Shown here: piece by piece, positions 1 to 64,000 of the stretch | Layout: each line of letters opens with the position of its first letter | Position numbering within the stretch: position 1 is the first letter of the stretch | From: Alphaproteobacteria bacterium | GTDB taxonomy: Bacteria > Pseudomonadota > Alphaproteobacteria > Rhizobiales > Rhizobiaceae | Direction: 5' to 3' | Assembly: GCA_024742485.1 (NCBI GenBank) | Contig: JANSYK010000001.1 | Span: forward strand, 930,001-994,000 | Length of the DNA stretch: 64,000 bases | The notes under the pieces: generated by a model | Seen by the model: only the letters and a program-made list of their open reading frames with translations | Database searches by the model: none | What the model was told of the DNA's origin: nothing | Position numbers and translations under genes: made by a program

Positions 1-801
1 GTTGAAAACACACCGGGTGTAAAAGTGCTGTCGCAATCCATCGAAAATTATCCGATGTTCGCCTTCAACATGATGGCAACAGAAGAGCTGCCCGATAATC
101 CGCTGCAGGATGTCAATCTGCGCAAGGCGATGGTCACGGCGATTGATCGCGACGCCATCACCGAGGCGCTGTGGGGTGGCGCAACCTTCACACCGGCGCC
201 ATTCAACTTTCCCGAATACGGCGCCTATTACGATCCGGACCGCAAATCCCGCTACAGCTACAACCCGGAAATGGCCAAGGAGCTTTTGGCCAAGAGTGGT
301 TATGACGGCCGGGAACTTGTCTGGCACATCACCCGTGGCTTCTATCCCAACTATGAAACCGCTGCCGAGATCATGATCGAGCAATGGCGGGATGTTGGTA
401 TCAATGTGCGCATGAAGGTGGTCGACAATTTCTCCTTGGCCTACAAGCGCCCGTTCCATTTGTTGAACATGTCCATGTCGAGCGAGTTTTCCGGTGATCC
501 CTATCGCCCGCTCTGGCTTGACTGGGGTCCCAATTCCAGCCGGGTAAACGCCAAACACAAGACCTGGGCCGCCACGCCGAAATTCTACGAGCTTGGCGAG
601 GCGTTTGAATCCGCCGAGGATTTTGACAGCCGCAAAGCCGCCTATCTGGCGCTGGTCGATGAGTGGGAAAATGTCACGCCAGGCATGTATCTATGGCGCA
701 ACGTCATCACCTATGCCTATCGCGACAATTGGGATTTCACCACGGGATCGGTCGCCCGCACACTGTTCGATCATCTGCATCTGCAGCCGTCCGGACAGTA
801 A
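1..801 (+). CDS. ABC transporter substrate-binding protein, family 5 (peptide/opine type), 3' part
   Basis: The reading frame is open from base 1, so the gene is cut by the window edge; 266 residues of the C-terminal part remain. The segment running from a VRKAM-like stretch (here NLRKAMVTAID) into an internal lobe with YNPEMAKELL and a DVGINVRMK element is typical of the C-terminal half of SBP_bac_5 proteins, which capture peptides, opines or similar solutes in the periplasm. Eighteen bases separate it from the ATPase gene, and two permease genes follow, so it belongs to a complete importer. The ligand cannot be read from the sequence. The signal peptide would lie outside the window. Confidence 0.88.
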   Translation, partial: VENTPGVKVLSQSIENYPMFAFNMMATEELPDNPLQDVNLRKAMVTAIDRDAITEALWGGATFTPAPFNFPEYGAYYDPDRKSRYSYNPEMAKELLAKSGYDGRELVWHITRGFYPNYETAAEIMIEQWRDVGINVRMKVVDNFSLAYKRPFHLLNMSMSSEFSGDPYRPLWLDWGPNSSRVNAKHKTWAATPKFYELGEAFESAEDFDSRKAAYLALVDEWENVTPGMYLWRNVITYAYRDNWDFTTGSVARTLFDHLHLQPSGQ

Positions 802-819
802 ACGCACCGGGCAGAAGGG

Positions 820-2481
820 GTGAGTGAATCGGCAGCGCCTTCGACAGCGCCAGTCATCGAGGTCAGCGATCTTTCGGTAAAACTGCCGGAAGGCGCTGAC
901 CGGACCTTTGCGGTCGAGGGCGCCAATTTCTCCATTCGCGAAGGTGAAACCCTTTGCCTGGTCGGAGAATCCGGATCGGGCAAGTCGGTCCTCGCGCAAA
1001 CAATCATGGGCATGTTGCCGCCGCAGCTGAACCTCTCAGAGGGCGACATTCGTTTTTGTGGCGACCCACTGCCCCCACAGCGCTCTTCAGCGTTCGAAAC
1101 GCTGCGCAGTCGTCGCCTGGCGATGATCTTTCAGGATGCCGCCGCCAGCCTCGATCCAATCCAGAGAGTCGGTCATCAGCTTGAGGAAATCCTGCAGGTT
1201 CATGGGATCACGGACCGCAGGGAGCGAAACAGGCGGGTCATGGACCTCCTGGATGCGGTTCAACTGCCCGACCCCGAACGGATTTACCGGTCCTATCCCC
1301 ACCAGATCTCGGGCGGTCAGGCCCAGCGGATCGTTATCGCCGGCGCCTTGGCACTCGGGCCCGAATTGTTGATTGCCGATGAGCCGACAACCGCGCTGGA
1401 TGTCACAACCCAGGCGGAAATTCTTCACCTGGTGGCGCAGTTGGCGAAAACCCGCAACGCTGCCGTCATGTTCATCACACACGATATCGGAGTCGTTGCG
1501 GAGATCGCTGATACAGTGGCCGTGATGTGCGAGGGAAAAATTGTTGAAACAGGGTCACGGGACGCAGTTCTGACCCAGCCGCAACATCCCTATACGCGCA
1601 GGTTACTGGACGCCGTACCCAAGCCGGCTGAAGCCGGTTCCATGAAGGTTCGGGAGCCGGTTCTTACCGTAGATGGTCTTTCTCGCATTTATCACATCAA
1701 GACCGGCCCCTTCTCACACGCGCCCCTGAAAGCGCTGCGGGACGTTTCGTTTTCACTTGGCCCGGCGGAAACGTTGGGTGTCGTTGGAGAGTCCGGGTCC
1801 GGCAAATCGACCCTCGCCCGCTGTCTATTGCGCCTGGAAGAGCCAGACAGCGGCCGCATCCTCTTTGAGGGCTCGGATATCATGACCGCGCGCGGTTCGC
1901 AGATGCAGAATCTGCGGGCGAAATTGCAAATCGTCCTGCAGGACCCCTATTCAGCCCTCGATCCGCGCCAGAGCATCGGCAGCGCCATCGCCGAGGGGCC
2001 TGTCATTCATGGAGCATCCCACAGCGATGCAATGCATCGTGTTGACGAATTGCTGGACCTTGTCGGATTGCCGAAAATGGCCGCTGAACGCTATCCGCAC
2101 GAGTTTTCCGGCGGACAAAGGCAGCGCATCTGCATCGCCCGGGCGCTGGCGCTCGAACCACAGATTCTGATCGCCGATGAGGCCGTCTCCGCGCTGGATG
2201 TTTCGATCCAGGCACAAATCCTCCAGCTTTTCCAGGACCTCCAGGAGGCTATGGGATTCGCCATGATCTTCATCACCCATGATCTGATGGTGGCGGCCGC
2301 GATCTGTGACAATGTGCTGGTCATGCGAAAGGGAGCGGTTGTTGAGCGCGGACCGGCAGCAGATATATTTCACGCTCCGAAGGAACCCTATACGAGGGAT
2401 CTTGTCGGAGCGGTTCCCGGTGGCCTCTATGGTGTCTTGTCGGGCCAAAAGCAGGCGACCGGCACCGAGGCACAGACATAA
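820..2481 (+). CDS. Peptide-type ABC transporter ATPase, fused DppD-DppF-like double NBD
   Basis: A 553-residue protein holding two complete ABC ATPase domains. The first has Walker A near residues 49-57 (GESGSGKS), signature ISGGQ near 163 and Walker B LLIADEPT near 183. The second has Walker A near 323-331, signature FSGGQRQR near 429 and Walker [13 protein letters not shown] near 449. Dpp/Opp systems usually encode these as two polypeptides; a one-gene fusion (GsiA-like) is a known variant. The second domain has Ala where DEP is usual. The start is GTG at 820, closely preceded by a purine-rich AGAAGGG. The stop overlaps the permease ATG by one base (TAATG), implying translational coupling. 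It powers import through the two downstream permeases. Confidence 0.93.
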
Positions 2482-3404
2482 TGCTTCTCTACATTTCATC
2501 CCGGCTTATTCGTGCCATCGCCACCATGATATTGACGGTGACGATTGTTTTCATATTCATCCGTCTGTCGGGTGACCCGGCAGCTGCCCTCGCCCCGCCG
2601 GATGTTGGCCAGGAAGTGATTGATCAATACCGGGAAAAACTGGGGCTCGATCAGCCCCTTTGGAAGCAATATCTGACCTATGTCGGATCTCTTGCACAGG
2701 GCCAGTTCGGCTATTCGATCCACACGGGACTGCCGGCACTGACCCTGTTTCTCGACAAGCTACCAGCGACATTGGTGCTTGGCGGTACCGCCCTGCTGAT
2801 TGCACTGGGCATCGGCATTCCCATCGGCGTCATTGCTGCGCTCAATAGAAACACGCCCATCGATCGCGGCGTGATGGCGTTTTCCGTTTTCGCGTTCGCC
2901 ATGCCGAATTTCCTGTTCGGCCTGGCGGTGATCCTCATTGGAGCGCTGGTGTTCCAGGTGTTTTTCGGGGCCAGTTCCAATCTGTTTTCACTCGGTGCGG
3001 TTCTGGCGCCGGCCGCCACCCTTGGCCTTGCTTCCATGGGCGCCTTTGCGCGCTTTTCCCGCTCCTCGGTGCTGGAGACCATCAACAAGCCGTTCATGAT
3101 CGCCGCCGAGGCCCGCGGCATCCCGCGCACCCGCCGTCTGGTCCGGCACGTGGCGCCCAATGCCGCAATCCCTCTTGTGACCCTGCTCGGCCTCAGCCTT
3201 GGCAGCCTGATTGCCGGCTCGGTCGTCACCGAACAGGTATTCGCCTGGCCCGGTGTCGGGCAATTGCTGGTGCGCTCTGTAATCACGCGCGACATCGCTG
3301 TCGTTCAGTTCCTCGTCCTGGCGGTCGCCTGTACCATGGTGATCGCCAATTTTCTGGTCGATATGCTCTACCTGGTGATCGATCCACGCATCCGGGTTCG
3401 CTGA
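2481..3404 (+). CDS. ABC transporter permease, DppB-like
   Basis: 307 residues, about six membrane segments. The N-terminus (IRAIATMILTVTIVFIFIRL) and the following SGDPAAALA stretch match the DppB/OppB-type half, which has a periplasmic loop before the BPD_transp_1 core. The EAA-like cytoplasmic loop lies near residues 205-225 (AAEARGIPRTRRLVRHVAPN). It forms the inner-membrane channel with the next gene. It overlaps the ATPase stop codon by one base and is followed after one base by the second permease. Confidence 0.93.
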   Translation: MLLYISSRLIRAIATMILTVTIVFIFIRLSGDPAAALAPPDVGQEVIDQYREKLGLDQPLWKQYLTYVGSLAQGQFGYSIHTGLPALTLFLDKLPATLVLGGTALLIALGIGIPIGVIAALNRNTPIDRGVMAFSVFAFAMPNFLFGLAVILIGALVFQVFFGASSNLFSLGAVLAPAATLGLASMGAFARFSRSSVLETINKPFMIAAEARGIPRTRRLVRHVAPNAAIPLVTLLGLSLGSLIAGSVVTEQVFAWPGVGQLLVRSVITRDIAVVQFLVLAVACTMVIANFLVDMLYLVIDPRIRVR

Positions 3405-3405
3405 G

Positions 3406-4257
3406 ATGGCCGGGCGGATCTTTTCCGACATGCCCTGGGCGGTGCGCATCGCGCTGGTCTATGTCCTGCTTTTCGCGCTGTTCGCATTGTTCGGCGAATT
3501 GCTGACCGAACATACCTATCGCGAGGCGTCGTTGCTGAAACGGCTAAAACCGCCGGTATTCATGGGTGGCGAGGAAGGATTCCTGCTTGGCACCGATGAA
3601 AAGGGGCGCGATCTGCTGGCCCGGCTGGTGGTCGGCTCCCGGATCACCTTGGTGATCGCCATAGTGGGCACATTTATCGGTGCCATTGTCGGCTCACTGC
3701 TTGGACTTCTGGCGGCCGCCCGGCGCGGCACCACCGAAACGGTCATCATGGCCGCCGTCGATGTTCAGGCCTCCCTGCCGATCATCATTGTCGCGTTGTT
3801 CGTCCTCGCCGTTTTCGACAACAGTTTTGCCCTCTTTCTCCTGCTGATCGGTCTGACAGGCTGGGAGGTCTATGCCCGGCTGATCCGCGGCGCGGCGCTG
3901 AGCGCCCGGGAGCATGGCTATGTGCTGGCCATACGCGCCCTTGGCGCGTCGCCTATGCGGATCTACATGCGTCACATCCTGCCCAACATCATCAACATTG
4001 CGCTGGTGCAGTTGACGATCAATCTGCCGCTGACGGTTCTGCTTGAAACGGCCCTCAGCTTCCTTGGGCTGGGCGTTCAGCCACCGCTGACCAGCCTGGG
4101 GCAGATCATGAGCGAGGGCCGCGACCGGCTGCTGACCGCCTGGTGGCTCACCATGCTGCCCGGAGCAATCATTTTCCTGCTGGCCCTGTCCATCAGCCTC
4201 ATCGGTGACTGGCTGCGAGACCGTCTGGACCCGACACTACGTGGCATGCGGCGCTGA
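3406..4257 (+). CDS. ABC transporter permease, DppC-like
   Basis: 283 residues with an N-terminal membrane segment, then LLGTDEKGRDLLARLVVGSR, the characteristic DppC/OppC motif before the permease core. An EAA loop is visible near residues 180-200 (AIRALGASPMRIYMRHILPN). The C-terminal ALSFLGLGVQPPLTSLGQIMSEG is highly typical of DppC-type subunits. It is the last gene of the peptide-type importer and is convergent with the MarR gene 34 bases downstream. No convincing intrinsic terminator is visible in that gap. Confidence 0.93.
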   Translation: MAGRIFSDMPWAVRIALVYVLLFALFALFGELLTEHTYREASLLKRLKPPVFMGGEEGFLLGTDEKGRDLLARLVVGSRITLVIAIVGTFIGAIVGSLLGLLAAARRGTTETVIMAAVDVQASLPIIIVALFVLAVFDNSFALFLLLIGLTGWEVYARLIRGAALSAREHGYVLAIRALGASPMRIYMRHILPNIINIALVQLTINLPLTVLLETALSFLGLGVQPPLTSLGQIMSEGRDRLLTAWWLTMLPGAIIFLLALSISLIGDWLRDRLDPTLRGMRR

Positions 4258-4291
4258 ACGTCGTTCTACGCCTTAAGACAAGGGTTGCCCC

Positions 4292-4789
4292 CTAGTCCCC
4301 GCGCCGCATGATTTTCGAGTCCTTCAGTGCCGGTCCGTTGGCGATCTTCAATGCGAGTTGCGTGAAGGTCTTCAGCTCTTTGGCGCTCAACGGTTCGAAA
4401 ATCTCCGACTGCCGGTCGACCGACACCTGTCGAATATCCTTGAGCACCGCCTGCCCCTCGGGTGTGATGAATATCTTCTTTTCCCGACCATCTTCCTGGG
4501 AGGCTTCCTGGCGCACGAGGCCACGGGCCTCGAGCAGCGCAATCGCCCGGCTGATCGTGTTCTGGGGGCGCGGAAAGATCTTGCGGATCTCCTTGGCCTT
4601 GATGCCCGGGAAAGTCTCGACGGCGAAGAGGCTGGACCAGGCATGAACGGGAATGCCGAACTCCCGTTCGATATAGCGATCAGTCACCGCATTGTTGCAC
4701 AGGACAATATAACTCACGGCCATCAGATGGCTGAGATCGGACGCAAAAACCGTGTCCAGCTTTTCCTGTACAGTCATCGGCATCGGCAA
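4292..4789 (-). CDS. MarR-family transcriptional regulator
   Basis: 165 residues. The central part (IPVHAWSSLFAVETFPGIKAKEIRKIF, then PQNTISRAIALLEARGLVRQE) reads as helix-turn-helix plus wing, followed by the D-x-R-x-K beta-wing element (EDGREKKIFITPEG). This is the MarR-type dimeric winged-helix fold. It is divergent from the hydantoinase operon that begins 205 bases away and is the only regulator nearby, so control of that operon and of itself is the simplest reading. The start is the first of three closely spaced ATGs (MPMPM); a GAAG element lies upstream. A 17-bp palindrome 28 bases upstream is a candidate operator. The ligand is unknown. Confidence 0.88.
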   Translation of the reverse strand: MPMPMTVQEKLDTVFASDLSHLMAVSYIVLCNNAVTDRYIEREFGIPVHAWSSLFAVETFPGIKAKEIRKIFPRPQNTISRAIALLEARGLVRQEASQEDGREKKIFITPEGQAVLKDIRQVSVDRQSEIFEPLSAKELKTFTQLALKIANGPALKDSKIMRRGD

Positions 4790-4817
4790 ACTTCACTTCT
4801 CTCGGGATCCTGTGAAG

Positions 4818-4834
4818 AGCGTGTTTAACACGCT
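4818..4834. promoter_or_regulatory. 17-bp palindrome, candidate MarR operator
   Basis: The sequence AGCGTGTTTAACACGCT is a perfect inverted repeat: 8-bp arms AGCGTGTT and AACACGCT around one central base. It lies 28 bases upstream of the MarR start codon, within the 205-base divergent gap before the hydantoinase operon. MarR proteins bind 16-20 bp palindromes and often regulate themselves and the divergent operon. Function is inferred from position and symmetry alone. Confidence 0.55.
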
Positions 4835-4994
4835 GTTTTCAAATGTCACCCGGTGCATGGCCGCCACCCCCAATTCTTAAATCGCATCCGCCGCTATTGC
4901 AAATTAAATCCAAATGGATCAATCTAATGTGACGGAACGCTGGTTCCATGGGGACCGGCAAGCCGATTACGAGTGATTTGAGTGGAGATGATGC

Positions 4995-7097
4995 ATGATC
5001 GTTGTCGGTGTTGATGTCGGCGGAACCTTTACCGATCTGATCCTCGCGGATCTGGAAAGCGGTGCGGTGAAAATCCACAAAGTATCCTCCACCAATGCCA
5101 ATCCGGCCGAAGCCGTGGTCACCGGCATACGCGAAATTTGCGCCTTGTCGGACATCTCGCCGACCGAAATCGGCAGTGTCTTTCACGGCACGACCGTTGC
5201 CACGAATGCGATGCTCGAGAACAAGGGCGCACGGACGGGCATGATCACCAATAGCGGTTTTCGCGACGTGCTCCACATTGGCCGTCACCAGCGGCCCCAT
5301 CACTATTCGATCATGCAGGACCTGCCCTGGCAGCACCGGCCGATGATCCGGCGCCGTCACCGCATGACCGTCGATGGCCGCATGGACGCAACAGGCAGCG
5401 AACTCGAGCCGCTCGATGAGAACGGTGTGCGCGAGGCGGCGCGGCAACTGGGCGCCGACAATGTCGAATCCGTGGTCACCGGCTTCCTGTTTTCCTATGT
5501 GAACCCGGCCCATGAAAGGCGTGCGGCGGAAATTGTCCGCGAAGAACTGCCAGGCGTTTTTGTCACGACCTCGTCCGACGTCGCACCGCAGTTTCGTGAA
5601 TTCGAGCGGTTTACAACCGCGGCCATGTCCGCCTTTGTCGGCCCCAAGGTTCGCACCTATATCGACACGTTGCAGAAGGAACTGACCGGGCTCGGGATCA
5701 ACAGCGAACTGCACATCATGGCATCCAATGGCGGTGTCGCAACCCCGGCGCTTGTGGCTGAGCGCCCGGCGATAACGCTGATGTCCGGCCTTGTTGCCGG
5801 CGTGCGTGGCGGCGCATGGATCGGTGGACTGGCGGACGCCAACAAGCTGATCACCCTCGACATCGGCGGCACCAGCGCTGACATCGGCATCGTTCAGGAT
5901 GGCCAATACACCGAAACCGATGCCCGCAGCGCCAGCATAGCCGGATTTCCCGTCCTGCTTCCGATGATCGACATTCACACGATCGGTGCCGGCGGTGGCT
6001 CGATCGCCCATATCGACCGTGGCGGCGCGTTCCGTGTCGGCCCGCAGAGCGCAGGCGCCTCGCCCGGTCCTGCGGCCTATGGCAATGGTGGCGATCAGCC
6101 GACGGTAACCGATGCCAATCTTGTTCTCGGACGCCTTGTTGCGGATGATTTTCTCGGCGGCAACATGCCGCTCGATCTCCAGGCCGCCCGCGATATTGTC
6201 GGTGAACTGGCCAAGGCGCTCGATCGAAGCCTTGAAGAAACCGCCGAGGGCATTCTGACGGTCCTCAACAGCAATATGGCCAATGCCATCCGGTCGCGAA
6301 CCGTGCAAAAGGGCATCGATCCGCGTGATTTCACGCTCAGCGGCTTTGGCGGAGCCGGTCCGCTGCATGCGGCAGGTGTTGCCAGTATGCTGGGCGTCGA
6401 ACGAGTCCTGATCCCGCCCTATCCCGGCATAACCTCGGCGATGGGCCTGCTGACGACCGATCTGCAATATGACTCGCTCAGAACCGCTTTCGAGGTCAAG
6501 GGAAGTGTCGACCGCGACCGCTTGACCGGCCTGTTTGACGACATGGAATCCGAGCTTCGCACTCTGTTCGCCAAGGACGGATTGGCTGCAGACAAGGTCA
6601 GTCTGCAGCGCATCGGCGATCTGCGCTATGTCGGTCAGGGCTATGAATTGAAGGTGGCTTTTCCGGACGGTCCGATCACCGAAGAGGCGCTGGAATCCGT
6701 CTGGGACGCGTTTCATGAACAGCACCGCAAGGAGTATGGTCACGCCTTCGAGCAAAGTCCCATAGAAATCGTCACCATCAAGGTGCGCGGTCTCGGTGAA
6801 GTCGACAAATTGTCCACCCTCCCCGAAAGCGGCGCTGACGGTGCCGTGGAGCCGGTTGGAACCGGCCAGTGCGTCTTCCGGGTGGATGATGCGCTCGACA
6901 CCTACGCGACGCCGTATTTTCGCCGTGAACAATTGGCGCCCGGTCAGCGGATGAACGGTCCTGCGATCCTGTTGCAGCAGGACAGCACCACGGTCGTGCC
7001 GCCGGACTGGAGCTTCGCAGCCGACATCTACGGCAACATTCTGATGGAGAACATCGTGACCGGCGACGGCAATGGACACACGGGAGACCAGTCATGA
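4995..7097 (+). CDS. hyuA: Hydantoinase/oxoprolinase A subunit (ATP-dependent ring-opening)
   Basis: 700 residues, normal for HyuA. The N-terminus VVGVDVGGTFTDLIL is the actin/HSP70-like phosphate-binding start of the Hydant_A_N domain. FHGTTVATNAMLENKGA and the central LDIGGTSADIGIV and GAGGGSIAHID motifs of the Hydantoinase_A domain follow, then a C-terminal domain. With HyuB it forms enzymes that use ATP to open a lactam or imide ring (5-oxoproline, hydantoin, N-methylhydantoin) or, in related members, carboxylate ketones. The ATG at 4995 has GGAG eight bases upstream. The stop overlaps the hyuB start (ATGA). It heads a + strand run that includes an ABC importer and a carbamoylase, which favours a hydantoin-like substrate. 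The exact substrate is not determinable. Confidence 0.92.
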   Translation: MIVVGVDVGGTFTDLILADLESGAVKIHKVSSTNANPAEAVVTGIREICALSDISPTEIGSVFHGTTVATNAMLENKGARTGMITNSGFRDVLHIGRHQRPHHYSIMQDLPWQHRPMIRRRHRMTVDGRMDATGSELEPLDENGVREAARQLGADNVESVVTGFLFSYVNPAHERRAAEIVREELPGVFVTTSSDVAPQFREFERFTTAAMSAFVGPKVRTYIDTLQKELTGLGINSELHIMASNGGVATPALVAERPAITLMSGLVAGVRGGAWIGGLADANKLITLDIGGTSADIGIVQDGQYTETDARSASIAGFPVLLPMIDIHTIGAGGGSIAHIDRGGAFRVGPQSAGASPGPAAYGNGGDQPTVTDANLVLGRLVADDFLGGNMPLDLQAARDIVGELAKALDRSLEETAEGILTVLNSNMANAIRSRTVQKGIDPRDFTLSGFGGAGPLHAAGVASMLGVERVLIPPYPGITSAMGLLTTDLQYDSLRTAFEVKGSVDRDRLTGLFDDMESELRTLFAKDGLAADKVSLQRIGDLRYVGQGYELKVAFPDGPITEEALESVWDAFHEQHRKEYGHAFEQSPIEIVTIKVRGLGEVDKLSTLPESGADGAVEPVGTGQCVFRVDDALDTYATPYFRREQLAPGQRMNGPAILLQQDSTTVVPPDWSFAADIYGNILMENIVTGDGNGHTGDQS

Positions 7098-8854
7098 AAA
7101 CGCGTGTCAATCCATTCCTGGCTGCCGTCATCCACGGTGCGCTGGAAAACATCGCCATCGAAATGGGTCACAAGCTGATGCGGATGAGCTACTCCAGCAT
7201 CATTCGTGAATCCGAGGATTTCGGCACGGCGCTGACCGATGCCACCGGCCGGCAGCTGGCCGAATGCACCATGAGCACACCGCTGCAATCGGGTCCGATT
7301 CCGGGCTATATCGAAGGCATCCTGCGTGAGCTCGAAGGGCGTGGCGACACCGTCAATCCCGGCGATGTGTTCATGCACAACGATCCCTATGCCGGCGCCT
7401 CGCATGGCCCGGATGTCGGATTTGCAGTTCCCATCTTTCACGACGGCGCGCTCGCCGGCTTTTCCGTAACCACCGCCCACCATCTGGATATCGGCGCATT
7501 GACACCTGGGAGCTGCGGTATTGTCGATGCCGTCGATACCTATGCGGAAGGCCTGCAGTTCAAGGCCGTACGGGTGTATGACGGCGGCAAGAAAGTCGAG
7601 CCGGTCTGGCAGATCCTGCGCAGCAACATTCGCATCGCCGATCTGGTCGTCGGCGATATGGAGGCACAGGTTGCAGCCGCGCGCATCGGTGCAGATCGCT
7701 ATTCGGCCCTGCTGGACCAATACGGCCTGCAAACGGTAACCGACGCCTATGAGGATCTGCTCGACTATTCCGAAAGGCTGATGCGCGAGGCCATCTCTGC
7801 GTTGCCGGATGGCGCATACAATGCCCGCACCCATATTGACGGCTATTTGGACAGTGACGACCCTGCCCTGAAGGAATTGCCGATCGAGGCGACACTGACG
7901 GTCAAGGGGTCGGATATTCATGTCGACCTGACAGGCACCGCTCCGCAAACCACGCACAAACCGATCAACATGCCGCTGGTGGGAACCGTCGATTGCGCAG
8001 TCTGGCTGACCCTGCGGTCCATTCTGCTCGACAGTGAAACCTATGGTGCGATCCCGCAAAACAGTGGTTTGACCAGGCCGATCACCATCCATGCGCCCGA
8101 AGGCTGTCTTGCCAATCCGATCTTCCCGGCGCCCGTGATTGCCCGCTTCTGCCCTGGCAATGCGGTTGCAGACACGATCATGAAGGCCATTGCGCCAGCG
8201 GTTCCGCAGCAAGTCAGTGCCGGGATTGGCAATCTGCGTGTCATGGCCTTCAGCGGTGTGTCCGGCGGCAATCAATGGGTACACATGGAAATCATGGAGG
8301 GCAGCTATGGCGGGCGCTATGGCAAGGACGGCATGGACGCGGTCGATACGCTGTTCGCCAATACCCGCAACAACCCCATCGAAGACATCGAATCCCATCT
8401 GCCGCTTCGGGTCCTCAACTATGAACTGCGGGAAAATCTCGTCGGTGCAGGCACCTGGCGTGGCGGCATCGGCTCGATAAGGGGTTTTGAGCTCCTGGAG
8501 GACGGCGCAGTGTCGATCGAAGGCGACGGACAGCGTTTCGAGCCTTGGGGGTTCCTGAACGGCAAGGACGGTTCACCGGCAACCGTTCAACTTCTTCACG
8601 CCAGCGGACCGACCGAGGACCTGCCCTCCAAGATCCCCTACCGCCAGTTGGCGAAAGGTGATCGGCTGATCGCCTACGGGCCATGCGGCGGCGGCTACGG
8701 TCCGTCGAAAGAGCGCCGGCCCGAAGACGTTCTCGACGATGTTCTGGATGGATTGCTCAGCGAAGAACTGGCCCTGGAACATTATGGCGTTGTCATCAGC
8801 GGCGGCGCAATCAACCACAAGGAGACCGAGGAGCATCGCTCCCGGTCGGCCTGA
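7094..8854 (+). CDS. hyuB: Hydantoinase/oxoprolinase B subunit
   Basis: 586 residues, usual length for HyuB. Family hallmarks include the N-terminal NPFLAAVIHGALENIAIEMG and RMSYSSIIRESEDFGTAL, then GDVFMHNDPYAGASHGPDVG, which carries the conserved Asp/His-rich metal region. TTAHHLDIGALTPGS is seen in the middle and RYGKDGMDAV, then GGIGSIRGFE, towards the C-terminus. It pairs with HyuA; start and stop overlap by four bases (ATGA), consistent with equimolar synthesis. It should be cytoplasmic; no signal peptide or membrane segment is visible. Confidence 0.92.
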   Translation: MKTRVNPFLAAVIHGALENIAIEMGHKLMRMSYSSIIRESEDFGTALTDATGRQLAECTMSTPLQSGPIPGYIEGILRELEGRGDTVNPGDVFMHNDPYAGASHGPDVGFAVPIFHDGALAGFSVTTAHHLDIGALTPGSCGIVDAVDTYAEGLQFKAVRVYDGGKKVEPVWQILRSNIRIADLVVGDMEAQVAAARIGADRYSALLDQYGLQTVTDAYEDLLDYSERLMREAISALPDGAYNARTHIDGYLDSDDPALKELPIEATLTVKGSDIHVDLTGTAPQTTHKPINMPLVGTVDCAVWLTLRSILLDSETYGAIPQNSGLTRPITIHAPEGCLANPIFPAPVIARFCPGNAVADTIMKAIAPAVPQQVSAGIGNLRVMAFSGVSGGNQWVHMEIMEGSYGGRYGKDGMDAVDTLFANTRNNPIEDIESHLPLRVLNYELRENLVGAGTWRGGIGSIRGFELLEDGAVSIEGDGQRFEPWGFLNGKDGSPATVQLLHASGPTEDLPSKIPYRQLAKGDRLIAYGPCGGGYGPSKERRPEDVLDDVLDGLLSEELALEHYGVVISGGAINHKETEEHRSRSA

Positions 8855-8892
8855 ATGAAAGACGATCCGGAAAACCAAAAGGAGAACAGGGA

Positions 8893-10005
8893 ATGACGAT
8901 ACGATCAGGAACGATGCTCATGTCGGTGGCAGCGGTCACGCTGCTTGGTGCTGCAACAGCCTTTGCCCAGAGCGACGGTGTCGCGGCGGCCAAGGCCAAT
9001 ATCGAAAAATACTCCAAAATCCCGACCTTCGAGGCCCCGGGCGAGGCATTTGACGCGAAAGCCTGCATGGCCGACAAGTCGATTTTCACCATTCCCGCGT
9101 CAAGCGCGATCCCCTTCATCAAGACGATCACCGACCACAAGAATGAAATCGCCGAGGAGCTCGGCTTCAAGCACAGTGAATGGGAAAATCAGGGCAATCC
9201 AACCCAGTGGATCCAGGGCATCGATTTTGCGATCAACAACAATTACGACCTGATCAGCCTGTTGGCCGGTGCCGACCCGCGCTTTTTCGAACCGCAGGTC
9301 AAGAAGGCGCGCGATGCCGGCCTCGATGTGGTGGCTGCCCATCTGACAGGCCTTGAACAGGATGTACCGGGTGGCGTCACCTCCGCAACCGCGATCGACT
9401 ACAAGACCGCTGGTTCCTTGCTTGCCGACTGGTCGATTGCCCAGACCAATGGCAACGTCAATGCCCTCGTGCTGGTTTCCAACGAGGCGCTCTCAACCGA
9501 TTCCATGGTCAGCGGGTTGACGGAATCCTTCAAGAACAACTGTCCCGATTGCGTCTATGAAATCGTCAATGTGCCGATTGCCGACTGGGCAACCAAAATC
9601 CAGCCGACCGTCAGTGCGAAGCTGCAATCCAATGCGGACATCAACTATGTCATACCGATCTATGACAGCATGTCCTCATTCGTCGTCCCGGCCATCACGA
9701 TCAGCGGCAAGGGTGACAGTGTGAAGGTCGCCACCTTCAACGGAACGCCCTTCGTGATCGATTTTGTACGCGAAGGTCAGGTGGAAATGGATGTCGGCGA
9801 AAATCTCGACTGGATTGCCCATGCCATGCTCGATGCCGAAATGCGCATCCTGTGTGGTCTTCCGGCGGTGCGCGATTCCAAGGTCCCATTGCTCATTTTC
9901 GACAAGAACAATGCCGAGACCGCCGGCAACCCGGCCGAAGCGTCCAAAGGCTATGGTCAGGACTATTTGGCCGGCTATCGCAAGCTCTGGATGGTCCAGG
10001 AGTGA
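8893..10005 (+). CDS. Ribose-type ABC transporter periplasmic binding protein
   Basis: 370 residues. The start is ATG 8893, preceded by AAGGAGAACAGGGA; the open frame extends further upstream but into hyuB, so this start is preferred. Residues 1-25 form a signal peptide ending AFA/Q. The rest is a type I periplasmic binding fold (Peripla_BP_4): IPFIKTITDHKNEIAEELG, then WIQGIDFAINNNYDLISLL and a hinge region near VKVATFNGTPFVIDFV. This family usually binds sugars or polyols, though some members bind nucleosides and other small ring compounds. Position directly after hyuAB suggests it captures the hydantoinase substrate; that is inference. The stop overlaps the ATPase start by four bases. Confidence 0.9.
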   Translation: MTIRSGTMLMSVAAVTLLGAATAFAQSDGVAAAKANIEKYSKIPTFEAPGEAFDAKACMADKSIFTIPASSAIPFIKTITDHKNEIAEELGFKHSEWENQGNPTQWIQGIDFAINNNYDLISLLAGADPRFFEPQVKKARDAGLDVVAAHLTGLEQDVPGGVTSATAIDYKTAGSLLADWSIAQTNGNVNALVLVSNEALSTDSMVSGLTESFKNNCPDCVYEIVNVPIADWATKIQPTVSAKLQSNADINYVIPIYDSMSSFVVPAITISGKGDSVKVATFNGTPFVIDFVREGQVEMDVGENLDWIAHAMLDAEMRILCGLPAVRDSKVPLLIFDKNNAETAGNPAEASKGYGQDYLAGYRKLWMVQE

Positions 10006-11588
10006 CAACGCCATCGGTGGGGGCAGCCTCAGGCGCGCCCCCGCTACCCTCGCGCCTCTCCATTGCGGGCCTGACAAAGGTCTTCGGCGGAAACCGGGCT
10101 CTGGACGCCGTCGATCTCGACGTTGCCCCGGGCGAGATCCATGGGCTGCTCGGCCAGAACGGATCGGGGAAATCGACCCTCATCAAAATTCTTTCTGGCT
10201 TCCACGCGCCGGATGCAGGATCGATTTCGATCGATGGCAAACCAATCGCGTTGCCCATGCCCGTCGCCAAACACGAAGCGATGGGCCTCGCCTTTGTTCA
10301 CCAGAATCTCGGGCTGTTTCCCGGTGGCACCGTCCTGGAAAATCTTATTGCAGGTGACCATGGTCGGCTCCGGTCCTGGCGCATCAATTGGCGTGAGGAA
10401 GCCGCGCGGGCACGTCGTCTCTTCGCCACCTACGAACTCGATCTGAACCCCAATGCCCTGGTCGAGACGCTCTCGCCAGTCCTGCGGGCCCAATTGGCGA
10501 TCGTCAGAGCCGCCGACCGAATACAGGAACACGGATCCCATGATGGATCAGCAATTCTGGTGCTGGATGAACCCACCCCTTTCCTGCCACAGGAAGATGT
10601 GCAGGCGCTGTTTTCCATGATGCGACGGCTCTCCGCTGATGGCGTGAGCATTATTTTTGTCTCCCATGACATTGAGGAAGTGCTGGATGTGACGGATCGG
10701 GCAACGGTGCTGCGCGACGGCAAAACCATCGGGAGTTTCGAAACCCGTGAAATGTCACGCCCACAGATCGTCGAGATGATTGTCGGTCGAACTCTGGAAA
10801 CCGAACGCTCGGCCGGCAACACGATCCAATCGGACTCTGATGGAGGCGCGATTGTGTCGTCCATCAAGGGTCAACTGATCAGTGACTTGTCCTTTGATGT
10901 CAGACCGGGAGAAATCCTGGGACTGACGGGCTTGATCGGATCGGGTTACGACGAGATTCCCTATTTGCTGAATGGCTCCACAACCGCCGAGGCCGGATCG
11001 CTGACCATTCGCGGCGAAACCTTTGAACTGGCGTCGCTTTCGCCAGCCCAATCCATGGCCTCGGGAATTGTACTCATTCCAGCGGATCGGCAAAGAACCG
11101 GCGTTGTTCTGGATCTCGATCTTCTGGAAAACATCAGCCTGCCGGTGCTTGACCGTTACGACCGACCAGCCTTCATCAACCATCGGAAACTGCGATCAAA
11201 TGCCGAAAATCTGATCAGCCGTTTCACTGTGAAAGCAGACGGTCCGGCGCAGCCGGCCAGTGACCTTTCCGGCGGAAATCAACAGAAAGTGGTTCTTGCA
11301 AAATGGCTGCAACTTGAACCGGTGCTTGTACTGCTTGATGAACCGACACAAGGCATCGATGTCGGTGCACGTGCCGAAATCTACGACATATTGAACGCTT
11401 TGTGTGCCGCCGGTGCGAGTGTGCTGTGTGCAACATCGGAATATGAACAGCTCGAGGCCATCGCCCATCGCGTACTGGTCTTTGATCGCGGCAGAGTGAG
11501 CGCCGAACTTGAAGGTGACCGCGTCACGAAGTCGAATATTGCGAAGGCATGTTACTTGAGAAATAAGGGCGAAAATGAGCGGGTTTGA
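10002..11588 (+). CDS. Ribose-type ABC transporter ATPase (RbsA-like double NBD)
   Basis: 528 residues from a GTG at 10002, which overlaps the preceding stop (GTGA) and has TCCAGGA upstream; the frame is open further upstream inside the binding-protein gene. NBD1 has a good Walker A (GQNGSGKST, residues 51-59) and Walker B (LVLDEPT, 186-192), but its signature segment is LSPVLRAQLAI rather than LSGGxxQ. NBD2 has the degenerate P-loop usual for this family (GLIGSGYDE, near 310) but an intact LSGGNQQKV (422-430) and VLLDEPTQGIDVG. One composite nucleotide site therefore seems best formed. It drives the 320-residue permease encoded next, which overlaps it by 14 bases. Confidence 0.9.
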   Translation: MTTPSVGAASGAPPLPSRLSIAGLTKVFGGNRALDAVDLDVAPGEIHGLLGQNGSGKSTLIKILSGFHAPDAGSISIDGKPIALPMPVAKHEAMGLAFVHQNLGLFPGGTVLENLIAGDHGRLRSWRINWREEAARARRLFATYELDLNPNALVETLSPVLRAQLAIVRAADRIQEHGSHDGSAILVLDEPTPFLPQEDVQALFSMMRRLSADGVSIIFVSHDIEEVLDVTDRATVLRDGKTIGSFETREMSRPQIVEMIVGRTLETERSAGNTIQSDSDGGAIVSSIKGQLISDLSFDVRPGEILGLTGLIGSGYDEIPYLLNGSTTAEAGSLTIRGETFELASLSPAQSMASGIVLIPADRQRTGVVLDLDLLENISLPVLDRYDRPAFINHRKLRSNAENLISRFTVKADGPAQPASDLSGGNQQKVVLAKWLQLEPVLVLLDEPTQGIDVGARAEIYDILNALCAAGASVLCATSEYEQLEAIAHRVLVFDRGRVSAELEGDRVTKSNIAKACYLRNKGENERV

Positions 11589-12537
11589 TTTCAAATATGA
11601 AGCCGAACGTTTCGGCCTGGTTTTCGTGTGGATCGCCATCGTCTTGCTCTTCGGTGCGATGCGTCCGGACACATTTTTGACCTGGTCGAATTTTTCAACG
11701 ATTTTCGGTTCCGAAGCGGTTCTCGTAATCGTCACGCTTGGCCTCATCATCCCTCTGACGGCGGGCGATTTCGACCTCTCGATTGCCCAGACGCTGACAC
11801 TTGCCTCGATGGCGACCGCCATCCTCAATGCCCGGCTCGACGTTCCCATCGTGGCGACCATCCCGATCGTCCTGCTGATCGGCATATCAATTGGCATCAT
11901 CAATGGCGCCATAACGCTGTTTTTCCGCGTGCATTCGCTCATCGTAACGCTCGGAATCGGTACCTTCCTGCACGGAATTACGCTTTGGATCAGCAATTCG
12001 CAAACCATCAGCGGTGTGTCGCCATCGCTGATCAAATACGTCATTGTCACCAGAGTATTCGGCATCCCGATCGAGTTCTACTATGCCATGATCCTCGCAG
12101 GGATTATCTGGTATGTGTTTTCATTCACCGCCTTTGGACAGCATCTCCTCTTTACCGGGCGTGGAAAGGAAGTCGCCCGGCTGACCGGAGTCAATGTCGG
12201 CGCAGTCCGCATGAGCGCCTTCATCGCGTCCGGCTTCATGGGCGCCTTGGCCGGCATCCTGTATACCGGAACCACCGGGTCGGCCAATCCAAGCTCCGGC
12301 ACGTTCCTGCTGCTACCGGCTTTTGCAGCGGCCTTTCTGGGAGCGACGTGCATCCGGCCAGGCCGGTTCAACCCATGGGGTTCAGTGATCGCCGTCTATT
12401 TTCTTGTCACCGGCATCAACGGTCTTTCCGTGCTCGGGTTCCGGACATTCGTCCAGGATCTTTTTTACGGTGGTGCGCTTGTCATTGCCGTGATGGTGTC
12501 CCAGTTGATCAGCGGGCGCAAGGAAAGGTCGATCTAG
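11575..12537 (+). CDS. Ribose-type ABC transporter permease
   Basis: 320 residues, eight to ten membrane segments, BPD_transp_2 (RbsC-like) family. Typical elements are ILPLTAGDFDLSI-like IPLTAGDFDLSIAQ near residue 65, TLGIGTFLHGITLW near 125, and the cytoplasmic TGRGKEVARLTGVNVGAVRM loop near 200 that contacts the ATPase. The 14-base overlap with the ATPase, and its stop one base-step before the next ATG, place it firmly in the operon. The homodimeric channel probably serves the same ligand as the 8893-10005 binding protein. Confidence 0.9.
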   Translation: MSGFDFKYEAERFGLVFVWIAIVLLFGAMRPDTFLTWSNFSTIFGSEAVLVIVTLGLIIPLTAGDFDLSIAQTLTLASMATAILNARLDVPIVATIPIVLLIGISIGIINGAITLFFRVHSLIVTLGIGTFLHGITLWISNSQTISGVSPSLIKYVIVTRVFGIPIEFYYAMILAGIIWYVFSFTAFGQHLLFTGRGKEVARLTGVNVGAVRMSAFIASGFMGALAGILYTGTTGSANPSSGTFLLLPAFAAAFLGATCIRPGRFNPWGSVIAVYFLVTGINGLSVLGFRTFVQDLFYGGALVIAVMVSQLISGRKERSI

Positions 12538-13803
12538 ATGAGCGTGACGCCAACCAGGACCGGGCATAACAGCCTGGCGGACCTCAGGATCGATGAAAAC
12601 AGATTGTGGCGTCGGCATATGGAGATGGCGCGGATCGGTGCGCTGGATGGCGGCGGGAATTGTCGGCTATCCATGACGCCGGAAGACGGTGCGGCCCGGG
12701 ATCTCTTCAGATCCTGGTGTGAAGATGCCGGGTTGTCCCTGCGGGTCGACCGGGCTGGCAATATGTTTGCAATACGCCCAGGCACCGATATGACAGCCCC
12801 GATGATCCTGACCGGCAGTCACCTCGATACCCAGCCACATGGCGGCCGTTTCGATGGCATTTCAGGTGTTCTGACCGCGCTGGAGGTCATGGAAACGTTG
12901 AACGATGCCGGCGTTACAACCACTGCGCCTCTGGCAGTGGTGAACTGGACCAATGAAGAAGGTGTCAATTTTGCCCCCGGGCTGATGGGATCGTCCTGGT
13001 TTGTCGGACGTCTTTCCGATGCCGATGTCATGCAAGCCCAGTCACGCGATGGTTCATCCTTTGAATCCGAAGCCCGTGCCCGTGGATATCTCGGGTCGGA
13101 GAATCGGGGCGATTTCGATATCGGCGCCTATTATGAGCTCCATATCGAGCAGGGTCCGATCCTGGAAAACAAGCAAAGTCAGATTGGTGTGGTTGAATCC
13201 GTCCAGGGATTGCGTTGGCTTGATGTTGCGGTTTTGGGCATGGATGCCCATGCGGGCACCACGCCGATGGATCAACGTCAGGACTCGCTTCAGGCGAGCG
13301 CCCGGATCCTGGTGGCAATCAATGAACTTGGCCGCGCCTATTCGCCCGATGCCCGGGTGTCCGTTGGATATCTCAACACCGACACGGCCGGTGCCAGCAC
13401 CATTGCCGGTCGAACGGATTTCGTGATCGACATAAGGCACCCTGAAGTGTCTGTTCTCGACCATCTCGCTGATGAATGCCGGCGGCTGTGCATTGCGGAA
13501 ACGCGGAAACAGAATTGCCAGGCCGACGTCACATTGCGGACGTCGGTGGAACCGGGCGAATTTGACCGTCAATGTGTCGAGAATGTCGAAACGGCCGCAG
13601 CATCGCTGGGCTATCCGTTCTTGCGAATGACCAGTGGCGCGCTGCACGATGCCAGCAACATGACCACCATAGTCCCCTCGGCGATGGTGTTCGTCCCCTG
13701 CAAGGACGGGATCAGCCACAATGTCAATGAAAGCGCCGAACCGCATGATCTTGCGGCAGGCTGCAACGTTCTGTTGCGGGCAGTTCTGGCATCGGCCGGA
13801 TAG
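12538..13803 (+). CDS. M20-family N-carbamoyl-amino-acid hydrolase / allantoate amidohydrolase type
   Basis: 421 residues. Metal and catalytic motifs of the AllC/HyuC group are all visible: GSHLDT (His95, Asp97), GGRFDG (Asp106), NEEG (Glu140-Glu141), HIEQGP (His202), HAGTTPM, and a C-terminal SGALHDA (His370) and ISHNVNES. Such dimeric Zn or Mn enzymes cleave N-carbamoyl groups, giving an amino acid, NH3 and CO2. It starts directly after the permease stop and follows hyuAB in the same operon. This is the classical second step after ATP-dependent hydantoinase. Allantoate or a beta-ureido acid are alternatives; N-carbamoylsarcosine hydrolase is a different family. Confidence 0.88.
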   Translation: MSVTPTRTGHNSLADLRIDENRLWRRHMEMARIGALDGGGNCRLSMTPEDGAARDLFRSWCEDAGLSLRVDRAGNMFAIRPGTDMTAPMILTGSHLDTQPHGGRFDGISGVLTALEVMETLNDAGVTTTAPLAVVNWTNEEGVNFAPGLMGSSWFVGRLSDADVMQAQSRDGSSFESEARARGYLGSENRGDFDIGAYYELHIEQGPILENKQSQIGVVESVQGLRWLDVAVLGMDAHAGTTPMDQRQDSLQASARILVAINELGRAYSPDARVSVGYLNTDTAGASTIAGRTDFVIDIRHPEVSVLDHLADECRRLCIAETRKQNCQADVTLRTSVEPGEFDRQCVENVETAAASLGYPFLRMTSGALHDASNMTTIVPSAMVFVPCKDGISHNVNESAEPHDLAAGCNVLLRAVLASAG

Positions 13804-13952
13804 ATCGGCATTGAACCGCGTCCGCGAAAAATGTCTGATTTCCGCATGTATTCTCTCAAAAAACTTATTTGACAGCTGCGGCGATCCACGCTTCGCTGGT
13901 ACGCGAGGGGATTGAACGGATTGCAGCTTTGGGAGGGCGCGACATCACCAAT

Positions 13953-15431
13953 ATGGATCAGGTCATAACGACCGATATCTTCATTGACGGCGAAGCGCGC
14001 CAAGCCTCGAACGCTAGTGTTTACGACATCTTCAATCCAGCGCGCCCCACCGAACTGATCGGCCATGCGGCCTCCGCGACACCGAAGGATGTCGATGACG
14101 CCGTGCAGGCCGCACACCATGCATTTCCCGCCTGGTCGAAACTGTCCTACGGCGAACGTGCCGCCAAACTGCGCGCCGTTGCAAAGGCTTTGACCGCCGA
14201 TGAGGAGGATGTCAAATACCGCTCCCGCCTGTTCACCCGCGAACATGGCAAGATCGGACGTGAAACACTGCTTGAGATGTCGCGGCTGGGTGATCGCTTC
14301 ATGCTGGCCGCTGACTATGGCGAAAGGCTGGACAGTGCCGAACCGATTGCAGGTCCGCCTTTCGACACGTTGATCCACCGGCAACCCCGCGGTGTGGCAG
14401 CGTTGATTGTTCCCTGGAACTGGCCCCTGTCCATTCTGGGTGCCAAGCTGCCTCAGGCCCTGGTGGCCGGAAACACGGTCGTCGTCAAACCATCGGCCAA
14501 CTCGGCGCTTGCGCCAGCCCTGACATTGCAGATCATGGCCCGAATACTGCCGCCGGGTGTGATCAACATCCTGACCGGACAAGCCGCCACCATCGGAGAT
14601 CCACTCGTTGGCCATCCCCTGGTGCGGAAGGTCAATTTCACCGGGTCGATAGCGGTGGGTCGCCATGTCATGAAAACCGCTGCCGACAACATCACGCCGG
14701 TCACGCTGGAACTCGGTGGCAATGATCCGGCACTCGTGTTGCAGGATGCCGAACTGAACGATGAGGTATTCATGCGCATGTATCTTGGCGCATTTGCTTC
14801 CTCCGGCCAGATCTGCATGGCGCTGAAACGTCTGTATGTGCATGAAAGCCGCTATGACGAATTGGTGGATGGCCTGACGGCTGCCTGTGAGCGGGCAGTG
14901 GTCGGGGATGGTCTGTTGCCGGAGACTCTGATGGGCCCGGTCAACAACGCCAAACAGCTGAAGGTTGTGACCGATATGATCTCCGAGGCACGCGCAAAGG
15001 GCGCCGAGGTCAGAGAATGCGGTATCGTACCCGATGAAGCGCTTTACAATGGCGGCGGCTATTTCCAGAAGCCCACCCTGGTCTACAATGCCGATCCGAA
15101 CCTGTCTGTCGTCCGCGATGAACAATTCGGCCCGGCCCTGCCGATCATGAAATTCACCGATGACGATACCGCCATCGCCATGGCCAACGACAGCGAATAC
15201 GGGCTGTGTTCATCGGTGTGGACACAGGACCGCGACCGTGCCGTCGCTGTGGCAAGGCAGTTGGAGGCTGGCTACACCTATTTGAATGGCCACGGACCGA
15301 TGGCTCAGGACAGCCGCGGTCCGTTCGGCGGGTTCAAACACTCGGGCATCGGACGAAATCTTGGCTTTGACGGCGTTTTGGCATTCACCGAGGCCCATTC
15401 GATTTCCGGACCGCCCGGATTTCTGATCTAG
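13953..15431 (+). CDS. NAD(P)-dependent aldehyde dehydrogenase
   Basis: 492 residues from the ATG at 13953, the usual ALDH length. An upstream in-frame TTG at 13869 would add 28 residues with no family similarity. Active-site elements: VPWNWPL (Asn156), VVKPSANSA (Lys179), FTGSIAVG, LELGGNDP (Glu253) and SGQICMA (catalytic Cys288). It oxidises an aldehyde to an acid with NAD(P)+; the substrate is unknown. An ethyl-glycine or semialdehyde type released by the upstream steps is possible but not shown. A 149-base gap separates it from the amidohydrolase, and TRAP genes follow on the same strand. Confidence 0.92.
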   Translation: MDQVITTDIFIDGEARQASNASVYDIFNPARPTELIGHAASATPKDVDDAVQAAHHAFPAWSKLSYGERAAKLRAVAKALTADEEDVKYRSRLFTREHGKIGRETLLEMSRLGDRFMLAADYGERLDSAEPIAGPPFDTLIHRQPRGVAALIVPWNWPLSILGAKLPQALVAGNTVVVKPSANSALAPALTLQIMARILPPGVINILTGQAATIGDPLVGHPLVRKVNFTGSIAVGRHVMKTAADNITPVTLELGGNDPALVLQDAELNDEVFMRMYLGAFASSGQICMALKRLYVHESRYDELVDGLTAACERAVVGDGLLPETLMGPVNNAKQLKVVTDMISEARAKGAEVRECGIVPDEALYNGGGYFQKPTLVYNADPNLSVVRDEQFGPALPIMKFTDDDTAIAMANDSEYGLCSSVWTQDRDRAVAVARQLEAGYTYLNGHGPMAQDSRGPFGGFKHSGIGRNLGFDGVLAFTEAHSISGPPGFLI

Positions 15432-15456
15432 CGGCACTGGCGACGCCGGGATCACC

Positions 15457-15498
15457 ATGACCATTGACGGAAACTACACCTGGGAGGAAACGACATGA
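15457..15498 (+). CDS. Possible 13-codon leader peptide before dctP
   Basis: A short open frame, MTIDGNYTWEETT, ends in an ATGA overlap with the dctP start and contains the dctP Shine-Dalgarno GGGAGGAA within its codons. Translation of it would couple to dctP. It has no clear Shine-Dalgarno of its own, and short frames arise by chance, so this is tentative. Confidence 0.2.
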   Translation: MTIDGNYTWEETT

Positions 15499-16484
15499 AC
15501 CACTTTTCCAAAATCGCGATGGCCGGAGCCATCGCCTCAATGCTGGCTGGCGGCGCAAGTCAGGCGGCGGAGTTGTCTCTTGCCTATTTCATGGGACCAA
15601 AACACCCGATGAACGCAGGCATTATGACGCCTTTTGGCGAGAAGCTGGCAGAGCTTTCCGATGGGCGCCTTACGGTCAAACAGTTCCCGGGCGGCGCGCT
15701 GAATGGCGTTCCCCCCAAGCAATATGCCATCCTTCTTGATGGCGTGGCGGACATCGTGTTCACGCTGCCCGGCTATACGGCCGATGTCTTTCCCAAAACC
15801 AATGTTGTCGGACTTCCGGGTGTATGCGATTCTGCCCTCTCCTGCACCGAGGCGCTGCAACGCGCTCGCGCCGAGCTCGAAAAGGAGTACAACGCCAAGG
15901 TTCTGGCGCTGTGGGCCAATGCACCGCCGGTGCTGATCACCAAGGACAAGCCGGTGACCAAACTGTCGGATCTGGAAGGCATGAAGGTTCGCGTCACGTC
16001 GAAGGGCGACGTTCCCTTCGTTGAAGCCCTTGGGGCATCGGCTGTCGCCCAACCGGTCAACGTGATCAACCAGAACCTGGCAAACGGTGTCATCGATGCC
16101 ATCATGATCGACCCGTCCGCCATCGGCTCATTCAAGCTCTTCGAACCGGCGAATTATGTAACAACGTGGTTCCCGGGCTCCGGCTCGTCCTTCGCACTGC
16201 TGATGAACAAGGAAACCTATGACGGGCTTTCCGATGAGGACAAGGCAGCGGTCGACGCGGCATCCAGTGCCGAACTCGCACTGGGCGCCGGCAAAGTCTA
16301 CGACGGTGTCGCCGGCAAGGGACTGGCCGTCGCCGAGAAAAACGGTGTCGAATTGCTGGAATGGGATCCCGGTGAGCGCGAGAAGGTGCAGGCCGCGATC
16401 GACGCGGCAATGGTCAATCTGAAGAACTCCAAGGTTGGCGATTCCACTGTCGGTGATGTCATGAACAAGATGATGGGCAAATAG
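15495..16484 (+). CDS. dctP: TRAP transporter solute-binding protein, DctP family
   Basis: 329 residues with a signal peptide (about residues 1-24, ending SQAAE). GPKHPMNAGIMTPFGEKLAELSDGR and the central MKVRVTSKGDVPFVEALGA, carrying the conserved Arg that salt-bridges carboxylate ligands, identify the DctP fold. Retention of that Arg favours an organic-acid ligand. The start has a strong GGGAGGAA nine bases upstream. It is followed without a gap by the small and large permease genes, making a complete sodium- or proton-driven TRAP importer beside the catabolic operon. Confidence 0.92.
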   Translation: MNHFSKIAMAGAIASMLAGGASQAAELSLAYFMGPKHPMNAGIMTPFGEKLAELSDGRLTVKQFPGGALNGVPPKQYAILLDGVADIVFTLPGYTADVFPKTNVVGLPGVCDSALSCTEALQRARAELEKEYNAKVLALWANAPPVLITKDKPVTKLSDLEGMKVRVTSKGDVPFVEALGASAVAQPVNVINQNLANGVIDAIMIDPSAIGSFKLFEPANYVTTWFPGSGSSFALLMNKETYDGLSDEDKAAVDAASSAELALGAGKVYDGVAGKGLAVAEKNGVELLEWDPGEREKVQAAIDAAMVNLKNSKVGDSTVGDVMNKMMGK

Positions 16485-17015
16485 GTGCCATCAACCGATA
16501 CCAGGCAGGTTTCGGCAACAGATAAGTTCATCGGCCTTGCGGCCGGTGGATTTGCCTTTGTCGGCGGTGCCGGGATTGTGGTCCTGATGCTCATCACGCT
16601 CGTCGGCGTCTTCTGGCGCTATGCGCTCAACAATCCCATTTTCGGGATCGGTGATCTGTCCGTGATGACTTTGACCATCGTGGCTGCCTGCGCCGTCGCC
16701 TTCGGCGCCACCAAGCAGGCCCATGTCAGCGTCAATATCATCACAATATTCTTCGGGCGAAATGTCACCCGTTTCACCGACGCCGCCATGCGGCTGGCGG
16801 CGATCTTCATTACGGGGCTGGCGGCCTACGCGCTCTTCAGCAAAGCCTGCGGATTTGAAAAGGCCTGCATCACGGAAAACCTCTCACTGGAACATCGCAA
16901 TTTCTACCGCTTCCTCGGGCTCGGAATGGCATTTTACATGATCGTCTTCGCGACCCATCTCGTGATTGGACTGCGCTGTTTCAACAGCGTCGACCCGAAC
17001 GAGCCTGACGAATAA
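16485..17015 (+). CDS. dctQ: TRAP transporter small permease, DctQ family
   Basis: 176 residues with four membrane segments, around 17-39, 52-70, 94-112 and 140-160. The GTG start directly abuts the dctP stop. VFWRYALNNPIFGIGDLSVM is the conserved DctQ motif after the first helix; AHVSVNIITIFFGRNVTRF follows. The subunit assembles with DctM in the inner membrane. Confidence 0.9.
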   Translation: MPSTDTRQVSATDKFIGLAAGGFAFVGGAGIVVLMLITLVGVFWRYALNNPIFGIGDLSVMTLTIVAACAVAFGATKQAHVSVNIITIFFGRNVTRFTDAAMRLAAIFITGLAAYALFSKACGFEKACITENLSLEHRNFYRFLGLGMAFYMIVFATHLVIGLRCFNSVDPNEPDE

Positions 17016-17026
17016 GGGCCTGCCCA

Positions 17027-18331
17027 GTGGACGGAAACACAATCGCCCTGGTGGGGTTCCTTGCGCTCTTCGTGCTGCTGTTCATTCGCATGCCGGTCGG
17101 CCTTGCAATGATGCTGGTGGGAACCGTCGGCATCTGGTTCATTCGTGAACGTGCCGCGATTCCCAAACTCGCCGGTGAAATCTTCAACGAAGCGTCCAAT
17201 TATCCGCTGACCATCATTCCGCTCTTTGTCCTGATGGGCAATCTGGCCGGCATCTCCGGCATGAGTCGCGATCTTTACGACGCGGCCCATTCCTGGCTCG
17301 GCCATCTGAAGGGCGGTCTCGCTTCGGCAACCGTGGTCGGTTGTGCCGGCTTTTCGGCGCTTTCGGGATCATCCCTGGCGGCTGCAATCACCATGGGCCG
17401 CGTATCCTTGCCCGAAATGCAGCGGCACAAATACGACAACGGGCTGGCGACAGGCGCCATCGCAGCCGGCGGAACACTCGGCATTCTCATCCCGCCTTCT
17501 GCGGGCTTCGTGATCTATGCGATCCTGACCGAAGAGAGCATCGGCCGCCTGTTTCTTGCAGGCGTCATTCCCGGCCTTCTGCTGACCCTGCTGTTCATCA
17601 TTGCGATCTGGATTGTCGTGGCACGCAATCCGGAAAAGGCGCCCCAATCGGCAAAGCCTGCCCCTTTGAACGAACGATTGCGGGCACTGGCGCGCGCGGG
17701 TTGGATCATCGGCATCATTGTTTTGACAATTGGCGGCATCTACACAGGTGTCTTCTCGGCCGTCGAGGCAGCAGGCATTGGCGCAGGCATGGCGTTCGTT
17801 GTTGCCTTTATTCGCCGAAGCGTCACACTGACCAATCTGCGCCAGGTCTTCGAGAGCACGCTGAAAGCATCGGGAACCCTTTTCCTCATTTTGTTCGGCG
17901 CGTTCGTTTTCAAGACATTCATTGGCTTTACCGGCTTGACCAGCGCATTGGCTGCCTGGGTCGAGGTTCAGGGCTTTACCGGATTTCAGATCGTCATCGC
18001 ATTCCTGATCATGTTCATCGTGCTCGGCACCTTCATGGAAGGCTTTGCGATCCTTGTCCTGACGGTGCCTCTGATCCAGCCGATCATCGAGCCACTCGGC
18101 ATCGACATGATCTGGTTCGGTGTCATGATGGTGATCTGCCTGGAGATGGGATTGATCTCACCGCCTGTCGGGGTAAACGTGTTTGTGGTCAAGGGCATTG
18201 CAGATGGCGTCCCGCTCAATACCATATTCCGGGGCATCTGGCCTTTCTGGTTTGCCATGCTTGCCTGCATCCTGTTGCTTCTGGCGGTCCCCCAACTGGC
18301 GCTCCTGTTACCGAACACCATGTTCGGTTAG
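17027..18331 (+). CDS. dctM: TRAP transporter large permease, DctM family
   Basis: 434 residues, about 12 membrane segments, usual DctM length. Family motifs include FIRMPVGLAMMLVG, a GNLAGISGMSRDLYDAAHSWLGHLKGG-type stretch near residue 70, FSALSGSSLAAAITMG near 110 and GTLGILIPPSAGFVIY near 150. The C-terminal half carries EMGLISPPVGVNVFV. It uses a GTG start 11 bases after dctQ and forms the transport channel. It is the last gene of the long + strand catabolic run. Confidence 0.93.
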   Translation: MDGNTIALVGFLALFVLLFIRMPVGLAMMLVGTVGIWFIRERAAIPKLAGEIFNEASNYPLTIIPLFVLMGNLAGISGMSRDLYDAAHSWLGHLKGGLASATVVGCAGFSALSGSSLAAAITMGRVSLPEMQRHKYDNGLATGAIAAGGTLGILIPPSAGFVIYAILTEESIGRLFLAGVIPGLLLTLLFIIAIWIVVARNPEKAPQSAKPAPLNERLRALARAGWIIGIIVLTIGGIYTGVFSAVEAAGIGAGMAFVVAFIRRSVTLTNLRQVFESTLKASGTLFLILFGAFVFKTFIGFTGLTSALAAWVEVQGFTGFQIVIAFLIMFIVLGTFMEGFAILVLTVPLIQPIIEPLGIDMIWFGVMMVICLEMGLISPPVGVNVFVVKGIADGVPLNTIFRGIWPFWFAMLACILLLLAVPQLALLLPNTMFG

Positions 18332-18464
18332 ACGCTATCTGATACATTTTGCGACAAGTTTTTTTGCGAGCCGGCAGGGTTTTTGCGTTAAAGTCCTGCC
18401 GTATGTATGCGTTGCCGGTACGCATGGTTCGTCACAGCCTTCGCTCCGGTAACCGGCAATGTTA

Positions 18465-18498
18465 ACGGAATGATGATCCTGACCGGGGTCCATTCCGT
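18465..18498. promoter_or_regulatory. Inverted repeat upstream of the RND pump genes
   Basis: Perfect 8-bp arms ACGGAATG (18465-18472) and CATTCCGT (18491-18498) are separated by 18 bases, and lie 42 bases before the RND adaptor start. The region could be an operator for a regulator encoded elsewhere or a 5' leader hairpin; no T-tract follows, so it is not a clear terminator for dctM. Confidence 0.35.
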
Positions 18499-18539
18499 AT
18501 CCCTCCCGTAATCCGGGATCCGCACCGCAAGAGGAAACA

Positions 18540-19664
18540 ATGGGAAGTCTGCGTCAAATACTGTCCGTGATCATTCTTCTCGGCCTGGCGGTTGGCGGCT
18601 ATCTCGTCTACACGCAGTTCATCAATACGCCCACGGATGCATCCGCGATGCGTGGCGGTGGCGGGCCGCGGACCGTTGTCGTTGAAGTTGTACCCGCCGA
18701 GATGCGCACCCTTGATACGGTTCTGGAAGCCGTCGGCACGACGCGCGCCCTGCGGTCGGTGGACATCGTCCCCCATGCGGAAGGTCGAATTACCGAGATT
18801 GATATCGTCGCCGGCGACGAAGTTGAAGCCGGTACGGTGCTGGCGCGCCTGGACGATGAAATCCAGCGCGCAACCCTGACCGAAGCACTTGCCACACTCG
18901 ATGAAAAATCACGGGCGCTGGAACGGTCCGAAACATTGCTGGAAAGCAACAATGTCAGCCGCGCCGCCATTGATCAGGTGCGGTCGGAACTGGCAATTGC
19001 GCAGGCGAATGCCGATCGGGCACAGCGGCAACTCGATGATCGGATCGTTCGCGCACCCTTTACCGGTGTCCTCGGCATCACCACGGTTGCGCTCGGCGCC
19101 CGGGTCGACACCAACACGGTGCTGACCACGCTTGACGATTTGTCCTCCGTGGAGGTTGAGTTCCGCTTGCCGGAAACCGTCTATGGCAAGATCGAGCGGG
19201 GTCAACCGGTAACGGCAACCACGGCGGCCTTCCCCGAACGGGTCTTCAGCGGAACCGTATCGGCCGTCGACAGCCGTGTCGACCAGACATCCCGCGCATT
19301 CCGGGTTCGCGGACGATTGCCCAATGAAGAGCACGATCTGCCGGCTGGCATCTTCATGCGTCTCAACCTTGCCAAGGGTGAAAGAGATGCTGTGGTGGTG
19401 ACCGAAGAGGCCATACTGGTCCAGGGAAGCAATTCCTTTCTGTTTGTCGTCGAAGATGGCAAAGCCGTGCGCCGAAACATTGAGACGGGTGTCCGGCGAG
19501 ACGGCATGGTAGAGGTCACCAGCGGTGTGTCTGCCGGGGAACCCGTCATTGCGCGCGGCATACAATCGCTGCGGGACGGGACGCATGTCGAACCCGTCGA
19601 GCCGACCGGTTCGGATACGACACCGGCCGCATCGGTAGCCGGCGTTGAACCGGAGCGCTCCTGA
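18540..19664 (+). CDS. RND efflux periplasmic adaptor (membrane fusion protein)
   Basis: 374 residues. One N-terminal membrane anchor (about 7-25) is followed by the barrel-sandwich lipoyl half-motifs (GRITEIDIVAGDEVEAGTVL and APFTGVLGITTVALGARVD) flanking a short coiled coil (about residues 105-160). Beta-barrel and membrane-proximal domains follow (VEFRLPETVYGKI; SNSFLFVVEDGKAVRR). AGAGGAAACA precedes the ATG. The stop overlaps the pump ATG (TGATG). It links the inner-membrane pump to an outer-membrane channel, which is not encoded here. Confidence 0.92.
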   Translation: MGSLRQILSVIILLGLAVGGYLVYTQFINTPTDASAMRGGGGPRTVVVEVVPAEMRTLDTVLEAVGTTRALRSVDIVPHAEGRITEIDIVAGDEVEAGTVLARLDDEIQRATLTEALATLDEKSRALERSETLLESNNVSRAAIDQVRSELAIAQANADRAQRQLDDRIVRAPFTGVLGITTVALGARVDTNTVLTTLDDLSSVEVEFRLPETVYGKIERGQPVTATTAAFPERVFSGTVSAVDSRVDQTSRAFRVRGRLPNEEHDLPAGIFMRLNLAKGERDAVVVTEEAILVQGSNSFLFVVEDGKAVRRNIETGVRRDGMVEVTSGVSAGEPVIARGIQSLRDGTHVEPVEPTGSDTTPAASVAGVEPERS

Positions 19665-22600
19665 TGTTGTCAGATCTTGCCATCCGGCGACCGGTGCTTG
19701 CGGCCGTAGCAAGCCTGCTCATCATCGTCTTCGGCATCGGCGCCCTGTCTCAACTGCCAATTCGCGAACTGCCGGATATTGACACTGCCGTTGTGTCGGT
19801 ACGCACCACCTATACCGGCGCATCGCCGGAGATTGTCGATATCGACATCACCGAAGTGCTTGAGGGCTCCATCGCCGGGATCGCCGGTGTCAAGACAATC
19901 AGCTCCCAAAGCCGCCGGGGGCGCAGCTCGATTACGGTCGAGTTCGAGGTCGGGCGTGACATCGACCAGGCGGCCAATGACGTTCGAGATGCGGTCGCGC
20001 GGGTGCGGGCGGATCTGCCCGCCGATGTCGGCGAACCGCAAGTCGTCAAGAATGACGCAGACGCCGACCCCGTGATGCGACTTGCGGTGGTCAATCCGAA
20101 CATGACCGCTGCCGAAATCACCGACTACGTGGATCGTTACATCGCCGATCGTCTGGCAACGGTACCCGGTGTCGCCAATATCGATCTCTACGGAGATCGG
20201 CCGATGGCCGTCAGAATCTGGCTCGATCGGCGTGCCATGGCAGCGCGCAACTTGACGGTTGCGGATATTGAATCGGCACTCAGGCGCGCCAATGTAGAAC
20301 TCCCCGCCGGCGAACTCGAAACCGCCTCACGCCAACTCACGGTGAGACTGAACAGCCGCATTCCGACAGTCGAGGCATTTTCCGACGTTGTCATCAAACG
20401 GGAGGGAGGACATCCCATTCGTTTGCGCGACGTGGCCCGGGTGGTTACCGGTGTGGCCAATGACAGCACAATTGTCCGCAACAATTCGGCAACTGCTGTC
20501 GGTATTGCGGTCATCCGGCAAAGCCAGTCAAACACGCTTGCAATATCCAATGGTATCCGCGCCCAGATCGAAGAGATGAAGAGCGGCCTGCCCGAGGGAA
20601 TGGTGATCGAGGTGGGTTCTGATGATGCCATCTTTGTCGGCGCATCGATCCGGGAAGTGCTGATCGCACTCGGCATTTCGCTGGCGCTGGTCATCAGTGT
20701 CATCATCGTATTCCTTCGGTCGTGGCGGGCGACACTGATCCCGGCCATCACCATACCGGTGGCGCTGATCGGCACATTCATTCTTGTTAGCGCGCTCGGT
20801 TTTTCCATCAATGTCCTGACCTTGCTGGCGCTGCTGCTTGCCATCGGCCTCGTGGTGGATGACGCCATCGTCGTGCTGGAAAACATCCAGCGGCGCATTG
20901 ATCATGGCGAAAGCCCGCTGAAGGCCAGCGTTTTGGGCGCCCGCCAGGTGACATTTGCCGTGCTGGCAACCTCCATGACCCTGATCGCAGTGTTCGTTCC
21001 CCTGTCCTTTCTTCAGGGCCAGGTGGGGCGCCTCTTCACCGAGTTCGGGTTCGTCATGGCAAGCGCTGTGCTCATTTCCACATTCGTTGCGTTGACCGCC
21101 TGCCCTGCCCTTGCCTCCAAGATCCTGCGCGGACCAGCAGCCACCGTCACGAACGAGCCCGGCACGCCACCGGCCGAAGGTCGGTTCATGCGCGGATTCC
21201 GGGCATCCGTTGCCTACGCGCTCAGCATTCCGATTGTTGTCATTGCCATAGCGGTCGGGATTGCCGGTCTCGGCTACGGGGTTTACGGATCCCTGCCCCA
21301 GGAATTGAGCCCGAGCGAAGACCGTGGCGTGGTCTTTGTGCCCTTGTCGGCTCCGCAGGGCAGCACGGTCAGTTTCACCGATACGGCGGCGCGACAGGTG
21401 GAAGAGATCGTCGAACCGCTGCGCGAATCCGGTGACGTGGAAACGGTTTTCACCTATAGCGGCGGTTTCGGCCGGCAAAACCGGGCCTTTGTCGTGCTCC
21501 GGCTCGCCGACTGGTCGGACCGGGAGAGCAGCCACCATGATGTTGTCGGCGCCATGGCGCCGAAGATGCGTCAGATCACGACTGCTGCAGGCAGACCAAT
21601 CACTCCGGCCGGCCTCGGCCTGCGTGGCAGCCGCACACCCCTGCGCGTCGTAGTCAGCGGTCCGGATTTCGATCTTGTGAAGGAATGGGCCAGCACCCTT
21701 CTTGCCATTGCCCAGGACAATCCGAACCTGCGCAACATGGAAATGGACTACGAGGAAAATCAGCCGCAGATCGATGTCAACATCGATCGGGCGCGGGCCG
21801 ATGATCTGGGAATCAGTGCCGACACCATTGCCGCTACATTGCAGACATTGCTGGCGTCACGCGAAGTCACGCGGTTTGTCGACCAGGGACGTGAATATCC
21901 GGTGCTGATGCAGGCCGATGAGATCGATCGAACGTCACCCTCAGACATCGACTTCATCTTCATTCGCGGCGGCGACGGCACGACTTTGGTTCCGCTGAGT
22001 GCCCTGATTGATGTGGAAACCGTGGCTGCGGCGACAGAGCTGCGGCGTTATGATCGACTGCCATCGATCCGAGTCGAAGGGTCGTTGGCCGATGGCTATA
22101 CGCTGGGCGAGGCTATCGCCTTCATGGAACAGGCTGCGGCCGAAGCCCTGCCCGAAGAGGCGCGCATAGGGCTTGCCGGCCAATCCCTGCAGTTCAAGGA
22201 AACCTCGAGCGGTGCCATGACGACGTTCCTGTTGGCATTGCTCATCGTCTTCCTGGTGCTGGCAGCCCAGTTCGAGAGTTTTGTCCACCCGCTTGTGATC
22301 ATGCTGACGGTCCCGCTTGGTGTGGCCGGCGCGGTTTTCTCCCTGGCCGTGTCCGGCATTACCCTGAATATCTACAGCCAGATCGGCATTATCCTGTTGA
22401 TCGGGCTAATGGCAAAGAACGGCATACTGATCGTGGAATTTGCCAACCAGCTCCGAGATCAGGGAATGAGCGTGCGCGAGGCTGCATTGGAAGCCACGGT
22501 GCTGCGTTTCCGGGCGATCGTCATGACGCTTATCTCGACCATCCTCGGCGCTGTTCCCCTCGTCCTGGCCTCGGGTGCCGGTGCGGAAAGCCGGATCGCG

Positions 22601-22774
22601 ATCGGCACGGTGATTGTTGGCGGCCTGCTGGTGTCGGGCGCACTCACGCTGTTCCTCACACCGGTGCTCTACAGTCTCTTTGGCAAGTTGACCACACCAC
22701 GGTCAACCGTTGAAAGGGCAATTGATACCGAGTTGAAAGATCTCGACAAACACAAGCCGGAGGCGGCTGAATAA
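19664..22774 (+). CDS. RND multidrug efflux permease, HAE1 type
   Basis: 1036 residues, full length for AcrB/MexF-type pumps. It has IRRPVLAAVASL at the N-terminus, two large periplasmic loops, and the TM4 proton-relay Asp pair in GLVVDDAIVVLENIQRR near residue 405. GLMAKNGILIVEFANQLRD is in the second half and ETSSGAMTTFLLALLIVFLVLAAQFES before TM8. It works with the adjacent adaptor to expel hydrophobic compounds using the proton gradient. No local repressor gene is present. The end converges with the glycosyltransferase gene, with 65 bases between. Confidence 0.94.
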   Translation: MLSDLAIRRPVLAAVASLLIIVFGIGALSQLPIRELPDIDTAVVSVRTTYTGASPEIVDIDITEVLEGSIAGIAGVKTISSQSRRGRSSITVEFEVGRDIDQAANDVRDAVARVRADLPADVGEPQVVKNDADADPVMRLAVVNPNMTAAEITDYVDRYIADRLATVPGVANIDLYGDRPMAVRIWLDRRAMAARNLTVADIESALRRANVELPAGELETASRQLTVRLNSRIPTVEAFSDVVIKREGGHPIRLRDVARVVTGVANDSTIVRNNSATAVGIAVIRQSQSNTLAISNGIRAQIEEMKSGLPEGMVIEVGSDDAIFVGASIREVLIALGISLALVISVIIVFLRSWRATLIPAITIPVALIGTFILVSALGFSINVLTLLALLLAIGLVVDDAIVVLENIQRRIDHGESPLKASVLGARQVTFAVLATSMTLIAVFVPLSFLQGQVGRLFTEFGFVMASAVLISTFVALTACPALASKILRGPAATVTNEPGTPPAEGRFMRGFRASVAYALSIPIVVIAIAVGIAGLGYGVYGSLPQELSPSEDRGVVFVPLSAPQGSTVSFTDTAARQVEEIVEPLRESGDVETVFTYSGGFGRQNRAFVVLRLADWSDRESSHHDVVGAMAPKMRQITTAAGRPITPAGLGLRGSRTPLRVVVSGPDFDLVKEWASTLLAIAQDNPNLRNMEMDYEENQPQIDVNIDRARADDLGISADTIAATLQTLLASREVTRFVDQGREYPVLMQADEIDRTSPSDIDFIFIRGGDGTTLVPLSALIDVETVAAATELRRYDRLPSIRVEGSLADGYTLGEAIAFMEQAAAEALPEEARIGLAGQSLQFKETSSGAMTTFLLALLIVFLVLAAQFESFVHPLVIMLTVPLGVAGAVFSLAVSGITLNIYSQIGIILLIGLMAKNGILIVEFANQLRDQGMSVREAALEATVLRFRAIVMTLISTILGAVPLVLASGAGAESRIAIGTVIVGGLLVSGALTLFLTPVLYSLFGKLTTPRSTVERAIDTELKDLDKHKPEAAE

Positions 22775-22839
22775 CAGACCGTTCAACCCGGCTTTCCCCG
22801 TTGGCAAAGCAGCGCGTTCGGTCTGCCCCGAAACGAGGC

Positions 22840-23853
22840 TTAGGCCTTGTCGGCATCAGTTCTCTGTTGATCACCTCTTGCTCCCCCGCCCAGCAGGCGC
22901 GGAGGATAGTCAAGGACCAGAACCCGAAGCAACCCAAGACCGCCGGCAAGGTAGTGAAGCACGTGACAGCCGCAGGAAATCATTGCAATCCGGAGATTAC
23001 CCCGCTCCTTCAGCAGGGTCAGGAATTCTCTGTTTGACCATGCAAATACGGCCAGTGCCCCAAGAAGCACAATGGTCATGGCCGGTTGAAAGGGTATCAG
23101 CAAAAGGCTGGCACCCATCACTGCAACCATCAGCAGGCTTATGCGATGCGTGGCCGTAAAGTTCAGGTCGTTTCGGGGGCCGCCATGAAACAGTAACAGC
23201 CGGCTCCACGGGACGGACCGGCCGTACAGGTCCGTCTTGAACATTGAGGGGATCGTCCAGGTTTTGAGATGTTTGCCAAACAGCTTCTTGTCGAGCCTTA
23301 TTCGCCCCCCCGCCGCGTGCAGCCGCATTCCGAACTCGACGTCCTCAATAGCCTGCCATGCCCGGTCAAAACCGCCCATCCTGATGAAGTCTTCACGTCT
23401 GACCGCTCCGATGCCCGTCCAGAATGTCGACGCATCCACATCGCTGCATTGGTGGACGAAGTGGTGCAGCAGGTTACGGTAAAAGCTGACTGCACCGTTC
23501 CTTGGTGGATCATCATCATAGGATCCGAACAGTGCGGTCAGATCAGGGTCTCGGTTGAATTGGTCCAGAATGCGGTTCCGTGCGCCCTTGCAGAGCACAA
23601 CATCGGCATCGACAAAAACGACAATGTCGCCTGACACCGCATCCACCCCGGCATTTCGGGCATCAGCCGGACCCATTGCGGTTTCGTGGCGCAGCACCCG
23701 CAGACCATGCCCCCTTGCAATGTCGCCTGTCCCGTCAGTGGACCCGTCATCGACCACCAGGATCGCGTCGCGCGTGAAGCCGGTGGCCAGAAGACCATTC
23801 AGACAGGCATCGAGTTCTCCGGCGGCTTGATGGGCCGGAACGACAACATTCAT
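22840..23853 (-). CDS. Membrane-associated family 2 glycosyltransferase
   Basis: 337 residues from ATG 23853, where the GT-A domain begins directly (MNVVVPAHQAAGELDACL); an open-frame TTG at 23910 would add 19 residues of no similarity. Nucleotide-sugar motifs are DDGSTDGT (35-42), GPADARNAGV and the DxD element FVDADVV (81-87), with the acceptor-side AIEDVEFGMRLHAAGG near 168-183. Two to three hydrophobic helices near the C-terminus (after about 240) should anchor it to the inner membrane. It probably transfers a sugar to a lipid carrier or lipid acceptor. It is divergent from the FAD oxidoreductase and opens the glycan-like cluster. Confidence 0.85.
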   Translation of the reverse strand: MNVVVPAHQAAGELDACLNGLLATGFTRDAILVVDDGSTDGTGDIARGHGLRVLRHETAMGPADARNAGVDAVSGDIVVFVDADVVLCKGARNRILDQFNRDPDLTALFGSYDDDPPRNGAVSFYRNLLHHFVHQCSDVDASTFWTGIGAVRREDFIRMGGFDRAWQAIEDVEFGMRLHAAGGRIRLDKKLFGKHLKTWTIPSMFKTDLYGRSVPWSRLLLFHGGPRNDLNFTATHRISLLMVAVMGASLLLIPFQPAMTIVLLGALAVFAWSNREFLTLLKERGNLRIAMISCGCHVLHYLAGGLGLLRVLVLDYPPRLLGGGARGDQQRTDADKA

Positions 23854-24193
23854 GCTTGTGGAGGTGTCTGGCAAGGCGCAGCGAATTCCGGTCTGAGTAT
23901 GGGGCAGCAATCTTTGGTCACATGGCCATGCTGATCGGCAATATCAGGCCCATGAAGGCCGATCATTGCAGAAGTCCAAACAAGATTGAAGTGTTGAATT
24001 CTATGAGACAGGATTTGCCAGAAAATCACGAGCAATCGCAGGTTGAACAACGGCAAACCCCACAACACAGGGATTTCGACACCAGGCCAATTTGCCGTTC
24101 CACCAACCCTTGACCCACGACAAGCTGCTGATACATATCTGTCTGGGGACGATGGCATGACAACACTGTTCCCCTCCTGGGGGCAGGTGTTGA
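23854..24193. other. Divergent intergenic region with an inverted repeat
   Basis: This 340-base gap lies between the divergent glycosyltransferase and FAD oxidoreductase genes and should hold both promoters. It contains 8-bp perfect arms TGATCGGC (23932-23939) and GCCGATCA (23958-23965) with an 18-base spacer. No convincing gene is seen; short frames here lack family similarity. Confidence 0.5.
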
Positions 24194-25678
24194 ATGCGTA
24201 TGAAATCAGTCGCGAAGCGCGATCGGGAAACGGTCGCTATTGTCGGCGCCGGCCCGGCCGGGATGACTGCTGCCTATCAGCTACAGTCTATTTCCTCCCA
24301 CTACAGTCCGATAGTCTTTGAGGCCGGACATCTGATCGGCGGCATAGCCCGAACGGAAAGCCACAACGGATTCCGGTTTGATATTGGTGGCCACCGGTTT
24401 TTCACCAAGGCTCCCGAGGTCGAGGACATCTGGAACGCGGTGCTGGGCGACGACTTGATCACGGTGCCGCGCTTGAGCCGAATCTATTACAAAGGCCGAT
24501 ATTTTGACTACCCGTTGAAACTATTGAACGCACTGTGGAACACCGGTCCCTATGAGGCAATCGCCATCGTCCTGAGTTATGCCAGATGGCGATTGCGCCC
24601 ACATCCTGTGGAAGAAACATTCGAGCAATGGGTCATCAACCGCTTTGGCGCCCGCCTCTATAACCACTTTTTTCGCAGTTACACGCAGAAGGTCTGGGGC
24701 ATCCCGCCCAATCAGATTCGAGCCGATTGGGCGGCACAACGCATCAAGGATCTTTCGCTTCTGCGAGCAATCGGCAATGCACTGGGCGGCACGAAGGAAA
24801 CAACAAGCTTGATCGAACAGTTCAAATATCCACGGCTTGGTCCGGGCATGATGTGGGAGCGCATGGGCGATCTGGTGCAGTCCGGCGGCGGCAGCGTCAA
24901 ACTCAATCATGAAGTTGTGCGCGTCTTGCGCGATGGGACCCGTGTGGATGCGCTGGACATTCGCAGCACGAACCGGTCAGGGGAAGAGACCCTTGAACGC
25001 GTGAAGGCCGACCATTTCATCAACTCGGCCGCGCTGGATGATCTGGTTGAGATGTTCGACCCGCCCGCACCGCAAGAGGTCCGGGCCGCAGCCCGGCGGC
25101 TCAAATACCGGGACTTTGTGATCGTGACACTCATACTCGATCGGCCGGATCCTTTTCCCGACAACTGGATTTATGTTCATGATCCGAATGCCAGCGTCGG
25201 CCGCATCCAGAATTTTCGGGCCTGGTCTCCCGATATGCTGCCAAATCAGCGGCAATCCTCCATTGGCATGGAGTATTTCTGCAATCAGGACGATGCTTTG
25301 TGGCGAATGGACGATGATGAACTCGCGCGTCTGGCTTCAAACGAACTCGAATCCCTTGGCCTTGCCGAGAAAAAATCGGTTACAGATTGGGCGGTCATTC
25401 GCCAGAAAAAAGCTTATCCCGTCTATGACGCAGAATATGCATCGGCGCTTCAAATCATCCAGGCCTGGCTCAATCAGTTGGAAAATTTCCAAACGGTCGG
25501 CCGCAACGGACTTCACCGGTACAACAACCAGGATCATTCCATGCTGACGGCCATTTTGGCGGCCAGGAACATCGCCGGTGAAAATCACGATCTCTGGAAT
25601 GTGAATGTCGAGCGTTCTTATCAGGAAGAGTTCCAACTCTCAGAACAAAAGACTACGCAGTGCCAGGTTCACTCATGA
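24194..25678 (+). CDS. FAD-dependent oxidoreductase, UDP-galactopyranose-mutase-like / amine-oxidase fold
   Basis: 494 residues. The Rossmann ADP-binding motif VAIVGAGPAGMTAAYQL lies at 14-30, followed by VFEAGHLIGGIARTES. NGFRFDIGGHRFFTK (about 57-71) is typical of a subgroup related to UDP-galactopyranose mutases and phytoene-desaturase-like flavoproteins. A C-terminal GRNGLHRYNNQDHSMLTAILAARNI segment supplies the second FAD-contact motif. Members often lie in polysaccharide or glycolipid clusters. Here it sits between a glycosyltransferase and an alkaline-phosphatase-fold gene. A ring-contracting mutase, a sugar oxidase or a polyprenyl-modifying enzyme are possible; none is proven. It should be cytosolic. 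Confidence 0.8.
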   Translation: MRMKSVAKRDRETVAIVGAGPAGMTAAYQLQSISSHYSPIVFEAGHLIGGIARTESHNGFRFDIGGHRFFTKAPEVEDIWNAVLGDDLITVPRLSRIYYKGRYFDYPLKLLNALWNTGPYEAIAIVLSYARWRLRPHPVEETFEQWVINRFGARLYNHFFRSYTQKVWGIPPNQIRADWAAQRIKDLSLLRAIGNALGGTKETTSLIEQFKYPRLGPGMMWERMGDLVQSGGGSVKLNHEVVRVLRDGTRVDALDIRSTNRSGEETLERVKADHFINSAALDDLVEMFDPPAPQEVRAAARRLKYRDFVIVTLILDRPDPFPDNWIYVHDPNASVGRIQNFRAWSPDMLPNQRQSSIGMEYFCNQDDALWRMDDDELARLASNELESLGLAEKKSVTDWAVIRQKKAYPVYDAEYASALQIIQAWLNQLENFQTVGRNGLHRYNNQDHSMLTAILAARNIAGENHDLWNVNVERSYQEEFQLSEQKTTQCQVHS

Positions 25679-25703
25679 TTGGTCGAGAACGCGACGACAG
25701 CCT

Positions 25704-27272
25704 CTAATGTTGTGTCTGCTGATTCGGTAAGGGCTTGCCAAGACCGCCAATACCTCTCTCGCTCAGGGCGGCCCGCTCCATTTCCTTCTGTTCGAACCAA
25801 TGGACGGCATGAGCGCTCAAATCGGTGATGGAAGCCACCGCCTTTGCGCTCTGATTATCAGCCCCAGCACCGAGAAACGCTGTAAAGCTCTCCCCGTTGT
25901 GATTGCCGCCACGCCCCGTTCCCAAACGACGATAGATCGTTCCAATAGCCTCTGACTCGATTGTGTCGACACTCTCGGAAGGTGCCCAATGAATACGAAG
26001 GTCAGGCAGGAATTGGCTATTCTGGCCTGGATTATTCCCATGGACATCATCGATTTTGGCAATAAGCGGTTCACCAGTCGCACTCACCCTGATCTCCGAC
26101 AGTCGCTCCTTCAGCCAGCTTTCGTAACGCTTGAATTCCGGGCTGTCTGGATCAAACAGGCCATCTCGTTCGCGACCCTTGAGATTGTACCGTACAAGTC
26201 CCTCCCCGCCCGCATGAATATAGAAGGAAGGTGTTTTGCTCCAATCCATATTGCCTAGCAATGCGCGGTTGACCACCCAATCCTGAATATCTTCGCCAAG
26301 AAAGGCCGCGGTTGCGTATTGCAATTCAGGGGGCAAGCTCGCCCGCAACCGGGACAACAGATTTCTGTGCGGGACAGCCGTTTCGGTGACCCGTTTGCCC
26401 TCCAAAAACAAGAGATTCAGTCGACGCAATATCTCATCGACAAAGTGTTCCTGGCCGGCATTGGCCTCCATTCCGCTGAGGGAAAAAACGGCGAGTTGGG
26501 TATCTGATAAATCAAGCGTATCGATTATTCGTCCGATCTGCTCGTCGGCTGCAATATGGACGTCCAGCATGTCGTCATCTTCAGCCAGAGACGCGAAGTC
26601 ACGCTCAGACGGCCAAAGATTATGGCCCGCCCGATGAATCTCGTAGATCCCGGTCAAAAAGAACTCCCAGTCATATTTCTGGGACAACCAGATAATGGCG
26701 TCTGCCTTGCGACGAACGGATTCAATCATTGCATCGCGCAGTTGCCTAGAATGGCGTGCACTCTTTCGCACCGGAATTTCCGGACCGATCGGGCGCCTGC
26801 CGAACCGTTTTCGAAGTTGCGGGAGAAGCTCCGGTGGTGAGGAAAACGCTTTACCCGTCGACTGGTAGTTCCAGTTGGTCACTTCGACGCCCGGAATATC
26901 GCTCGCCGGATTGACACCGCCTGCGTCGAGGACAAGGGACTGCAGGCCGCGCCGTGCGTAAGGGTACCAGAAAGGCTCTATGTTGAAGCCCTTCGCCCAG
27001 CCGCGACCCTGCATGTTGTGATAGCGCATTTTGGCCGGGTTAAACTGGAAAGGAAAATAGTGACCGTGATGTCCCGGGTCCTTGCCGCTGACAAAGGTGT
27101 ACCAAACGCTGGCAGATGCAAACTCGGCACTCGATTGGATGTCTTTTGCTTTGCCTTCCGTCAGAATTCGTGACAGCACCGGAAGGCGGTTGCTGTTGCG
27201 CTCGACGAACGACCTGCTCATCGAATCGATTCCAAGCATCATCAGGCGTCGCGGGAGTCGCCGACTCCCCAT
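25704..27272 (-). CDS. Alkaline-phosphatase-superfamily protein (phosphodiesterase-like) with altered metal motifs
   Basis: 522 residues from ATG 27272; a TTG at 27317 and a double ATG at 27242/27239 are alternatives. The N-terminal MMLGIDSMSR (Asp16) and SASVWYTFVSGKDPGHHG correspond to the first metal Asp and the nucleophile strand of type I phosphodiesterases; Ser53 sits where Thr or Ser acts. Further on is IYEIHRAGHNLW (Glu211, His213, His217). The usual DHG metal motif is here FSLSGMEAN, lacking both Asp and His. The C-terminal NHNGESFTAFLGAGA resembles the last His motif. It may cleave phosphate or phosphoglycerol esters on glycans, or have lost catalysis. No signal peptide is evident, so it is probably cytosolic. 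It is divergent from the flippase-like gene. Confidence 0.75.
   Translation of the reverse strand: MGSRRLPRRLMMLGIDSMSRSFVERNSNRLPVLSRILTEGKAKDIQSSAEFASASVWYTFVSGKDPGHHGHYFPFQFNPAKMRYHNMQGRGWAKGFNIEPFWYPYARRGLQSLVLDAGGVNPASDIPGVEVTNWNYQSTGKAFSSPPELLPQLRKRFGRRPIGPEIPVRKSARHSRQLRDAMIESVRRKADAIIWLSQKYDWEFFLTGIYEIHRAGHNLWPSERDFASLAEDDDMLDVHIAADEQIGRIIDTLDLSDTQLAVFSLSGMEANAGQEHFVDEILRRLNLLFLEGKRVTETAVPHRNLLSRLRASLPPELQYATAAFLGEDIQDWVVNRALLGNMDWSKTPSFYIHAGGEGLVRYNLKGRERDGLFDPDSPEFKRYESWLKERLSEIRVSATGEPLIAKIDDVHGNNPGQNSQFLPDLRIHWAPSESVDTIESEAIGTIYRRLGTGRGGNHNGESFTAFLGAGADNQSAKAVASITDLSAHAVHWFEQKEMERAALSERGIGGLGKPLPNQQTQH
27253..27269. promoter_or_regulatory. 17-bp perfect palindrome at the 5' end of the phosphodiesterase-like gene
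   Basis: GGGAGTCGCCGACTCCC has 8-bp perfect arms around one base. It lies just inside the ATG 27272 start and just upstream of the alternative ATGs at 27242 and 27239. If translation starts at the later ATGs the palindrome is in the leader and could be an operator. If not, it is coding and its symmetry may be chance. Confidence 0.3.
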
Positions 27273-27492
27273 TTCACCGCATTTCAAGATCGCCCCCTGA
27301 CAGTCGGTGACAGGCAATGTGCACTATCACCGACAACATGAATTGCGGTCAATCAACCCAACATTGAAAAGGGGTGTTTTCGATGCACCTGCCCCGATAC
27401 CCAGCGCAAAATCGAAACGGTGCATTCGTTATGTCGATCGTGTCGTCTCGTACCAGACGGTCAGTTAGGGTATAGGAGAATTCAATGATCAG

Positions 27493-28461
27493 ATGCAGGT
27501 AACCGGGATGAAGAACGGCGTACGGACTATCGTCAAAGTGCTGGTCGCTGTGTTCATATTCTGGCTGATCAGCCGCTTCGTCGATCTCGGAGAGGCGGCT
27601 GCAATGATCATTGCTGCAGACCCGATCTGGTTGATCGCTGCAGCGCTTCTCGGTCTGCCGTTCGCGCTGCTGGAAAGCACGCGCTGGATTGTCCTGATGC
27701 GCGCCATGGGGCAAGTGTTTCCCTTCAAGGCATCATTGATCTACACGCTGGTCGGTTGGTTTTTCAATATTGTCAGCCCGGCAAACACCGGTCAGGATGT
27801 TTTTCGGGCGGTCCAGATGACGCGGCTGGGCATGGACAAAGGCATGGCGGTGCGGTCGGTTATCATCTACCGCTTCACGTCCTTCTGGAGCCTCATTCTG
27901 GTCGTTCTGGCCGCCTTCCCCTTTGCCATGAGCTATGCCCATACATCGGCCAATCAGATCATCCTGAGCATTCTCGTTGCAATGAGCTGCGGGTTGATGG
28001 GATCAGTCCTTTGCCTTGATGTGATCCGTCACATTCTGCCGAAGAGCTTTGCGCGCGAGATAACGACGAAACTCCTGTCTCCGTTCAGACAATTGAGGTC
28101 CGTCCTGTTTCAGTCCGACCAATCCTTTCAGATCAGTCTCTGTGGTGTCGCCGTCCATATGTGGCGGGTCCTGATCATTCTGTTTTTGGCCTACGCGCTG
28201 AACATCCAGACATCCTACGGTGAGCTGTTTTTGTTCGCTCCGCTGGCCCTGCTGGTGGCCATGGTGCCGATTACCGTCAGCGACTGGGGAACAAGGGAAG
28301 CGGCCTTTGCCTTTTTCCTTCCCTGGATTTCGGTGTCGGCGGAACAGGCGGTCGGCCTTTCTGTCCTGTTTGGCCTTTACAGAATCTTCAATGGCATCCC
28401 GGGGGCATTCGTCTGGTTCCTGTCCGACAAAAGCAGTTATGCTGTTCCCGGAAACCAATGA
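27493..28461 (+). CDS. Flippase-like membrane protein (LPG synthase TM region / UPF0104 family)
   Basis: 322 residues with about eight membrane segments. VGWFFNIVSPANTGQDVFRAVQMTRLG (near 85-115) is the hallmark of the lysylphosphatidylglycerol-synthase membrane-region family, as is the later VPITVSDWGTREAAFAFFL (near 258-276). Standalone members without the soluble synthase domain are commonly found in glycan or lipid clusters and are proposed to flip lipid-linked intermediates. ATG 27493 and ATG 27508 are both possible starts. It is divergent from the phosphodiesterase-like gene and convergent with the first of three GT-C-like genes. Confidence 0.82.
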   Translation: MQVTGMKNGVRTIVKVLVAVFIFWLISRFVDLGEAAAMIIAADPIWLIAAALLGLPFALLESTRWIVLMRAMGQVFPFKASLIYTLVGWFFNIVSPANTGQDVFRAVQMTRLGMDKGMAVRSVIIYRFTSFWSLILVVLAAFPFAMSYAHTSANQIILSILVAMSCGLMGSVLCLDVIRHILPKSFAREITTKLLSPFRQLRSVLFQSDQSFQISLCGVAVHMWRVLIILFLAYALNIQTSYGELFLFAPLALLVAMVPITVSDWGTREAAFAFFLPWISVSAEQAVGLSVLFGLYRIFNGIPGAFVWFLSDKSSYAVPGNQ

Positions 28462-28497
28462 GCGTGTTTACGGAATGCGCAGTTTCCTCTTTCGGCG

Positions 28498-30663
28498 TCA
28501 ATCCGCCAGACGTTCCAGTTCGTAGTGCGAGAAAACGATGTTTGCATTGGCGTCGGCATTCAGCCGAATCTCAAAATTCTTCATGTCTGCGGGAATCTCG
28601 AAGTTACCGGACGCGATGCGGTCCTGGCCTGTTTCCTTTTCCTCTAATGGAAATGTGTGATGAATACGGTTGCCGCCTTCGGATACAAGATCGAACCAGG
28701 ACTTCTCGATATCAGTGGCACTGCCGAAGGCATGGAAGCGGTAACGTCCGGCATCGAGATAACCATAGGGGCCAAAGAAGACATGGCCCGAGCGTTTGTT
28801 CGAGACGATGGAGCCATCGATCAGTTCACCGACGCCCAAATGTCCGGCAAGATTTGAACTGTTCACACGAGCGAGAAAAGTTGCTGGCCGATCTTCATGG
28901 TCCATACGGACAAAGACCTGCGCGTAGCGGCCCTCTTCTCTGCGGCCGACCGTCTTTCGCGCATAGGCTTTCAGCCCGGTATAAAGCTCCTGCGCAATAA
29001 CCACTGCTCCCGCATCGGCAAGGGCCGGATGGTCCCGATAGGTCAGATAGGGTCCGTCACACCTCTCGATCCAGTCAGAGACCTCCATTCGTCGAAATCT
29101 GAAATTCATCAGGTAGTAGGTGAGTTGATTTAGACGCTCATAGCGCCTGATGTCATCCGATCGATCTTCTCTCGGTTCAAACGCGATACAGCTGTTCACA
29201 GGATAGGTATCACGAATGAATTGAGACAGCTCCGAGGGTCGGCCGTTGACCCAGAAGGATTGATGATGCCATTCGATCTGGTTGCCGATGCACATCAAAT
29301 ACAGCCCCACCAGGAACAGCTTCACAATTCTTACAGGGACAAACACCGCAAGTACGCACGCCAGACCGCCCCAAAAAAACCATTGAAGCATCGTCCCATC
29401 TGGAAAGAGCACTGTGGGCCAAAAACTTGACCCCTCAATTTCGTTCAAGTCCAGGGTTTCCCGCCGGTTCGTCAGATGGAAGAGAAAGACCAAAGCGAAC
29501 ACGCCGGTGGTGATGATCAACCCGTATATCCGGGGAGCGCAGAGAAGAAATGAGAACAACAGAAACGGAAGCAGCACAGCTTCGAGATGCCGGCCACTAA
29601 ACCATTCGTTTGCCCAGATGACGGGCGTCAGGTTGTTTGACAGCGATGTCACAGCAACCATACCCAGTATGGAAAACAAACCGAACACCAGGAGACCGAT
29701 TGTCTCGGGTCTCTGCCCATTCCTGTTTCTGCTAACTGCCGCTACCCGCAAAAGGGTATAGGCCACGCCGCCACTGGCGAGTGCCAATGTTCCCGCGAGG
29801 ATATACGCCATTTGGCCAACATATTTTGTCAGGACATGGACAACACCATCGAGTGAGGCAACCAATGCCAATTCGTCCAGCGGCGACGGATAATGGAGTT
29901 TCGGCTGGAACCCTTCCGGGGTCATCGCGTTGCGAAGCAGCGGTTGGAGAACCTGCTGATAGGATAAAATCATGACAATGATTATCAACGCGGCCGTCAT
30001 GGCCGGGACGATCAGTCTGCGATCCATCCAGCACATTAGTGCGAGGGTCAATGCCGCTGCTATGCCGACAGGTAATCCGGATGGATGAATCCACGTTAAA
30101 AAACCGACCAACAGGGCGAAAACTGAAAGGCTCCTTGCGGGTGAAAAGGCCGACTGGCAAAGCATCCAACAGGCCGCAACGAACACAAGGATCATCGCAG
30201 GTGTCGAAAAGGCGTATCCGGTCATAGTCGGGTAAGCGGGATAAAGCGCGCACAAACCAACGGCAGATATCCGCGGCAAGCGTTCACTCGACAGGAACCC
30301 GGATATGCGATGCAAAAGAAACACTGCACCCGCAAAAAGAACAGCATTGGTGACCAGCACCGCCTTCCAGATTGTGGTCGGTTCTTCGAACAGCAGGAAG
30401 CCGGGCACCAGAAACAACGAATAGCCGAAATGATAACTGCTGGCCGCATCAATCGACCGTCCCGAAAGCGCAGCGGCATTGGTCAGATACCCGATTTCGT
30501 CCGTCAAATAGGTCGGTCCGGTAAACTGCCAGCTGAGCGCCAGATAGGAGACAAAAGTAATGACGGCAAGAAGGAACGCATCCGGCAAAAACCGGTTTTG
30601 ACTGCCTATGCCCAGTGCGGATTGCGGCAAATCTAGATCACGGAACTCACCGGCTGCGGCCAT
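28498..30663 (-). CDS. Polytopic GT-C-like membrane protein, paralogue 1 of 3
   Basis: 721 residues from ATG 30663, with GAAG eight bases upstream; the other two copies are 721 and 720 residues, supporting this start. The first half has about ten to eleven membrane segments. After the first helix, GPTYLTDEIGYLTNAAALSG carries the acidic Asp-Glu pair expected of the first external loop in GT-C glycosyltransferases, which use polyprenyl-phosphate sugars. The last about 220 residues, after IEWHHQSFW, are soluble with a sandwich-like pattern (GHVFFGPYGYLDAGRYRF). It is the most divergent copy (for example SGRHLEAVLLPF instead of HGRYxEAxLAPF). No named family was recognised beyond the GT-C-like topology. 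Transcribed after copies 3 and 2. Confidence 0.75.
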   Translation of the reverse strand: MAAAGEFRDLDLPQSALGIGSQNRFLPDAFLLAVITFVSYLALSWQFTGPTYLTDEIGYLTNAAALSGRSIDAASSYHFGYSLFLVPGFLLFEEPTTIWKAVLVTNAVLFAGAVFLLHRISGFLSSERLPRISAVGLCALYPAYPTMTGYAFSTPAMILVFVAACWMLCQSAFSPARSLSVFALLVGFLTWIHPSGLPVGIAAALTLALMCWMDRRLIVPAMTAALIIIVMILSYQQVLQPLLRNAMTPEGFQPKLHYPSPLDELALVASLDGVVHVLTKYVGQMAYILAGTLALASGGVAYTLLRVAAVSRNRNGQRPETIGLLVFGLFSILGMVAVTSLSNNLTPVIWANEWFSGRHLEAVLLPFLLFSFLLCAPRIYGLIITTGVFALVFLFHLTNRRETLDLNEIEGSSFWPTVLFPDGTMLQWFFWGGLACVLAVFVPVRIVKLFLVGLYLMCIGNQIEWHHQSFWVNGRPSELSQFIRDTYPVNSCIAFEPREDRSDDIRRYERLNQLTYYLMNFRFRRMEVSDWIERCDGPYLTYRDHPALADAGAVVIAQELYTGLKAYARKTVGRREEGRYAQVFVRMDHEDRPATFLARVNSSNLAGHLGVGELIDGSIVSNKRSGHVFFGPYGYLDAGRYRFHAFGSATDIEKSWFDLVSEGGNRIHHTFPLEEKETGQDRIASGNFEIPADMKNFEIRLNADANANIVFSHYELERLAD

Positions 30664-31031
30664 CAACAAACTTCAAATATCGGTAGAGCTGGAGCGACAG
30701 GTTCCGCATCGGACATCAATCAGAACAATTCCTATGCGAAGCAGTGATGCCGTATCATCGAAGTCGGGTCAATCCCTGGTGAAATCGTCGGTCGAACCAA
30801 AGGCGTGGTGCAGTGATGTAATAACGTCCGGAGGACGATCGCCCTTCATACAAGAGGCAACATTCCGGCTGAGATGATCGGGATAATCGATTCCGACCAA
30901 ACCAGTATCCGCACCTGATTGGAAAGACCAAGGCGGCTGCTGCGCACACTGCCCAATGCCAACATGACTGACCTCGATGAGCGTGCATCCCAATTGAGTG
31001 AATTGCGATGCGCGTTCGCCCCAAATGACCG
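30664..31031. other. 368-base gap between paralogues, with a possible gene remnant
   Basis: No intact gene is supported. On the - strand an open frame with natural-looking composition runs from about 31050 to a stop at 30769 (TVIWGERASQFTQLGC near its start; STDDFTRD at its end) but has no ATG near its beginning and overlaps the end of paralogue 2. It may be a fragment of a lost gene or chance. The promoter or leader of paralogue 1 should also be here. Confidence 0.3.
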
Positions 31032-33197
31032 TTATTTGGGTATCATCTCTAGATCATAATGCGAAAATGAGATGTCAGCATCGCTGCCCACAAACAAACG
31101 TATCTCGAACTCACGCAGGTCCTCTGGAACATCAATCTCACCAACTGCGATCAGTCCTCTGGCTGTTTTGACAGGTTGGATCGGAAATACACCATGGATC
31201 ATGTTGCCTCCATTGGTGGCTAAATCGACATATGAGCCGTCGACATTGCCAGCGCGGCCATAGACCTCCAATCGAATCTTGCCGGCATTCAAGAACCCGT
31301 AAGGTCCATAAAACGCGTGACCCCTCGAGCCGGTGGTGTTGATCAAGCCACTATCCAGTTTCCCGACACCAATGCGACCGCGAAGATCCTCGGCATTGAC
31401 GCGGGCCACATAGGATATGTTTTGGTTTTCATCGGAACGACGAATGAATACCCTGCCATAGGTCTCGTGGCTTGCATCACTGGCAGGGTCCTTCGCATAG
31501 ACCTTCATTCCCACATCCAGCGTCTGCGCAATTAATACAGCGCCTCCACTGTTGAACGTCGTGACATCATCAAAGGTGAGATAGGGCCCACTGCATTTCT
31601 CGAGCCAATCCGCAGGCGTCATTCGACGATAATCGTGGTTCATCAGATAAAAGGACAGCTGATTGAAACGCTCGTATGGTTTGTTGCCAATGTCGTCCCG
31701 GCCGGCAGGACTGTAGGCAACACACGTTCCGTCCGGGTATTGATCGCTGACAAGACGATATAGATCTGTCGGATTCGCGCTTGCCCGGAATGACTGGTGA
31801 TGCCAGGAAATCTGGTTGGAAATGCAAAGCACATAAAGGCCGACCAGCAGACCTTTCACGATCAGGCTCGGCAGGAACAGAGCAATGCTGCACGCCAGTG
31901 CGCCTGCCAGAAACCAGACAAAAACCGGTTCGGCCGGAAAAACGGTTTGCGGCCAGAAGGAGGGATGTTCCACTTCGTCGGTAAAACCAACCTCCTGCCC
32001 GATCATCCAATAAAGAACGAGCAATGATGTGAGAACACCAAGCGTGACCGCAATGCGTTGCGTTCGTCGCGCGCTGCACAAAAAGGACAAGAGCAGAAAG
32101 GGCGCGAGAACGCTTTCGATGTATCGGCCATGAACCCAATGATTGTCGAAGTAAGACCACGGCTTGGTGAAAATGATTGCTGTGAATGCGGCAACCCCAA
32201 GCACCGAAAGCGTCGTGAATAGCAGGATGGCGATTCGCTCTGCACTGTCACGACGGTCTGCACTACCAATCACCATCAAGCGATTGACAACATAAGCCAC
32301 GCCCGCGCCTGCCAGCGCCAAAGTGGCAATAAGCACAATTCCGATCTGTGCCAGAAATCTGGTGACAAACTCTACCGCACCGCCCGGGGAATAAACCGGG
32401 TTCAATTGATCCATGACGCTAGAATAGTGAAGGCTTGGCTTAAAACCTTCCGGTGTCATCATGTCGAGCAATGTCGGGTTCAGATACACCTGGTACACCA
32501 AAACCATCAGCACCAAAGCCAGGACCGAAACAACGGCCATCGCAATCCGGTCGCGATCGATCCAGGCAAGCGCGCCCAGGGTTATCACTGCTGCCACCGC
32601 AACAGGTAAACCGACCGGATGAACCCAGTTCAGAAATCCCACAAGCAAGGCGAAGATCAACATCCCTGCCTTTGGCATCTTTGGCAGGAGGCAGAAGGCA
32701 GAACTCGCTGCGACAAATATCAGGACGATTCCGGGTGTGGAATAGGCGTATCCCGCCATGACTGGATAGGCTGGATAAAGCGCGACAAGCGCAACGGCAA
32801 CGAATCTCAGCCGGCGATCGTCGCAGAACAATCCCGACATCCGATGCAACAGGATGATGGACGCGGCAAACAGCAGGGAATTGGCAACAAGCACTGATTT
32901 CCAGATATGCGCAGGCTCGTTGAACAGAAGGAATCCCGGCAGCAGAAAGAGCGAGTATCCCGCATAATAGCTGCTTCCGGCATCAATTGTTCGGCCCGAA
33001 AGCGTCGCCGCATTGGCCAAGTACCCGATTTCGTCCATCAGATAGGTTGGACCGGAAAACTGCCAGTTCAGTGCGAGATAACCAATGAATGTGAATGCGG
33101 CCAGCACGGCGACATCAAGACCATGTTGAGCATTCGCCGTCGGGGCCGACCCGAAGCCTGCGCATTCCGTATCAATGGCTGTGCCTGTGGAAATCAT
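31032..33197 (-). CDS. Polytopic GT-C-like membrane protein, paralogue 2 of 3
   Basis: 721 residues from ATG 33197 (MISTGTAIDTEC); the frame is open to 33329 but the extra residues are absent from the other copies. Same architecture as its neighbours: GPTYLMDEIGYLANAATLSG in the first external loop, HPVGLPVAVAAV and MTPEGFKPSLHYSS later, WVHGRYIESVLAPFLLLSF, then ISNQISWHHQSF before the soluble C-terminal domain. That domain ends in GHAFYGPYGFLNAGKIRLEV, NGGNMIHGVFPI and SFSHYDLEMIPK. Probably an inner-membrane glycosyltransferase using a lipid-linked sugar; donor and acceptor unknown. No strong Shine-Dalgarno is seen. Confidence 0.77.
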   Translation of the reverse strand: MISTGTAIDTECAGFGSAPTANAQHGLDVAVLAAFTFIGYLALNWQFSGPTYLMDEIGYLANAATLSGRTIDAGSSYYAGYSLFLLPGFLLFNEPAHIWKSVLVANSLLFAASIILLHRMSGLFCDDRRLRFVAVALVALYPAYPVMAGYAYSTPGIVLIFVAASSAFCLLPKMPKAGMLIFALLVGFLNWVHPVGLPVAVAAVITLGALAWIDRDRIAMAVVSVLALVLMVLVYQVYLNPTLLDMMTPEGFKPSLHYSSVMDQLNPVYSPGGAVEFVTRFLAQIGIVLIATLALAGAGVAYVVNRLMVIGSADRRDSAERIAILLFTTLSVLGVAAFTAIIFTKPWSYFDNHWVHGRYIESVLAPFLLLSFLCSARRTQRIAVTLGVLTSLLVLYWMIGQEVGFTDEVEHPSFWPQTVFPAEPVFVWFLAGALACSIALFLPSLIVKGLLVGLYVLCISNQISWHHQSFRASANPTDLYRLVSDQYPDGTCVAYSPAGRDDIGNKPYERFNQLSFYLMNHDYRRMTPADWLEKCSGPYLTFDDVTTFNSGGAVLIAQTLDVGMKVYAKDPASDASHETYGRVFIRRSDENQNISYVARVNAEDLRGRIGVGKLDSGLINTTGSRGHAFYGPYGFLNAGKIRLEVYGRAGNVDGSYVDLATNGGNMIHGVFPIQPVKTARGLIAVGEIDVPEDLREFEIRLFVGSDADISFSHYDLEMIPK

Positions 33198-33476
33198 GAG
33201 AGTACTTGCGCCTGTGAGCAAACCGCAATCAAATCCGCTTACGAATCCTGCCCCACAATCCGTAGCAAGAGTCCTTTGGCAAGGACTTACCAGCAATAAC
33301 AGCCGCGGCCAATCGGCGACAGGTCTCACATCGAGGCAACCACAAGACCGCAGTCAAACGACACTGGGACCATCCAGTCAACGTATAATGGGGTTTCATT
33401 GCCGCAAGCGGGGGTGCGCCTCTGTTCAACGCAATGCCGGTTCCACAGCCATTCAAATCACGCGGTCATTTGGCGG

Positions 33477-35639
33477 TCAGTCATCAAAGATTTCCAGATC
33501 ATAATGCGAAAAATCGATGTTCGCTTGCTCACCGGCATGCATGCGAAGTTCAAAATCGGACAGATCTTCCAATAGTTCGATTTCTGCGGTTGCCATCAAG
33601 CCCTCGCTGTTCTCGCTCAACGCCAGCGGAAACACCCCATGCTTCCGATTGCCGCCATTGGACACCACATCAACCCAGGACTTGTCGACATTGCTGGCGC
33701 GGCCATAGACCTTCAATCTCAGCTTGCCTGCCGGCAGATAACCATAAGGACCGTAGAAGACATGCCCTTCCCTGCCGGTGGTTTTAATGACACCATTCGT
33801 CAGTTCTCCAACACCCGTGCGGCCCCACAGATCATCAGCATTGATCCTTGCAATATAGGTGGCCGGTCGAACAGTCTTGTCGCGAACAAAAAGACGACTG
33901 TAGGTTTCATGGCTGGGGTCCGCTGCCATCTTCCGGGCATAGACCTTCAGACCGGTATCAACACCTTGGGCGACCAGCTCAGCCCCGGCCAGCTCAAAAG
34001 CCGGATCGTTTTCATGAGTCAGATAGGGGCCATCGCAGTTTTCGGCCCAATCGGCAATTTCCATTCGACGATAGTCATAGTTCATCAGGTAAAATGAAAG
34101 CTGATTGTATCGCTCGTAGGACTGGTTACCAATTTCCAGCCTGATTGCCGGGGTGAAGGCAACGCATTCACCCGCCTCAAAGCTGTCACTGACCAGCCGG
34201 TATAGATCCGACGGGCTACCGTTCACACGGAAGGACTGATGGTGCCATGGAACCTGATTGGCAATGCAGAAGATAAAAAGCGTGCCGAGCGCCAGTTTCA
34301 CCACGGCATGGTGCACCATTACCGCAATCAGACAGGCAATACCGCCCGCCAGAAACCAGAATAGAATGTTCTCGTCCGGATAAAAGACCTGGGGCCAGAA
34401 CGCCGGAAGCTCGATCTCATCGGTAAAACCCGTCTCTTGCCCGAACGCCCAATACAGAAAGATCAACAGTGCTAACACCGTGATTGTCAGCACAAGTCGC
34501 TTAAGGCGCGCCGCGCCGCAAAGCAGGGAAATCAACAGAAACGGAGCCAGGATTGCTTCGAGATACCGACCATGGACCCAGTAATTGTTGAGATAGGCTT
34601 GGGGTTTGGTGAAAACCACTGCCGTAAGAGCGGCGACACCAAGCAGCGAAAGGAATGCAAAGGCCAACATTGCTGTTCTTGCCGGATCATCGCGTCGGCG
34701 TTTATCACCCAATAACGCGACCTGGTCCAACATGTAGACCACGCCGCCACTAGCCAAAGCCAGGGTAACGATCAGAACATACCCGATCTGAATCAGAAAT
34801 CTCGTAAGGAATTCCGATGGACCACCGGCCGAAAACACCAGCGCCAGGTGATCTGTCGCAGCTGAATAGTGCAATCTCGGCTGGAGACCATCGGGCGTCA
34901 TGATGTCCAGCAGATGCGGGTTGAGATATGCTCTGAAAATCACGATCATGAGCACGATTGTCAGCGTCGCAACTGCAGCGAACACCATCCGTTTGCGATC
35001 CAGCCACGCCATGGCACCAAGCACCAGTATGGCCGCTACGGCCACCGGCAGGCCGGTTGGATGGGTCCAACTCAATAACCCCACCAGAAGACCAAAGCCC
35101 AACAGACCGGCACCGGGTGCAGTCGCCGATCGGCAAAGAGCCCAACTGGCCGCAACGAAGACCAACATGATTGCAGGTGTCGAATAGGCATAGCCCGCCA
35201 TTGTCGGATAGGCCGGATACAATGCGCACAGCAAAACCGCGAAAAATCGCGGCCAACGGTCTTCGCTCAGATACCCGGAAATCCGGTGAAGCAGGAAAAT
35301 CGAAATGGCAAACAGCAGCGAATTGGTGACAAGCACCGATTTCCAGATAGTGAGAGGATCGTCAAACAGCAGGAAACCCGGCAGCAGGAAAAGCGAATAC
35401 CCAAAATGGTAGCTGCTCCCGGCATCGATCGACCGCCCCGAAAGAGTTGCCGCGTTCGCCAGATATCCGATTTCATCCAGCTGGTAGGTCGGGCCCACAA
35501 ACTGCCAGACCAGCGCCAGGTAGGAAACGAACGTGATGATAGCCAGGACAACTGCATCTGATCGATACGGGTTTTTCACCGCCGATTGCCGCGCAAAGTC
35601 ATCATTGCGATGCTCGGTGGAAGTCAGTGTCGAAGCCAT
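33477..35639 (-). CDS. Polytopic GT-C-like membrane protein, paralogue 3 of 3
   Basis: 720 residues from ATG 35639 (MASTLTSTEHRNDD); an open-frame start at 35756 would add 39 residues not present in the others. It contains GPTYQLDEIGYLANAATLSG, WTHPTGLPVAVAA, MTPDGLQPRLHYSA, WVHGRYLEAILAPFLL and IANQVPWHHQSF. Its C-terminal domain has GHVFYGPYGYLPAGKLRLKV, NGGNRKHGVFPL and DFSHYDLEIF. By eye it is closer to paralogue 2 than to 1. It is first in the - strand order of the three, so it may carry the main promoter. The 279-base gap to paralogue 2 shows no gene. Confidence 0.77.
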   Translation of the reverse strand: MASTLTSTEHRNDDFARQSAVKNPYRSDAVVLAIITFVSYLALVWQFVGPTYQLDEIGYLANAATLSGRSIDAGSSYHFGYSLFLLPGFLLFDDPLTIWKSVLVTNSLLFAISIFLLHRISGYLSEDRWPRFFAVLLCALYPAYPTMAGYAYSTPAIMLVFVAASWALCRSATAPGAGLLGFGLLVGLLSWTHPTGLPVAVAAILVLGAMAWLDRKRMVFAAVATLTIVLMIVIFRAYLNPHLLDIMTPDGLQPRLHYSAATDHLALVFSAGGPSEFLTRFLIQIGYVLIVTLALASGGVVYMLDQVALLGDKRRRDDPARTAMLAFAFLSLLGVAALTAVVFTKPQAYLNNYWVHGRYLEAILAPFLLISLLCGAARLKRLVLTITVLALLIFLYWAFGQETGFTDEIELPAFWPQVFYPDENILFWFLAGGIACLIAVMVHHAVVKLALGTLFIFCIANQVPWHHQSFRVNGSPSDLYRLVSDSFEAGECVAFTPAIRLEIGNQSYERYNQLSFYLMNYDYRRMEIADWAENCDGPYLTHENDPAFELAGAELVAQGVDTGLKVYARKMAADPSHETYSRLFVRDKTVRPATYIARINADDLWGRTGVGELTNGVIKTTGREGHVFYGPYGYLPAGKLRLKVYGRASNVDKSWVDVVSNGGNRKHGVFPLALSENSEGLMATAEIELLEDLSDFELRMHAGEQANIDFSHYDLEIFDD

Positions 35640-35823
35640 CAAGCGCACTCTTGCCGTCTGCCAAATGCGGATTACCGGTCCTCGGCAGACTCGTCTTTGG
35701 CCACTGCGATCAGTCCTGCTTGGCTTAACAGTAATTTGCCGTCCAGCCAATCGCACCCAAAGAAACGGTCCGGTTGGCGCGAGTGCATCAGTTCAATTTG
35801 GGGGGATCGGTCTTCTTCCGTCG

Positions 35824-36483
35824 CTATGCCGCGCGGCCCTGGGTCAGTTGACGAAGTACCGACACGTAGTTGTCGACACCCTGCGCACCGGTCACAAGGT
35901 GCCTCCCATTGAACACCATCGCCGGCACACCTTGAATGCCACGAGAGGTCCAGAAGGATTCTTCCTCCCGCACTTGCTCGGCATATCGGCCGTCAGCAAT
36001 AACCTGCATCGCCTCGTTGCGATCAAGCTCCAGGGCTTCAGCCTGGTCAGCGAGGACATCCGGATCATTGACGTTTTGGCCATGGGTAAAAAACGCGCTG
36101 AACAAGGCCAACTTGAGGTCGTGCTGTCGGCCCTGGGTTCCGGCCCATGTCAGAATCTGATGCGCGCGAAATGTGTTGACCATTCGCATGTCATCCGCGT
36201 AGCGAAAGGGGAAACCCAGAGATTCGCCCAGTGCGGTCAGCCGTTCTCGGGCCTTCTTGCTGTCTTCCGGTGTGGTTCCATATTTTGCCGCAAGATGCTC
36301 GCGCAAGCCCTCGCCTTCCTCCGCCATCTGCGGATTCAGTTCAAATGGATGCCAGCGGATTGCCGCACTCAATTCGGTCTGATCCAATGCCAACGCCAAC
36401 TGCTTGTACCCGATGATGCACCAGGGACAGACAACATCGGAAATGATGTCGACCCTGACATCGGTGGTCTGTTCTTCAGTCAT
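35824..36483 (-). CDS. DsbA-family oxidoreductase, FrnE-like
   Basis: 219 residues with the thioredoxin-fold CPWC motif at about 20-23 (DVVCPWCIIGYKQLALAL), a long helical insertion, and FWTSRGIQGVPAMVFNGRHLVTGAQG at the cis-Pro end. No signal peptide, so a cytosolic FrnE/2-hydroxychromene-carboxylate-isomerase-like member is likely. These act in thiol exchange or polyketide/redox stress responses. AAGGA lies upstream of the ATG. It is divergent from the DHA2 exporter, with a 234-base gap. Confidence 0.88.
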   Translation of the reverse strand: MTEEQTTDVRVDIISDVVCPWCIIGYKQLALALDQTELSAAIRWHPFELNPQMAEEGEGLREHLAAKYGTTPEDSKKARERLTALGESLGFPFRYADDMRMVNTFRAHQILTWAGTQGRQHDLKLALFSAFFTHGQNVNDPDVLADQAEALELDRNEAMQVIADGRYAEQVREEESFWTSRGIQGVPAMVFNGRHLVTGAQGVDNYVSVLRQLTQGRAA

Positions 36484-36717
36484 TCACGCAATCCTTGCTG
36501 CCTTCAAACAACCATTGGCCGGTTTTTGAAGTTTTTGGCATAGGCTTTACATATGGTACAGTGATTCACTCTTAAAGGGTGACATCCCGTTGCCCGGCGG
36601 AACCGCCCCTTGTGCATCAAGTTATAATCGCACGGTCCTTGACCGAATTGCGGTCCGCAGTGCGTGGAATTGTATTGTCCCGCAGGCTTTTGCCCACTGG
36701 AGGGGCGACAATAGCGC

Positions 36718-38157
36718 ATGACGATTGCCACGGAGTCCGCAAGTACCGCACCACAAGGTCTAAGCCGCGCCACATCGCTCATCCTGGCCGCAGCCCTGTT
36801 CATGGAAATGATGGATTCGACGATTATCGCGACGGCGCTGCCCTCGATCGCCTCGGATATCGGAACCGATCCCGTTTCGCTGAAACTCGCATTGACATCC
36901 TATCTCGTGGCCCTGGCCGTGTTCATTCCCATCAGCGGTTGGCTCTCGGACCGGGTCGGTGCACGCAACCTGTTGAGCTTCGCAATCCTTGTTTTCATCA
37001 TCGGATCGATTGCGTGCGCCTTTTCCAATTCCCTCGGAAGCTTTGTCCTCTCTCGCTTTCTGCAGGGCATGGGCGGCTCAATGATGACACCGGTCGCCCG
37101 CATTCTCCTGGTCCGAAGCACACCGCGCGATCAACTGGTGTCGGCCATGGCCTGGCTCGCGGTACCCGCCCTGATGGGACCGATGATGGGTCCTCCGATT
37201 GGCGGAATCCTGACCAGCTATCTGAGCTGGCACTGGATATTCCTTGTCAATATCCCGATCGGCGTTCTCGGTATCTTCATGACACGCAAATACATTCCGC
37301 GTCTGGGCATCCGCCGCAAGACGCCGCTCGATCTTGCGGGTTTTATCCTGTCGGCCGTTGCTTTTGCCGGCATTGTCTTCGGATTGTCGGTGATCAGCCT
37401 GCCCGCGTTGCATCCGGTATACGGAATTGTCGCGGTAGTAGTCGGGCTGATCTGCGGGGTGGTCTATTGGCACCACGCCAAAAGCCACGCCACGCCGATA
37501 CTCAATCCCAAAATCTTCTCCAACGGCCTGTTTTTCAGGAGCGTCGCCGGTGGCTTTATCTTCAGGCTGGGTATCGGTGCGACACCATTCCTGATGCCCC
37601 TCCTGCTGCAGGTTGGCTATGGTCTGTCACCAGTTGAGTCCGGACTGATCACCTTTGCCGGCGCACTCGGCGCCATTGCGTTCAAGTTTATCGCACAGCG
37701 GTTTTACAAGGTTCTGGGTCTCAAACTCGCGCTTTCGATCGCCGTGGTCGGTGCAGTCGTTGCACTCAGTGTCAGTGGCTTCATTCCACCGAGCGATGCC
37801 ATCTGGCTCCTGCTTGCGGCCCTTTTTGTCGCCGGCCTCGCGCGCTCGGCGTTTTTCACGGTCGCAACCGCCATGGCGCTGTCCGGTGTGAGCGACGAAG
37901 AAACCGGGCAGGCATCGGCATTGGTCTCGGTTGCCCAGAATATCAGCATCGCCCTGGCCGTGGCCGTTGCGGGATCCGTACTGCAGGCGAGCAGCTATCT
38001 GCGGGATTCTGAACTTGGTCTGATCGACCTTCGAATAGCGGTATTGTCCGCAGCAGCCATTTCAGCCTGTGCAATCATTTTCCTGATCGGCCTGCCGAGA
38101 GGCGCCGACAGTATTCTGATGGCCCGGAATCCCGCGAAAAGCGAACCGGTGGAGTAA
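36718..38157 (+). CDS. MFS multidrug exporter, DHA2 (14-TM, EmrB/QacA-type)
   Basis: 479 residues, about 14 membrane segments. ALFMEMMDSTIIATALPSIA is the DHA2 motif D1, GWLSDRVGARNLL motif A, and PALMGPMMGPPIGGILTSYL motif C of drug/proton antiporters. GGAGGGG lies 12 bases before the ATG. No EmrA-like adaptor or TetR gene is adjacent, so it may act alone. The exported compound is unknown. Confidence 0.9.
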   Translation: MTIATESASTAPQGLSRATSLILAAALFMEMMDSTIIATALPSIASDIGTDPVSLKLALTSYLVALAVFIPISGWLSDRVGARNLLSFAILVFIIGSIACAFSNSLGSFVLSRFLQGMGGSMMTPVARILLVRSTPRDQLVSAMAWLAVPALMGPMMGPPIGGILTSYLSWHWIFLVNIPIGVLGIFMTRKYIPRLGIRRKTPLDLAGFILSAVAFAGIVFGLSVISLPALHPVYGIVAVVVGLICGVVYWHHAKSHATPILNPKIFSNGLFFRSVAGGFIFRLGIGATPFLMPLLLQVGYGLSPVESGLITFAGALGAIAFKFIAQRFYKVLGLKLALSIAVVGAVVALSVSGFIPPSDAIWLLLAALFVAGLARSAFFTVATAMALSGVSDEETGQASALVSVAQNISIALAVAVAGSVLQASSYLRDSELGLIDLRIAVLSAAAISACAIIFLIGLPRGADSILMARNPAKSEPVE

Positions 38158-38180
38158 CATTCCGGGACATCCGCCGGGTT

Positions 38181-39368
38181 CTATATTCCGAGGATCCACG
38201 TGGTGATCGTGAAGTACATCAGCAATCCCGTGGTATCGACGGTCGTCGTCAATGCCGGGCCGGACATGATCGCTGGGTCCTGACGAATTTTGACCGCGAT
38301 CAGGGGCAGCATTGATCCAATCAAAGAGGACAGGATCACCTGAACCGCGATGGCGATTCCGATGGCAACCGCAATCATTTCCAGTGTCAGCCCGTCCGGC
38401 ACGTCAGCACTGTTCGACATGAACATCACCTTGAACCAGGCAAATCCGAACAGCATGAACGCGAGGAGAATAGAGACACGCAACTCGCGCCACAAAACAC
38501 GCAACCCGACACCCGCACCAATATGTCCGGTGGCGATGGACCGAATAAGGAGTGCGGACGTCTGGGTTCCGACATTGCCGCCCGTGTCGGCAACCATCGG
38601 CATGTAAAGCGCCAGAATGACCAACGTGTCCAGTGCATCTTCATACACGTGCACAATGTAGCCAGCCATCAATCCCGCAATGGCAAGACCGAATATCCAT
38701 GGCGCCCGCCGCCAGAAATCATGCCAGATGGGGACATCCAGATAGTCATTATCAGCCGTGCCCGCCACTGCCGAAAACCGCTCCATGTCTCTTGAATCTT
38801 CGGTTTCCAACTGTCTGAACGCATCATCATGGGTAATGATGCCCAATAACCGCCGATCGCGGTCGACCACCGGCAATGTTGAATAGCCGCTTGTTGAGAG
38901 CATTCGGGCCGCCGACTCTGCCGGCAAGTCCACAGGCACCATTTCCACCTGAGTGGTCATGATGTCAGCGACACGGTCCTGCTTGGGTGCGCCAAGCAGA
39001 GCGCGAAGACCAACGCAGCCCAGCAATTTGTGATCGTCATCGACAACGTAAGCGACATAAATCGTTTCGGCGTCATGCTCAGCAGATAGCTGCCGGACGG
39101 CATCGCCGCATGTCGCCGATGGATCCAGGTCGGCATAACGAACATTCATGAACCCGCCAGCGACATTTTCCTTGTATTGAGAAAGGCGGACAATTTCCGC
39201 CCTGCGATCGGCGGCAATTTTCGCTGTGATGCCTGCCCTTCGTTTCGCCGGCAATTTTCGCATCAATCGCGCTGCATCATCCGGCTGCATGGGATCAATA
39301 CGCCCGATGACGTCTTCGTCGCTCAGCCGCGCGAGAGACGCGCGTGTATATCTCTTTGTTGGTTTCAC
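38181..39368 (-). CDS. mgtE: MgtE-type magnesium/divalent cation transporter
   Basis: 395 residues from GTG 39368, which has GGAGA seven bases upstream; the open frame extends to 39650 but runs into the neighbouring gene. A short MgtE_N helical domain (to about 60) is followed by two CBS domains (about 72-190, ending LPVVDRDRRLLGIITHDD). Five membrane helices follow, with YMPMVADTGGNVGTQTSALL and DPAIMSGPALTTTVDTTGLL, the conserved pore elements including the Mg-site Asp. The N-terminal domain is shorter than in the roughly 450-residue archetype. It follows the DinB-like gene by 64 bases and may be transcribed with the carboxylase operon. Confidence 0.88.
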   Translation of the reverse strand: MKPTKRYTRASLARLSDEDVIGRIDPMQPDDAARLMRKLPAKRRAGITAKIAADRRAEIVRLSQYKENVAGGFMNVRYADLDPSATCGDAVRQLSAEHDAETIYVAYVVDDDHKLLGCVGLRALLGAPKQDRVADIMTTQVEMVPVDLPAESAARMLSTSGYSTLPVVDRDRRLLGIITHDDAFRQLETEDSRDMERFSAVAGTADNDYLDVPIWHDFWRRAPWIFGLAIAGLMAGYIVHVYEDALDTLVILALYMPMVADTGGNVGTQTSALLIRSIATGHIGAGVGLRVLWRELRVSILLAFMLFGFAWFKVMFMSNSADVPDGLTLEMIAVAIGIAIAVQVILSSLIGSMLPLIAVKIRQDPAIMSGPALTTTVDTTGLLMYFTITTWILGI

Positions 39369-39432
39369 GGCGTTCTCCGCGACTGTCTCTTGCCCCCGCC
39401 AGTGGCGGAACTGTCTGTGATCGTCAAGGAGA

Positions 39433-40227
39433 CTATTTTCCCCTGGTAAATCTGGTTCCTGGCGCCGGTGGCGTTTCGGGCGGCCCGGCAAAACACTGCG
39501 CGTCAGCCATCCATTGGCTTGCGACCGGTCCTTCCACCAGCAAACCTGTATCGGCGACATTGCGGGTCTGTGTGACAACTTGTGCAAATTCAACAGCCGA
39601 TCCGGTGATTCGATCGGTCTGACCGGTTTCACCAAATGTCCATACAGCACCAGACGGCGCAGTCAGTTTCAAAAAGGGCAATTCATCGGGAACATCTCGG
39701 CCATGGACCTTGAACGACCAGCCAAGGGCATTCACGCCAAGAACAACAATATTGCGAATACGATCCTGTTCCAGACGTTCGATCCCCAGCAGATCGAATA
39801 TTGCCTGCCCATGGGCCCAGGTTTCCATTTGCCGTGCTGTCATCGACGAGCGGACGGACATGTCCGGGCCGGCCCAGCTGACCCGTTTCCTGGGATCCAG
39901 TTCTGACCAACGGTTGCCCATATCCAGAAACAGCTCACGCCAGACGGCAAGCAGTTCCGCCCCCCTCTCCGTTATCTCGGCCTGTTCAAAATCCCGCAAT
40001 CCGGAGCCTTTGCCGGGTTCGGGGATCGTCTGCAGTTTCTCGGCGAATTTTCCGGGTTCGTTGAGCGCCAGATCGGCGGCCCTGTTCCAGAAATGGAGAT
40101 GAACAATGATGTCATTGATCGTCCAATTCTTGAATTGCGTGGGCCGATCCCAATCATCAGCGTCAAGGCCAACCAGAACCGCAGACAATGCATTGCTTTC
40201 AGCAACAAAGTCAGCCGCCTGCTCCAT
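39433..40227 (-). CDS. TIGR03084-like metal-binding protein (DinB / maleylpyruvate-isomerase-type fold)
   Basis: 264 residues. WTINDIIVHLHFWNRAADLAL near residues 35-55 provides the first DinB-type His, and MTARQMETWAHGQAIFDLLG near 132-150 the second His region, a pattern of the mycothiol-dependent maleylpyruvate isomerase-like metal proteins. I recognise it as close to the TIGR03084 group. The C-terminal GPVASQWMADAQCFAG segment is also of that type. The reaction is unknown. It lies between the biotin carboxylase and mgtE on the same strand and probably belongs to the carboxylase operon. Confidence 0.75.
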   Translation of the reverse strand: MEQAADFVAESNALSAVLVGLDADDWDRPTQFKNWTINDIIVHLHFWNRAADLALNEPGKFAEKLQTIPEPGKGSGLRDFEQAEITERGAELLAVWRELFLDMGNRWSELDPRKRVSWAGPDMSVRSSMTARQMETWAHGQAIFDLLGIERLEQDRIRNIVVLGVNALGWSFKVHGRDVPDELPFLKLTAPSGAVWTFGETGQTDRITGSAVEFAQVVTQTRNVADTGLLVEGPVASQWMADAQCFAGPPETPPAPGTRFTRGK

Positions 40228-40286
40228 AATGAGATCCTCTCTTTACACGGTCAAACAAACGTCCGCATCAACGCGCGGGAGCGCAA

Positions 40287-42257
40287 TCATGTTCCGGTTT
40301 CGTCAATATCGAACATGCGATCACCAGACCCCAGGCGCGCGCCCGTTGCAACGGCGACGTGGCTTATTATCCCATCGACCGGTGCCATAATCCGGTGCTG
40401 CATTTTCATGGCCTCCAGAACCGCCATGGTGCTGCCCTTCTTGACCACGTCACCATTGGAAACATGGATCTCGAGGACGAGTCCGGGCATCGGGGCGAGA
40501 ACATGACCGCCGCCGTGGGCTTCATCATCGGTTGCCGTACCCGTTTCACGCTGAAATTGCCACCGTTCGCCGCCTACTGCCAAGCCGAGATCGCCAGCGG
40601 ATGAAAAGGCCGACATCACATCGAGGGAGCGCCCATCAATCATGGCGCGGCCGTGACCGTCAATTGCTATGATGAACCGCTCATCTCCAATCGTGATCGA
40701 CCATTCTGGACCGGCACAGGTTGCAAGCGCATCGAACCCGGCGCCATTGCATGTCAGCCGCAGCGGAATCGCAGGCAGTACCGCGCTCGACCATCCCAAC
40801 AACGTCGATGAAAGATATGATGCCCTTTTAAGCGCGCTTTTTTGATCGGCGTGTAAAAAATGCACAGCGGCCAGAGCAATATCCCTCGTCGACGGCAGCG
40901 CAGTTTTCGCTCCCTCCTGCCACCCGCGATCGAGGAAGCTGGTCGTCATGCGGTTTTGCGCGAAGTCATCCGCCCGCAACAACGCCGCCAAAAACCGGCC
41001 ATTTGATTTGACACCGAGCAAAACCGTCTCCTCGACCGCTTTGATCAGCCTGTTGCGCGCGACCTCCCGGTTTTCACCCCACGCAATGATTTTCGCCAGC
41101 ATAGGGTCGTAGTAGGGTGACACATGGTGCCCGGTCGCGATGCCTGTATCAACTCGTACGCCATCACCGTTTGCAGGGCACCACAAATCGACATCACCCG
41201 TGACTGGCAGAAAATCATTGGCCGGGTCTTCCGCGTAAAGCCGGGCCTCCATCGCGTGACCATCGAAGTGGATGTCTTCCTGATTCAATGAAAGAACCTC
41301 ACCTTGCGCTACGGCGATTTGCAAGGCCACGAGATCAAGTCCGGTGATCATCTCGGTCACCGGGTGCTCGACTTGCAGGCGCGTGTTCATTTCCAGAAAA
41401 TAGAAATTGCCAGAGGCATCCAGCAGAAATTCAACGGTCCCGGCGCCGCTGTATCCGACGGCCTTTGCCGCTGCGACAGCGGCCTCACCCAACGCCTGTC
41501 GCAACTCAGCCGTTACGACGGGAGATGGCGCTTCTTCCACCACTTTCTGGTGCCGGCGCTGCACCGAACAATCCCGTTCGCCCATATGGACGACGCGGCC
41601 ATGATTATCGGCGAAAATCTGTATTTCCACATGACGGGCATCTTCGACAGCTTTCTCGATGATCAACTGGCCGACACCAAACGCGTTTTCTGCTTCGGAA
41701 CGCACCATCGGCAATGCTGCGGCAAGATCCGCAACCTCGGTGACGAGCCGCATGCCGCGACCGCCGCCGCCTGCAGCCGCCTTGATCATCACTGGAAATC
41801 CGATGCTTTTTGCGGCCGCGACCAGTGCCGCATCGGATTGGTCGTCGCCATCGTAACCGGGCACGCAAGGAACGCTCGCGGCTTTCATCAGGCGCCTTGC
41901 TCCGGCTTTGTCGCCCATCAGGCGGATTGTCTCAGCCGGAGGTCCGATAAAGACCATGCCGCAGTCGATCACAGCCTTTGCAAAATCGGGGTTCTCCGAC
42001 AGAAATCCGTAACCCGGATGGATCGATCCCGCACCGGTCTGCCTGGCGGCGCTGATTATCCGTTCGACATTCAGATAACTCTCACCCGCCGGTGCCGGTC
42101 CTATCAAGATACTTTCGTCGGCAATGCCAACATGAGGCGCGTCCCTGTCAGCCTCGGAGTAAACGGCGATGCTGCGCAAACCCAAATCACGGGCCGAACG
42201 CATCACACGGCAGGCAATCTCGCCCCGGTTGGCAACAAGTACAGAATCAAATGTCAC
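40287..42257 (-). CDS. Acyl-CoA carboxylase alpha subunit: biotin carboxylase plus biotin carrier (AtuF/MCC-alpha type)
   Basis: 656 residues from GTG 42257, with GGGAGA about ten bases upstream; an open TTG at 42278 overlaps the previous gene. The biotin carboxylase domain starts VLVANRGEIACRVMRSAR, with the ATP-grasp glycine loop AAAGGGGRGMRLV and the active-site EMNTRLQVEHPVTE. A linker domain follows, then the biotinyl domain with EAMKMQH, Lys at about 618. It carboxylates biotin using bicarbonate and ATP and hands CO2 to the beta subunit at 43076. The acyl-CoA could be geranyl-, isohexenylglutaconyl-precursor or 3-methylcrotonyl-CoA; motifs of this subunit do not decide. Confidence 0.9.
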   Translation of the reverse strand: MTFDSVLVANRGEIACRVMRSARDLGLRSIAVYSEADRDAPHVGIADESILIGPAPAGESYLNVERIISAARQTGAGSIHPGYGFLSENPDFAKAVIDCGMVFIGPPAETIRLMGDKAGARRLMKAASVPCVPGYDGDDQSDAALVAAAKSIGFPVMIKAAAGGGGRGMRLVTEVADLAAALPMVRSEAENAFGVGQLIIEKAVEDARHVEIQIFADNHGRVVHMGERDCSVQRRHQKVVEEAPSPVVTAELRQALGEAAVAAAKAVGYSGAGTVEFLLDASGNFYFLEMNTRLQVEHPVTEMITGLDLVALQIAVAQGEVLSLNQEDIHFDGHAMEARLYAEDPANDFLPVTGDVDLWCPANGDGVRVDTGIATGHHVSPYYDPMLAKIIAWGENREVARNRLIKAVEETVLLGVKSNGRFLAALLRADDFAQNRMTTSFLDRGWQEGAKTALPSTRDIALAAVHFLHADQKSALKRASYLSSTLLGWSSAVLPAIPLRLTCNGAGFDALATCAGPEWSITIGDERFIIAIDGHGRAMIDGRSLDVMSAFSSAGDLGLAVGGERWQFQRETGTATDDEAHGGGHVLAPMPGLVLEIHVSNGDVVKKGSTMAVLEAMKMQHRIMAPVDGIISHVAVATGARLGSGDRMFDIDETGT

Positions 42258-42262
42258 GGCGA

Positions 42263-43066
42263 TCAGGTCTCCCGCCAATTCGGTGAACGCTTTTCCAGAA
42301 AGCTTGCAACACCCTCACGTCCTTCATCGGACAGCAGGCGTCCGGCAAACAGGTCAGCGGCCGCTTGCGTCTGCTCTTCCCGGGATAGCTCAGGGAGCGA
42401 CAGGATCAGACGCTTGGTTTCCGCGATGGCGCCAGGCGCACAACGACCGACCTGCCGGCGCACATCATCGATTGCCGCATCCATTTCCGCTGCGTTGGAG
42501 ACGAGACCGTCAACAAGTCCGATATCAACCGCATCCTGCCCGGACAGGGTCGGTGCGAGCAGCATTAATCGGCGCGCCTCCCGCCGCCCCAGCCTTTGCA
42601 CGACAAACGGGCTGATTTGCGCCGGTGTCAAACCGATCATGGTTTCCGGCAGGCCAAAGCGGGCGTTCGATTCGGCCAGAACAACATCACCGACGCAGAC
42701 AAATCCAAATCCGCCGGCCATCGCGGCTCCTTCAACTGCCATGACCGTGATTTGCGGCAGGGCATTGACCGCATCGTAGAGCCTGGCGGCTGTCAGACTC
42801 AGCGTCACGATATCTTCGTGCCGACCACCCTGCCCCTCGGACTGGAAAGATTTAAGGTCTCCACCGGCGCAGAACACGCCGTCTCGCCCACGAAAGGTCA
42901 CGCCCCGAATATCCCTTCGGTCCTCAAGCGCCGCACAGAGCGTAAGCAAATCCTTCACCCGGGCCTGCGTCAGCGGATTGCGGCTGTCAGGTTCGTTGAA
43001 CCAGGCGGTCAGCCAATACCCGTCGAGTTCCAGATCAAGAGCGGTTACGTCCGGCAGGCCAAGCAT
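42263..43066 (-). CDS. Enoyl-CoA hydratase/isomerase family protein
   Basis: 267 residues of the crotonase fold. VTFRGRDGVFCAGGDLKSF forms the first oxyanion-hole strand, VEGAAMAGGFGFVCVGDVVLAE the second, and FGLPETMIGLTPAQISPFVV carries the Glu region. In atu and liu pathways the hydratase acts on the 3-methylglutaconyl-type product of the carboxylase. It lies between the beta and alpha carboxylase genes (gaps of 9 and 5 bases), the same arrangement as in those operons. Confidence 0.88.
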   Translation of the reverse strand: MLGLPDVTALDLELDGYWLTAWFNEPDSRNPLTQARVKDLLTLCAALEDRRDIRGVTFRGRDGVFCAGGDLKSFQSEGQGGRHEDIVTLSLTAARLYDAVNALPQITVMAVEGAAMAGGFGFVCVGDVVLAESNARFGLPETMIGLTPAQISPFVVQRLGRREARRLMLLAPTLSGQDAVDIGLVDGLVSNAAEMDAAIDDVRRQVGRCAPGAIAETKRLILSLPELSREEQTQAAADLFAGRLLSDEGREGVASFLEKRSPNWRET

Positions 43067-43075
43067 CGTGTCCTC

Positions 43076-44698
43076 CTACATGCGGGCGACGCCAAAGGCG
43101 TTCGGCTGCAATGTCCGATTTTTTGCCTCCATGCATGTTTCAAGGCAGAATCCAATGACACGACGCGTGTCCCTCGGATCGATAATGCCATGGTCGAGAC
43201 ACTGGCCGGAGGTATAGAACGCATCCGACTGACGGTCGAAATGCGCGGCGATTGCTTTATGCTGCTTGGCAAGCGCCTCTTCATTCAACGGTGTCCCTTT
43301 CCGTTCCGCAGCAACTTTTGACACCATTGTCATGGTCGCGGCGGCCTGCTCACCGCCCATGACGCCGGTTGTGGCGTTCGGCCACGCAAACAGGAAATCA
43401 GGCTCATAGGCCAGACCGCTCATCCCGTAGTTGCCGGCACCGAAACTGGCACCGATATAGAGTGCAATTCGCGGCACGCGTGCATTTGATACAGCTTGAA
43501 TCATTTTGGAGCCGTGCTTGATCATTCCCGATTGCTCATATTCCGTACCGACCATGTAGCCGGTCGTGTTGTTCAGGAAGATGATCGGCAATTCCGACTG
43601 ATCGCACAATTGAATGAACTGTGCCGCCTTGGTTGCGCCATCTGGATCGATCGGACCATTATTGCCAATCAGTCCACACGCAATACCATTGATACTGGCC
43701 TGAAGACACACGGTGGACAATCCGTAACGGGATTTGAAATCCTCGAAATCCGATCCGTCAACGATGCGGGCGGCAACGTCTCTCACATCATAGGGGGTCC
43801 GGTAGTCGACGGGCACGACTCCGGCCAACTCGTCGGGATCGTATAGAGGCTCTTTGTAGTCCCGGGCCACACCCGGTTGCAGACGGCAGTTCCAGTCAAT
43901 CCGGCGCACCACATTTCGCGCAATCGACACACCCTGTGCATCGTCATCGGCAAGATATTCCACCAGACCTGAAGTGCTGGCATGCATTTCGGATCCACCC
44001 AACTCCCGATCATCCGCCACCTCGCCGGTCGCCGCATGAACAAGGGCAGCGCCACCCAGTGCCGCCATGCCATTGTTCCGGACGCCGATCACATAGTCCG
44101 ATAGGCCCGGCATATAGGCACCCCCTGCTGTTGAAGGACCATGGAGAACCGTAATCGTCGGAATGCCCTCGGCACTTAAAAGCGCAAGATTGCGGAAAAG
44201 GGCACCGCCATGCGCCCAGCCCTCGACCCGGTACTCCATCAGATTGGCACCGGCACTTTCCACCAGATGGATCAAGGGCAGTTTTTGCTTCCGTGCCATG
44301 GCCTGGATGCTGAGTACCGTTGGCAGACTCATCTTGCCCATGGCCCCGGCCTTGATGCCGCTGTCATCAACCCAGATCATGCATCGCACGCCCTCTACGA
44401 ATCCGATCCCGACAATCAACGATGAACCCGGTACCGATTTGTCAGGATCATCGCTATCGACAAGGAACCCTGCGAGCGTATGCAACTGGATAAATGGCAT
44501 GCCCGGATCAATCAGTCGCGCCAGTCGCTCCCGTGGCGTGATCTGGCCGCGTTGCTCAAATCGCGCGCGCCGTTGTTCCGATAGCGTTGCTGCACGCGCC
44601 TCAAGCATGCGCAGTCGCTCAACCAGCGCCAGCATGTCTTGCCGGTTCTTCTGAAACAATTTGGAGCCAGTCTGGATTTGGCTGACAAAGCCCATCAA
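43076..44698 (-). CDS. Acyl-CoA carboxylase beta subunit, carboxyltransferase (AtuC/LiuB type)
   Basis: 540 residues, the usual length. Acyl-CoA carboxylase N- and C-lobes are visible: GHRRARFEQRG-like RARFEQRGQITPRERLARLID, MLVDSAGANLMEYRV-like LIHLVESAGANLMEYRVEG, and HGPSTAGGAYMPGLSDYVIGV near the active site. C-terminal GASFGAGNYGMSGLAYEPDF and WPNATTGVMGGEQAAATM follow. It transfers CO2 from biotin to a branched acyl-CoA. The PGLSDYVI stretch looks more like AtuC than LiuB to me, but the assignment is not firm. It overlaps the atuA stop by four bases. Confidence 0.9.
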   Translation of the reverse strand: MMGFVSQIQTGSKLFQKNRQDMLALVERLRMLEARAATLSEQRRARFEQRGQITPRERLARLIDPGMPFIQLHTLAGFLVDSDDPDKSVPGSSLIVGIGFVEGVRCMIWVDDSGIKAGAMGKMSLPTVLSIQAMARKQKLPLIHLVESAGANLMEYRVEGWAHGGALFRNLALLSAEGIPTITVLHGPSTAGGAYMPGLSDYVIGVRNNGMAALGGAALVHAATGEVADDRELGGSEMHASTSGLVEYLADDDAQGVSIARNVVRRIDWNCRLQPGVARDYKEPLYDPDELAGVVPVDYRTPYDVRDVAARIVDGSDFEDFKSRYGLSTVCLQASINGIACGLIGNNGPIDPDGATKAAQFIQLCDQSELPIIFLNNTTGYMVGTEYEQSGMIKHGSKMIQAVSNARVPRIALYIGASFGAGNYGMSGLAYEPDFLFAWPNATTGVMGGEQAAATMTMVSKVAAERKGTPLNEEALAKQHKAIAAHFDRQSDAFYTSGQCLDHGIIDPRDTRRVIGFCLETCMEAKNRTLQPNAFGVARM

Positions 44699-46497
44699 TG
44701 GCTCCCTTTTTCAACGCCGGCCAGCAGTGCCTGCGGCAAGTCGACTGGCACCGCCAGCAGCTTCTGCGCAAATCCCTTGCCTTGGGCATCATCTCGCAAA
44801 CTTGCGATGCCTCCGCCGCCCAGTACTTCATGCAAAAGAATATTCATGCCACCAATTCCCGGAACGACAAACCGCTCTATTCTTCCCTTGAGATGGGGTG
44901 CGAATACCCGGGCGATGGTTTCCTCATCCAGAGCCCGCCATATCCATGGCACATAGTCGTCGTGCCGTGCAATCACACCAATATTCGCCGCATCACCCTT
45001 GTCACCGGATCGTGCCCAGGCAAGTTCTTCCAGCGTGCATGTCACAAGCTTCTCGGCTGTTTCCTTCGCCACCGCCGGATCCGGTGGCCGCCCGGGTACA
45101 ACATCCTCTCGAACGGCAACCACCGGCGCTTCAAATCCAATGTCCTTGCCATCGAGCACAACCGTCGCCGGCACATCGACAGCGTCAATCAGGAAGGAAT
45201 AGAGCCGGACCACCGGTGACGGTTTCGGCCGACCGGCGCCAGTAAAAAAATGCAGACCAGGCGGGGCGGCTAGCGCACCGCCAATGATTTCCCTGAGAAA
45301 AATACCGACGGCCTTTGAATCCTTGTGGCGCACAGCCGCCTTGAACGATACTTCTTCGTAGTTGCTGTCTCCAGGACGGCCACCCGACACTTCGAAACAT
45401 GTATCTTCATAGTCGGCCAGTCCCAGAGCCTTCAGATAGCCCCTCGCCCGTTTCAAGCCCAGTTCGCCATAGGCGATGGCCTTCTGTCGTGCATCACGGC
45501 CATTGAACTGGAGTACATGGCCGGCGCGATAGCCGTCCATGTAGGTCGTTGAAACCTTCAGTTTTCCGGTCGGTCGACGACCGCGCGCGCCGGAAACCCT
45601 GACGCGGTCCGCACCGGACTGCTGCATCGTGACCTGCGAAAAATCGCAGATGACGTCCGGCAGACAATAGGCCTGCGGATCACCAATTTCATAAAGCATC
45701 TGCTCCCCGACGGAGGCAGGAACAACTATCCCGGTCGTTTCGGGCGGCTTGGTCACGACAAAGGCACCATCGGCATTCACTTCTGCCACCGGATAGCCGA
45801 TCTCGGCCAGATCACCGGCCCGTTCCCAGTCGGTAAAATTGCCACCGGTCGCTTGCGGACCGCATTCCAGAAGATGACCTGCCAGCGACCCGGCAGCCAG
45901 CAGGTCATGATTCGTGTGCCGCCAGCCGAAATGATGAATGCAGGCAGCCAGCACCAGCGCACTGTCGGCGCACCGGCCCGTGAGAACAATATCAGCGCCG
46001 GCATCCAGCGCTGCAGCAAGTGGGAAGGCACCAAGATAGGCATTGATGGATGCGATCGTGTCCAGCGCCGGGAATGGTTTACCGTCGAACATTTCTTTGA
46101 TGTCCGAGAAATCCAGGGCCTCTGACGACAGATCGTCGCCCGTCACCACCGCGATCTTCAGAGAGACCCCAGCCTTCCTTGCCGCATCCTCAAGAGCCTT
46201 TGCGCAAGCCTCTGGATTGACACCGCCAGCATTCGACAGCACGCGTACCTTCTTTTTTGAAATTTCAGCAAGATTTCCACCCATCGCTCCGGCAATGAAG
46301 TCCGTCGCATAACCCAGTTCCGGATCTTTCAGCCGTGCCCGCGCCATGATCGACATGGTGATTTCGGCCAGATAATCATAGACGAGAAAATCCAGATCAG
46401 GCGTTGTCAGCAATTGCCGCGTTGCATGGGAGGCTTCACCCCAGAACCCGCTTGCACCGCCGATGATCAACGGACCGTTAGTCAAACCTTCCTCCAT
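44695..46497 (-). CDS. atuA: Acyclic terpene utilization AtuA-like protein (DUF1446)
   Basis: 600 residues from ATG 46497; an upstream TTG at 46512 is less likely because a palindrome overlaps it. The N-terminal IIGGASGFWGEASHATRQLL and DYLAEITMSIMARARLKDPELGYATDF identify the AtuA/DUF1446 family. DAGADIVLTGRCADSALVLA follows. The last about 110 residues (TLEELAWARSGDKGDAANIGVIA onward) are the AtuA C-terminal ferredoxin-like domain, here fused. Its biochemical role is unknown; in Pseudomonas the family is tied to citronellol/geraniol degradation. It heads the - strand carboxylase operon. No acyl-CoA dehydrogenase (AtuD) is adjacent. Confidence 0.85.
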   Translation of the reverse strand: MEEGLTNGPLIIGGASGFWGEASHATRQLLTTPDLDFLVYDYLAEITMSIMARARLKDPELGYATDFIAGAMGGNLAEISKKKVRVLSNAGGVNPEACAKALEDAARKAGVSLKIAVVTGDDLSSEALDFSDIKEMFDGKPFPALDTIASINAYLGAFPLAAALDAGADIVLTGRCADSALVLAACIHHFGWRHTNHDLLAAGSLAGHLLECGPQATGGNFTDWERAGDLAEIGYPVAEVNADGAFVVTKPPETTGIVVPASVGEQMLYEIGDPQAYCLPDVICDFSQVTMQQSGADRVRVSGARGRRPTGKLKVSTTYMDGYRAGHVLQFNGRDARQKAIAYGELGLKRARGYLKALGLADYEDTCFEVSGGRPGDSNYEEVSFKAAVRHKDSKAVGIFLREIIGGALAAPPGLHFFTGAGRPKPSPVVRLYSFLIDAVDVPATVVLDGKDIGFEAPVVAVREDVVPGRPPDPAVAKETAEKLVTCTLEELAWARSGDKGDAANIGVIARHDDYVPWIWRALDEETIARVFAPHLKGRIERFVVPGIGGMNILLHEVLGGGGIASLRDDAQGKGFAQKLLAVPVDLPQALLAGVEKGSH

Positions 46498-46949
46498 CAG
46501 GTCACCGCACAATCAGTCAAGGCCTGATTGTTCGAGCAACGCTTTGCACCCGCGACGATGCGAGCCACACACCAAGCCTATCAGATTGTTCCGGATCCGG
46601 TAGTCGCCGCAATACAGACCAGTTCAATCGACCGACCGGATCATGCGACAACCATGCAGGCAAATCACATGCGAAAACAAAGTGTGCCGATGGACAAGCG
46701 TTTGACAATATGACACCTCCGGCAACCGGCTCGATGTTGCTGGACAGCACCACATCCACCTGGATTGTCTCTTGGTCCATCCTTCGCCAAGCATGATGCA
46801 GGCGCGCGCGAAACCACCATCACTGCATAGTGCGCAATTTGTAATTACCGAGCGCACCAGCCTTGTGTGGAGATCAGGATATTGTCAGCGGCGGACTCAG
46901 TTAATCTCTGCAGTGTTCTGGCAAGAATAATCCGGCCGATTTCGCTATT
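46498..46949. other. 452-base gap without recognisable gene
   Basis: The region holds the atuA upstream palindrome and, beyond it, no feature I can support. Short - strand frames (87 and 77 codons) have no family resemblance and no Shine-Dalgarno. Base composition becomes more AT-rich towards the pseudogene. Confidence 0.4.
46509..46531. promoter_or_regulatory. Palindrome immediately upstream of atuA
   Basis: Perfect 8-bp arms ACAATCAG (46509-46516) and CTGATTGT (46524-46531) flank a 7-base spacer, ending 12 bases upstream of the atuA start. This size and symmetry suit a TetR-type operator such as AtuR uses, which would block transcription or initiation of the operon. No regulator gene is adjacent, so the binder is inferred. 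Confidence 0.45.
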
Positions 46950-48420
46950 ATGAGCCGGAAATCAAATCCTTGGGCGGTGCAATTACTCGAGCCCTGCTTG
47001 ATTGTCGCCGCCCTCCTCGCCGTCACCGCCCTCACCGTCAATGGTTTTGCACCAACAGGGGTCAATGCCGACCTTGCCATCAACTCGGTTATATCCTTGC
47101 AAAACATCACTCTGTTTTTACCAGGGACAAAACCGGCTGGCCAACGCATTGCCGCTGATGGCTGCTGCGATCAGAAATCCGGCGGCCAATTATTATGCAA
47201 CCCTTTTTATTTCAACGGCGGTGCATTTTGCACTGATATTCATCGCCGCGCATCTGTCAAACCGATTGGTCGCCGGCAGATCCAGAAGCCTAGCAACGGA
47301 CCTGTGTGTTTTCCCTGTGGTCTGCGCTGCGCAGTTTGTCGTGCAACGACATGAGGATTTCGTCTTCATTGCCGGCCACATTGAATACCCATTGTCCGCT
47401 GCGCTGCTGTTGCTGGCGTTTCTCCTGGCCATCTCCGATCGAGCGCCCTGGTGGGCATTTGCTCCGCTTTCGCTGTTTTGCATCGTTGTTGCGACTGGCG
47501 TGAATTTTTCGGTTGTCCTGGCAGCATTGGCGCTGACGATTGGTTACATGTTGGTCGAACGAAAATTCAACCAACGCATCCTGTTATTGATGGTTGTCTC
47601 CATCGTGTCGGCCATTGCCTGGTTCGCACTGTCTTTCAATATCGGCGGCTCATCATACACCGTTCTCAGGCTGTACAATATTCCGGTTGGTGTCTGGAAT
47701 GTGGTTGTCGATTTCCTCAAGTCATTCGACATGTGGCGATATCTTGCAATCTTGGCGGTTTTCGCCGTTGCGATAGTCTTGACAAATCAGATGGATCGTT
47801 CGCGTCAGGTGTCGAACAAAAGAAGATTGATATATGTCTTCATTTTGTCGCTCCTTTTTTCCATTTTTGTGGTTGCTCTTGTTCTCCGCAAACCGATGGG
47901 TTGAATACAACGCCTACAGCTACTGGTATTTTACCTACATCATCTACGTCATGTTTTTTAGGTGGCCTGCCTGGCCTCGATTGTGATTTACCAGTCCGGG
48001 AAATGGACCGGGATCAGTCGTGGAACCGGCGCGGCAATCGCATTGATCTCCTTTTTGTGGTCGCCCGTTGTTCCGCTGCGCGATTATCGATTGTTCCAGG
48101 AGGCTCGATCGCACAGTGAAGATCACTACGCACTGTACGCAGGCCAGTACTGGCAGGTCTGGCCTGCCGTATTGCGCAGCCTCATCGCCGGCCACCAAAG
48201 TTTCGGACTGGCCGGTCGCGGCGAAGCCAACAAGGCGAACGTACGGGCCTTTGTTGCGCAACAACTGGATGAAAAAGGCACCGTCCGAATGCTCTGCATT
48301 GAGGAATCCCCGGAACAATGTGCCCTCCAGGCCTTTGGTATCCTGGTCGGTGTGGCGTTCGGAGAGGTCCGCGAGATAAGCTCCTCATCTCACGAAATTG
48401 ACTTGAAAGCACCGCCGTAA
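46950..48420 (+). pseudogene. Frameshifted polytopic membrane protein of unknown family
   Basis: One long membrane protein can be read only by changing frame three times. The frame from ATG 46950 (MSRKSNPWAVQLLEPCL) runs to about 47115-47119, where a T5 run shifts it to YQGQNRLANALPLMAA. That frame goes on through seven or so hydrophobic helices to a stop at 47904. A T6 run near 47855-47860 permits a shift to one reading NRWVEYNAYSYWYFTYI. A third shift near 47959 joins LASIVIYQSGKW and the soluble tail ending DLKAPP. The total would be about 485 residues. The sequence is more AT-rich than its neighbours. No family was recognised; similarity to glycosyltransferase-like membrane proteins is possible. 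Sequencing errors in T-runs are an alternative for the first two shifts. Confidence 0.75.
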
Positions 48421-48440
48421 ATCCAGAGGATCCGTGCGGG

Positions 48441-49016
48441 TCAAGCGGCGCTGCTGCCCAACCGGGATATCTTTGCCACCCTGTTGGTCCAGGCCAGAAC
48501 CGACGGGCGGTCGGGCGGCAACAGCAAGGCACTGCCGGCTGTAAATGCTTTCCATGCCGGCTCATAGGCTTCTCTGACAGCCGTCAAAACCGGGATTCCC
48601 CGGTCGAAGGCCCGCTCAATGACGGCCCGGAACCCCTGCCCCTCGGATTCACCCTTGCCAAACCGATTGAGAACAAGAAACTCGGTCTCGGTCTCCAGCC
48701 GGCCCAGCAGCATGCCGGAAACATCCGCAAGTGCACCAGGGTCCAAACGACAACCCCTCGACCCCGAGCCCAATGCTTGCGAGATTCGATGCCACGTTCC
48801 ATCCGCCACATCTTCGAGGTGGGAAATATTGCAGCAGCTGTTCGGATCCACCGACTCGCGTTGCAGATAACCGGACACTTTCAAACCCTCCGCCTGAAGC
48901 TGCCGGGCCACGTGCTCGAGAAGCGTATCAATTCCGTCCTCGGGTTTGAATGCAATGGCCGCCAGTCGCGGACAGACTTCATCGACCATGATCGATATCC
49001 TTGTGTCAAAACTCAT
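48441..49016 (-). CDS. DUF2478 domain protein
   Basis: 191 residues. The N-terminal AAIAFKPEDGIDTLLEHVARQLQAEGLKVSGYLQR and central LDPGALADVSGMLLGRLETETEFLVLNRFGKGESEGQGF match the DUF2478 family, proteins often encoded near molybdenum or nitrate genes. The fold resembles nucleotide-binding NTPases but no P-loop is visible here. ATG 49016 has GAGG close by; ATG 48989 is an alternative. It lies 104 bases after the carbonic anhydrase on the same strand. A role in molybdenum supply to NarG is plausible but unproven. Confidence 0.78.
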   Translation of the reverse strand: MSFDTRISIMVDEVCPRLAAIAFKPEDGIDTLLEHVARQLQAEGLKVSGYLQRESVDPNSCCNISHLEDVADGTWHRISQALGSGSRGCRLDPGALADVSGMLLGRLETETEFLVLNRFGKGESEGQGFRAVIERAFDRGIPVLTAVREAYEPAWKAFTAGSALLLPPDRPSVLAWTNRVAKISRLGSSAA

Positions 49017-49120
49017 GAACCTCGCCCATCCTGCACAGCCTCATTTGTCATGCAAGCCAGAGGACGGGCACCGATTGCCCTTTGGTTTTCAAGCTTGTCT
49101 GAACACAAACGCATCAACTA

Positions 49121-49738
49121 TCATTTCTGTTCATGATCGGCGCCCGGCGCAGCGAGGCCACAGTCAAGATCACGCAACAAGCCATCATTGAGGCCATAAA
49201 TCCAGCCATGGATCGACAGCGTCTTGCCCCGCTTCCAGGCCGACTGGATGATCGGTGTGCGGGCCAATCCCTCGACCTGCGCGCGGATGGACAATTCACA
49301 AAGCTGATTGAGTCTTGTTTCCGGATCAATGATTTTGGCCAAGCCATCCTCGTGTTCATCCGCTGTGTCCCGGATCGGCTGCAGCCAATGGTCGATAATC
49401 CCATGCCGGTGGCCGTCCATTGCCGCGCGAACACCACCGCAGCCGTAATGACCGCAGACGATAATATGTTTGATTTCAAGGCTTTCGACGGCGAACTCAA
49501 GAACCGACAGAAGGTTCATGTCTGCGCGATGCACCAGGTTGGCGACATTGCGGTGGACGAAAACCTCGCCCGGTTCGAGACCGGTGATGACATTGGCCGG
49601 GACCCGGCTGTCCGAACAACCGATCCACAGATAGTCCGGGCGCTGCAAATTGGACAATCTTCTGAAATACCCCGGATCTTCGCGCTGGCGAGCCGTTGCC
49701 CATTTGAAGTTATGATCAAGAAGATCAGACAGCATCAT
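49121..49738 (-). CDS. Beta-class carbonic anhydrase
   Basis: 205 residues from ATG 49738, with CCGGAGAACA directly upstream; the frame is open to 49786 but that part overlaps the hemerythrin gene. Zinc-site motifs are IGCSDSRVPA (Cys41, Asp43, Arg45) and VCGHYGCGGV (His97, Cys100), all intact. It interconverts CO2 and bicarbonate in the cytosol. It overlaps the hemerythrin gene by 14 bases, so the two are translated together at the end of the nar operon. Confidence 0.92.
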   Translation of the reverse strand: MMLSDLLDHNFKWATARQREDPGYFRRLSNLQRPDYLWIGCSDSRVPANVITGLEPGEVFVHRNVANLVHRADMNLLSVLEFAVESLEIKHIIVCGHYGCGGVRAAMDGHRHGIIDHWLQPIRDTADEHEDGLAKIIDPETRLNQLCELSIRAQVEGLARTPIIQSAWKRGKTLSIHGWIYGLNDGLLRDLDCGLAAPGADHEQK

Positions 49739-50306
49739 TGTTCTCCGGAAAATCGAGGCCGCGCCGGGCGGCCATGCGCCGGCCAAGACTGCGCAGGTCG
49801 CCTTTGGTCAGTCGGGCTCTCGCAAGCGGCATGACAATCGCGTTTTCGACGATCAGATGCCGCCTTTCGTTGGCGGCAAATCGGTGAAGCAGAGCGCGAA
49901 ATTCATCATTCATTCCGCTGTCTCCGGCCGCCTGATGAGCCTGTTCAAGCCCGACCATGATCCTGTCAGCATCCAGTTTGTCGGCCGCATGTTCCTGGCT
50001 GAGATCACCGAGCACCTCTTCAATCCGGTCATCGGGTTCTGCCCGGCGGCGCAGCAGCGGAAACAAATCTTCTTCTTCGTCGATGACATGGGGTGCGAAC
50101 TCCGATCTCAGGAACTGCAAAGCGGCCAGCACGAGCGGCTTGTCACCGGCCTGGTCATCGGCGATATCGTCGAGCACCCGACACAGGACACGCTGCCGGA
50201 AATGGTCGGCGAAAATATAGTCCAGCGGCGACAACAGTTGAGAGACCGGCGGCATCGTCTCCAACGTGTCGATGGCCATTGCTCTGGCTTCCTGCCGCTT
50301 GTTCAT
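49725..50306 (-). CDS. Hemerythrin-domain protein
   Basis: 193 residues, mostly helical, with His and Glu at hemerythrin positions: YIFADHFRQRVLCRVLDDI near 28-46, EFAPHVIDEEEDLFPLLRRR near 71-90, and ERRHLIVENAIVMPLARARL near 153-172. Such di-iron proteins bind O2 or NO or protect iron centres; here the nar context suggests NO or redox handling. GAGAGGAGCT gives a strong Shine-Dalgarno. It lies 23 bases after the PPIase gene. Confidence 0.88.
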   Translation of the reverse strand: MNKRQEARAMAIDTLETMPPVSQLLSPLDYIFADHFRQRVLCRVLDDIADDQAGDKPLVLAALQFLRSEFAPHVIDEEEDLFPLLRRRAEPDDRIEEVLGDLSQEHAADKLDADRIMVGLEQAHQAAGDSGMNDEFRALLHRFAANERRHLIVENAIVMPLARARLTKGDLRSLGRRMAARRGLDFPENNDAV

Positions 50307-50329
50307 AGCTCCTCTCCACTGTTGGTGAT

Positions 50330-51238
50330 CTATTGAACCAGTGGGCTGTCCACCGAATTCAGATCAATGCCCGCAATTTGCGCACGGCCGGCCAGCACCG
50401 AAACATATTGAGAAACGGCTTTCGACCAGGCGGAGGCATCGAGCCATGCCGCAATGCGATCCTGCACCAGCTCAAACGGCAGCGCTTCGCCGGGCATGCG
50501 CCTGTCAAGCTGAATGACATGAAAACCAAACCGACTCTCGATCGGATTGGGGCATAGTGCGCCTTCCTCCATCCGCTGCAGTGCTTTCTCGAATTCGGGA
50601 ACAGTGCTGCCGTGGGTCAGTTGCCCCAGGTGGCCATCCTGTTCACGCGACGGACAATCGGAATGTTGCTGCGCCAGAGCTCCGAATTGCTCCGGCTGCT
50701 CGTTCAATTGCGCAATCAGCGCCTCCGCACATGCGCGCACACGCGCTCTGAGTGCCTTGTCATCGGATGCCACGCCCAGAAGGATGTGCCGCGCCTCGTA
50801 TATGGGTTCCGACTGGAACCGATCGGTATTTCGATCGAAATACCGGCGGCATTCCTCGCTCGTCGCAGTCGGAACCACCACTTCCTGCTCGATCAGTGCA
50901 TGGATGGCCGCATCCTCCCGTGTTTGCGACACATCTCCTGCATCATTCTGCGGGGCTTGGCCTATGCCAAGCCGCCCGGCCTCCTGTAGCAGGAGCGCGC
51001 GCACGACCAATGCGCGCGCTGCCTCCATGATGGCGTTTCCGGGGTTATCCGCTGGATGGTTCTGTACTTCCGCGAGGATATCGGCTTCGGCAATGGCAAC
51101 GCCATTGACCGAAATACTGTCCAGTATTGGTCGGGCCCGCGGTGGGATCCTTGTGTCCAGTTCCTGAAAGGTCAGGCTGCCACCTTCTGCAGCCGGTTCT
51201 GAGCCCGCAAGCGTAGGGTTTTCGTAAATCGTCGCCAT
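50330..51238 (-). CDS. Parvulin-type peptidyl-prolyl isomerase of the nar operon
   Basis: 302 residues. A NifM/SurA-like helical N-terminal part precedes the parvulin domain: PIYEARHILLGVASDDKALR, FGALAQQHSDCPSREQDGHLGQL, VPEFEKALQRMEEG and RFGFHVIQLDRRM. No signal peptide is visible, so it is probably cytosolic. A PPIase after narI is a recurring arrangement and probably assists folding of the Nar complex. Start preceded by GGGAG; four bases separate it from narI. Confidence 0.9.
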   Translation of the reverse strand: MATIYENPTLAGSEPAAEGGSLTFQELDTRIPPRARPILDSISVNGVAIAEADILAEVQNHPADNPGNAIMEAARALVVRALLLQEAGRLGIGQAPQNDAGDVSQTREDAAIHALIEQEVVVPTATSEECRRYFDRNTDRFQSEPIYEARHILLGVASDDKALRARVRACAEALIAQLNEQPEQFGALAQQHSDCPSREQDGHLGQLTHGSTVPEFEKALQRMEEGALCPNPIESRFGFHVIQLDRRMPGEALPFELVQDRIAAWLDASAWSKAVSQYVSVLAGRAQIAGIDLNSVDSPLVQ

Positions 51239-51242
51239 CGAC

Positions 51243-51959
51243 CTACTCCCCTGCCAACGGTGCCTGCGCCCGGCGGTTTCTTTCCCGCACGACCTGGTAG
51301 CCCGGCCGCCAGAGATACTGCAGAGGCGCGCTAAGCATGTGGACCAGTCGCGTGAAGGGAAAGAGCAGCAGGATCGTCAGTCCCAGCAGCAGGTGTGCCT
51401 TGAAGATAAGAGAGGCATCGGCAACATAGGACGAGGCGGCAAAGTTGAACGTGAAGATGCCCTGCGCCCAGCTCATGAATTTCACCATCTCGTGCCCATC
51501 AAGATGCTGCAGCGATATCGGAATGGTGGCGAGCCCCAGCAACAATTGCAGCCAAAGCAAAATGATGATGAGCGTATCCGATGAACTCGATGCTGCACGA
51601 ACGCGGGCATCGAAAAGCCGCCGGTGCACCAACAGTGTCGCGCCGACGATCGCCATCACACCTGCTACACCGCCAAGGACAATGGCCAAAACCTGCTTGG
51701 CCGTGTGGCTGATACCGAGCACGTCGAATATCTGGATGGGCGTCAGCAATCCGATCAGATGTCCGAAGAAGATCACAAGGACCCCGACATGGAACAGGAT
51801 CGAACCCCAGTACAATTGCTTGCGGCGAAGCAACTGGCTCGATCCGGAGCGCCAAGTATAAGGTTCCCGCTCATAGCGCAAAATCGTACCCAATATGAGA
51901 ACCACCAGCGCAATATAGGGGTAAATCCCAAATAAGAGTGTGTTGAGATATCCGGACAT
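51243..51959 (-). CDS. narI: Respiratory nitrate reductase gamma subunit (cytochrome b)
   Basis: 238 residues with five membrane segments. Heme ligand His residues are at 57 and 67 (LFHVGVLVIFFGHLIG) and at 189 and 207 (FKAHLLLG, RLVHMLS), matching the four ligands of NarI. It takes electrons from quinol and passes them to NarH. AGGAG lies nine bases before the ATG. Twelve bases after narJ. Confidence 0.96.
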   Translation of the reverse strand: MSGYLNTLLFGIYPYIALVVLILGTILRYEREPYTWRSGSSQLLRRKQLYWGSILFHVGVLVIFFGHLIGLLTPIQIFDVLGISHTAKQVLAIVLGGVAGVMAIVGATLLVHRRLFDARVRAASSSSDTLIIILLWLQLLLGLATIPISLQHLDGHEMVKFMSWAQGIFTFNFAASSYVADASLIFKAHLLLGLTILLLFPFTRLVHMLSAPLQYLWRPGYQVVRERNRRAQAPLAGE

Positions 51960-51971
51960 GGTCCTGTTCTC

Positions 51972-52685
51972 CTAGGCGGTTGAGATGGGTGATGAATCGG
52001 ATGGTTTGCGCGCGGCGGCGCGCATCTGTGTGCGCAGCCGGTCGGGTCCACAGGCTTCCTCCCCGGCATTGCCGCCGAACATGACCACCTCATCCTCCCA
52101 GACACGGTCCAGCGCCTCGAGATCCGAGGGGTCGTCTTCCGGCATGCCGAGAAGTTCGCGGACGCGCTCCTCATCCGGCTTTCCCCGCGCCAGTGTCTCC
52201 AACACGCCGAAAGCATGCACATAGACGGATTTCCGTTTCTTCAACCGCTGTTTCAATGTCGTCAGAATGTGCAGCGTCTGGCCCAGCAGTTCAGCCGAAT
52301 CCGGCGCCGATTTGACCGACAGGTATTCCAGAAAGAGAGGCAGATAGTCCGGCAGTTCCTTCGCATCGATCGCAAACCCGTCATCTGCATAGTTTGATGC
52401 AAGATCCACCATGGCCTGACCGCGATCGCGGCTTTCCCCGTGGACATGCTCAAACAAATGCAGGGACAGGGACCGCGTGCGATCGAACAGCAGAACATAG
52501 CGTTCCTGAACATCATAGAGATCGCCGGAAGCGATATCGTCGGCAAGACGGCCAAGCGATACCCGCTCATGCTCACCAAGCGCGCCGTCTTTCGCAAGAG
52601 CCGCCTTCAGCGCCGGAGCCTCTTTCTGCAACTCTGCTGTCGGATAGGACAACAGCAGCGATATGACTTTCAGTGTCGTGTTCAT
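51972..52685 (-). CDS. narJ: Nitrate reductase molybdenum-cofactor assembly chaperone
   Basis: 237 residues from ATG 52685, which overlaps the narH stop (ATGA) and has AAGGAGA upstream; the longer open frame lies inside narH. All-helical TorD/NarJ fold with LFEHVHGESRDRGQAMVDLASNYADDGF, the family signature, and LPDYLPLFLEYLS. NarJ binds apo-NarG and aids cofactor insertion before membrane attachment. Confidence 0.95.
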   Translation of the reverse strand: MNTTLKVISLLLSYPTAELQKEAPALKAALAKDGALGEHERVSLGRLADDIASGDLYDVQERYVLLFDRTRSLSLHLFEHVHGESRDRGQAMVDLASNYADDGFAIDAKELPDYLPLFLEYLSVKSAPDSAELLGQTLHILTTLKQRLKKRKSVYVHAFGVLETLARGKPDEERVRELLGMPEDDPSDLEALDRVWEDEVVMFGGNAGEEACGPDRLRTQMRAAARKPSDSSPISTA

Positions 52686-54223
52686 CAGACCTTCTCCTTG
52701 AAGAGATCGGTGGGCGTTTGCACCGTCCGCGTTCGTTTTGCGCCAAACAGGTCGGTATCCGACGTGCCGCCCGAACAGCCATTGCCAAAGGAGAATCCAC
52801 AAGACCCGCGCACGTCGTAGGCGTCCTCGCTGATTTCCCGGTGCGATGTCGGTATGACGAAGCGATCTTCGTAATTGGCGATCGCCATGACATGGTACAT
52901 GTCTTCGATCATCTGTCCTGACATGCCCACTTTTTCGGCAACGGCCTCGTCAATCACGCCGTCGATGGTCTTGGCGCGCATATAGGCGCGCATGGCAAGC
53001 ATCCGCTCCAGTGCCGCCACCACCGGCTCTTCCTTGCCGGCCGTCAGGAGGTTCGCCAGATATTTGACCGGGATACGAAGCGAGCGCACATCCGGCATGG
53101 CGCCGTCCATTCCGATCTTGCCGGATTCGGCAGCCGACTGGAGGGGTGAGAGCGGCGGAATATACCAGACCATGGGCAGTGTGCGGTATTCGGGGTGCAA
53201 CGGAAAGGCGACCTTCCAGTCCATGGCCATTTTGTAGACCGGCGAATCCTTCGCCGCCTCGAGCCAGGCCTCAGGAACGCCATCCTTGCGTGCCTGCGCA
53301 ATCACCGCGGGATCATGCGGATCCAGGAAAACATCGAGCTGCTCCTGATAAAGGTCCTTTTCATCGGCCGTCGACGCAGCATCCGAAATGCGGTCCGCAT
53401 CATAAAGAACAACGCCGAGGTAACGGATGCGCCCCACACAGGTTTCCGAACAGACGGTGGGCTCGCCGGCTTCGATGCGGGGATAGCAGAAAATGCACTT
53501 TTCCGATTTGCCGGAGGACCAGTTGTAATAGATCTTCTTGTAGGGACATCCGGAAACGCACATGCGCCAGCCCCGGCATTTTTCCTGATCGATCAAGACG
53601 ATCCCGTCGTCTTCGCGCTTGTAGATGGCCGCTGACGGACAGGCCGCAACACAGGTCGGATTGAGGCAATGCTCGCAAAGGCGCGGCAGATACATCATGA
53701 ATGTGTTTTCGTATTCGCCGTATATTTCCTTTTCCACACCCTCGAAATTCGTGTCGGCAGATCGTCTCGAGAACTCACCGCCGAGAATTTCTTCCCAGTT
53801 CGGTCCCCACTCGATCTTCTGCATCCGCTCGCCGCTGATCACCGAGCGGGGCCGTGCCGTTGGCGTTGCCTGGCTCTCGCCGGCGGTTTGCAGATGCCCG
53901 TAATCGAAGTCGAATGGTTCGTAGTAATCGTCGATTTCCGGCAGGTCCGGATTGGCGAAGATCTTGGCAAGGATGCGCCATTTGGCGCCCATTTTCGGCT
54001 CGATCCGGCCATTGGCCTTGCGAACCCAGCCGCCATTCCACTTTTTCTGGTTTTCCCATTCCTTCGGATACCCAATGCCGGGTTTTGTCTCGACGTTGTT
54101 GAACCAGGCGTATTCGACACCTTCGCGATTGGTCCAGACATTCTTGCAGGTGACTGAACAGGTGTGGCACCCGATGCATTTGTCGAGATTGAGCACCTTG
54201 CCGATTTGCGCACGAATTTTCAT
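52685..54223 (-). CDS. narH: Respiratory nitrate reductase beta subunit (Fe-S)
   Basis: 512 residues. The N-terminal CIGCHTCSVTCKNVW (Cys16, 19, 22, 26) and central CEHCLNPTCVAACP, CRGWRMCVSGCP and CIFCYPRIEAG...CSETC groups provide ligands for three [4Fe-4S] and one [3Fe-4S] cluster. The Trp in CRGWRMC replaces a Cys, as usual for the [3Fe-4S] site. Electrons pass from NarI to NarG. The start overlaps the narG stop by four bases. Confidence 0.97.
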   Translation of the reverse strand: MKIRAQIGKVLNLDKCIGCHTCSVTCKNVWTNREGVEYAWFNNVETKPGIGYPKEWENQKKWNGGWVRKANGRIEPKMGAKWRILAKIFANPDLPEIDDYYEPFDFDYGHLQTAGESQATPTARPRSVISGERMQKIEWGPNWEEILGGEFSRRSADTNFEGVEKEIYGEYENTFMMYLPRLCEHCLNPTCVAACPSAAIYKREDDGIVLIDQEKCRGWRMCVSGCPYKKIYYNWSSGKSEKCIFCYPRIEAGEPTVCSETCVGRIRYLGVVLYDADRISDAASTADEKDLYQEQLDVFLDPHDPAVIAQARKDGVPEAWLEAAKDSPVYKMAMDWKVAFPLHPEYRTLPMVWYIPPLSPLQSAAESGKIGMDGAMPDVRSLRIPVKYLANLLTAGKEEPVVAALERMLAMRAYMRAKTIDGVIDEAVAEKVGMSGQMIEDMYHVMAIANYEDRFVIPTSHREISEDAYDVRGSCGFSFGNGCSGGTSDTDLFGAKRTRTVQTPTDLFKEKV

Positions 54224-57200
54224 TCTGCCGCCTCCTTTTTGGGGGTCGCGATCGCGGGGTTCGCCCCGTCCCGGTACGGCCCTTCCATCCAGTCAACCTT
54301 GTCGAGTTTGTGCACGATGACGAACTCGTCGCGGTTGGAGCCAACTGTGCCGTAATAGTTGAAGCCATAGGCCTGGTGGGCATAACCACCAATCATGTGG
54401 GTCGGTTTGACAATCGCCCGGGTGACGGAGTTGTGAATGCCGCCCCTTTGTCCGGTAACCTGCGATCCGGGTGTGTTCACCACCTTTTCCTGGGCGTGAT
54501 ACATATAGATCGTGCCCTCCTTCATGCGCTGTGAAACGACGGCCCGCGCCACGATCGCACCGTTGAGGTTGAACACCTCGACCCAGTCATTGTCGACGAG
54601 ACCGGCCTTTGCCGCGTCCGTCTCCGAGAGCCACACGACCGGACCGCCGCGATTGAGCGTCAGCATCAGGAGATTGTCCGAATAGGTCGAGTGAATACCC
54701 CATTTCTGGTGCGGCGTGATGAAATTCAGCACCACCTTGGGCTTGCCGTTGGATTTTGCCTCGATCATGGGATTGATCGTCTTGGTATCGATCGGCGGCC
54801 GATAGACGCAGAAGGCCTCGCCGAACGCCCGCATCCACAAATGATCCTGATAGAGCTGCTGACGACCGGTCATGGTACGCCATGGGATCAATTCATGGAC
54901 ATTGGTGTAGCCGGCATTGTAGCAGACCTTCTCCGACTCCAGGCCTGACCAGGTGGGAGACGAAATGATCTTGCGCGGCTGCGCAACCACATCGCGGAAA
55001 CGGATCTTCTCATCCTCCTTCGGTACCGCCAGGTGGCTGTGATCACGCCCGGTATTCTTCGACAGCGCTTCCCAGGCCTTGACCGCGACCTCGCCATTGG
55101 TCTCGGGTGCCAGCGAAAGGATGACTTCACTTGCATCAATGTCCGTCTCGATCCTCGGCCGACCCTTGGTCACGCCATCCTCGACAACGCCATTGAGCCG
55201 GCCCAGAAGTTCAACCTCATGCTCGGTGTTCCAGGAAATCCCCTTGCCGCCATTGCCGAGTTTATCCATCAAAGGACCCAACGCGGTGAAGCGCTTGTAA
55301 AGATTCGGATAATCCCTTTCGACCACTGCAATGTTCGGCATGGTGCGGCCCGGGATCGGCTCGACCTGGTCCTTCTTCCAGTCCTTGACGTCAAGTGCCT
55401 GGGCCAGTTCGGCCGGTGTGTCGTGCAGGATCGGGACCAGCACTACATCTTTCTCCACGCCCAGAACCTCGGGCGCCACTTCCGAGAACTTCTCGGCGAT
55501 GCCCTTGAAAATATCCCAGTCGCTGCGCGCATCCCAGGCCGGATCGGCAGCGCTCGACAGCGGATGAATGAAGGGATGCATGTCCGATGTGTTGAGATCG
55601 TTCTTCTCGTACCAGGTGGCCGTCGGCAGAACGATGTCGGAGTAGACGCAGGTCGTCGACATGCGGAAATCGAGGGTCACCAGCAGATCGAGTTTGCCTT
55701 CCGGCGCCTCGTCGTGCCAGGTGACATCCTTGCTGCGCTGGCGTCCCTCCTCGCCAAGATCCTTCCCCATCACCCCGTGCGATGTACCAAGCAAATGCTT
55801 GAGAAAGTACTCATGGCCCTTGCCCGACGAGCCCAAGAGGTTGGAGCGCCAGACAAACAGATTGCGCGGCCAGTTGGCCTCGTGATCCGGATCGTCGCAC
55901 GACATCCGGATTTTTCCGGATTTCAGCTTCGACGAAACATAGTCTTTTGCCTCCACGCCTTCTTCGGCCGCCATTCTGGCAACGTCCAGCGGATTGGTCT
56001 GGAGTTGCGGGGCGGATGGCAGCCAACCCATGCGCTCGGCCCGGACATTATAGTCGATCAGCGTTCCGTCCCACGGACCCTCCGGTGCCGTTGGCGACAG
56101 GATTTCATCCACTTCAAGGCTTTCGTAGCGCCACTGGTCGGTATGGGCGTAGAAGAAGGATGTGGAGTTCATCTGCCGCGGCGGGCGGCTCCAGTCGAGC
56201 CCGAAGGCCAACGGCAGCCAGCCGGTCTGCGGCCGCAGTTTCTCCTGTCCGACATAATGGCTCCAGCCACCGCCTGATTGTCCGACGCATCCGCACATCA
56301 CGAGAAGATTGATGATCCCGCGATAGTTCATGTCCATGTGGTACCAGTGATTCAGGCCGGCGCCGAGAATGACCATGGAGCGGCCATTGGTCTTTTCGGC
56401 ATTCGATGCAAATTCACGCGCAACGGCGATGATCTTGTCCCGGGAAACACCCGTGATCTTCTCGGCCCAGGCAGGTGTATAGGGCACATCGTCATCAAAG
56501 GACGTCGCACAGCTACTGTCATTCAGCCCGCGATCGAGACCATAATTGGCAACGAACAGATCGAAGACGGTGGCGACAAGCGCATCACCATCAGCCAGTT
56601 TGACCTTTTTTGCAGGAACCGACCGGACAAGCACACTGTCATGGTCCGTTCCCTCGAAATGGTCGTGCTCACGATTGCCAAAATAGGGAAAGGCGACAGG
56701 CGCTATCTCGTCATGGTCCCCGTCGAGAATCAGGCTGAGATCCAGTTCGACGTCCCTGCCCTTGCCGTCCTTGGATTCGAGGTTCCACTTGCCCTCTTCG
56801 CCCCAGCGAAAACCAATGGAGCCAAGCGGCGCGACCACGTCTCCGGACTGGCTGTCGACCGCCACCGTTTTCCATTCGGGATTGTTGTCCTCGCCAAGAC
56901 CATCCTTGAAGTCGGCTGCGCGCACCAGCCGGTCGGGAATGTACTTGCCGTCCTTTTTGACAAGACGAACAAGCATCGGCATATCCGTGTAGCGACGGCA
57001 GTAATCCTCGAAATACTCGGCTTGCCGATCCAGATGGAATTCCCTGAGAACCACGTGCCCAAGAGCCATGGCCAGAGCTGCATCGGTCCCCTGCTTTGGA
57101 TTGAGCCACATGTCGGAAAATTTCGCCGCTTCGGAGTAATCCGGAGAAACGACGACTGATTTTGCGCCCTTGTAGCGGACCTCCGTGTAAAAATGCGCAT

Positions 57201-57990
57201 CCGGTGTCCGGGTCTGCGGAACGTTGGAACCCCACAGCATCAGGAAGCCTGAATTGTACCAGTCGGCTGATTCCGGCACGTCCGTCTGTTCGCCCCAGGT
57301 CATCGGCGATGCCGGTGGCAGGTCGCAATACCAGTCGTAGAACGACATGCAGACCCCGCCGAGCAGTGACAGATAACGCGAGCCGGCGGCGTAGGACACC
57401 ATTGACATGGCCGGGATCGGCGAGAACCCGATGACCCTGTCGGGGCCCCATTTGCGCGCCGTATAGGCATTGGCCGCGGCAATGATCTCGTTGACTTCGT
57501 CCCAGCTTGCCCGCACGAAGCCACCCAGACCACGCACCTTGACATATTCGGCCCGCTTGGCCGGGTCTTCCTGGACCGCCGTCCAGGCACCGATGGGGGT
57601 CTTGACCACGCGCTCATTGCGCCAAAGTTTCAGCAAGCGCGAGCGGATCAGCGGATATTTCACCCGGTTTGCCGAATACATGTACCAGCTGTAGCTGGCG
57701 CCGCGTGAGCAGCCGCGCGGTTCATGATTGGGAAGGTCCGGACGTGTCCGCGGATAGTCGGTCTGCTGGGTTTCCCAGGTAACGATCCCACCCTTGACGT
57801 AGATTTTCCAGGAACAGGAGCCGGTGCAATTCACACCGTGGGTGGAACGGACGATCTTGTCGTGCTGCCAGCGCTTGCGGTAGGCGTCCTCCCAATCCCG
57901 GTTTTCACTTGTCGTGACCCCGTGCCCCTTGGAAAAGGTATCCGTGTCGGTTCGGGCCAGAAAATTCAGTCGGTCAAGGAGATGGCTCAT
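54220..57990 (-). CDS. narG: Respiratory nitrate reductase alpha subunit (Mo-bisMGD)
   Basis: 1256 residues, standard NarG length. HGVNCTGSCSW with GCSRGAS gives the FS0 cluster ligands His51, Cys55, Cys59 and Cys94. Asp223 in YDWYCDLPPASP is the molybdenum ligand. There is no Tat leader, only the short NarG-type N-terminus, as in cytoplasm-facing membrane enzymes. It reduces nitrate to nitrite in anaerobic respiration. GGAG precedes the ATG by seven bases. A hairpin lies in the 63-base gap to narK2. Confidence 0.97.
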   Translation of the reverse strand: MSHLLDRLNFLARTDTDTFSKGHGVTTSENRDWEDAYRKRWQHDKIVRSTHGVNCTGSCSWKIYVKGGIVTWETQQTDYPRTRPDLPNHEPRGCSRGASYSWYMYSANRVKYPLIRSRLLKLWRNERVVKTPIGAWTAVQEDPAKRAEYVKVRGLGGFVRASWDEVNEIIAAANAYTARKWGPDRVIGFSPIPAMSMVSYAAGSRYLSLLGGVCMSFYDWYCDLPPASPMTWGEQTDVPESADWYNSGFLMLWGSNVPQTRTPDAHFYTEVRYKGAKSVVVSPDYSEAAKFSDMWLNPKQGTDAALAMALGHVVLREFHLDRQAEYFEDYCRRYTDMPMLVRLVKKDGKYIPDRLVRAADFKDGLGEDNNPEWKTVAVDSQSGDVVAPLGSIGFRWGEEGKWNLESKDGKGRDVELDLSLILDGDHDEIAPVAFPYFGNREHDHFEGTDHDSVLVRSVPAKKVKLADGDALVATVFDLFVANYGLDRGLNDSSCATSFDDDVPYTPAWAEKITGVSRDKIIAVAREFASNAEKTNGRSMVILGAGLNHWYHMDMNYRGIINLLVMCGCVGQSGGGWSHYVGQEKLRPQTGWLPLAFGLDWSRPPRQMNSTSFFYAHTDQWRYESLEVDEILSPTAPEGPWDGTLIDYNVRAERMGWLPSAPQLQTNPLDVARMAAEEGVEAKDYVSSKLKSGKIRMSCDDPDHEANWPRNLFVWRSNLLGSSGKGHEYFLKHLLGTSHGVMGKDLGEEGRQRSKDVTWHDEAPEGKLDLLVTLDFRMSTTCVYSDIVLPTATWYEKNDLNTSDMHPFIHPLSSAADPAWDARSDWDIFKGIAEKFSEVAPEVLGVEKDVVLVPILHDTPAELAQALDVKDWKKDQVEPIPGRTMPNIAVVERDYPNLYKRFTALGPLMDKLGNGGKGISWNTEHEVELLGRLNGVVEDGVTKGRPRIETDIDASEVILSLAPETNGEVAVKAWEALSKNTGRDHSHLAVPKEDEKIRFRDVVAQPRKIISSPTWSGLESEKVCYNAGYTNVHELIPWRTMTGRQQLYQDHLWMRAFGEAFCVYRPPIDTKTINPMIEAKSNGKPKVVLNFITPHQKWGIHSTYSDNLLMLTLNRGGPVVWLSETDAAKAGLVDNDWVEVFNLNGAIVARAVVSQRMKEGTIYMYHAQEKVVNTPGSQVTGQRGGIHNSVTRAIVKPTHMIGGYAHQAYGFNYYGTVGSNRDEFVIVHKLDKVDWMEGPYRDGANPAIATPKKEAAE

Positions 57991-58013
57991 TGGGTAACTC
58001 CGATTTCAAAGGC

Positions 58014-58035
58014 GGCGGGCAACGGCGCGCCCGCC
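58014..58035. other. Hairpin between narK2 and narG
   Basis: GGCGGGC (58014-58020) and GCCCGCC (58029-58035) form a perfect 7-bp stem with an 8-base loop, 24 bases upstream of narG. No T-run follows on the - strand. It may be a processing or stability element setting different transporter and enzyme levels. Confidence 0.45.
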
Positions 58036-58053
58036 CGATGACGGTTCTCTCGA

Positions 58054-59661
58054 TCAGGGGTTCTGCACATAGGCGTTCTTGCGCAGATAGAACCACCAGT
58101 TGATGATGATGCAGAGCATGTAGAAGGCAGCGAAACCGTAGAGCGCCAGTTCAGGGGTCGCCAGCTTGATCTGCTCGCCCAGTACCTTCGGGATGATGAA
58201 GGCGCCATAGGCCGCCACCGCAGACGTCCAACCCAGAACCGGGCCGGCCTGCTCCTTGTCAAAGACAACCGCGATGGTGCGGAAGGTCGATCCGTTGCCA
58301 ATGCCGGTCGCAGTAAACAGGATCAGGAACAGGATCAGGAAGGGAATGAAATAGTCTTCCGGGGTTGCAGACGCGTAGGCCTGCTGCATGAAGTAGGCGA
58401 CACCGAGAGCACTCGCGACCATGACGACCGAGATGATCTGAGTCACCTTCGCGCCGCCCATCTTGTCGGAGATCATGCCGCCGAGCGGCCGGATCAAGGC
58501 ACCGATGAATGGCCCCATCCAGGCGAACATGAGGGCGCTGGGCCCGTTGGGATTGACCGTATCATGTGTCAGGACGCCATCGACGACGATATGCTGAAAG
58601 CCGAAGATCACCTTGATGGCCAGGGCAAAGGCGGCGGAATAGCCGATGAAAGAGCCGAACGTCATCGTGTAGATGATGGTCATTGCCCAGGTGTGTTTGT
58701 TGCCGAAGATCCGGTACTGGCGTGTCAGATTCTGACCGACCTGGCCGGGGATCATCTTCAGAAGAAGCACGGTTGCAGCAATCACCACTGGCAGAACCAG
58801 CCATTTCGAAACATTGAAGCCCGAACCGCCGACATCGGTCGGCAACATCAGCCAAAGACCCGCAGCGGCGGTCACCAGCCCGATGATCAGCATGAATGTG
58901 ATGATGGCAAAGGTGCTGATCGGATTGCCGATATCCGGCGAAACGTGCTCATCGCGAATATTGTTCATGCCGAACCAGCCCAGAAACGCGAGTGGTACGA
59001 GGAACACCAGCCAGATGAACCCGGCATTTTGAATATAGGTCTCGGATCCTGCCGGTATCTTGCCGATCAATGTGCCGCTGGTGTTTTGCAGGATCATAGC
59101 CTCGCCGCCGAAGATACCCATGGTCATTGCCAGCGGGACCAGGATCTGCATCGTGGTGACACCGAAATTGCCGAGCCCGGCATTCATACCAAGCGAGTAG
59201 CCCTGCATGCGCTTTGGGAAAAAGAAACTGATATTGGACATGGACGAGGCAAAATTGCCGCCGCCGATGCCGGACAGAAACGCAAGGATCTGAAACTGCC
59301 AAAGCGGTGTATCGGGATCAGTCAGTGCAAAACCCGTTCCGATTGCCGGGATCATCAGCAGCGCTGTCGTGAAGAAAATCGTGTTGCGCCCACCAGCGAT
59401 GCGAATGAAAAACGTGCTGGGTATGCGCAGGGTCGCTCCGGTCAGCCCAGCGATGGACGCCAGCGTGAACAGTTCCGATTTGTCGAACGGAAAGCCCAGA
59501 TTGAGCATCTGGACAGTAATGATGCCCCAGTAAAGCCAGACGGCAAATCCGCACAGAAGGCTGGGGATGGAGATCCACAGGTTCCTGTTTGCGATGGATT
59601 TGCCTTTACTGTCCCAGAATGTCTTGTCTTCGGGATCCCAGTTGCGAAGGTCCTGTCCCAC
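58054..59661 (-). CDS. narK: Nitrate/nitrite MFS transporter, NarK2-like
   Basis: 535 residues, twelve membrane helices with larger loops than the partner gene. GGGNFASSMSNISFFFPKRMQG is the nitrate signature near residues 135-156, and a second GNGSTFRTIAVVF-type signature lies near 450. RIPSTFFIRIAGGR supplies the conserved binding Arg region. Uses a GTG start at 59661 with AGGAG seven bases upstream. It lies upstream of narG on the same strand and probably exchanges nitrate and nitrite. Confidence 0.93.
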   Translation of the reverse strand: MGQDLRNWDPEDKTFWDSKGKSIANRNLWISIPSLLCGFAVWLYWGIITVQMLNLGFPFDKSELFTLASIAGLTGATLRIPSTFFIRIAGGRNTIFFTTALLMIPAIGTGFALTDPDTPLWQFQILAFLSGIGGGNFASSMSNISFFFPKRMQGYSLGMNAGLGNFGVTTMQILVPLAMTMGIFGGEAMILQNTSGTLIGKIPAGSETYIQNAGFIWLVFLVPLAFLGWFGMNNIRDEHVSPDIGNPISTFAIITFMLIIGLVTAAAGLWLMLPTDVGGSGFNVSKWLVLPVVIAATVLLLKMIPGQVGQNLTRQYRIFGNKHTWAMTIIYTMTFGSFIGYSAAFALAIKVIFGFQHIVVDGVLTHDTVNPNGPSALMFAWMGPFIGALIRPLGGMISDKMGGAKVTQIISVVMVASALGVAYFMQQAYASATPEDYFIPFLILFLILFTATGIGNGSTFRTIAVVFDKEQAGPVLGWTSAVAAYGAFIIPKVLGEQIKLATPELALYGFAAFYMLCIIINWWFYLRKNAYVQNP

Positions 59662-59680
59662 GTCTTTCTCCTGTTAAAGG

Positions 59681-59754
59681 CTGGCGCGTGAAAGCGCCGG
59701 TTTTCATGCCCGGTCGACCGGGTGTGACGGGCGGGCGCGGTTGCGCCCACCCGG
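59681..59754. other. Cascade of hairpins between the two narK genes
   Basis: The 99-base gap contains a stem CTGGCGC/GCGCCGG (59681-59700), a 14-bp perfect palindrome CCCGGTCGACCGGG (59709-59722), and a 6-bp stem GGGCGC/GCGCCC with a 4-base loop (59733-59748) enclosed by CCGGGTG and CACCCGG. Partial termination or mRNA processing after narK1 is possible; no T-run suits a - strand terminator. Confidence 0.45.
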
Positions 59755-59760
59755 TTGTGA

Positions 59761-61125
59761 TCAGGCCGTCTTCGCGGCACCACTCGACTGCCGTTCCGGT
59801 TCACCCGAAGATGGCTTGGCCAACGGCTGCTCGGGAACGTCGGACAGATATTTCTCGTCGCCCAGAGCAGGGTGACGGCGCATCTCCATCCGCCGTATCG
59901 CGATGTGCATCCAGACCGTCGAGACGGCAACCAGAACGAACATCAGCATGTAGGGAGCGGTCCACACCCCGGTGAAATCAAGCAGCAGACCGAATGCAAT
60001 CGGCAGGACGAAGCCGCCGAGCCCGCCGATCATGCCCACAAGACCGCCAACAGCACCCACATGGTGTGGGTAGTAGACCGGGATGTGTTTGTAGACGGCC
60101 GCCTTGCCGAGGCTCATGACGAAGCCGAGAATGACCGTAAGGGTGACGAAGAACGCAACGCCGATTCCGAAATCAAAGGTGATCGCACCGGAAATGCCCT
60201 GGACCGTATAGGACGTCTGCGGATAGCTCATCACAAACAGGCACGCCAGAGAGACCACAAAGGTCAGGTACATGACGAACCGCGCGCCCCACTTGTCCGA
60301 CATCCAGCCGCCAAGCGCGCGAAAGACCGAACCGGGCAGCGAATAGAGGCCGGCGAAAATGCCGGCGGTGGTCAGTTCCAGCCCATAGGCGCCGACATAG
60401 TAGCGCGGCAAGAACGAGGCGAGCGCCACAAATGCGCCGAAGACGAAGAAGTAGTAGGTGGCGAACCGCCAGACCTGGATGTTTTTCAGGGGCGCCAGTT
60501 GTTCCGCTGCCGAAACGGCTTTTGCGCCGGTCCGCTTGCGGCTGGCCTGGGCCGGGTCATCCTTGGCCAGAATGTAGAAAAGGACTGCGGTGATGGCGAG
60601 GACGATCGCGTAGACCCTTGCGGTTCCTTCCCATCCAACGGCGATCACAAGGAACGGTGCCGCGAAATTGGTCACGGCGGCACCGACATTGCCGGCGCCG
60701 AAAATGCCAAGCGCCGTGCCCTGATGTTCCTTGTCGAACCACTGGGAGACATAGGCAACGCCAACGATGAAGGATCCGCCCGCCAGACCGAGCCCCAGCG
60801 CCGCCAGAAGGAAAATCTCGTAGGTCTGGACCGATGTCAGGAGCCACACCGCAACGGCTGTGATCACCATCTGCAGAGGGAACATGATGCGGCCGCCATA
60901 TTGCTCGGTCCAGACACCGAGAAAAATCCGGCTGACCGAACCGGTCAGGATCGGCGTTGCGACCAACAGGCCGAACTGCGTATCAGACAGCCCCAATTCA
61001 CCTTTGATTTTCACGCCGATGATCGAAAAGATCGTCCAGACGGCGAAACAGACGGTGAATGCGAATGTGCTGAGCCCGAGTGCCCGGTACTGGTCCGGAC
61101 GGGTAACCCCTTCCAGGGAATGCAT
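59761..61125 (-). CDS. narK: Nitrate MFS transporter, NarK1-like
   Basis: 454 residues from ATG 61125, with GGGGGT about nine bases upstream; ATG 61140 (five residues longer) is also possible, and the frame is open to 61194. Twelve helices. STFAFTVCFAVWTIFSIIGV is the typical start, SRIFLGVWTEQYGGR the first conserved Arg region, and GLGLAGGSFIVGVAYVSQWF the nitrate signature. It is first gene of the nar block and faces a perfect FNR-type box. Type-1 NarK proteins are thought to import nitrate with protons, complementing the nitrate/nitrite exchange of type 2. Confidence 0.92.
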   Translation of the reverse strand: MHSLEGVTRPDQYRALGLSTFAFTVCFAVWTIFSIIGVKIKGELGLSDTQFGLLVATPILTGSVSRIFLGVWTEQYGGRIMFPLQMVITAVAVWLLTSVQTYEIFLLAALGLGLAGGSFIVGVAYVSQWFDKEHQGTALGIFGAGNVGAAVTNFAAPFLVIAVGWEGTARVYAIVLAITAVLFYILAKDDPAQASRKRTGAKAVSAAEQLAPLKNIQVWRFATYYFFVFGAFVALASFLPRYYVGAYGLELTTAGIFAGLYSLPGSVFRALGGWMSDKWGARFVMYLTFVVSLACLFVMSYPQTSYTVQGISGAITFDFGIGVAFFVTLTVILGFVMSLGKAAVYKHIPVYYPHHVGAVGGLVGMIGGLGGFVLPIAFGLLLDFTGVWTAPYMLMFVLVAVSTVWMHIAIRRMEMRRHPALGDEKYLSDVPEQPLAKPSSGEPERQSSGAAKTA

Positions 61126-61209
61126 GGATTTGACCCCCATACTTGTGAGCGGATCACGCCGCTCGTTCCAAAAGATGGAAGAAAATTCACGCACGCCCGT
61201 CCGGCACGC

Positions 61210-61223
61210 TTGATCCAGATCAA
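61210..61223. promoter_or_regulatory. FNR-type box upstream of narK1
   Basis: TTGATCCAGATCAA is an exact match to TTGAT-N4-ATCAA. Its centre is about 91 bases upstream of ATG 61125. A site at -41.5 would place the transcript start near 61175 and give a leader of about 50 bases, typical of class II activation by FNR/DNR proteins. Confidence 0.85.
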
Positions 61224-61346
61224 CACTCTCAGACGGTCAGGCAAAAACAAGGCGTCCGGAAGCACACGACAAGATATTGCCGGAAGGCCATCAATAGCTG
61301 TGATTGAAAGCCCGGCTCAGGACTGATACTTACGTCAAACAGAAAC

Positions 61347-61360
61347 TTGATAATTATCAA
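61347..61360. promoter_or_regulatory. Second FNR-type box, next to the regulator start
   Basis: TTGATAATTATCAA is a second exact TTGAT-N4-ATCAA match and a perfect 14-bp palindrome. It ends one base before the Shine-Dalgarno GGAGA of the regulator gene and 11 bases before its TTG start. It is too close to activate that gene from -41.5, so autorepression, or action on the divergent nar promoter, is more likely. Confidence 0.85.
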
Positions 61361-61371
61361 GGAGACCCGCA

Positions 61372-62070
61372 TTGCGTTCTTCAGATCTGCCACAAGTCCG
61401 GTCTCTCAGCCTGTTCGACGATATGGATGATTCGAGTTTTGATGCGCTGATGCAAACCGCCTATTTGCAGGTCTTTCCAGCCCAGCTGGAGCTGATCACC
61501 GAGGGCGATCCGGCTGACTTTCTCTACATCGTTACCGAGGGATGCGTTGAATTGTTCGCCCGGTCAAACGGGCGCGAATCGACCATGGCCATGGTGCGCC
61601 CGGTTGGCACATTCATCCTGGCTGCCGTGTTGAAGGATGCGGTCTATCTGATGTCGGCCCGCACAGCGCAACGCTCAAAGGTGCTGCTGATCCCATCGGA
61701 AAACGTCCGTGACATTTTCCAGAAGGATGAGCAGTTCGCCCGTTCGATTGTGGTTGAGCTGGCCAATTGCTACCGCAGCGTCGTGAAGGAACACAAGGAC
61801 CTCAAATTACGGAGCGCGGTTGAGCGCCTGGCGAACCGTCTGATCCGAATGCACAAGCAACAGGGCGAATCCGGAACACTGACCCTGCCCTTTGACAAAC
61901 GCACCCTGGCGTCCTTGCTCGGGATGACACCTGAAAACCTCTCGCGTGCATTCAACACCTTGCGACCCTATGGCGTCGATGTCGATGGCATGACGATTGG
62001 ACTGAACGACATCAAGTCGCTGGAAACACTTGCCAAACCAAACGTGTTGATTGACGACCAGCTGACGTGA
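61372..62070 (+). CDS. Crp/Fnr-family regulator of the nar block
   Basis: 232 residues from a TTG start supported by GGAGA six bases upstream. A cyclic-nucleotide-like beta-barrel (residues about 15-110) and dimer helix precede the C-terminal HTH. The recognition helix TPENLSRAFNTL places Glu188, Ser191 and Arg192 as the E-x-x-SR triad of FNR, which reads TTGAT. The four Fe-S Cys of FNR are absent: only Cys58 and Cys133 exist. So it is not an oxygen-sensing [4Fe-4S] FNR; a DNR/NnrR/NarR-like sensor of NO, nitrite or nitrate is more likely. It is divergent from narK1. Confidence 0.88.
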   Translation: MRSSDLPQVRSLSLFDDMDDSSFDALMQTAYLQVFPAQLELITEGDPADFLYIVTEGCVELFARSNGRESTMAMVRPVGTFILAAVLKDAVYLMSARTAQRSKVLLIPSENVRDIFQKDEQFARSIVVELANCYRSVVKEHKDLKLRSAVERLANRLIRMHKQQGESGTLTLPFDKRTLASLLGMTPENLSRAFNTLRPYGVDVDGMTIGLNDIKSLETLAKPNVLIDDQLT

Positions 62071-62139
62071 GTGCCCGCTCCGCACGAGACATATTCCAGT
62101 TTTTCGACCGGTCACACCTCGTGCAATGCTCTGACCGAA

Positions 62140-63849
62140 TCAGGTCTTTGCGGCCACTCTTTGACAATCCGCAATGGCGGATTTCAGGGTCCGATTGACC
62201 ATGTTGCGATTGCGGATCAGGCGGGTTGCCAGGAAACCATATTCATCAGACGTCACATCCAGCGTCGCCAGTTTCCGCGCACCATCGAGAGACGGAAATG
62301 CCGGCAGCGGCATGGCCGGGTCATGGTCAAAACGATCGCCCGATGTGAAAGACAGCACGGTCAGCGCGTGCGAGACCTGCTTGATGACGGTATTGGCCAC
62401 CTTGGCAGGCATGTCACGAAGACCGGCAATCGAATAAGACAGCGCATCCAGGCTGGCCATGACGGACGTTGCATCGAAATGCTGACCGGCATCCTTTTGA
62501 AGCCGTTCGACCTGCAGTTTCAACTCGCTGATCTGGGCGGACAGATCGAGAGGCAGAATTCTCTCCTGTGTCAGTCCCGCCAGCGCGTGGGCATAGATCC
62601 GTGTGTCCTTCTCCAGGACATCGCGGTCCGCCTTGTCGATCAAATCTTCCTCGGCATGCCACCACCAACCCATGCCACAGCCACCCACCGCGGCCCTCTG
62701 TCCTTCCGGTCGATTGGACAGCAACATGAACAGTGACGGCACTCCAACGCCCCAGAAGGATTGATCCCCGGCACGCATCGGGCGGGTGATTTCTGGGGTC
62801 TGCCCTGCTATGTCCTCGACCGCCTTCGTGACCAGCGCCGCTGTTTCCGGTACCGCGGTCACCTCCGAATAGTCGGTCGCACCGAGAGAGCCCGGCGAGT
62901 CGATGTTGATATAAGCGACACAGTGGGAATCCAGCTCGTCCCAATGATGGTCCGCATACCAGGCCGAGCCCGAATACCGGCCAGTTGAATGACCGACCCA
63001 CCAGGCAATGCGCACGCCGCGATGCAACAGATCCTGGTGCTTTGCGAGCAGGCGTGCCAATTCCAGGCAGGACACATTGCCGGTCGCATTGTCTGTGGCT
63101 CCGTAGTGCCAGGAATCGATATGGCCGGCGACCAGCACAAAATCATCATCCGTACCGGCAATTTCGGTCACCGGCATCCTGACCGTCCGCCATGCGGTTT
63201 CGGTGACCGAATGGAGCGTGGCATGGACGGTCTGCTCTTTCAGCGCCGCACGCAAGCGCAGCCCGTCATTGTGCTTGATGGAAATAATGGGAAAATTGGG
63301 AATATTGCCGGCGGTTTCAGGTGTCGGCGTACCCCAGACCGGCGTCACGATCCCCTCGTGGATGACATCCTCGTCGCTGGGCCACATGTGGATATATCCG
63401 ACCGCACCAGCCTTCATGGCCGCCAGCATCGAGCCGCGTGAGCCGCTTTCACTCAGCACGATCCTGCCGCCAACCGTCTCCGGGCTGATCAGATTGACGG
63501 CATTGTCTGCCTCGAACAGGTTCTTTCCGCCCTTGATGTACACCAGCTCACCCGAAATGCCCTGAGCCGGCGTATTGGCGCTAAACGCTCGGGTTTTGGC
63601 GGAAATTGCAGTCGGCTTGCTGCCAAGCTCCACTTCCAGGCCACCGGAAACGGGATGGGAGATATAGGCGCGATACTCGTGCATCGTCACCGATAGCCCA
63701 TAGGACTCCAGCACCGACCGGATGTAGTCCACAGCCGCATATTCACCCTCGGTTCCGGTCGTACGGTCCCATTCGCACAGCTTCTCCAGGTGCAGCCACA
63801 TCTCGTCAACGGATACTTCGGACATCAATTTGTCTTGCAGGGTGTTCAT
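62140..63849 (-). CDS. M28-like metallopeptidase homologue with altered catalytic motif
   Basis: 569 residues from ATG 63849, with GAAGAGA upstream; the longer open frame to 63993 lacks similarity. A PA-type insert (about 95-215) sits before the M28 core. Metal motifs AGHIDSW (His243, Asp245), ATDNATG (Asp253), NIDSPG (Asp317) and WWWHAEED (His398) are retained. The catalytic GEE of M28 is replaced by GHS (Gly286, His287, Ser288) in WWVGHSTGRYSGSAWYAD. It may still bind metal but the usual general-base Glu is missing. No signal peptide is evident. The last 151 bases of the window upstream of it show no gene. Confidence 0.82.
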   Translation of the reverse strand: MNTLQDKLMSEVSVDEMWLHLEKLCEWDRTTGTEGEYAAVDYIRSVLESYGLSVTMHEYRAYISHPVSGGLEVELGSKPTAISAKTRAFSANTPAQGISGELVYIKGGKNLFEADNAVNLISPETVGGRIVLSESGSRGSMLAAMKAGAVGYIHMWPSDEDVIHEGIVTPVWGTPTPETAGNIPNFPIISIKHNDGLRLRAALKEQTVHATLHSVTETAWRTVRMPVTEIAGTDDDFVLVAGHIDSWHYGATDNATGNVSCLELARLLAKHQDLLHRGVRIAWWVGHSTGRYSGSAWYADHHWDELDSHCVAYINIDSPGSLGATDYSEVTAVPETAALVTKAVEDIAGQTPEITRPMRAGDQSFWGVGVPSLFMLLSNRPEGQRAAVGGCGMGWWWHAEEDLIDKADRDVLEKDTRIYAHALAGLTQERILPLDLSAQISELKLQVERLQKDAGQHFDATSVMASLDALSYSIAGLRDMPAKVANTVIKQVSHALTVLSFTSGDRFDHDPAMPLPAFPSLDGARKLATLDVTSDEYGFLATRLIRNRNMVNRTLKSAIADCQRVAAKT

Positions 63850-64000
63850 GCGATTCTCTTCGAGGCTGGTTGGGTTGGGTGATGGCTCCTCCTCTAACAC
63901 GGCTGCTGGATCGACCGCTATGCAATCGGGTCCGGAAATTCTTGCAAAGATGTCGGGAACCGGATTATTGGAGCCGTGCGGCCGTAGCTCCATTGCGGCA

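Follow-up and report, generated by a model that had tools for sequence, protein, structure and literature searches.

A candidate envelope-glycan gene cluster with three tandem GT-C-like paralogues and a recurring CBM-like domain in a Rhizobiaceae genome

The window, that is, the whole stretch of DNA analysed here, is 64,000 nucleotides long, and all positions below refer to it. A preliminary description of the window had brought together seven genes in positions 22,840-35,639, and all seven are real open reading frames located where it had placed them. The features of the locus are as follows.

22840-23910, minus strand: GT2 glycosyltransferase P0001 (PF00535, E 6.9e-24), with a hydrophobic C-terminal part as judged by eye
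24194-25678, plus strand: FAD oxidoreductase P0002 of the PRK07208.1-4 family (NF005548, 645.9 bits)
25704-27317, minus strand: type I phosphodiesterase (PDE)-fold protein P0003 with an altered metal-site signature (PF01663, E 1.6e-17)
27493-28461, plus strand: flippase-like LPG_synthase_TM membrane protein P0004 (PF03706, E 1.6e-38; TIGR00374, 59.5 bits)
28498-30663, minus strand: GT-C-like paralogue 1, P0005, 721 aa
28498-28881, minus strand: CBM-like C-terminal domain of paralogue 1 (alignment; profile matches to other proteins)
31032-33197, minus strand: GT-C-like paralogue 2, P0006, 721 aa
31032-31415, minus strand: CBM-like C-terminal domain of paralogue 2 (alignment; profile matches to other proteins)
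33477-35639, minus strand: GT-C-like paralogue 3, P0007, 720 aa
33477-33860, minus strand: CBM-like C-terminal domain of paralogue 3 (alignment; profile; whole-protein model with Foldseek CBM6/CBM35 matches)
35824-36483, minus strand: DsbA-like thioredoxin-fold protein adjoining the array (PF01323, E 3.7e-40; homologue at the same place in the sister genome G869)

The true start of P0001 is probably near 23853, and the three GT-C-like paralogues likely start at ATG. The DsbA-like protein is probably a conserved neighbour outside the pathway. Because the strands alternate (the FAD and PDE-fold genes are convergent, the PDE-fold and flippase-like genes divergent, and the flippase-like gene and paralogue 1 convergent), the seven genes do not form one operon.

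The GT2 and FAD genes are paired across phyla: they are also adjacent in Gloeothece and Methylomagnum, and in the GT2 tree P0001 belongs to one clade (support 99/99) with the GT2s adjoining the FAD homologues of these bacteria. The other genes of the cluster are not annotated near either of these pairs, and the GT2-FAD pair is older than the full seven-gene set. P0002 exceeds the NF005548 cutoff of 389 bits with a score of 645.9 bits and is assigned to PRK07208, a name for which no paper was found in the literature searched. UDP-galactopyranose mutase was rejected as its identity; the two have an N-terminal stretch in common (TIGR00031 residues 15-178), but the score of P0002 against TIGR00031 is far below the cutoff (24.9 vs 303.75 bits). 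Loading of a lipid carrier had been ascribed to the local GT2 in the preliminary description. The tree, which places P0001 apart from the AglJ/ArnC-like GT2 clade, disfavours this assignment, as does the GT2-FAD pairing in distant bacteria; a GtrB/ArnC-like charging enzyme was rejected from the same tree position. No polyprenyl-phosphate sugar synthase was recognised at the seven-gene locus.

P0003 matches PF01663 with 64.6 bits against a gathering score of 23. The canonical two-metal ligands of PF01663-type proteins are the D..H and SDHG motifs; these are absent from the five PDE-fold members aligned, which have ExHxxGH and FSxxxM instead. A second PDE-fold paralogue in the same genome and one in G869 have no evident glycan cluster around them, as judged from the beginnings of the neighbouring open reading frames. 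P0004, which exceeds the TIGR00374 cutoff of 43.2 bits, is of neither the GtrA/SMR nor the MATE class. The flippase-like gene adjoins the paralogues here and the single copy in G869, in agreement with the earlier proposal that they go together, and a role in flipping is predicted for it. It was not seen beside a fourth paralogue elsewhere in the genome among the part of the genes scanned there, and no paper treating PF03706 together with GT-C was found in the literature searched.

Among the genomes searched, only one other has the whole set, the same-genus MAG PL25b_bin.41 (G869). The GT-C-like, flippase-like, PDE-fold, FAD and GT2 genes are kept there in the same order and orientation, with one paralogue only instead of three, and identities are 67, 75, 79, and 63% for the GT2, FAD, PDE-fold, and flippase-like proteins, respectively (52-79% over the locus). 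An insertion of approximately 12 kb lies between the GT2-FAD side and the GT-C/flippase/PDE side, with intact frames on both sides. At the thresholds used, both the flippase-like protein and the GT2 are absent from six of the eight genus genomes; searches with the paralogues covered six of the eight (all except G870 and G871), and the flanking MFS gene is present in only two of the eight. For the full set, co-occurrence beyond close relatives was therefore not observed in the genomes searched, an outcome that the preliminary description had named as refuting its hypothesis. A widespread family was also rejected, because matches were obtained in only 1/385, 3/199, 2/297, and 1/398 genomes of the class, order, family, and phylum searches (at most 2, 5, 3, and 2 candidates per genome, respectively, were scored among the matches listed), and those outside the own genome concern the tail domain only. 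Two of these wide searches gave only two of the four own-genome copies, and therefore members can be missed. A plasmid-borne family was rejected as well, with no plasmid match for P0007 or P0004.

Since the full set is found only in two related genomes, shared descent alone could explain the conserved order. The cluster might then consist of unrelated modules lying side by side in two sister species, an old GT2-FAD pair and a GT-C/flippase/PDE-fold module with separate products, a reading that accords with the solitary pairs in Gloeothece and Methylomagnum, the insertion in G869 and the alternating strands. However, order and orientation are kept in both genomes despite identities down to 52-79%, and both the flippase-like protein and the GT2 are missing, at the thresholds used, from the same six genus genomes; we consider this explanation possible but rather unlikely, and prefer to regard the genes as parts of one glycan-decorating system.

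The pairwise identities of the three paralogues are 58, 51, and 45%, and none of them gave a Pfam or NCBIfam match at E<=1, including GT39/PMT PF02366 and PF13231. Paralogue 3, the one searched against PHROGs, matched no family there, and no GT-C chain was among the PDB sequence matches at E<=10. All five copies have 11-13 hydropathy peaks (a crude count) followed by about 250 residues, a DE-x-GY motif directly after the first membrane helix and a GR[YH] motif late in the sequence; D55, E56, G58, Y59, H193, G357, and R358 are conserved in the five copies and in a distant Nonomuraea relative. This relative matched PMT PF02366 just below the cutoff (E 1.5e-4, 21.9 vs 22.7 bits). The AlphaFold model of paralogue 3 has a mean pLDDT of 53 with a poorly modelled membrane part, and with this model as a query no GT-C protein was among the best 50 of 755 Foldseek rows. 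The topology, the two motifs and the weak Nonomuraea bridge to PMT uphold the earlier view of the paralogues as GT-C-like, and a GT-C enzyme is our best reading of these sequences; the paralogues are probably sugar transferases decorating a surface glycan. They could instead be glycan polymerases, ligases or transporters, multi-pass and with a glycan-binding tail, that do not transfer a sugar from a lipid carrier, as the failure to match a named GT-C family and the poor membrane model would allow, but the DE motif after the first helix, the late GR[YH] and the Nonomuraea bridge make this improbable.

The C-terminal tail of the paralogues, approximately 110 residues, was modelled as a beta domain. 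In the Foldseek search, in which the whole protein was the query, the leading 15 rows include 12 that carry the name of a CBM or carbohydrate-binding domain, with top matches of the CBM6/CBM35-like type (best row 1uy0_A, E 3.3e-3, TMt 0.64; none at E<=0.001), and alignment length and strands suggest that these matches fall on the tail. No Pfam CBM matched any of nine tail domains. The tail recurs, by profile search, in four other proteins of Alphaproteobacteria, i.e., a multi-pass protein, a multi-GT4-like protein, a sulfotransferase-like protein with a Wzt_C-like part and a DUF6492 protein, and in genome G832 it is encoded near another AglJ-like GT2 and an LPG_synthase_TM gene. A CBM-like tail, as modelled, would fit action on an external glycan and thus the proposed transfer outside the membrane.

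The fourth paralogue is encoded on the same contig at a distance of 1.67 Mb and is flanked by two AglJ/PpgS-like GT2s, both under the family cutoffs; no fourth paralogue was found in G869. The three tandem copies might be acceptor- or linkage-specific transferases, as the preliminary description suggested; G869 has a single one.

The closest known system in description is the GT136 three-component system of Citrobacter youngae O1/O2, whose ORF12 combines 11 helices with a CBM at the C-terminus, and in which changing D31, E34, H106, and R349 to alanine abolished modification (PMC11127046). Both have a multi-pass enzyme (GT-C-type in GT136, GT-C-like here) carrying acidic residues close to its first helix (catalytic in GT136, putatively so here), a late Arg (essential in GT136), a C-terminal CBM (acceptor-binding in GT136) or CBM-like tail, a flippase or flippase-like gene and accessory enzymes that change, or here would change, the sugar; the likeness is drawn from the description in that paper. 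The present locus differs in having no carrier-charging enzyme, a PF03706 protein instead of a MATE flippase, and three tandem paralogues, as well as a PRK07208 FAD enzyme and a PDE-fold protein, of which we found no mention in the parts of PMC11127046 consulted. GtrA/GtrB/Gtr O-antigen glucosylation follows the same proposed logic of a lipid-linked monosaccharide donor, a flippase and GT-C transfer outside (PMC11127046), whereas this locus has no GtrA gene and a local GT2 outside the ArnC/AglJ-like clade; the flippases of the studied systems are of the SMR and MATE classes. Mycobacterial EmbA-C/AftD, which are GT-C enzymes with CBMs outside and several enzymes per pathway (PMC11127046), resemble the GT-C-like paralogues with their CBM-like tails in this design, and differ in that the PDB search with the paralogues yielded no GT-C chain.

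In our reading, the cluster is a variant form of three-component extracytoplasmic glycosylation (PMC11127046); the preliminary description was partly right, with donor loading reassigned. On balance, we lean toward an accessory system restricted to this lineage, which would act outside the inner membrane to decorate an envelope glycan or glycolipid with a GtrABS/GT136-like logic. In this scheme, synthesis of a polyprenyl-phosphate monosaccharide would take place in the cytoplasm, with the AglJ/PpgS-like GT2s flanking the fourth paralogue as the most likely enzymes, and the LPG_synthase_TM protein may help to carry the lipid-linked sugar across the membrane. Outside, the GT-C-like proteins would transfer the sugar, with the DE motif after the first helix as a putative catalytic site, while the CBM-like domain, judging from its fold, may hold the acceptor glycan. 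The conserved adjacency of the local GT2 and FAD genes suggests that their products act in making or modifying either the donor sugar or a further residue of the same glycan. In the weakest step, the PDE-fold protein might handle a phosphate-linked intermediate or substituent.

We further propose, tentatively, that the paralogues are the first members of a new GT-C family, that their uncatalogued CBM-like tail, common to different alphaproteobacterial envelope-glycan proteins, is an acceptor-recognition tag, and that the tandem array varies the residue decorated. If this is true, an unnamed GT-C family joins extracytoplasmic glycosylation, the PRK07208 FAD proteins gain a likely function context through their recurrent GT2 partner, and the shared glycan-recognition domain provides a handle for finding other envelope-glycan proteins.

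In the tree of the paralogues, paralogue 1 groups with the single G869 copy (99/96), unlike raw identity, by which the G869 copy is closest to paralogue 3 (61.5%). Of the four copies at this locus, paralogue 1 is on the longest branch and carries GRH instead of GRY, and these features, together with the single copy in G869, could mean that the array is a relic of diverging paralogues with no separate function each, which is very improbable given that every copy is full-length with the DE motif and that pairwise dN/dS among the three paralogues and the G869 copy is 0.20-0.30, though dS (1.1-1.9) is near saturation.

We hold it slightly more likely than not that the locus at 22,840-35,639 is a variant, confined to one lineage, of three-component extracytoplasmic glycosylation. 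The gene content, an order kept in a second genome, the pairing of the GT2 and FAD genes and a recurring tail domain have been observed; the donor, the acceptor, the flipping and the sugar transfer, all four, we infer. The seven genes of the preliminary description have all been found in the window. Pfam and NCBIfam provided named families for the GT2, the FAD oxidoreductase, the PDE-fold protein (PF01663) and the flippase-like membrane protein (PF03706/TIGR00374), and gave zero matches at E<=1 for the three tandem paralogues, which are 720-721 aa long when counted from likely ATG starts and show pairwise identities of 58, 51 and 45%. Since strands alternate, the locus is not one operon, and since its contig accounts for 2.64 Mb of a 6.87 Mb genome, it does not come from a small contaminant. 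The gene set was not named in the titles and abstract starts found in open-licence literature, and no paper on PRK07208 or on PF03706 combined with GT-C was found in that literature.

Co-occurrence of the seven genes, the check suggested in the preliminary description, was seen in one other genome among those searched: all classes are present, in the same order, in the same-genus MAG PL25b_bin.41 (G869). No full-length paralogue outside these two genomes was found in the sampled class, order, family and phylum searches. Searches with the paralogues, each sampling part of its group with few candidates scored per genome, matched 1/385 genomes in the class (own), 3/199 in the order (own and two tail-domain matches), 2/297 in the family (own and one tail-domain protein) and 1/398 in the phylum (own), two of these searches having recovered just two of the four own-genome copies. 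A three-paralogue profile scanned over genome contigs gave one relative, the same MAG. Within the genus, paralogues are present in 2/6 genomes searched with them, and the flippase-like protein (E<=1e-10) and the GT2 (E<=1e-20) each in 2/8. The FAD protein was found in 4/8 (E<=1e-10; two of them 45% and 32% identical) and the PDE-fold protein in 3/8 (E<=1e-5; the third match at 24% identity); at E<=1e-20 the latter was found in 1/297 family genomes (own).

The order in the MAG is MFS, one paralogue, flippase-like, PDE-fold, FAD and GT2, with relative orientations as in the window. The cluster is divided at the 3' end of the FAD gene by an insert of ~12 kb, which has the PDE-fold gene on one side and the intact FAD gene on the other and carries parts of a branched-chain amino acid ABC transporter and others (by eye). 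At its near side the 3' end of the FAD gene is duplicated over 60 residues, so that the insert is flanked by two copies in direct orientation, 188 bp long and 85.6% identical (L038:12791-12970, L039:12670-12857). An RND efflux pair (by eye; window 18540-22774) is located between TRAP-like transporter genes and the GT2; because the GT2 of the MAG directly adjoins the homologue of window 17027-18331, the pair has been gained or lost there. A DsbA-like gene (window 35824-36483) separates the MFS gene from the paralogue array and is retained in the MAG.

The GT2 and FAD genes are an old pair. Seven plasmid records matched the FAD protein by tblastn at E<=1e-40, and neighbourhoods were viewed in five (H21-H25), the other two being one unannotated record and one from Aeromonas at 31%. 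A GT2 directly adjoins the FAD gene in three of the five (Gloeothece Cy782201 and two Methylomagnum plasmids), and these three, 35-46% identical to the window GT2, form one clade with it and its MAG homologue (support 99/99). The GT2s beside a fourth paralogue (L005), from G832 (L020), from same-genus G661 (L040) and from Novosphingobium form a separate clade (100/99). Because this adjacency recurs and the clades are apart, the window GT2 most plausibly works with the FAD enzyme rather than charging a carrier; its earlier assignment to loading the lipid carrier is not supported, given its position outside the AglJ/ArnC-like clade and its pairing with the FAD gene in distant bacteria. In Gloeothece Cy782203, two GTs that fall outside the clade of the window GT2 are found downstream of the FAD gene, from ~1.4 kb onward. 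In Novosphingobium (the fifth record) and G661, the FAD gene adjoins a GtrA gene and an unnamed protein; in G661 an ArnC-like GT2 is also its immediate neighbour, and in Novosphingobium the related PF00535 GT2 is ~5 kb off. The G661 cluster (L040:5488-11906) contains FAD (PRK07208.1-1), ArnC-like GT2, PF03706, GtrA and an unnamed 659-aa multi-pass protein.

The fourth paralogue, at G000:C154:2636922-2638964 of the own genome, is 35-37% identical to the three in the window and was not returned by a search of the MAG. GT2s lie on either side; the models they match best in NCBIfam, in no case reaching the cutoff, are those for AglJ, PpgS and dolichyl-phosphate hexose transferase. A weak sulfotransferase-like protein is next after this group.

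From topology, motifs and a distant relative, the paralogues are best read as candidate GT-C enzymes. A simple window count of hydropathy gave 11 to 13 peaks before residue ~465 in all five copies (three in the window, the fourth and that of the MAG), followed by a long hydrophilic tail; DEIGY follows shortly after the first peak, and GR[YH] is at 350-357. The fourth copy recovered the following relative (tblastn E 2e-3):

L050:3902-5899, Nonomuraea gerenzanensis: unannotated frame of 666 aa with DE-x-GYL and GRYL motifs, without a tail domain match

Against a profile of the five copies this protein scored E 4.6e-4 (taking a nominal million sequences); with Pfam PMT it reached E 1.5e-4 and fell 0.8 bits short of the cutoff. 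D55, E56, G58, Y59, H193, G357 and R358 are invariant in all six sequences. Alanine at D31, E34, H106 or R349 of GT136 ORF12 abolished modification (PMC11127046), a pattern that resembles that of the paralogues when compared by eye, without alignment. An AlphaFold model built with five sequences was of low confidence (pLDDT 53, pTM 0.42, membrane part mostly <60) and did not show a GT-C fold.

The tail (residues ~611-720) was modelled as a beta domain with block pLDDT of 69-86, and Foldseek results against PDB make it a candidate jelly-roll-class, CBM6/CBM35-like domain: 12 of the first 15 rows are titled CBM6, CBM35 and similar modules (best E 3.3e-3; 0/755 at E<=0.001; TMt up to 0.69). As the table is without matched range, the match is assigned to the tail from the strands and from the first five alignments, which span 127-157 columns. 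Since Eph ligand-binding domains and Kex2 are among lower rows, the match is to a class and not to one family. Pfam has no named domain for the tail. A five-tail profile detected four domains in three other proteins (E 3e-18 to 1.3e-12, nominal 100,000 sequences), and reverse search from these domains likewise recovers the tails. The carriers are these three proteins and a fourth, from Sphingobium.

G832, L020:9241-14536: 907-aa multi-pass protein carrying two tails, encoded in a polysaccharide cluster close to PF03706, methyltransferase-like (by eye) and AglJ-like GT2 genes
G394: ~2,000-aa frame with GT4-like parts
G466, L022:7831-9906: sulfotransferase-like and Wzt_C-like parts, both just below Pfam cutoffs, and a tail
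Sphingobium: DUF6492 protein within a polysaccharide cluster

Of the whole set, the PDE-fold protein has the least certain pathway role. It is above the PF01663 threshold, and D31, S70, E226, H228, H232, S279, H291 and H473 are conserved in five aligned members, with ExHxxGH and FSxxxM standing where the canonical metal motifs would be expected. Judged from these residues, its metal site may be rearranged or hold a single metal. The own genome (L018:9851-11341) and the MAG (L019:7310-8842) each encode one more PDE-fold paralogue (about 31-33%), with a DedA-like gene nearby.
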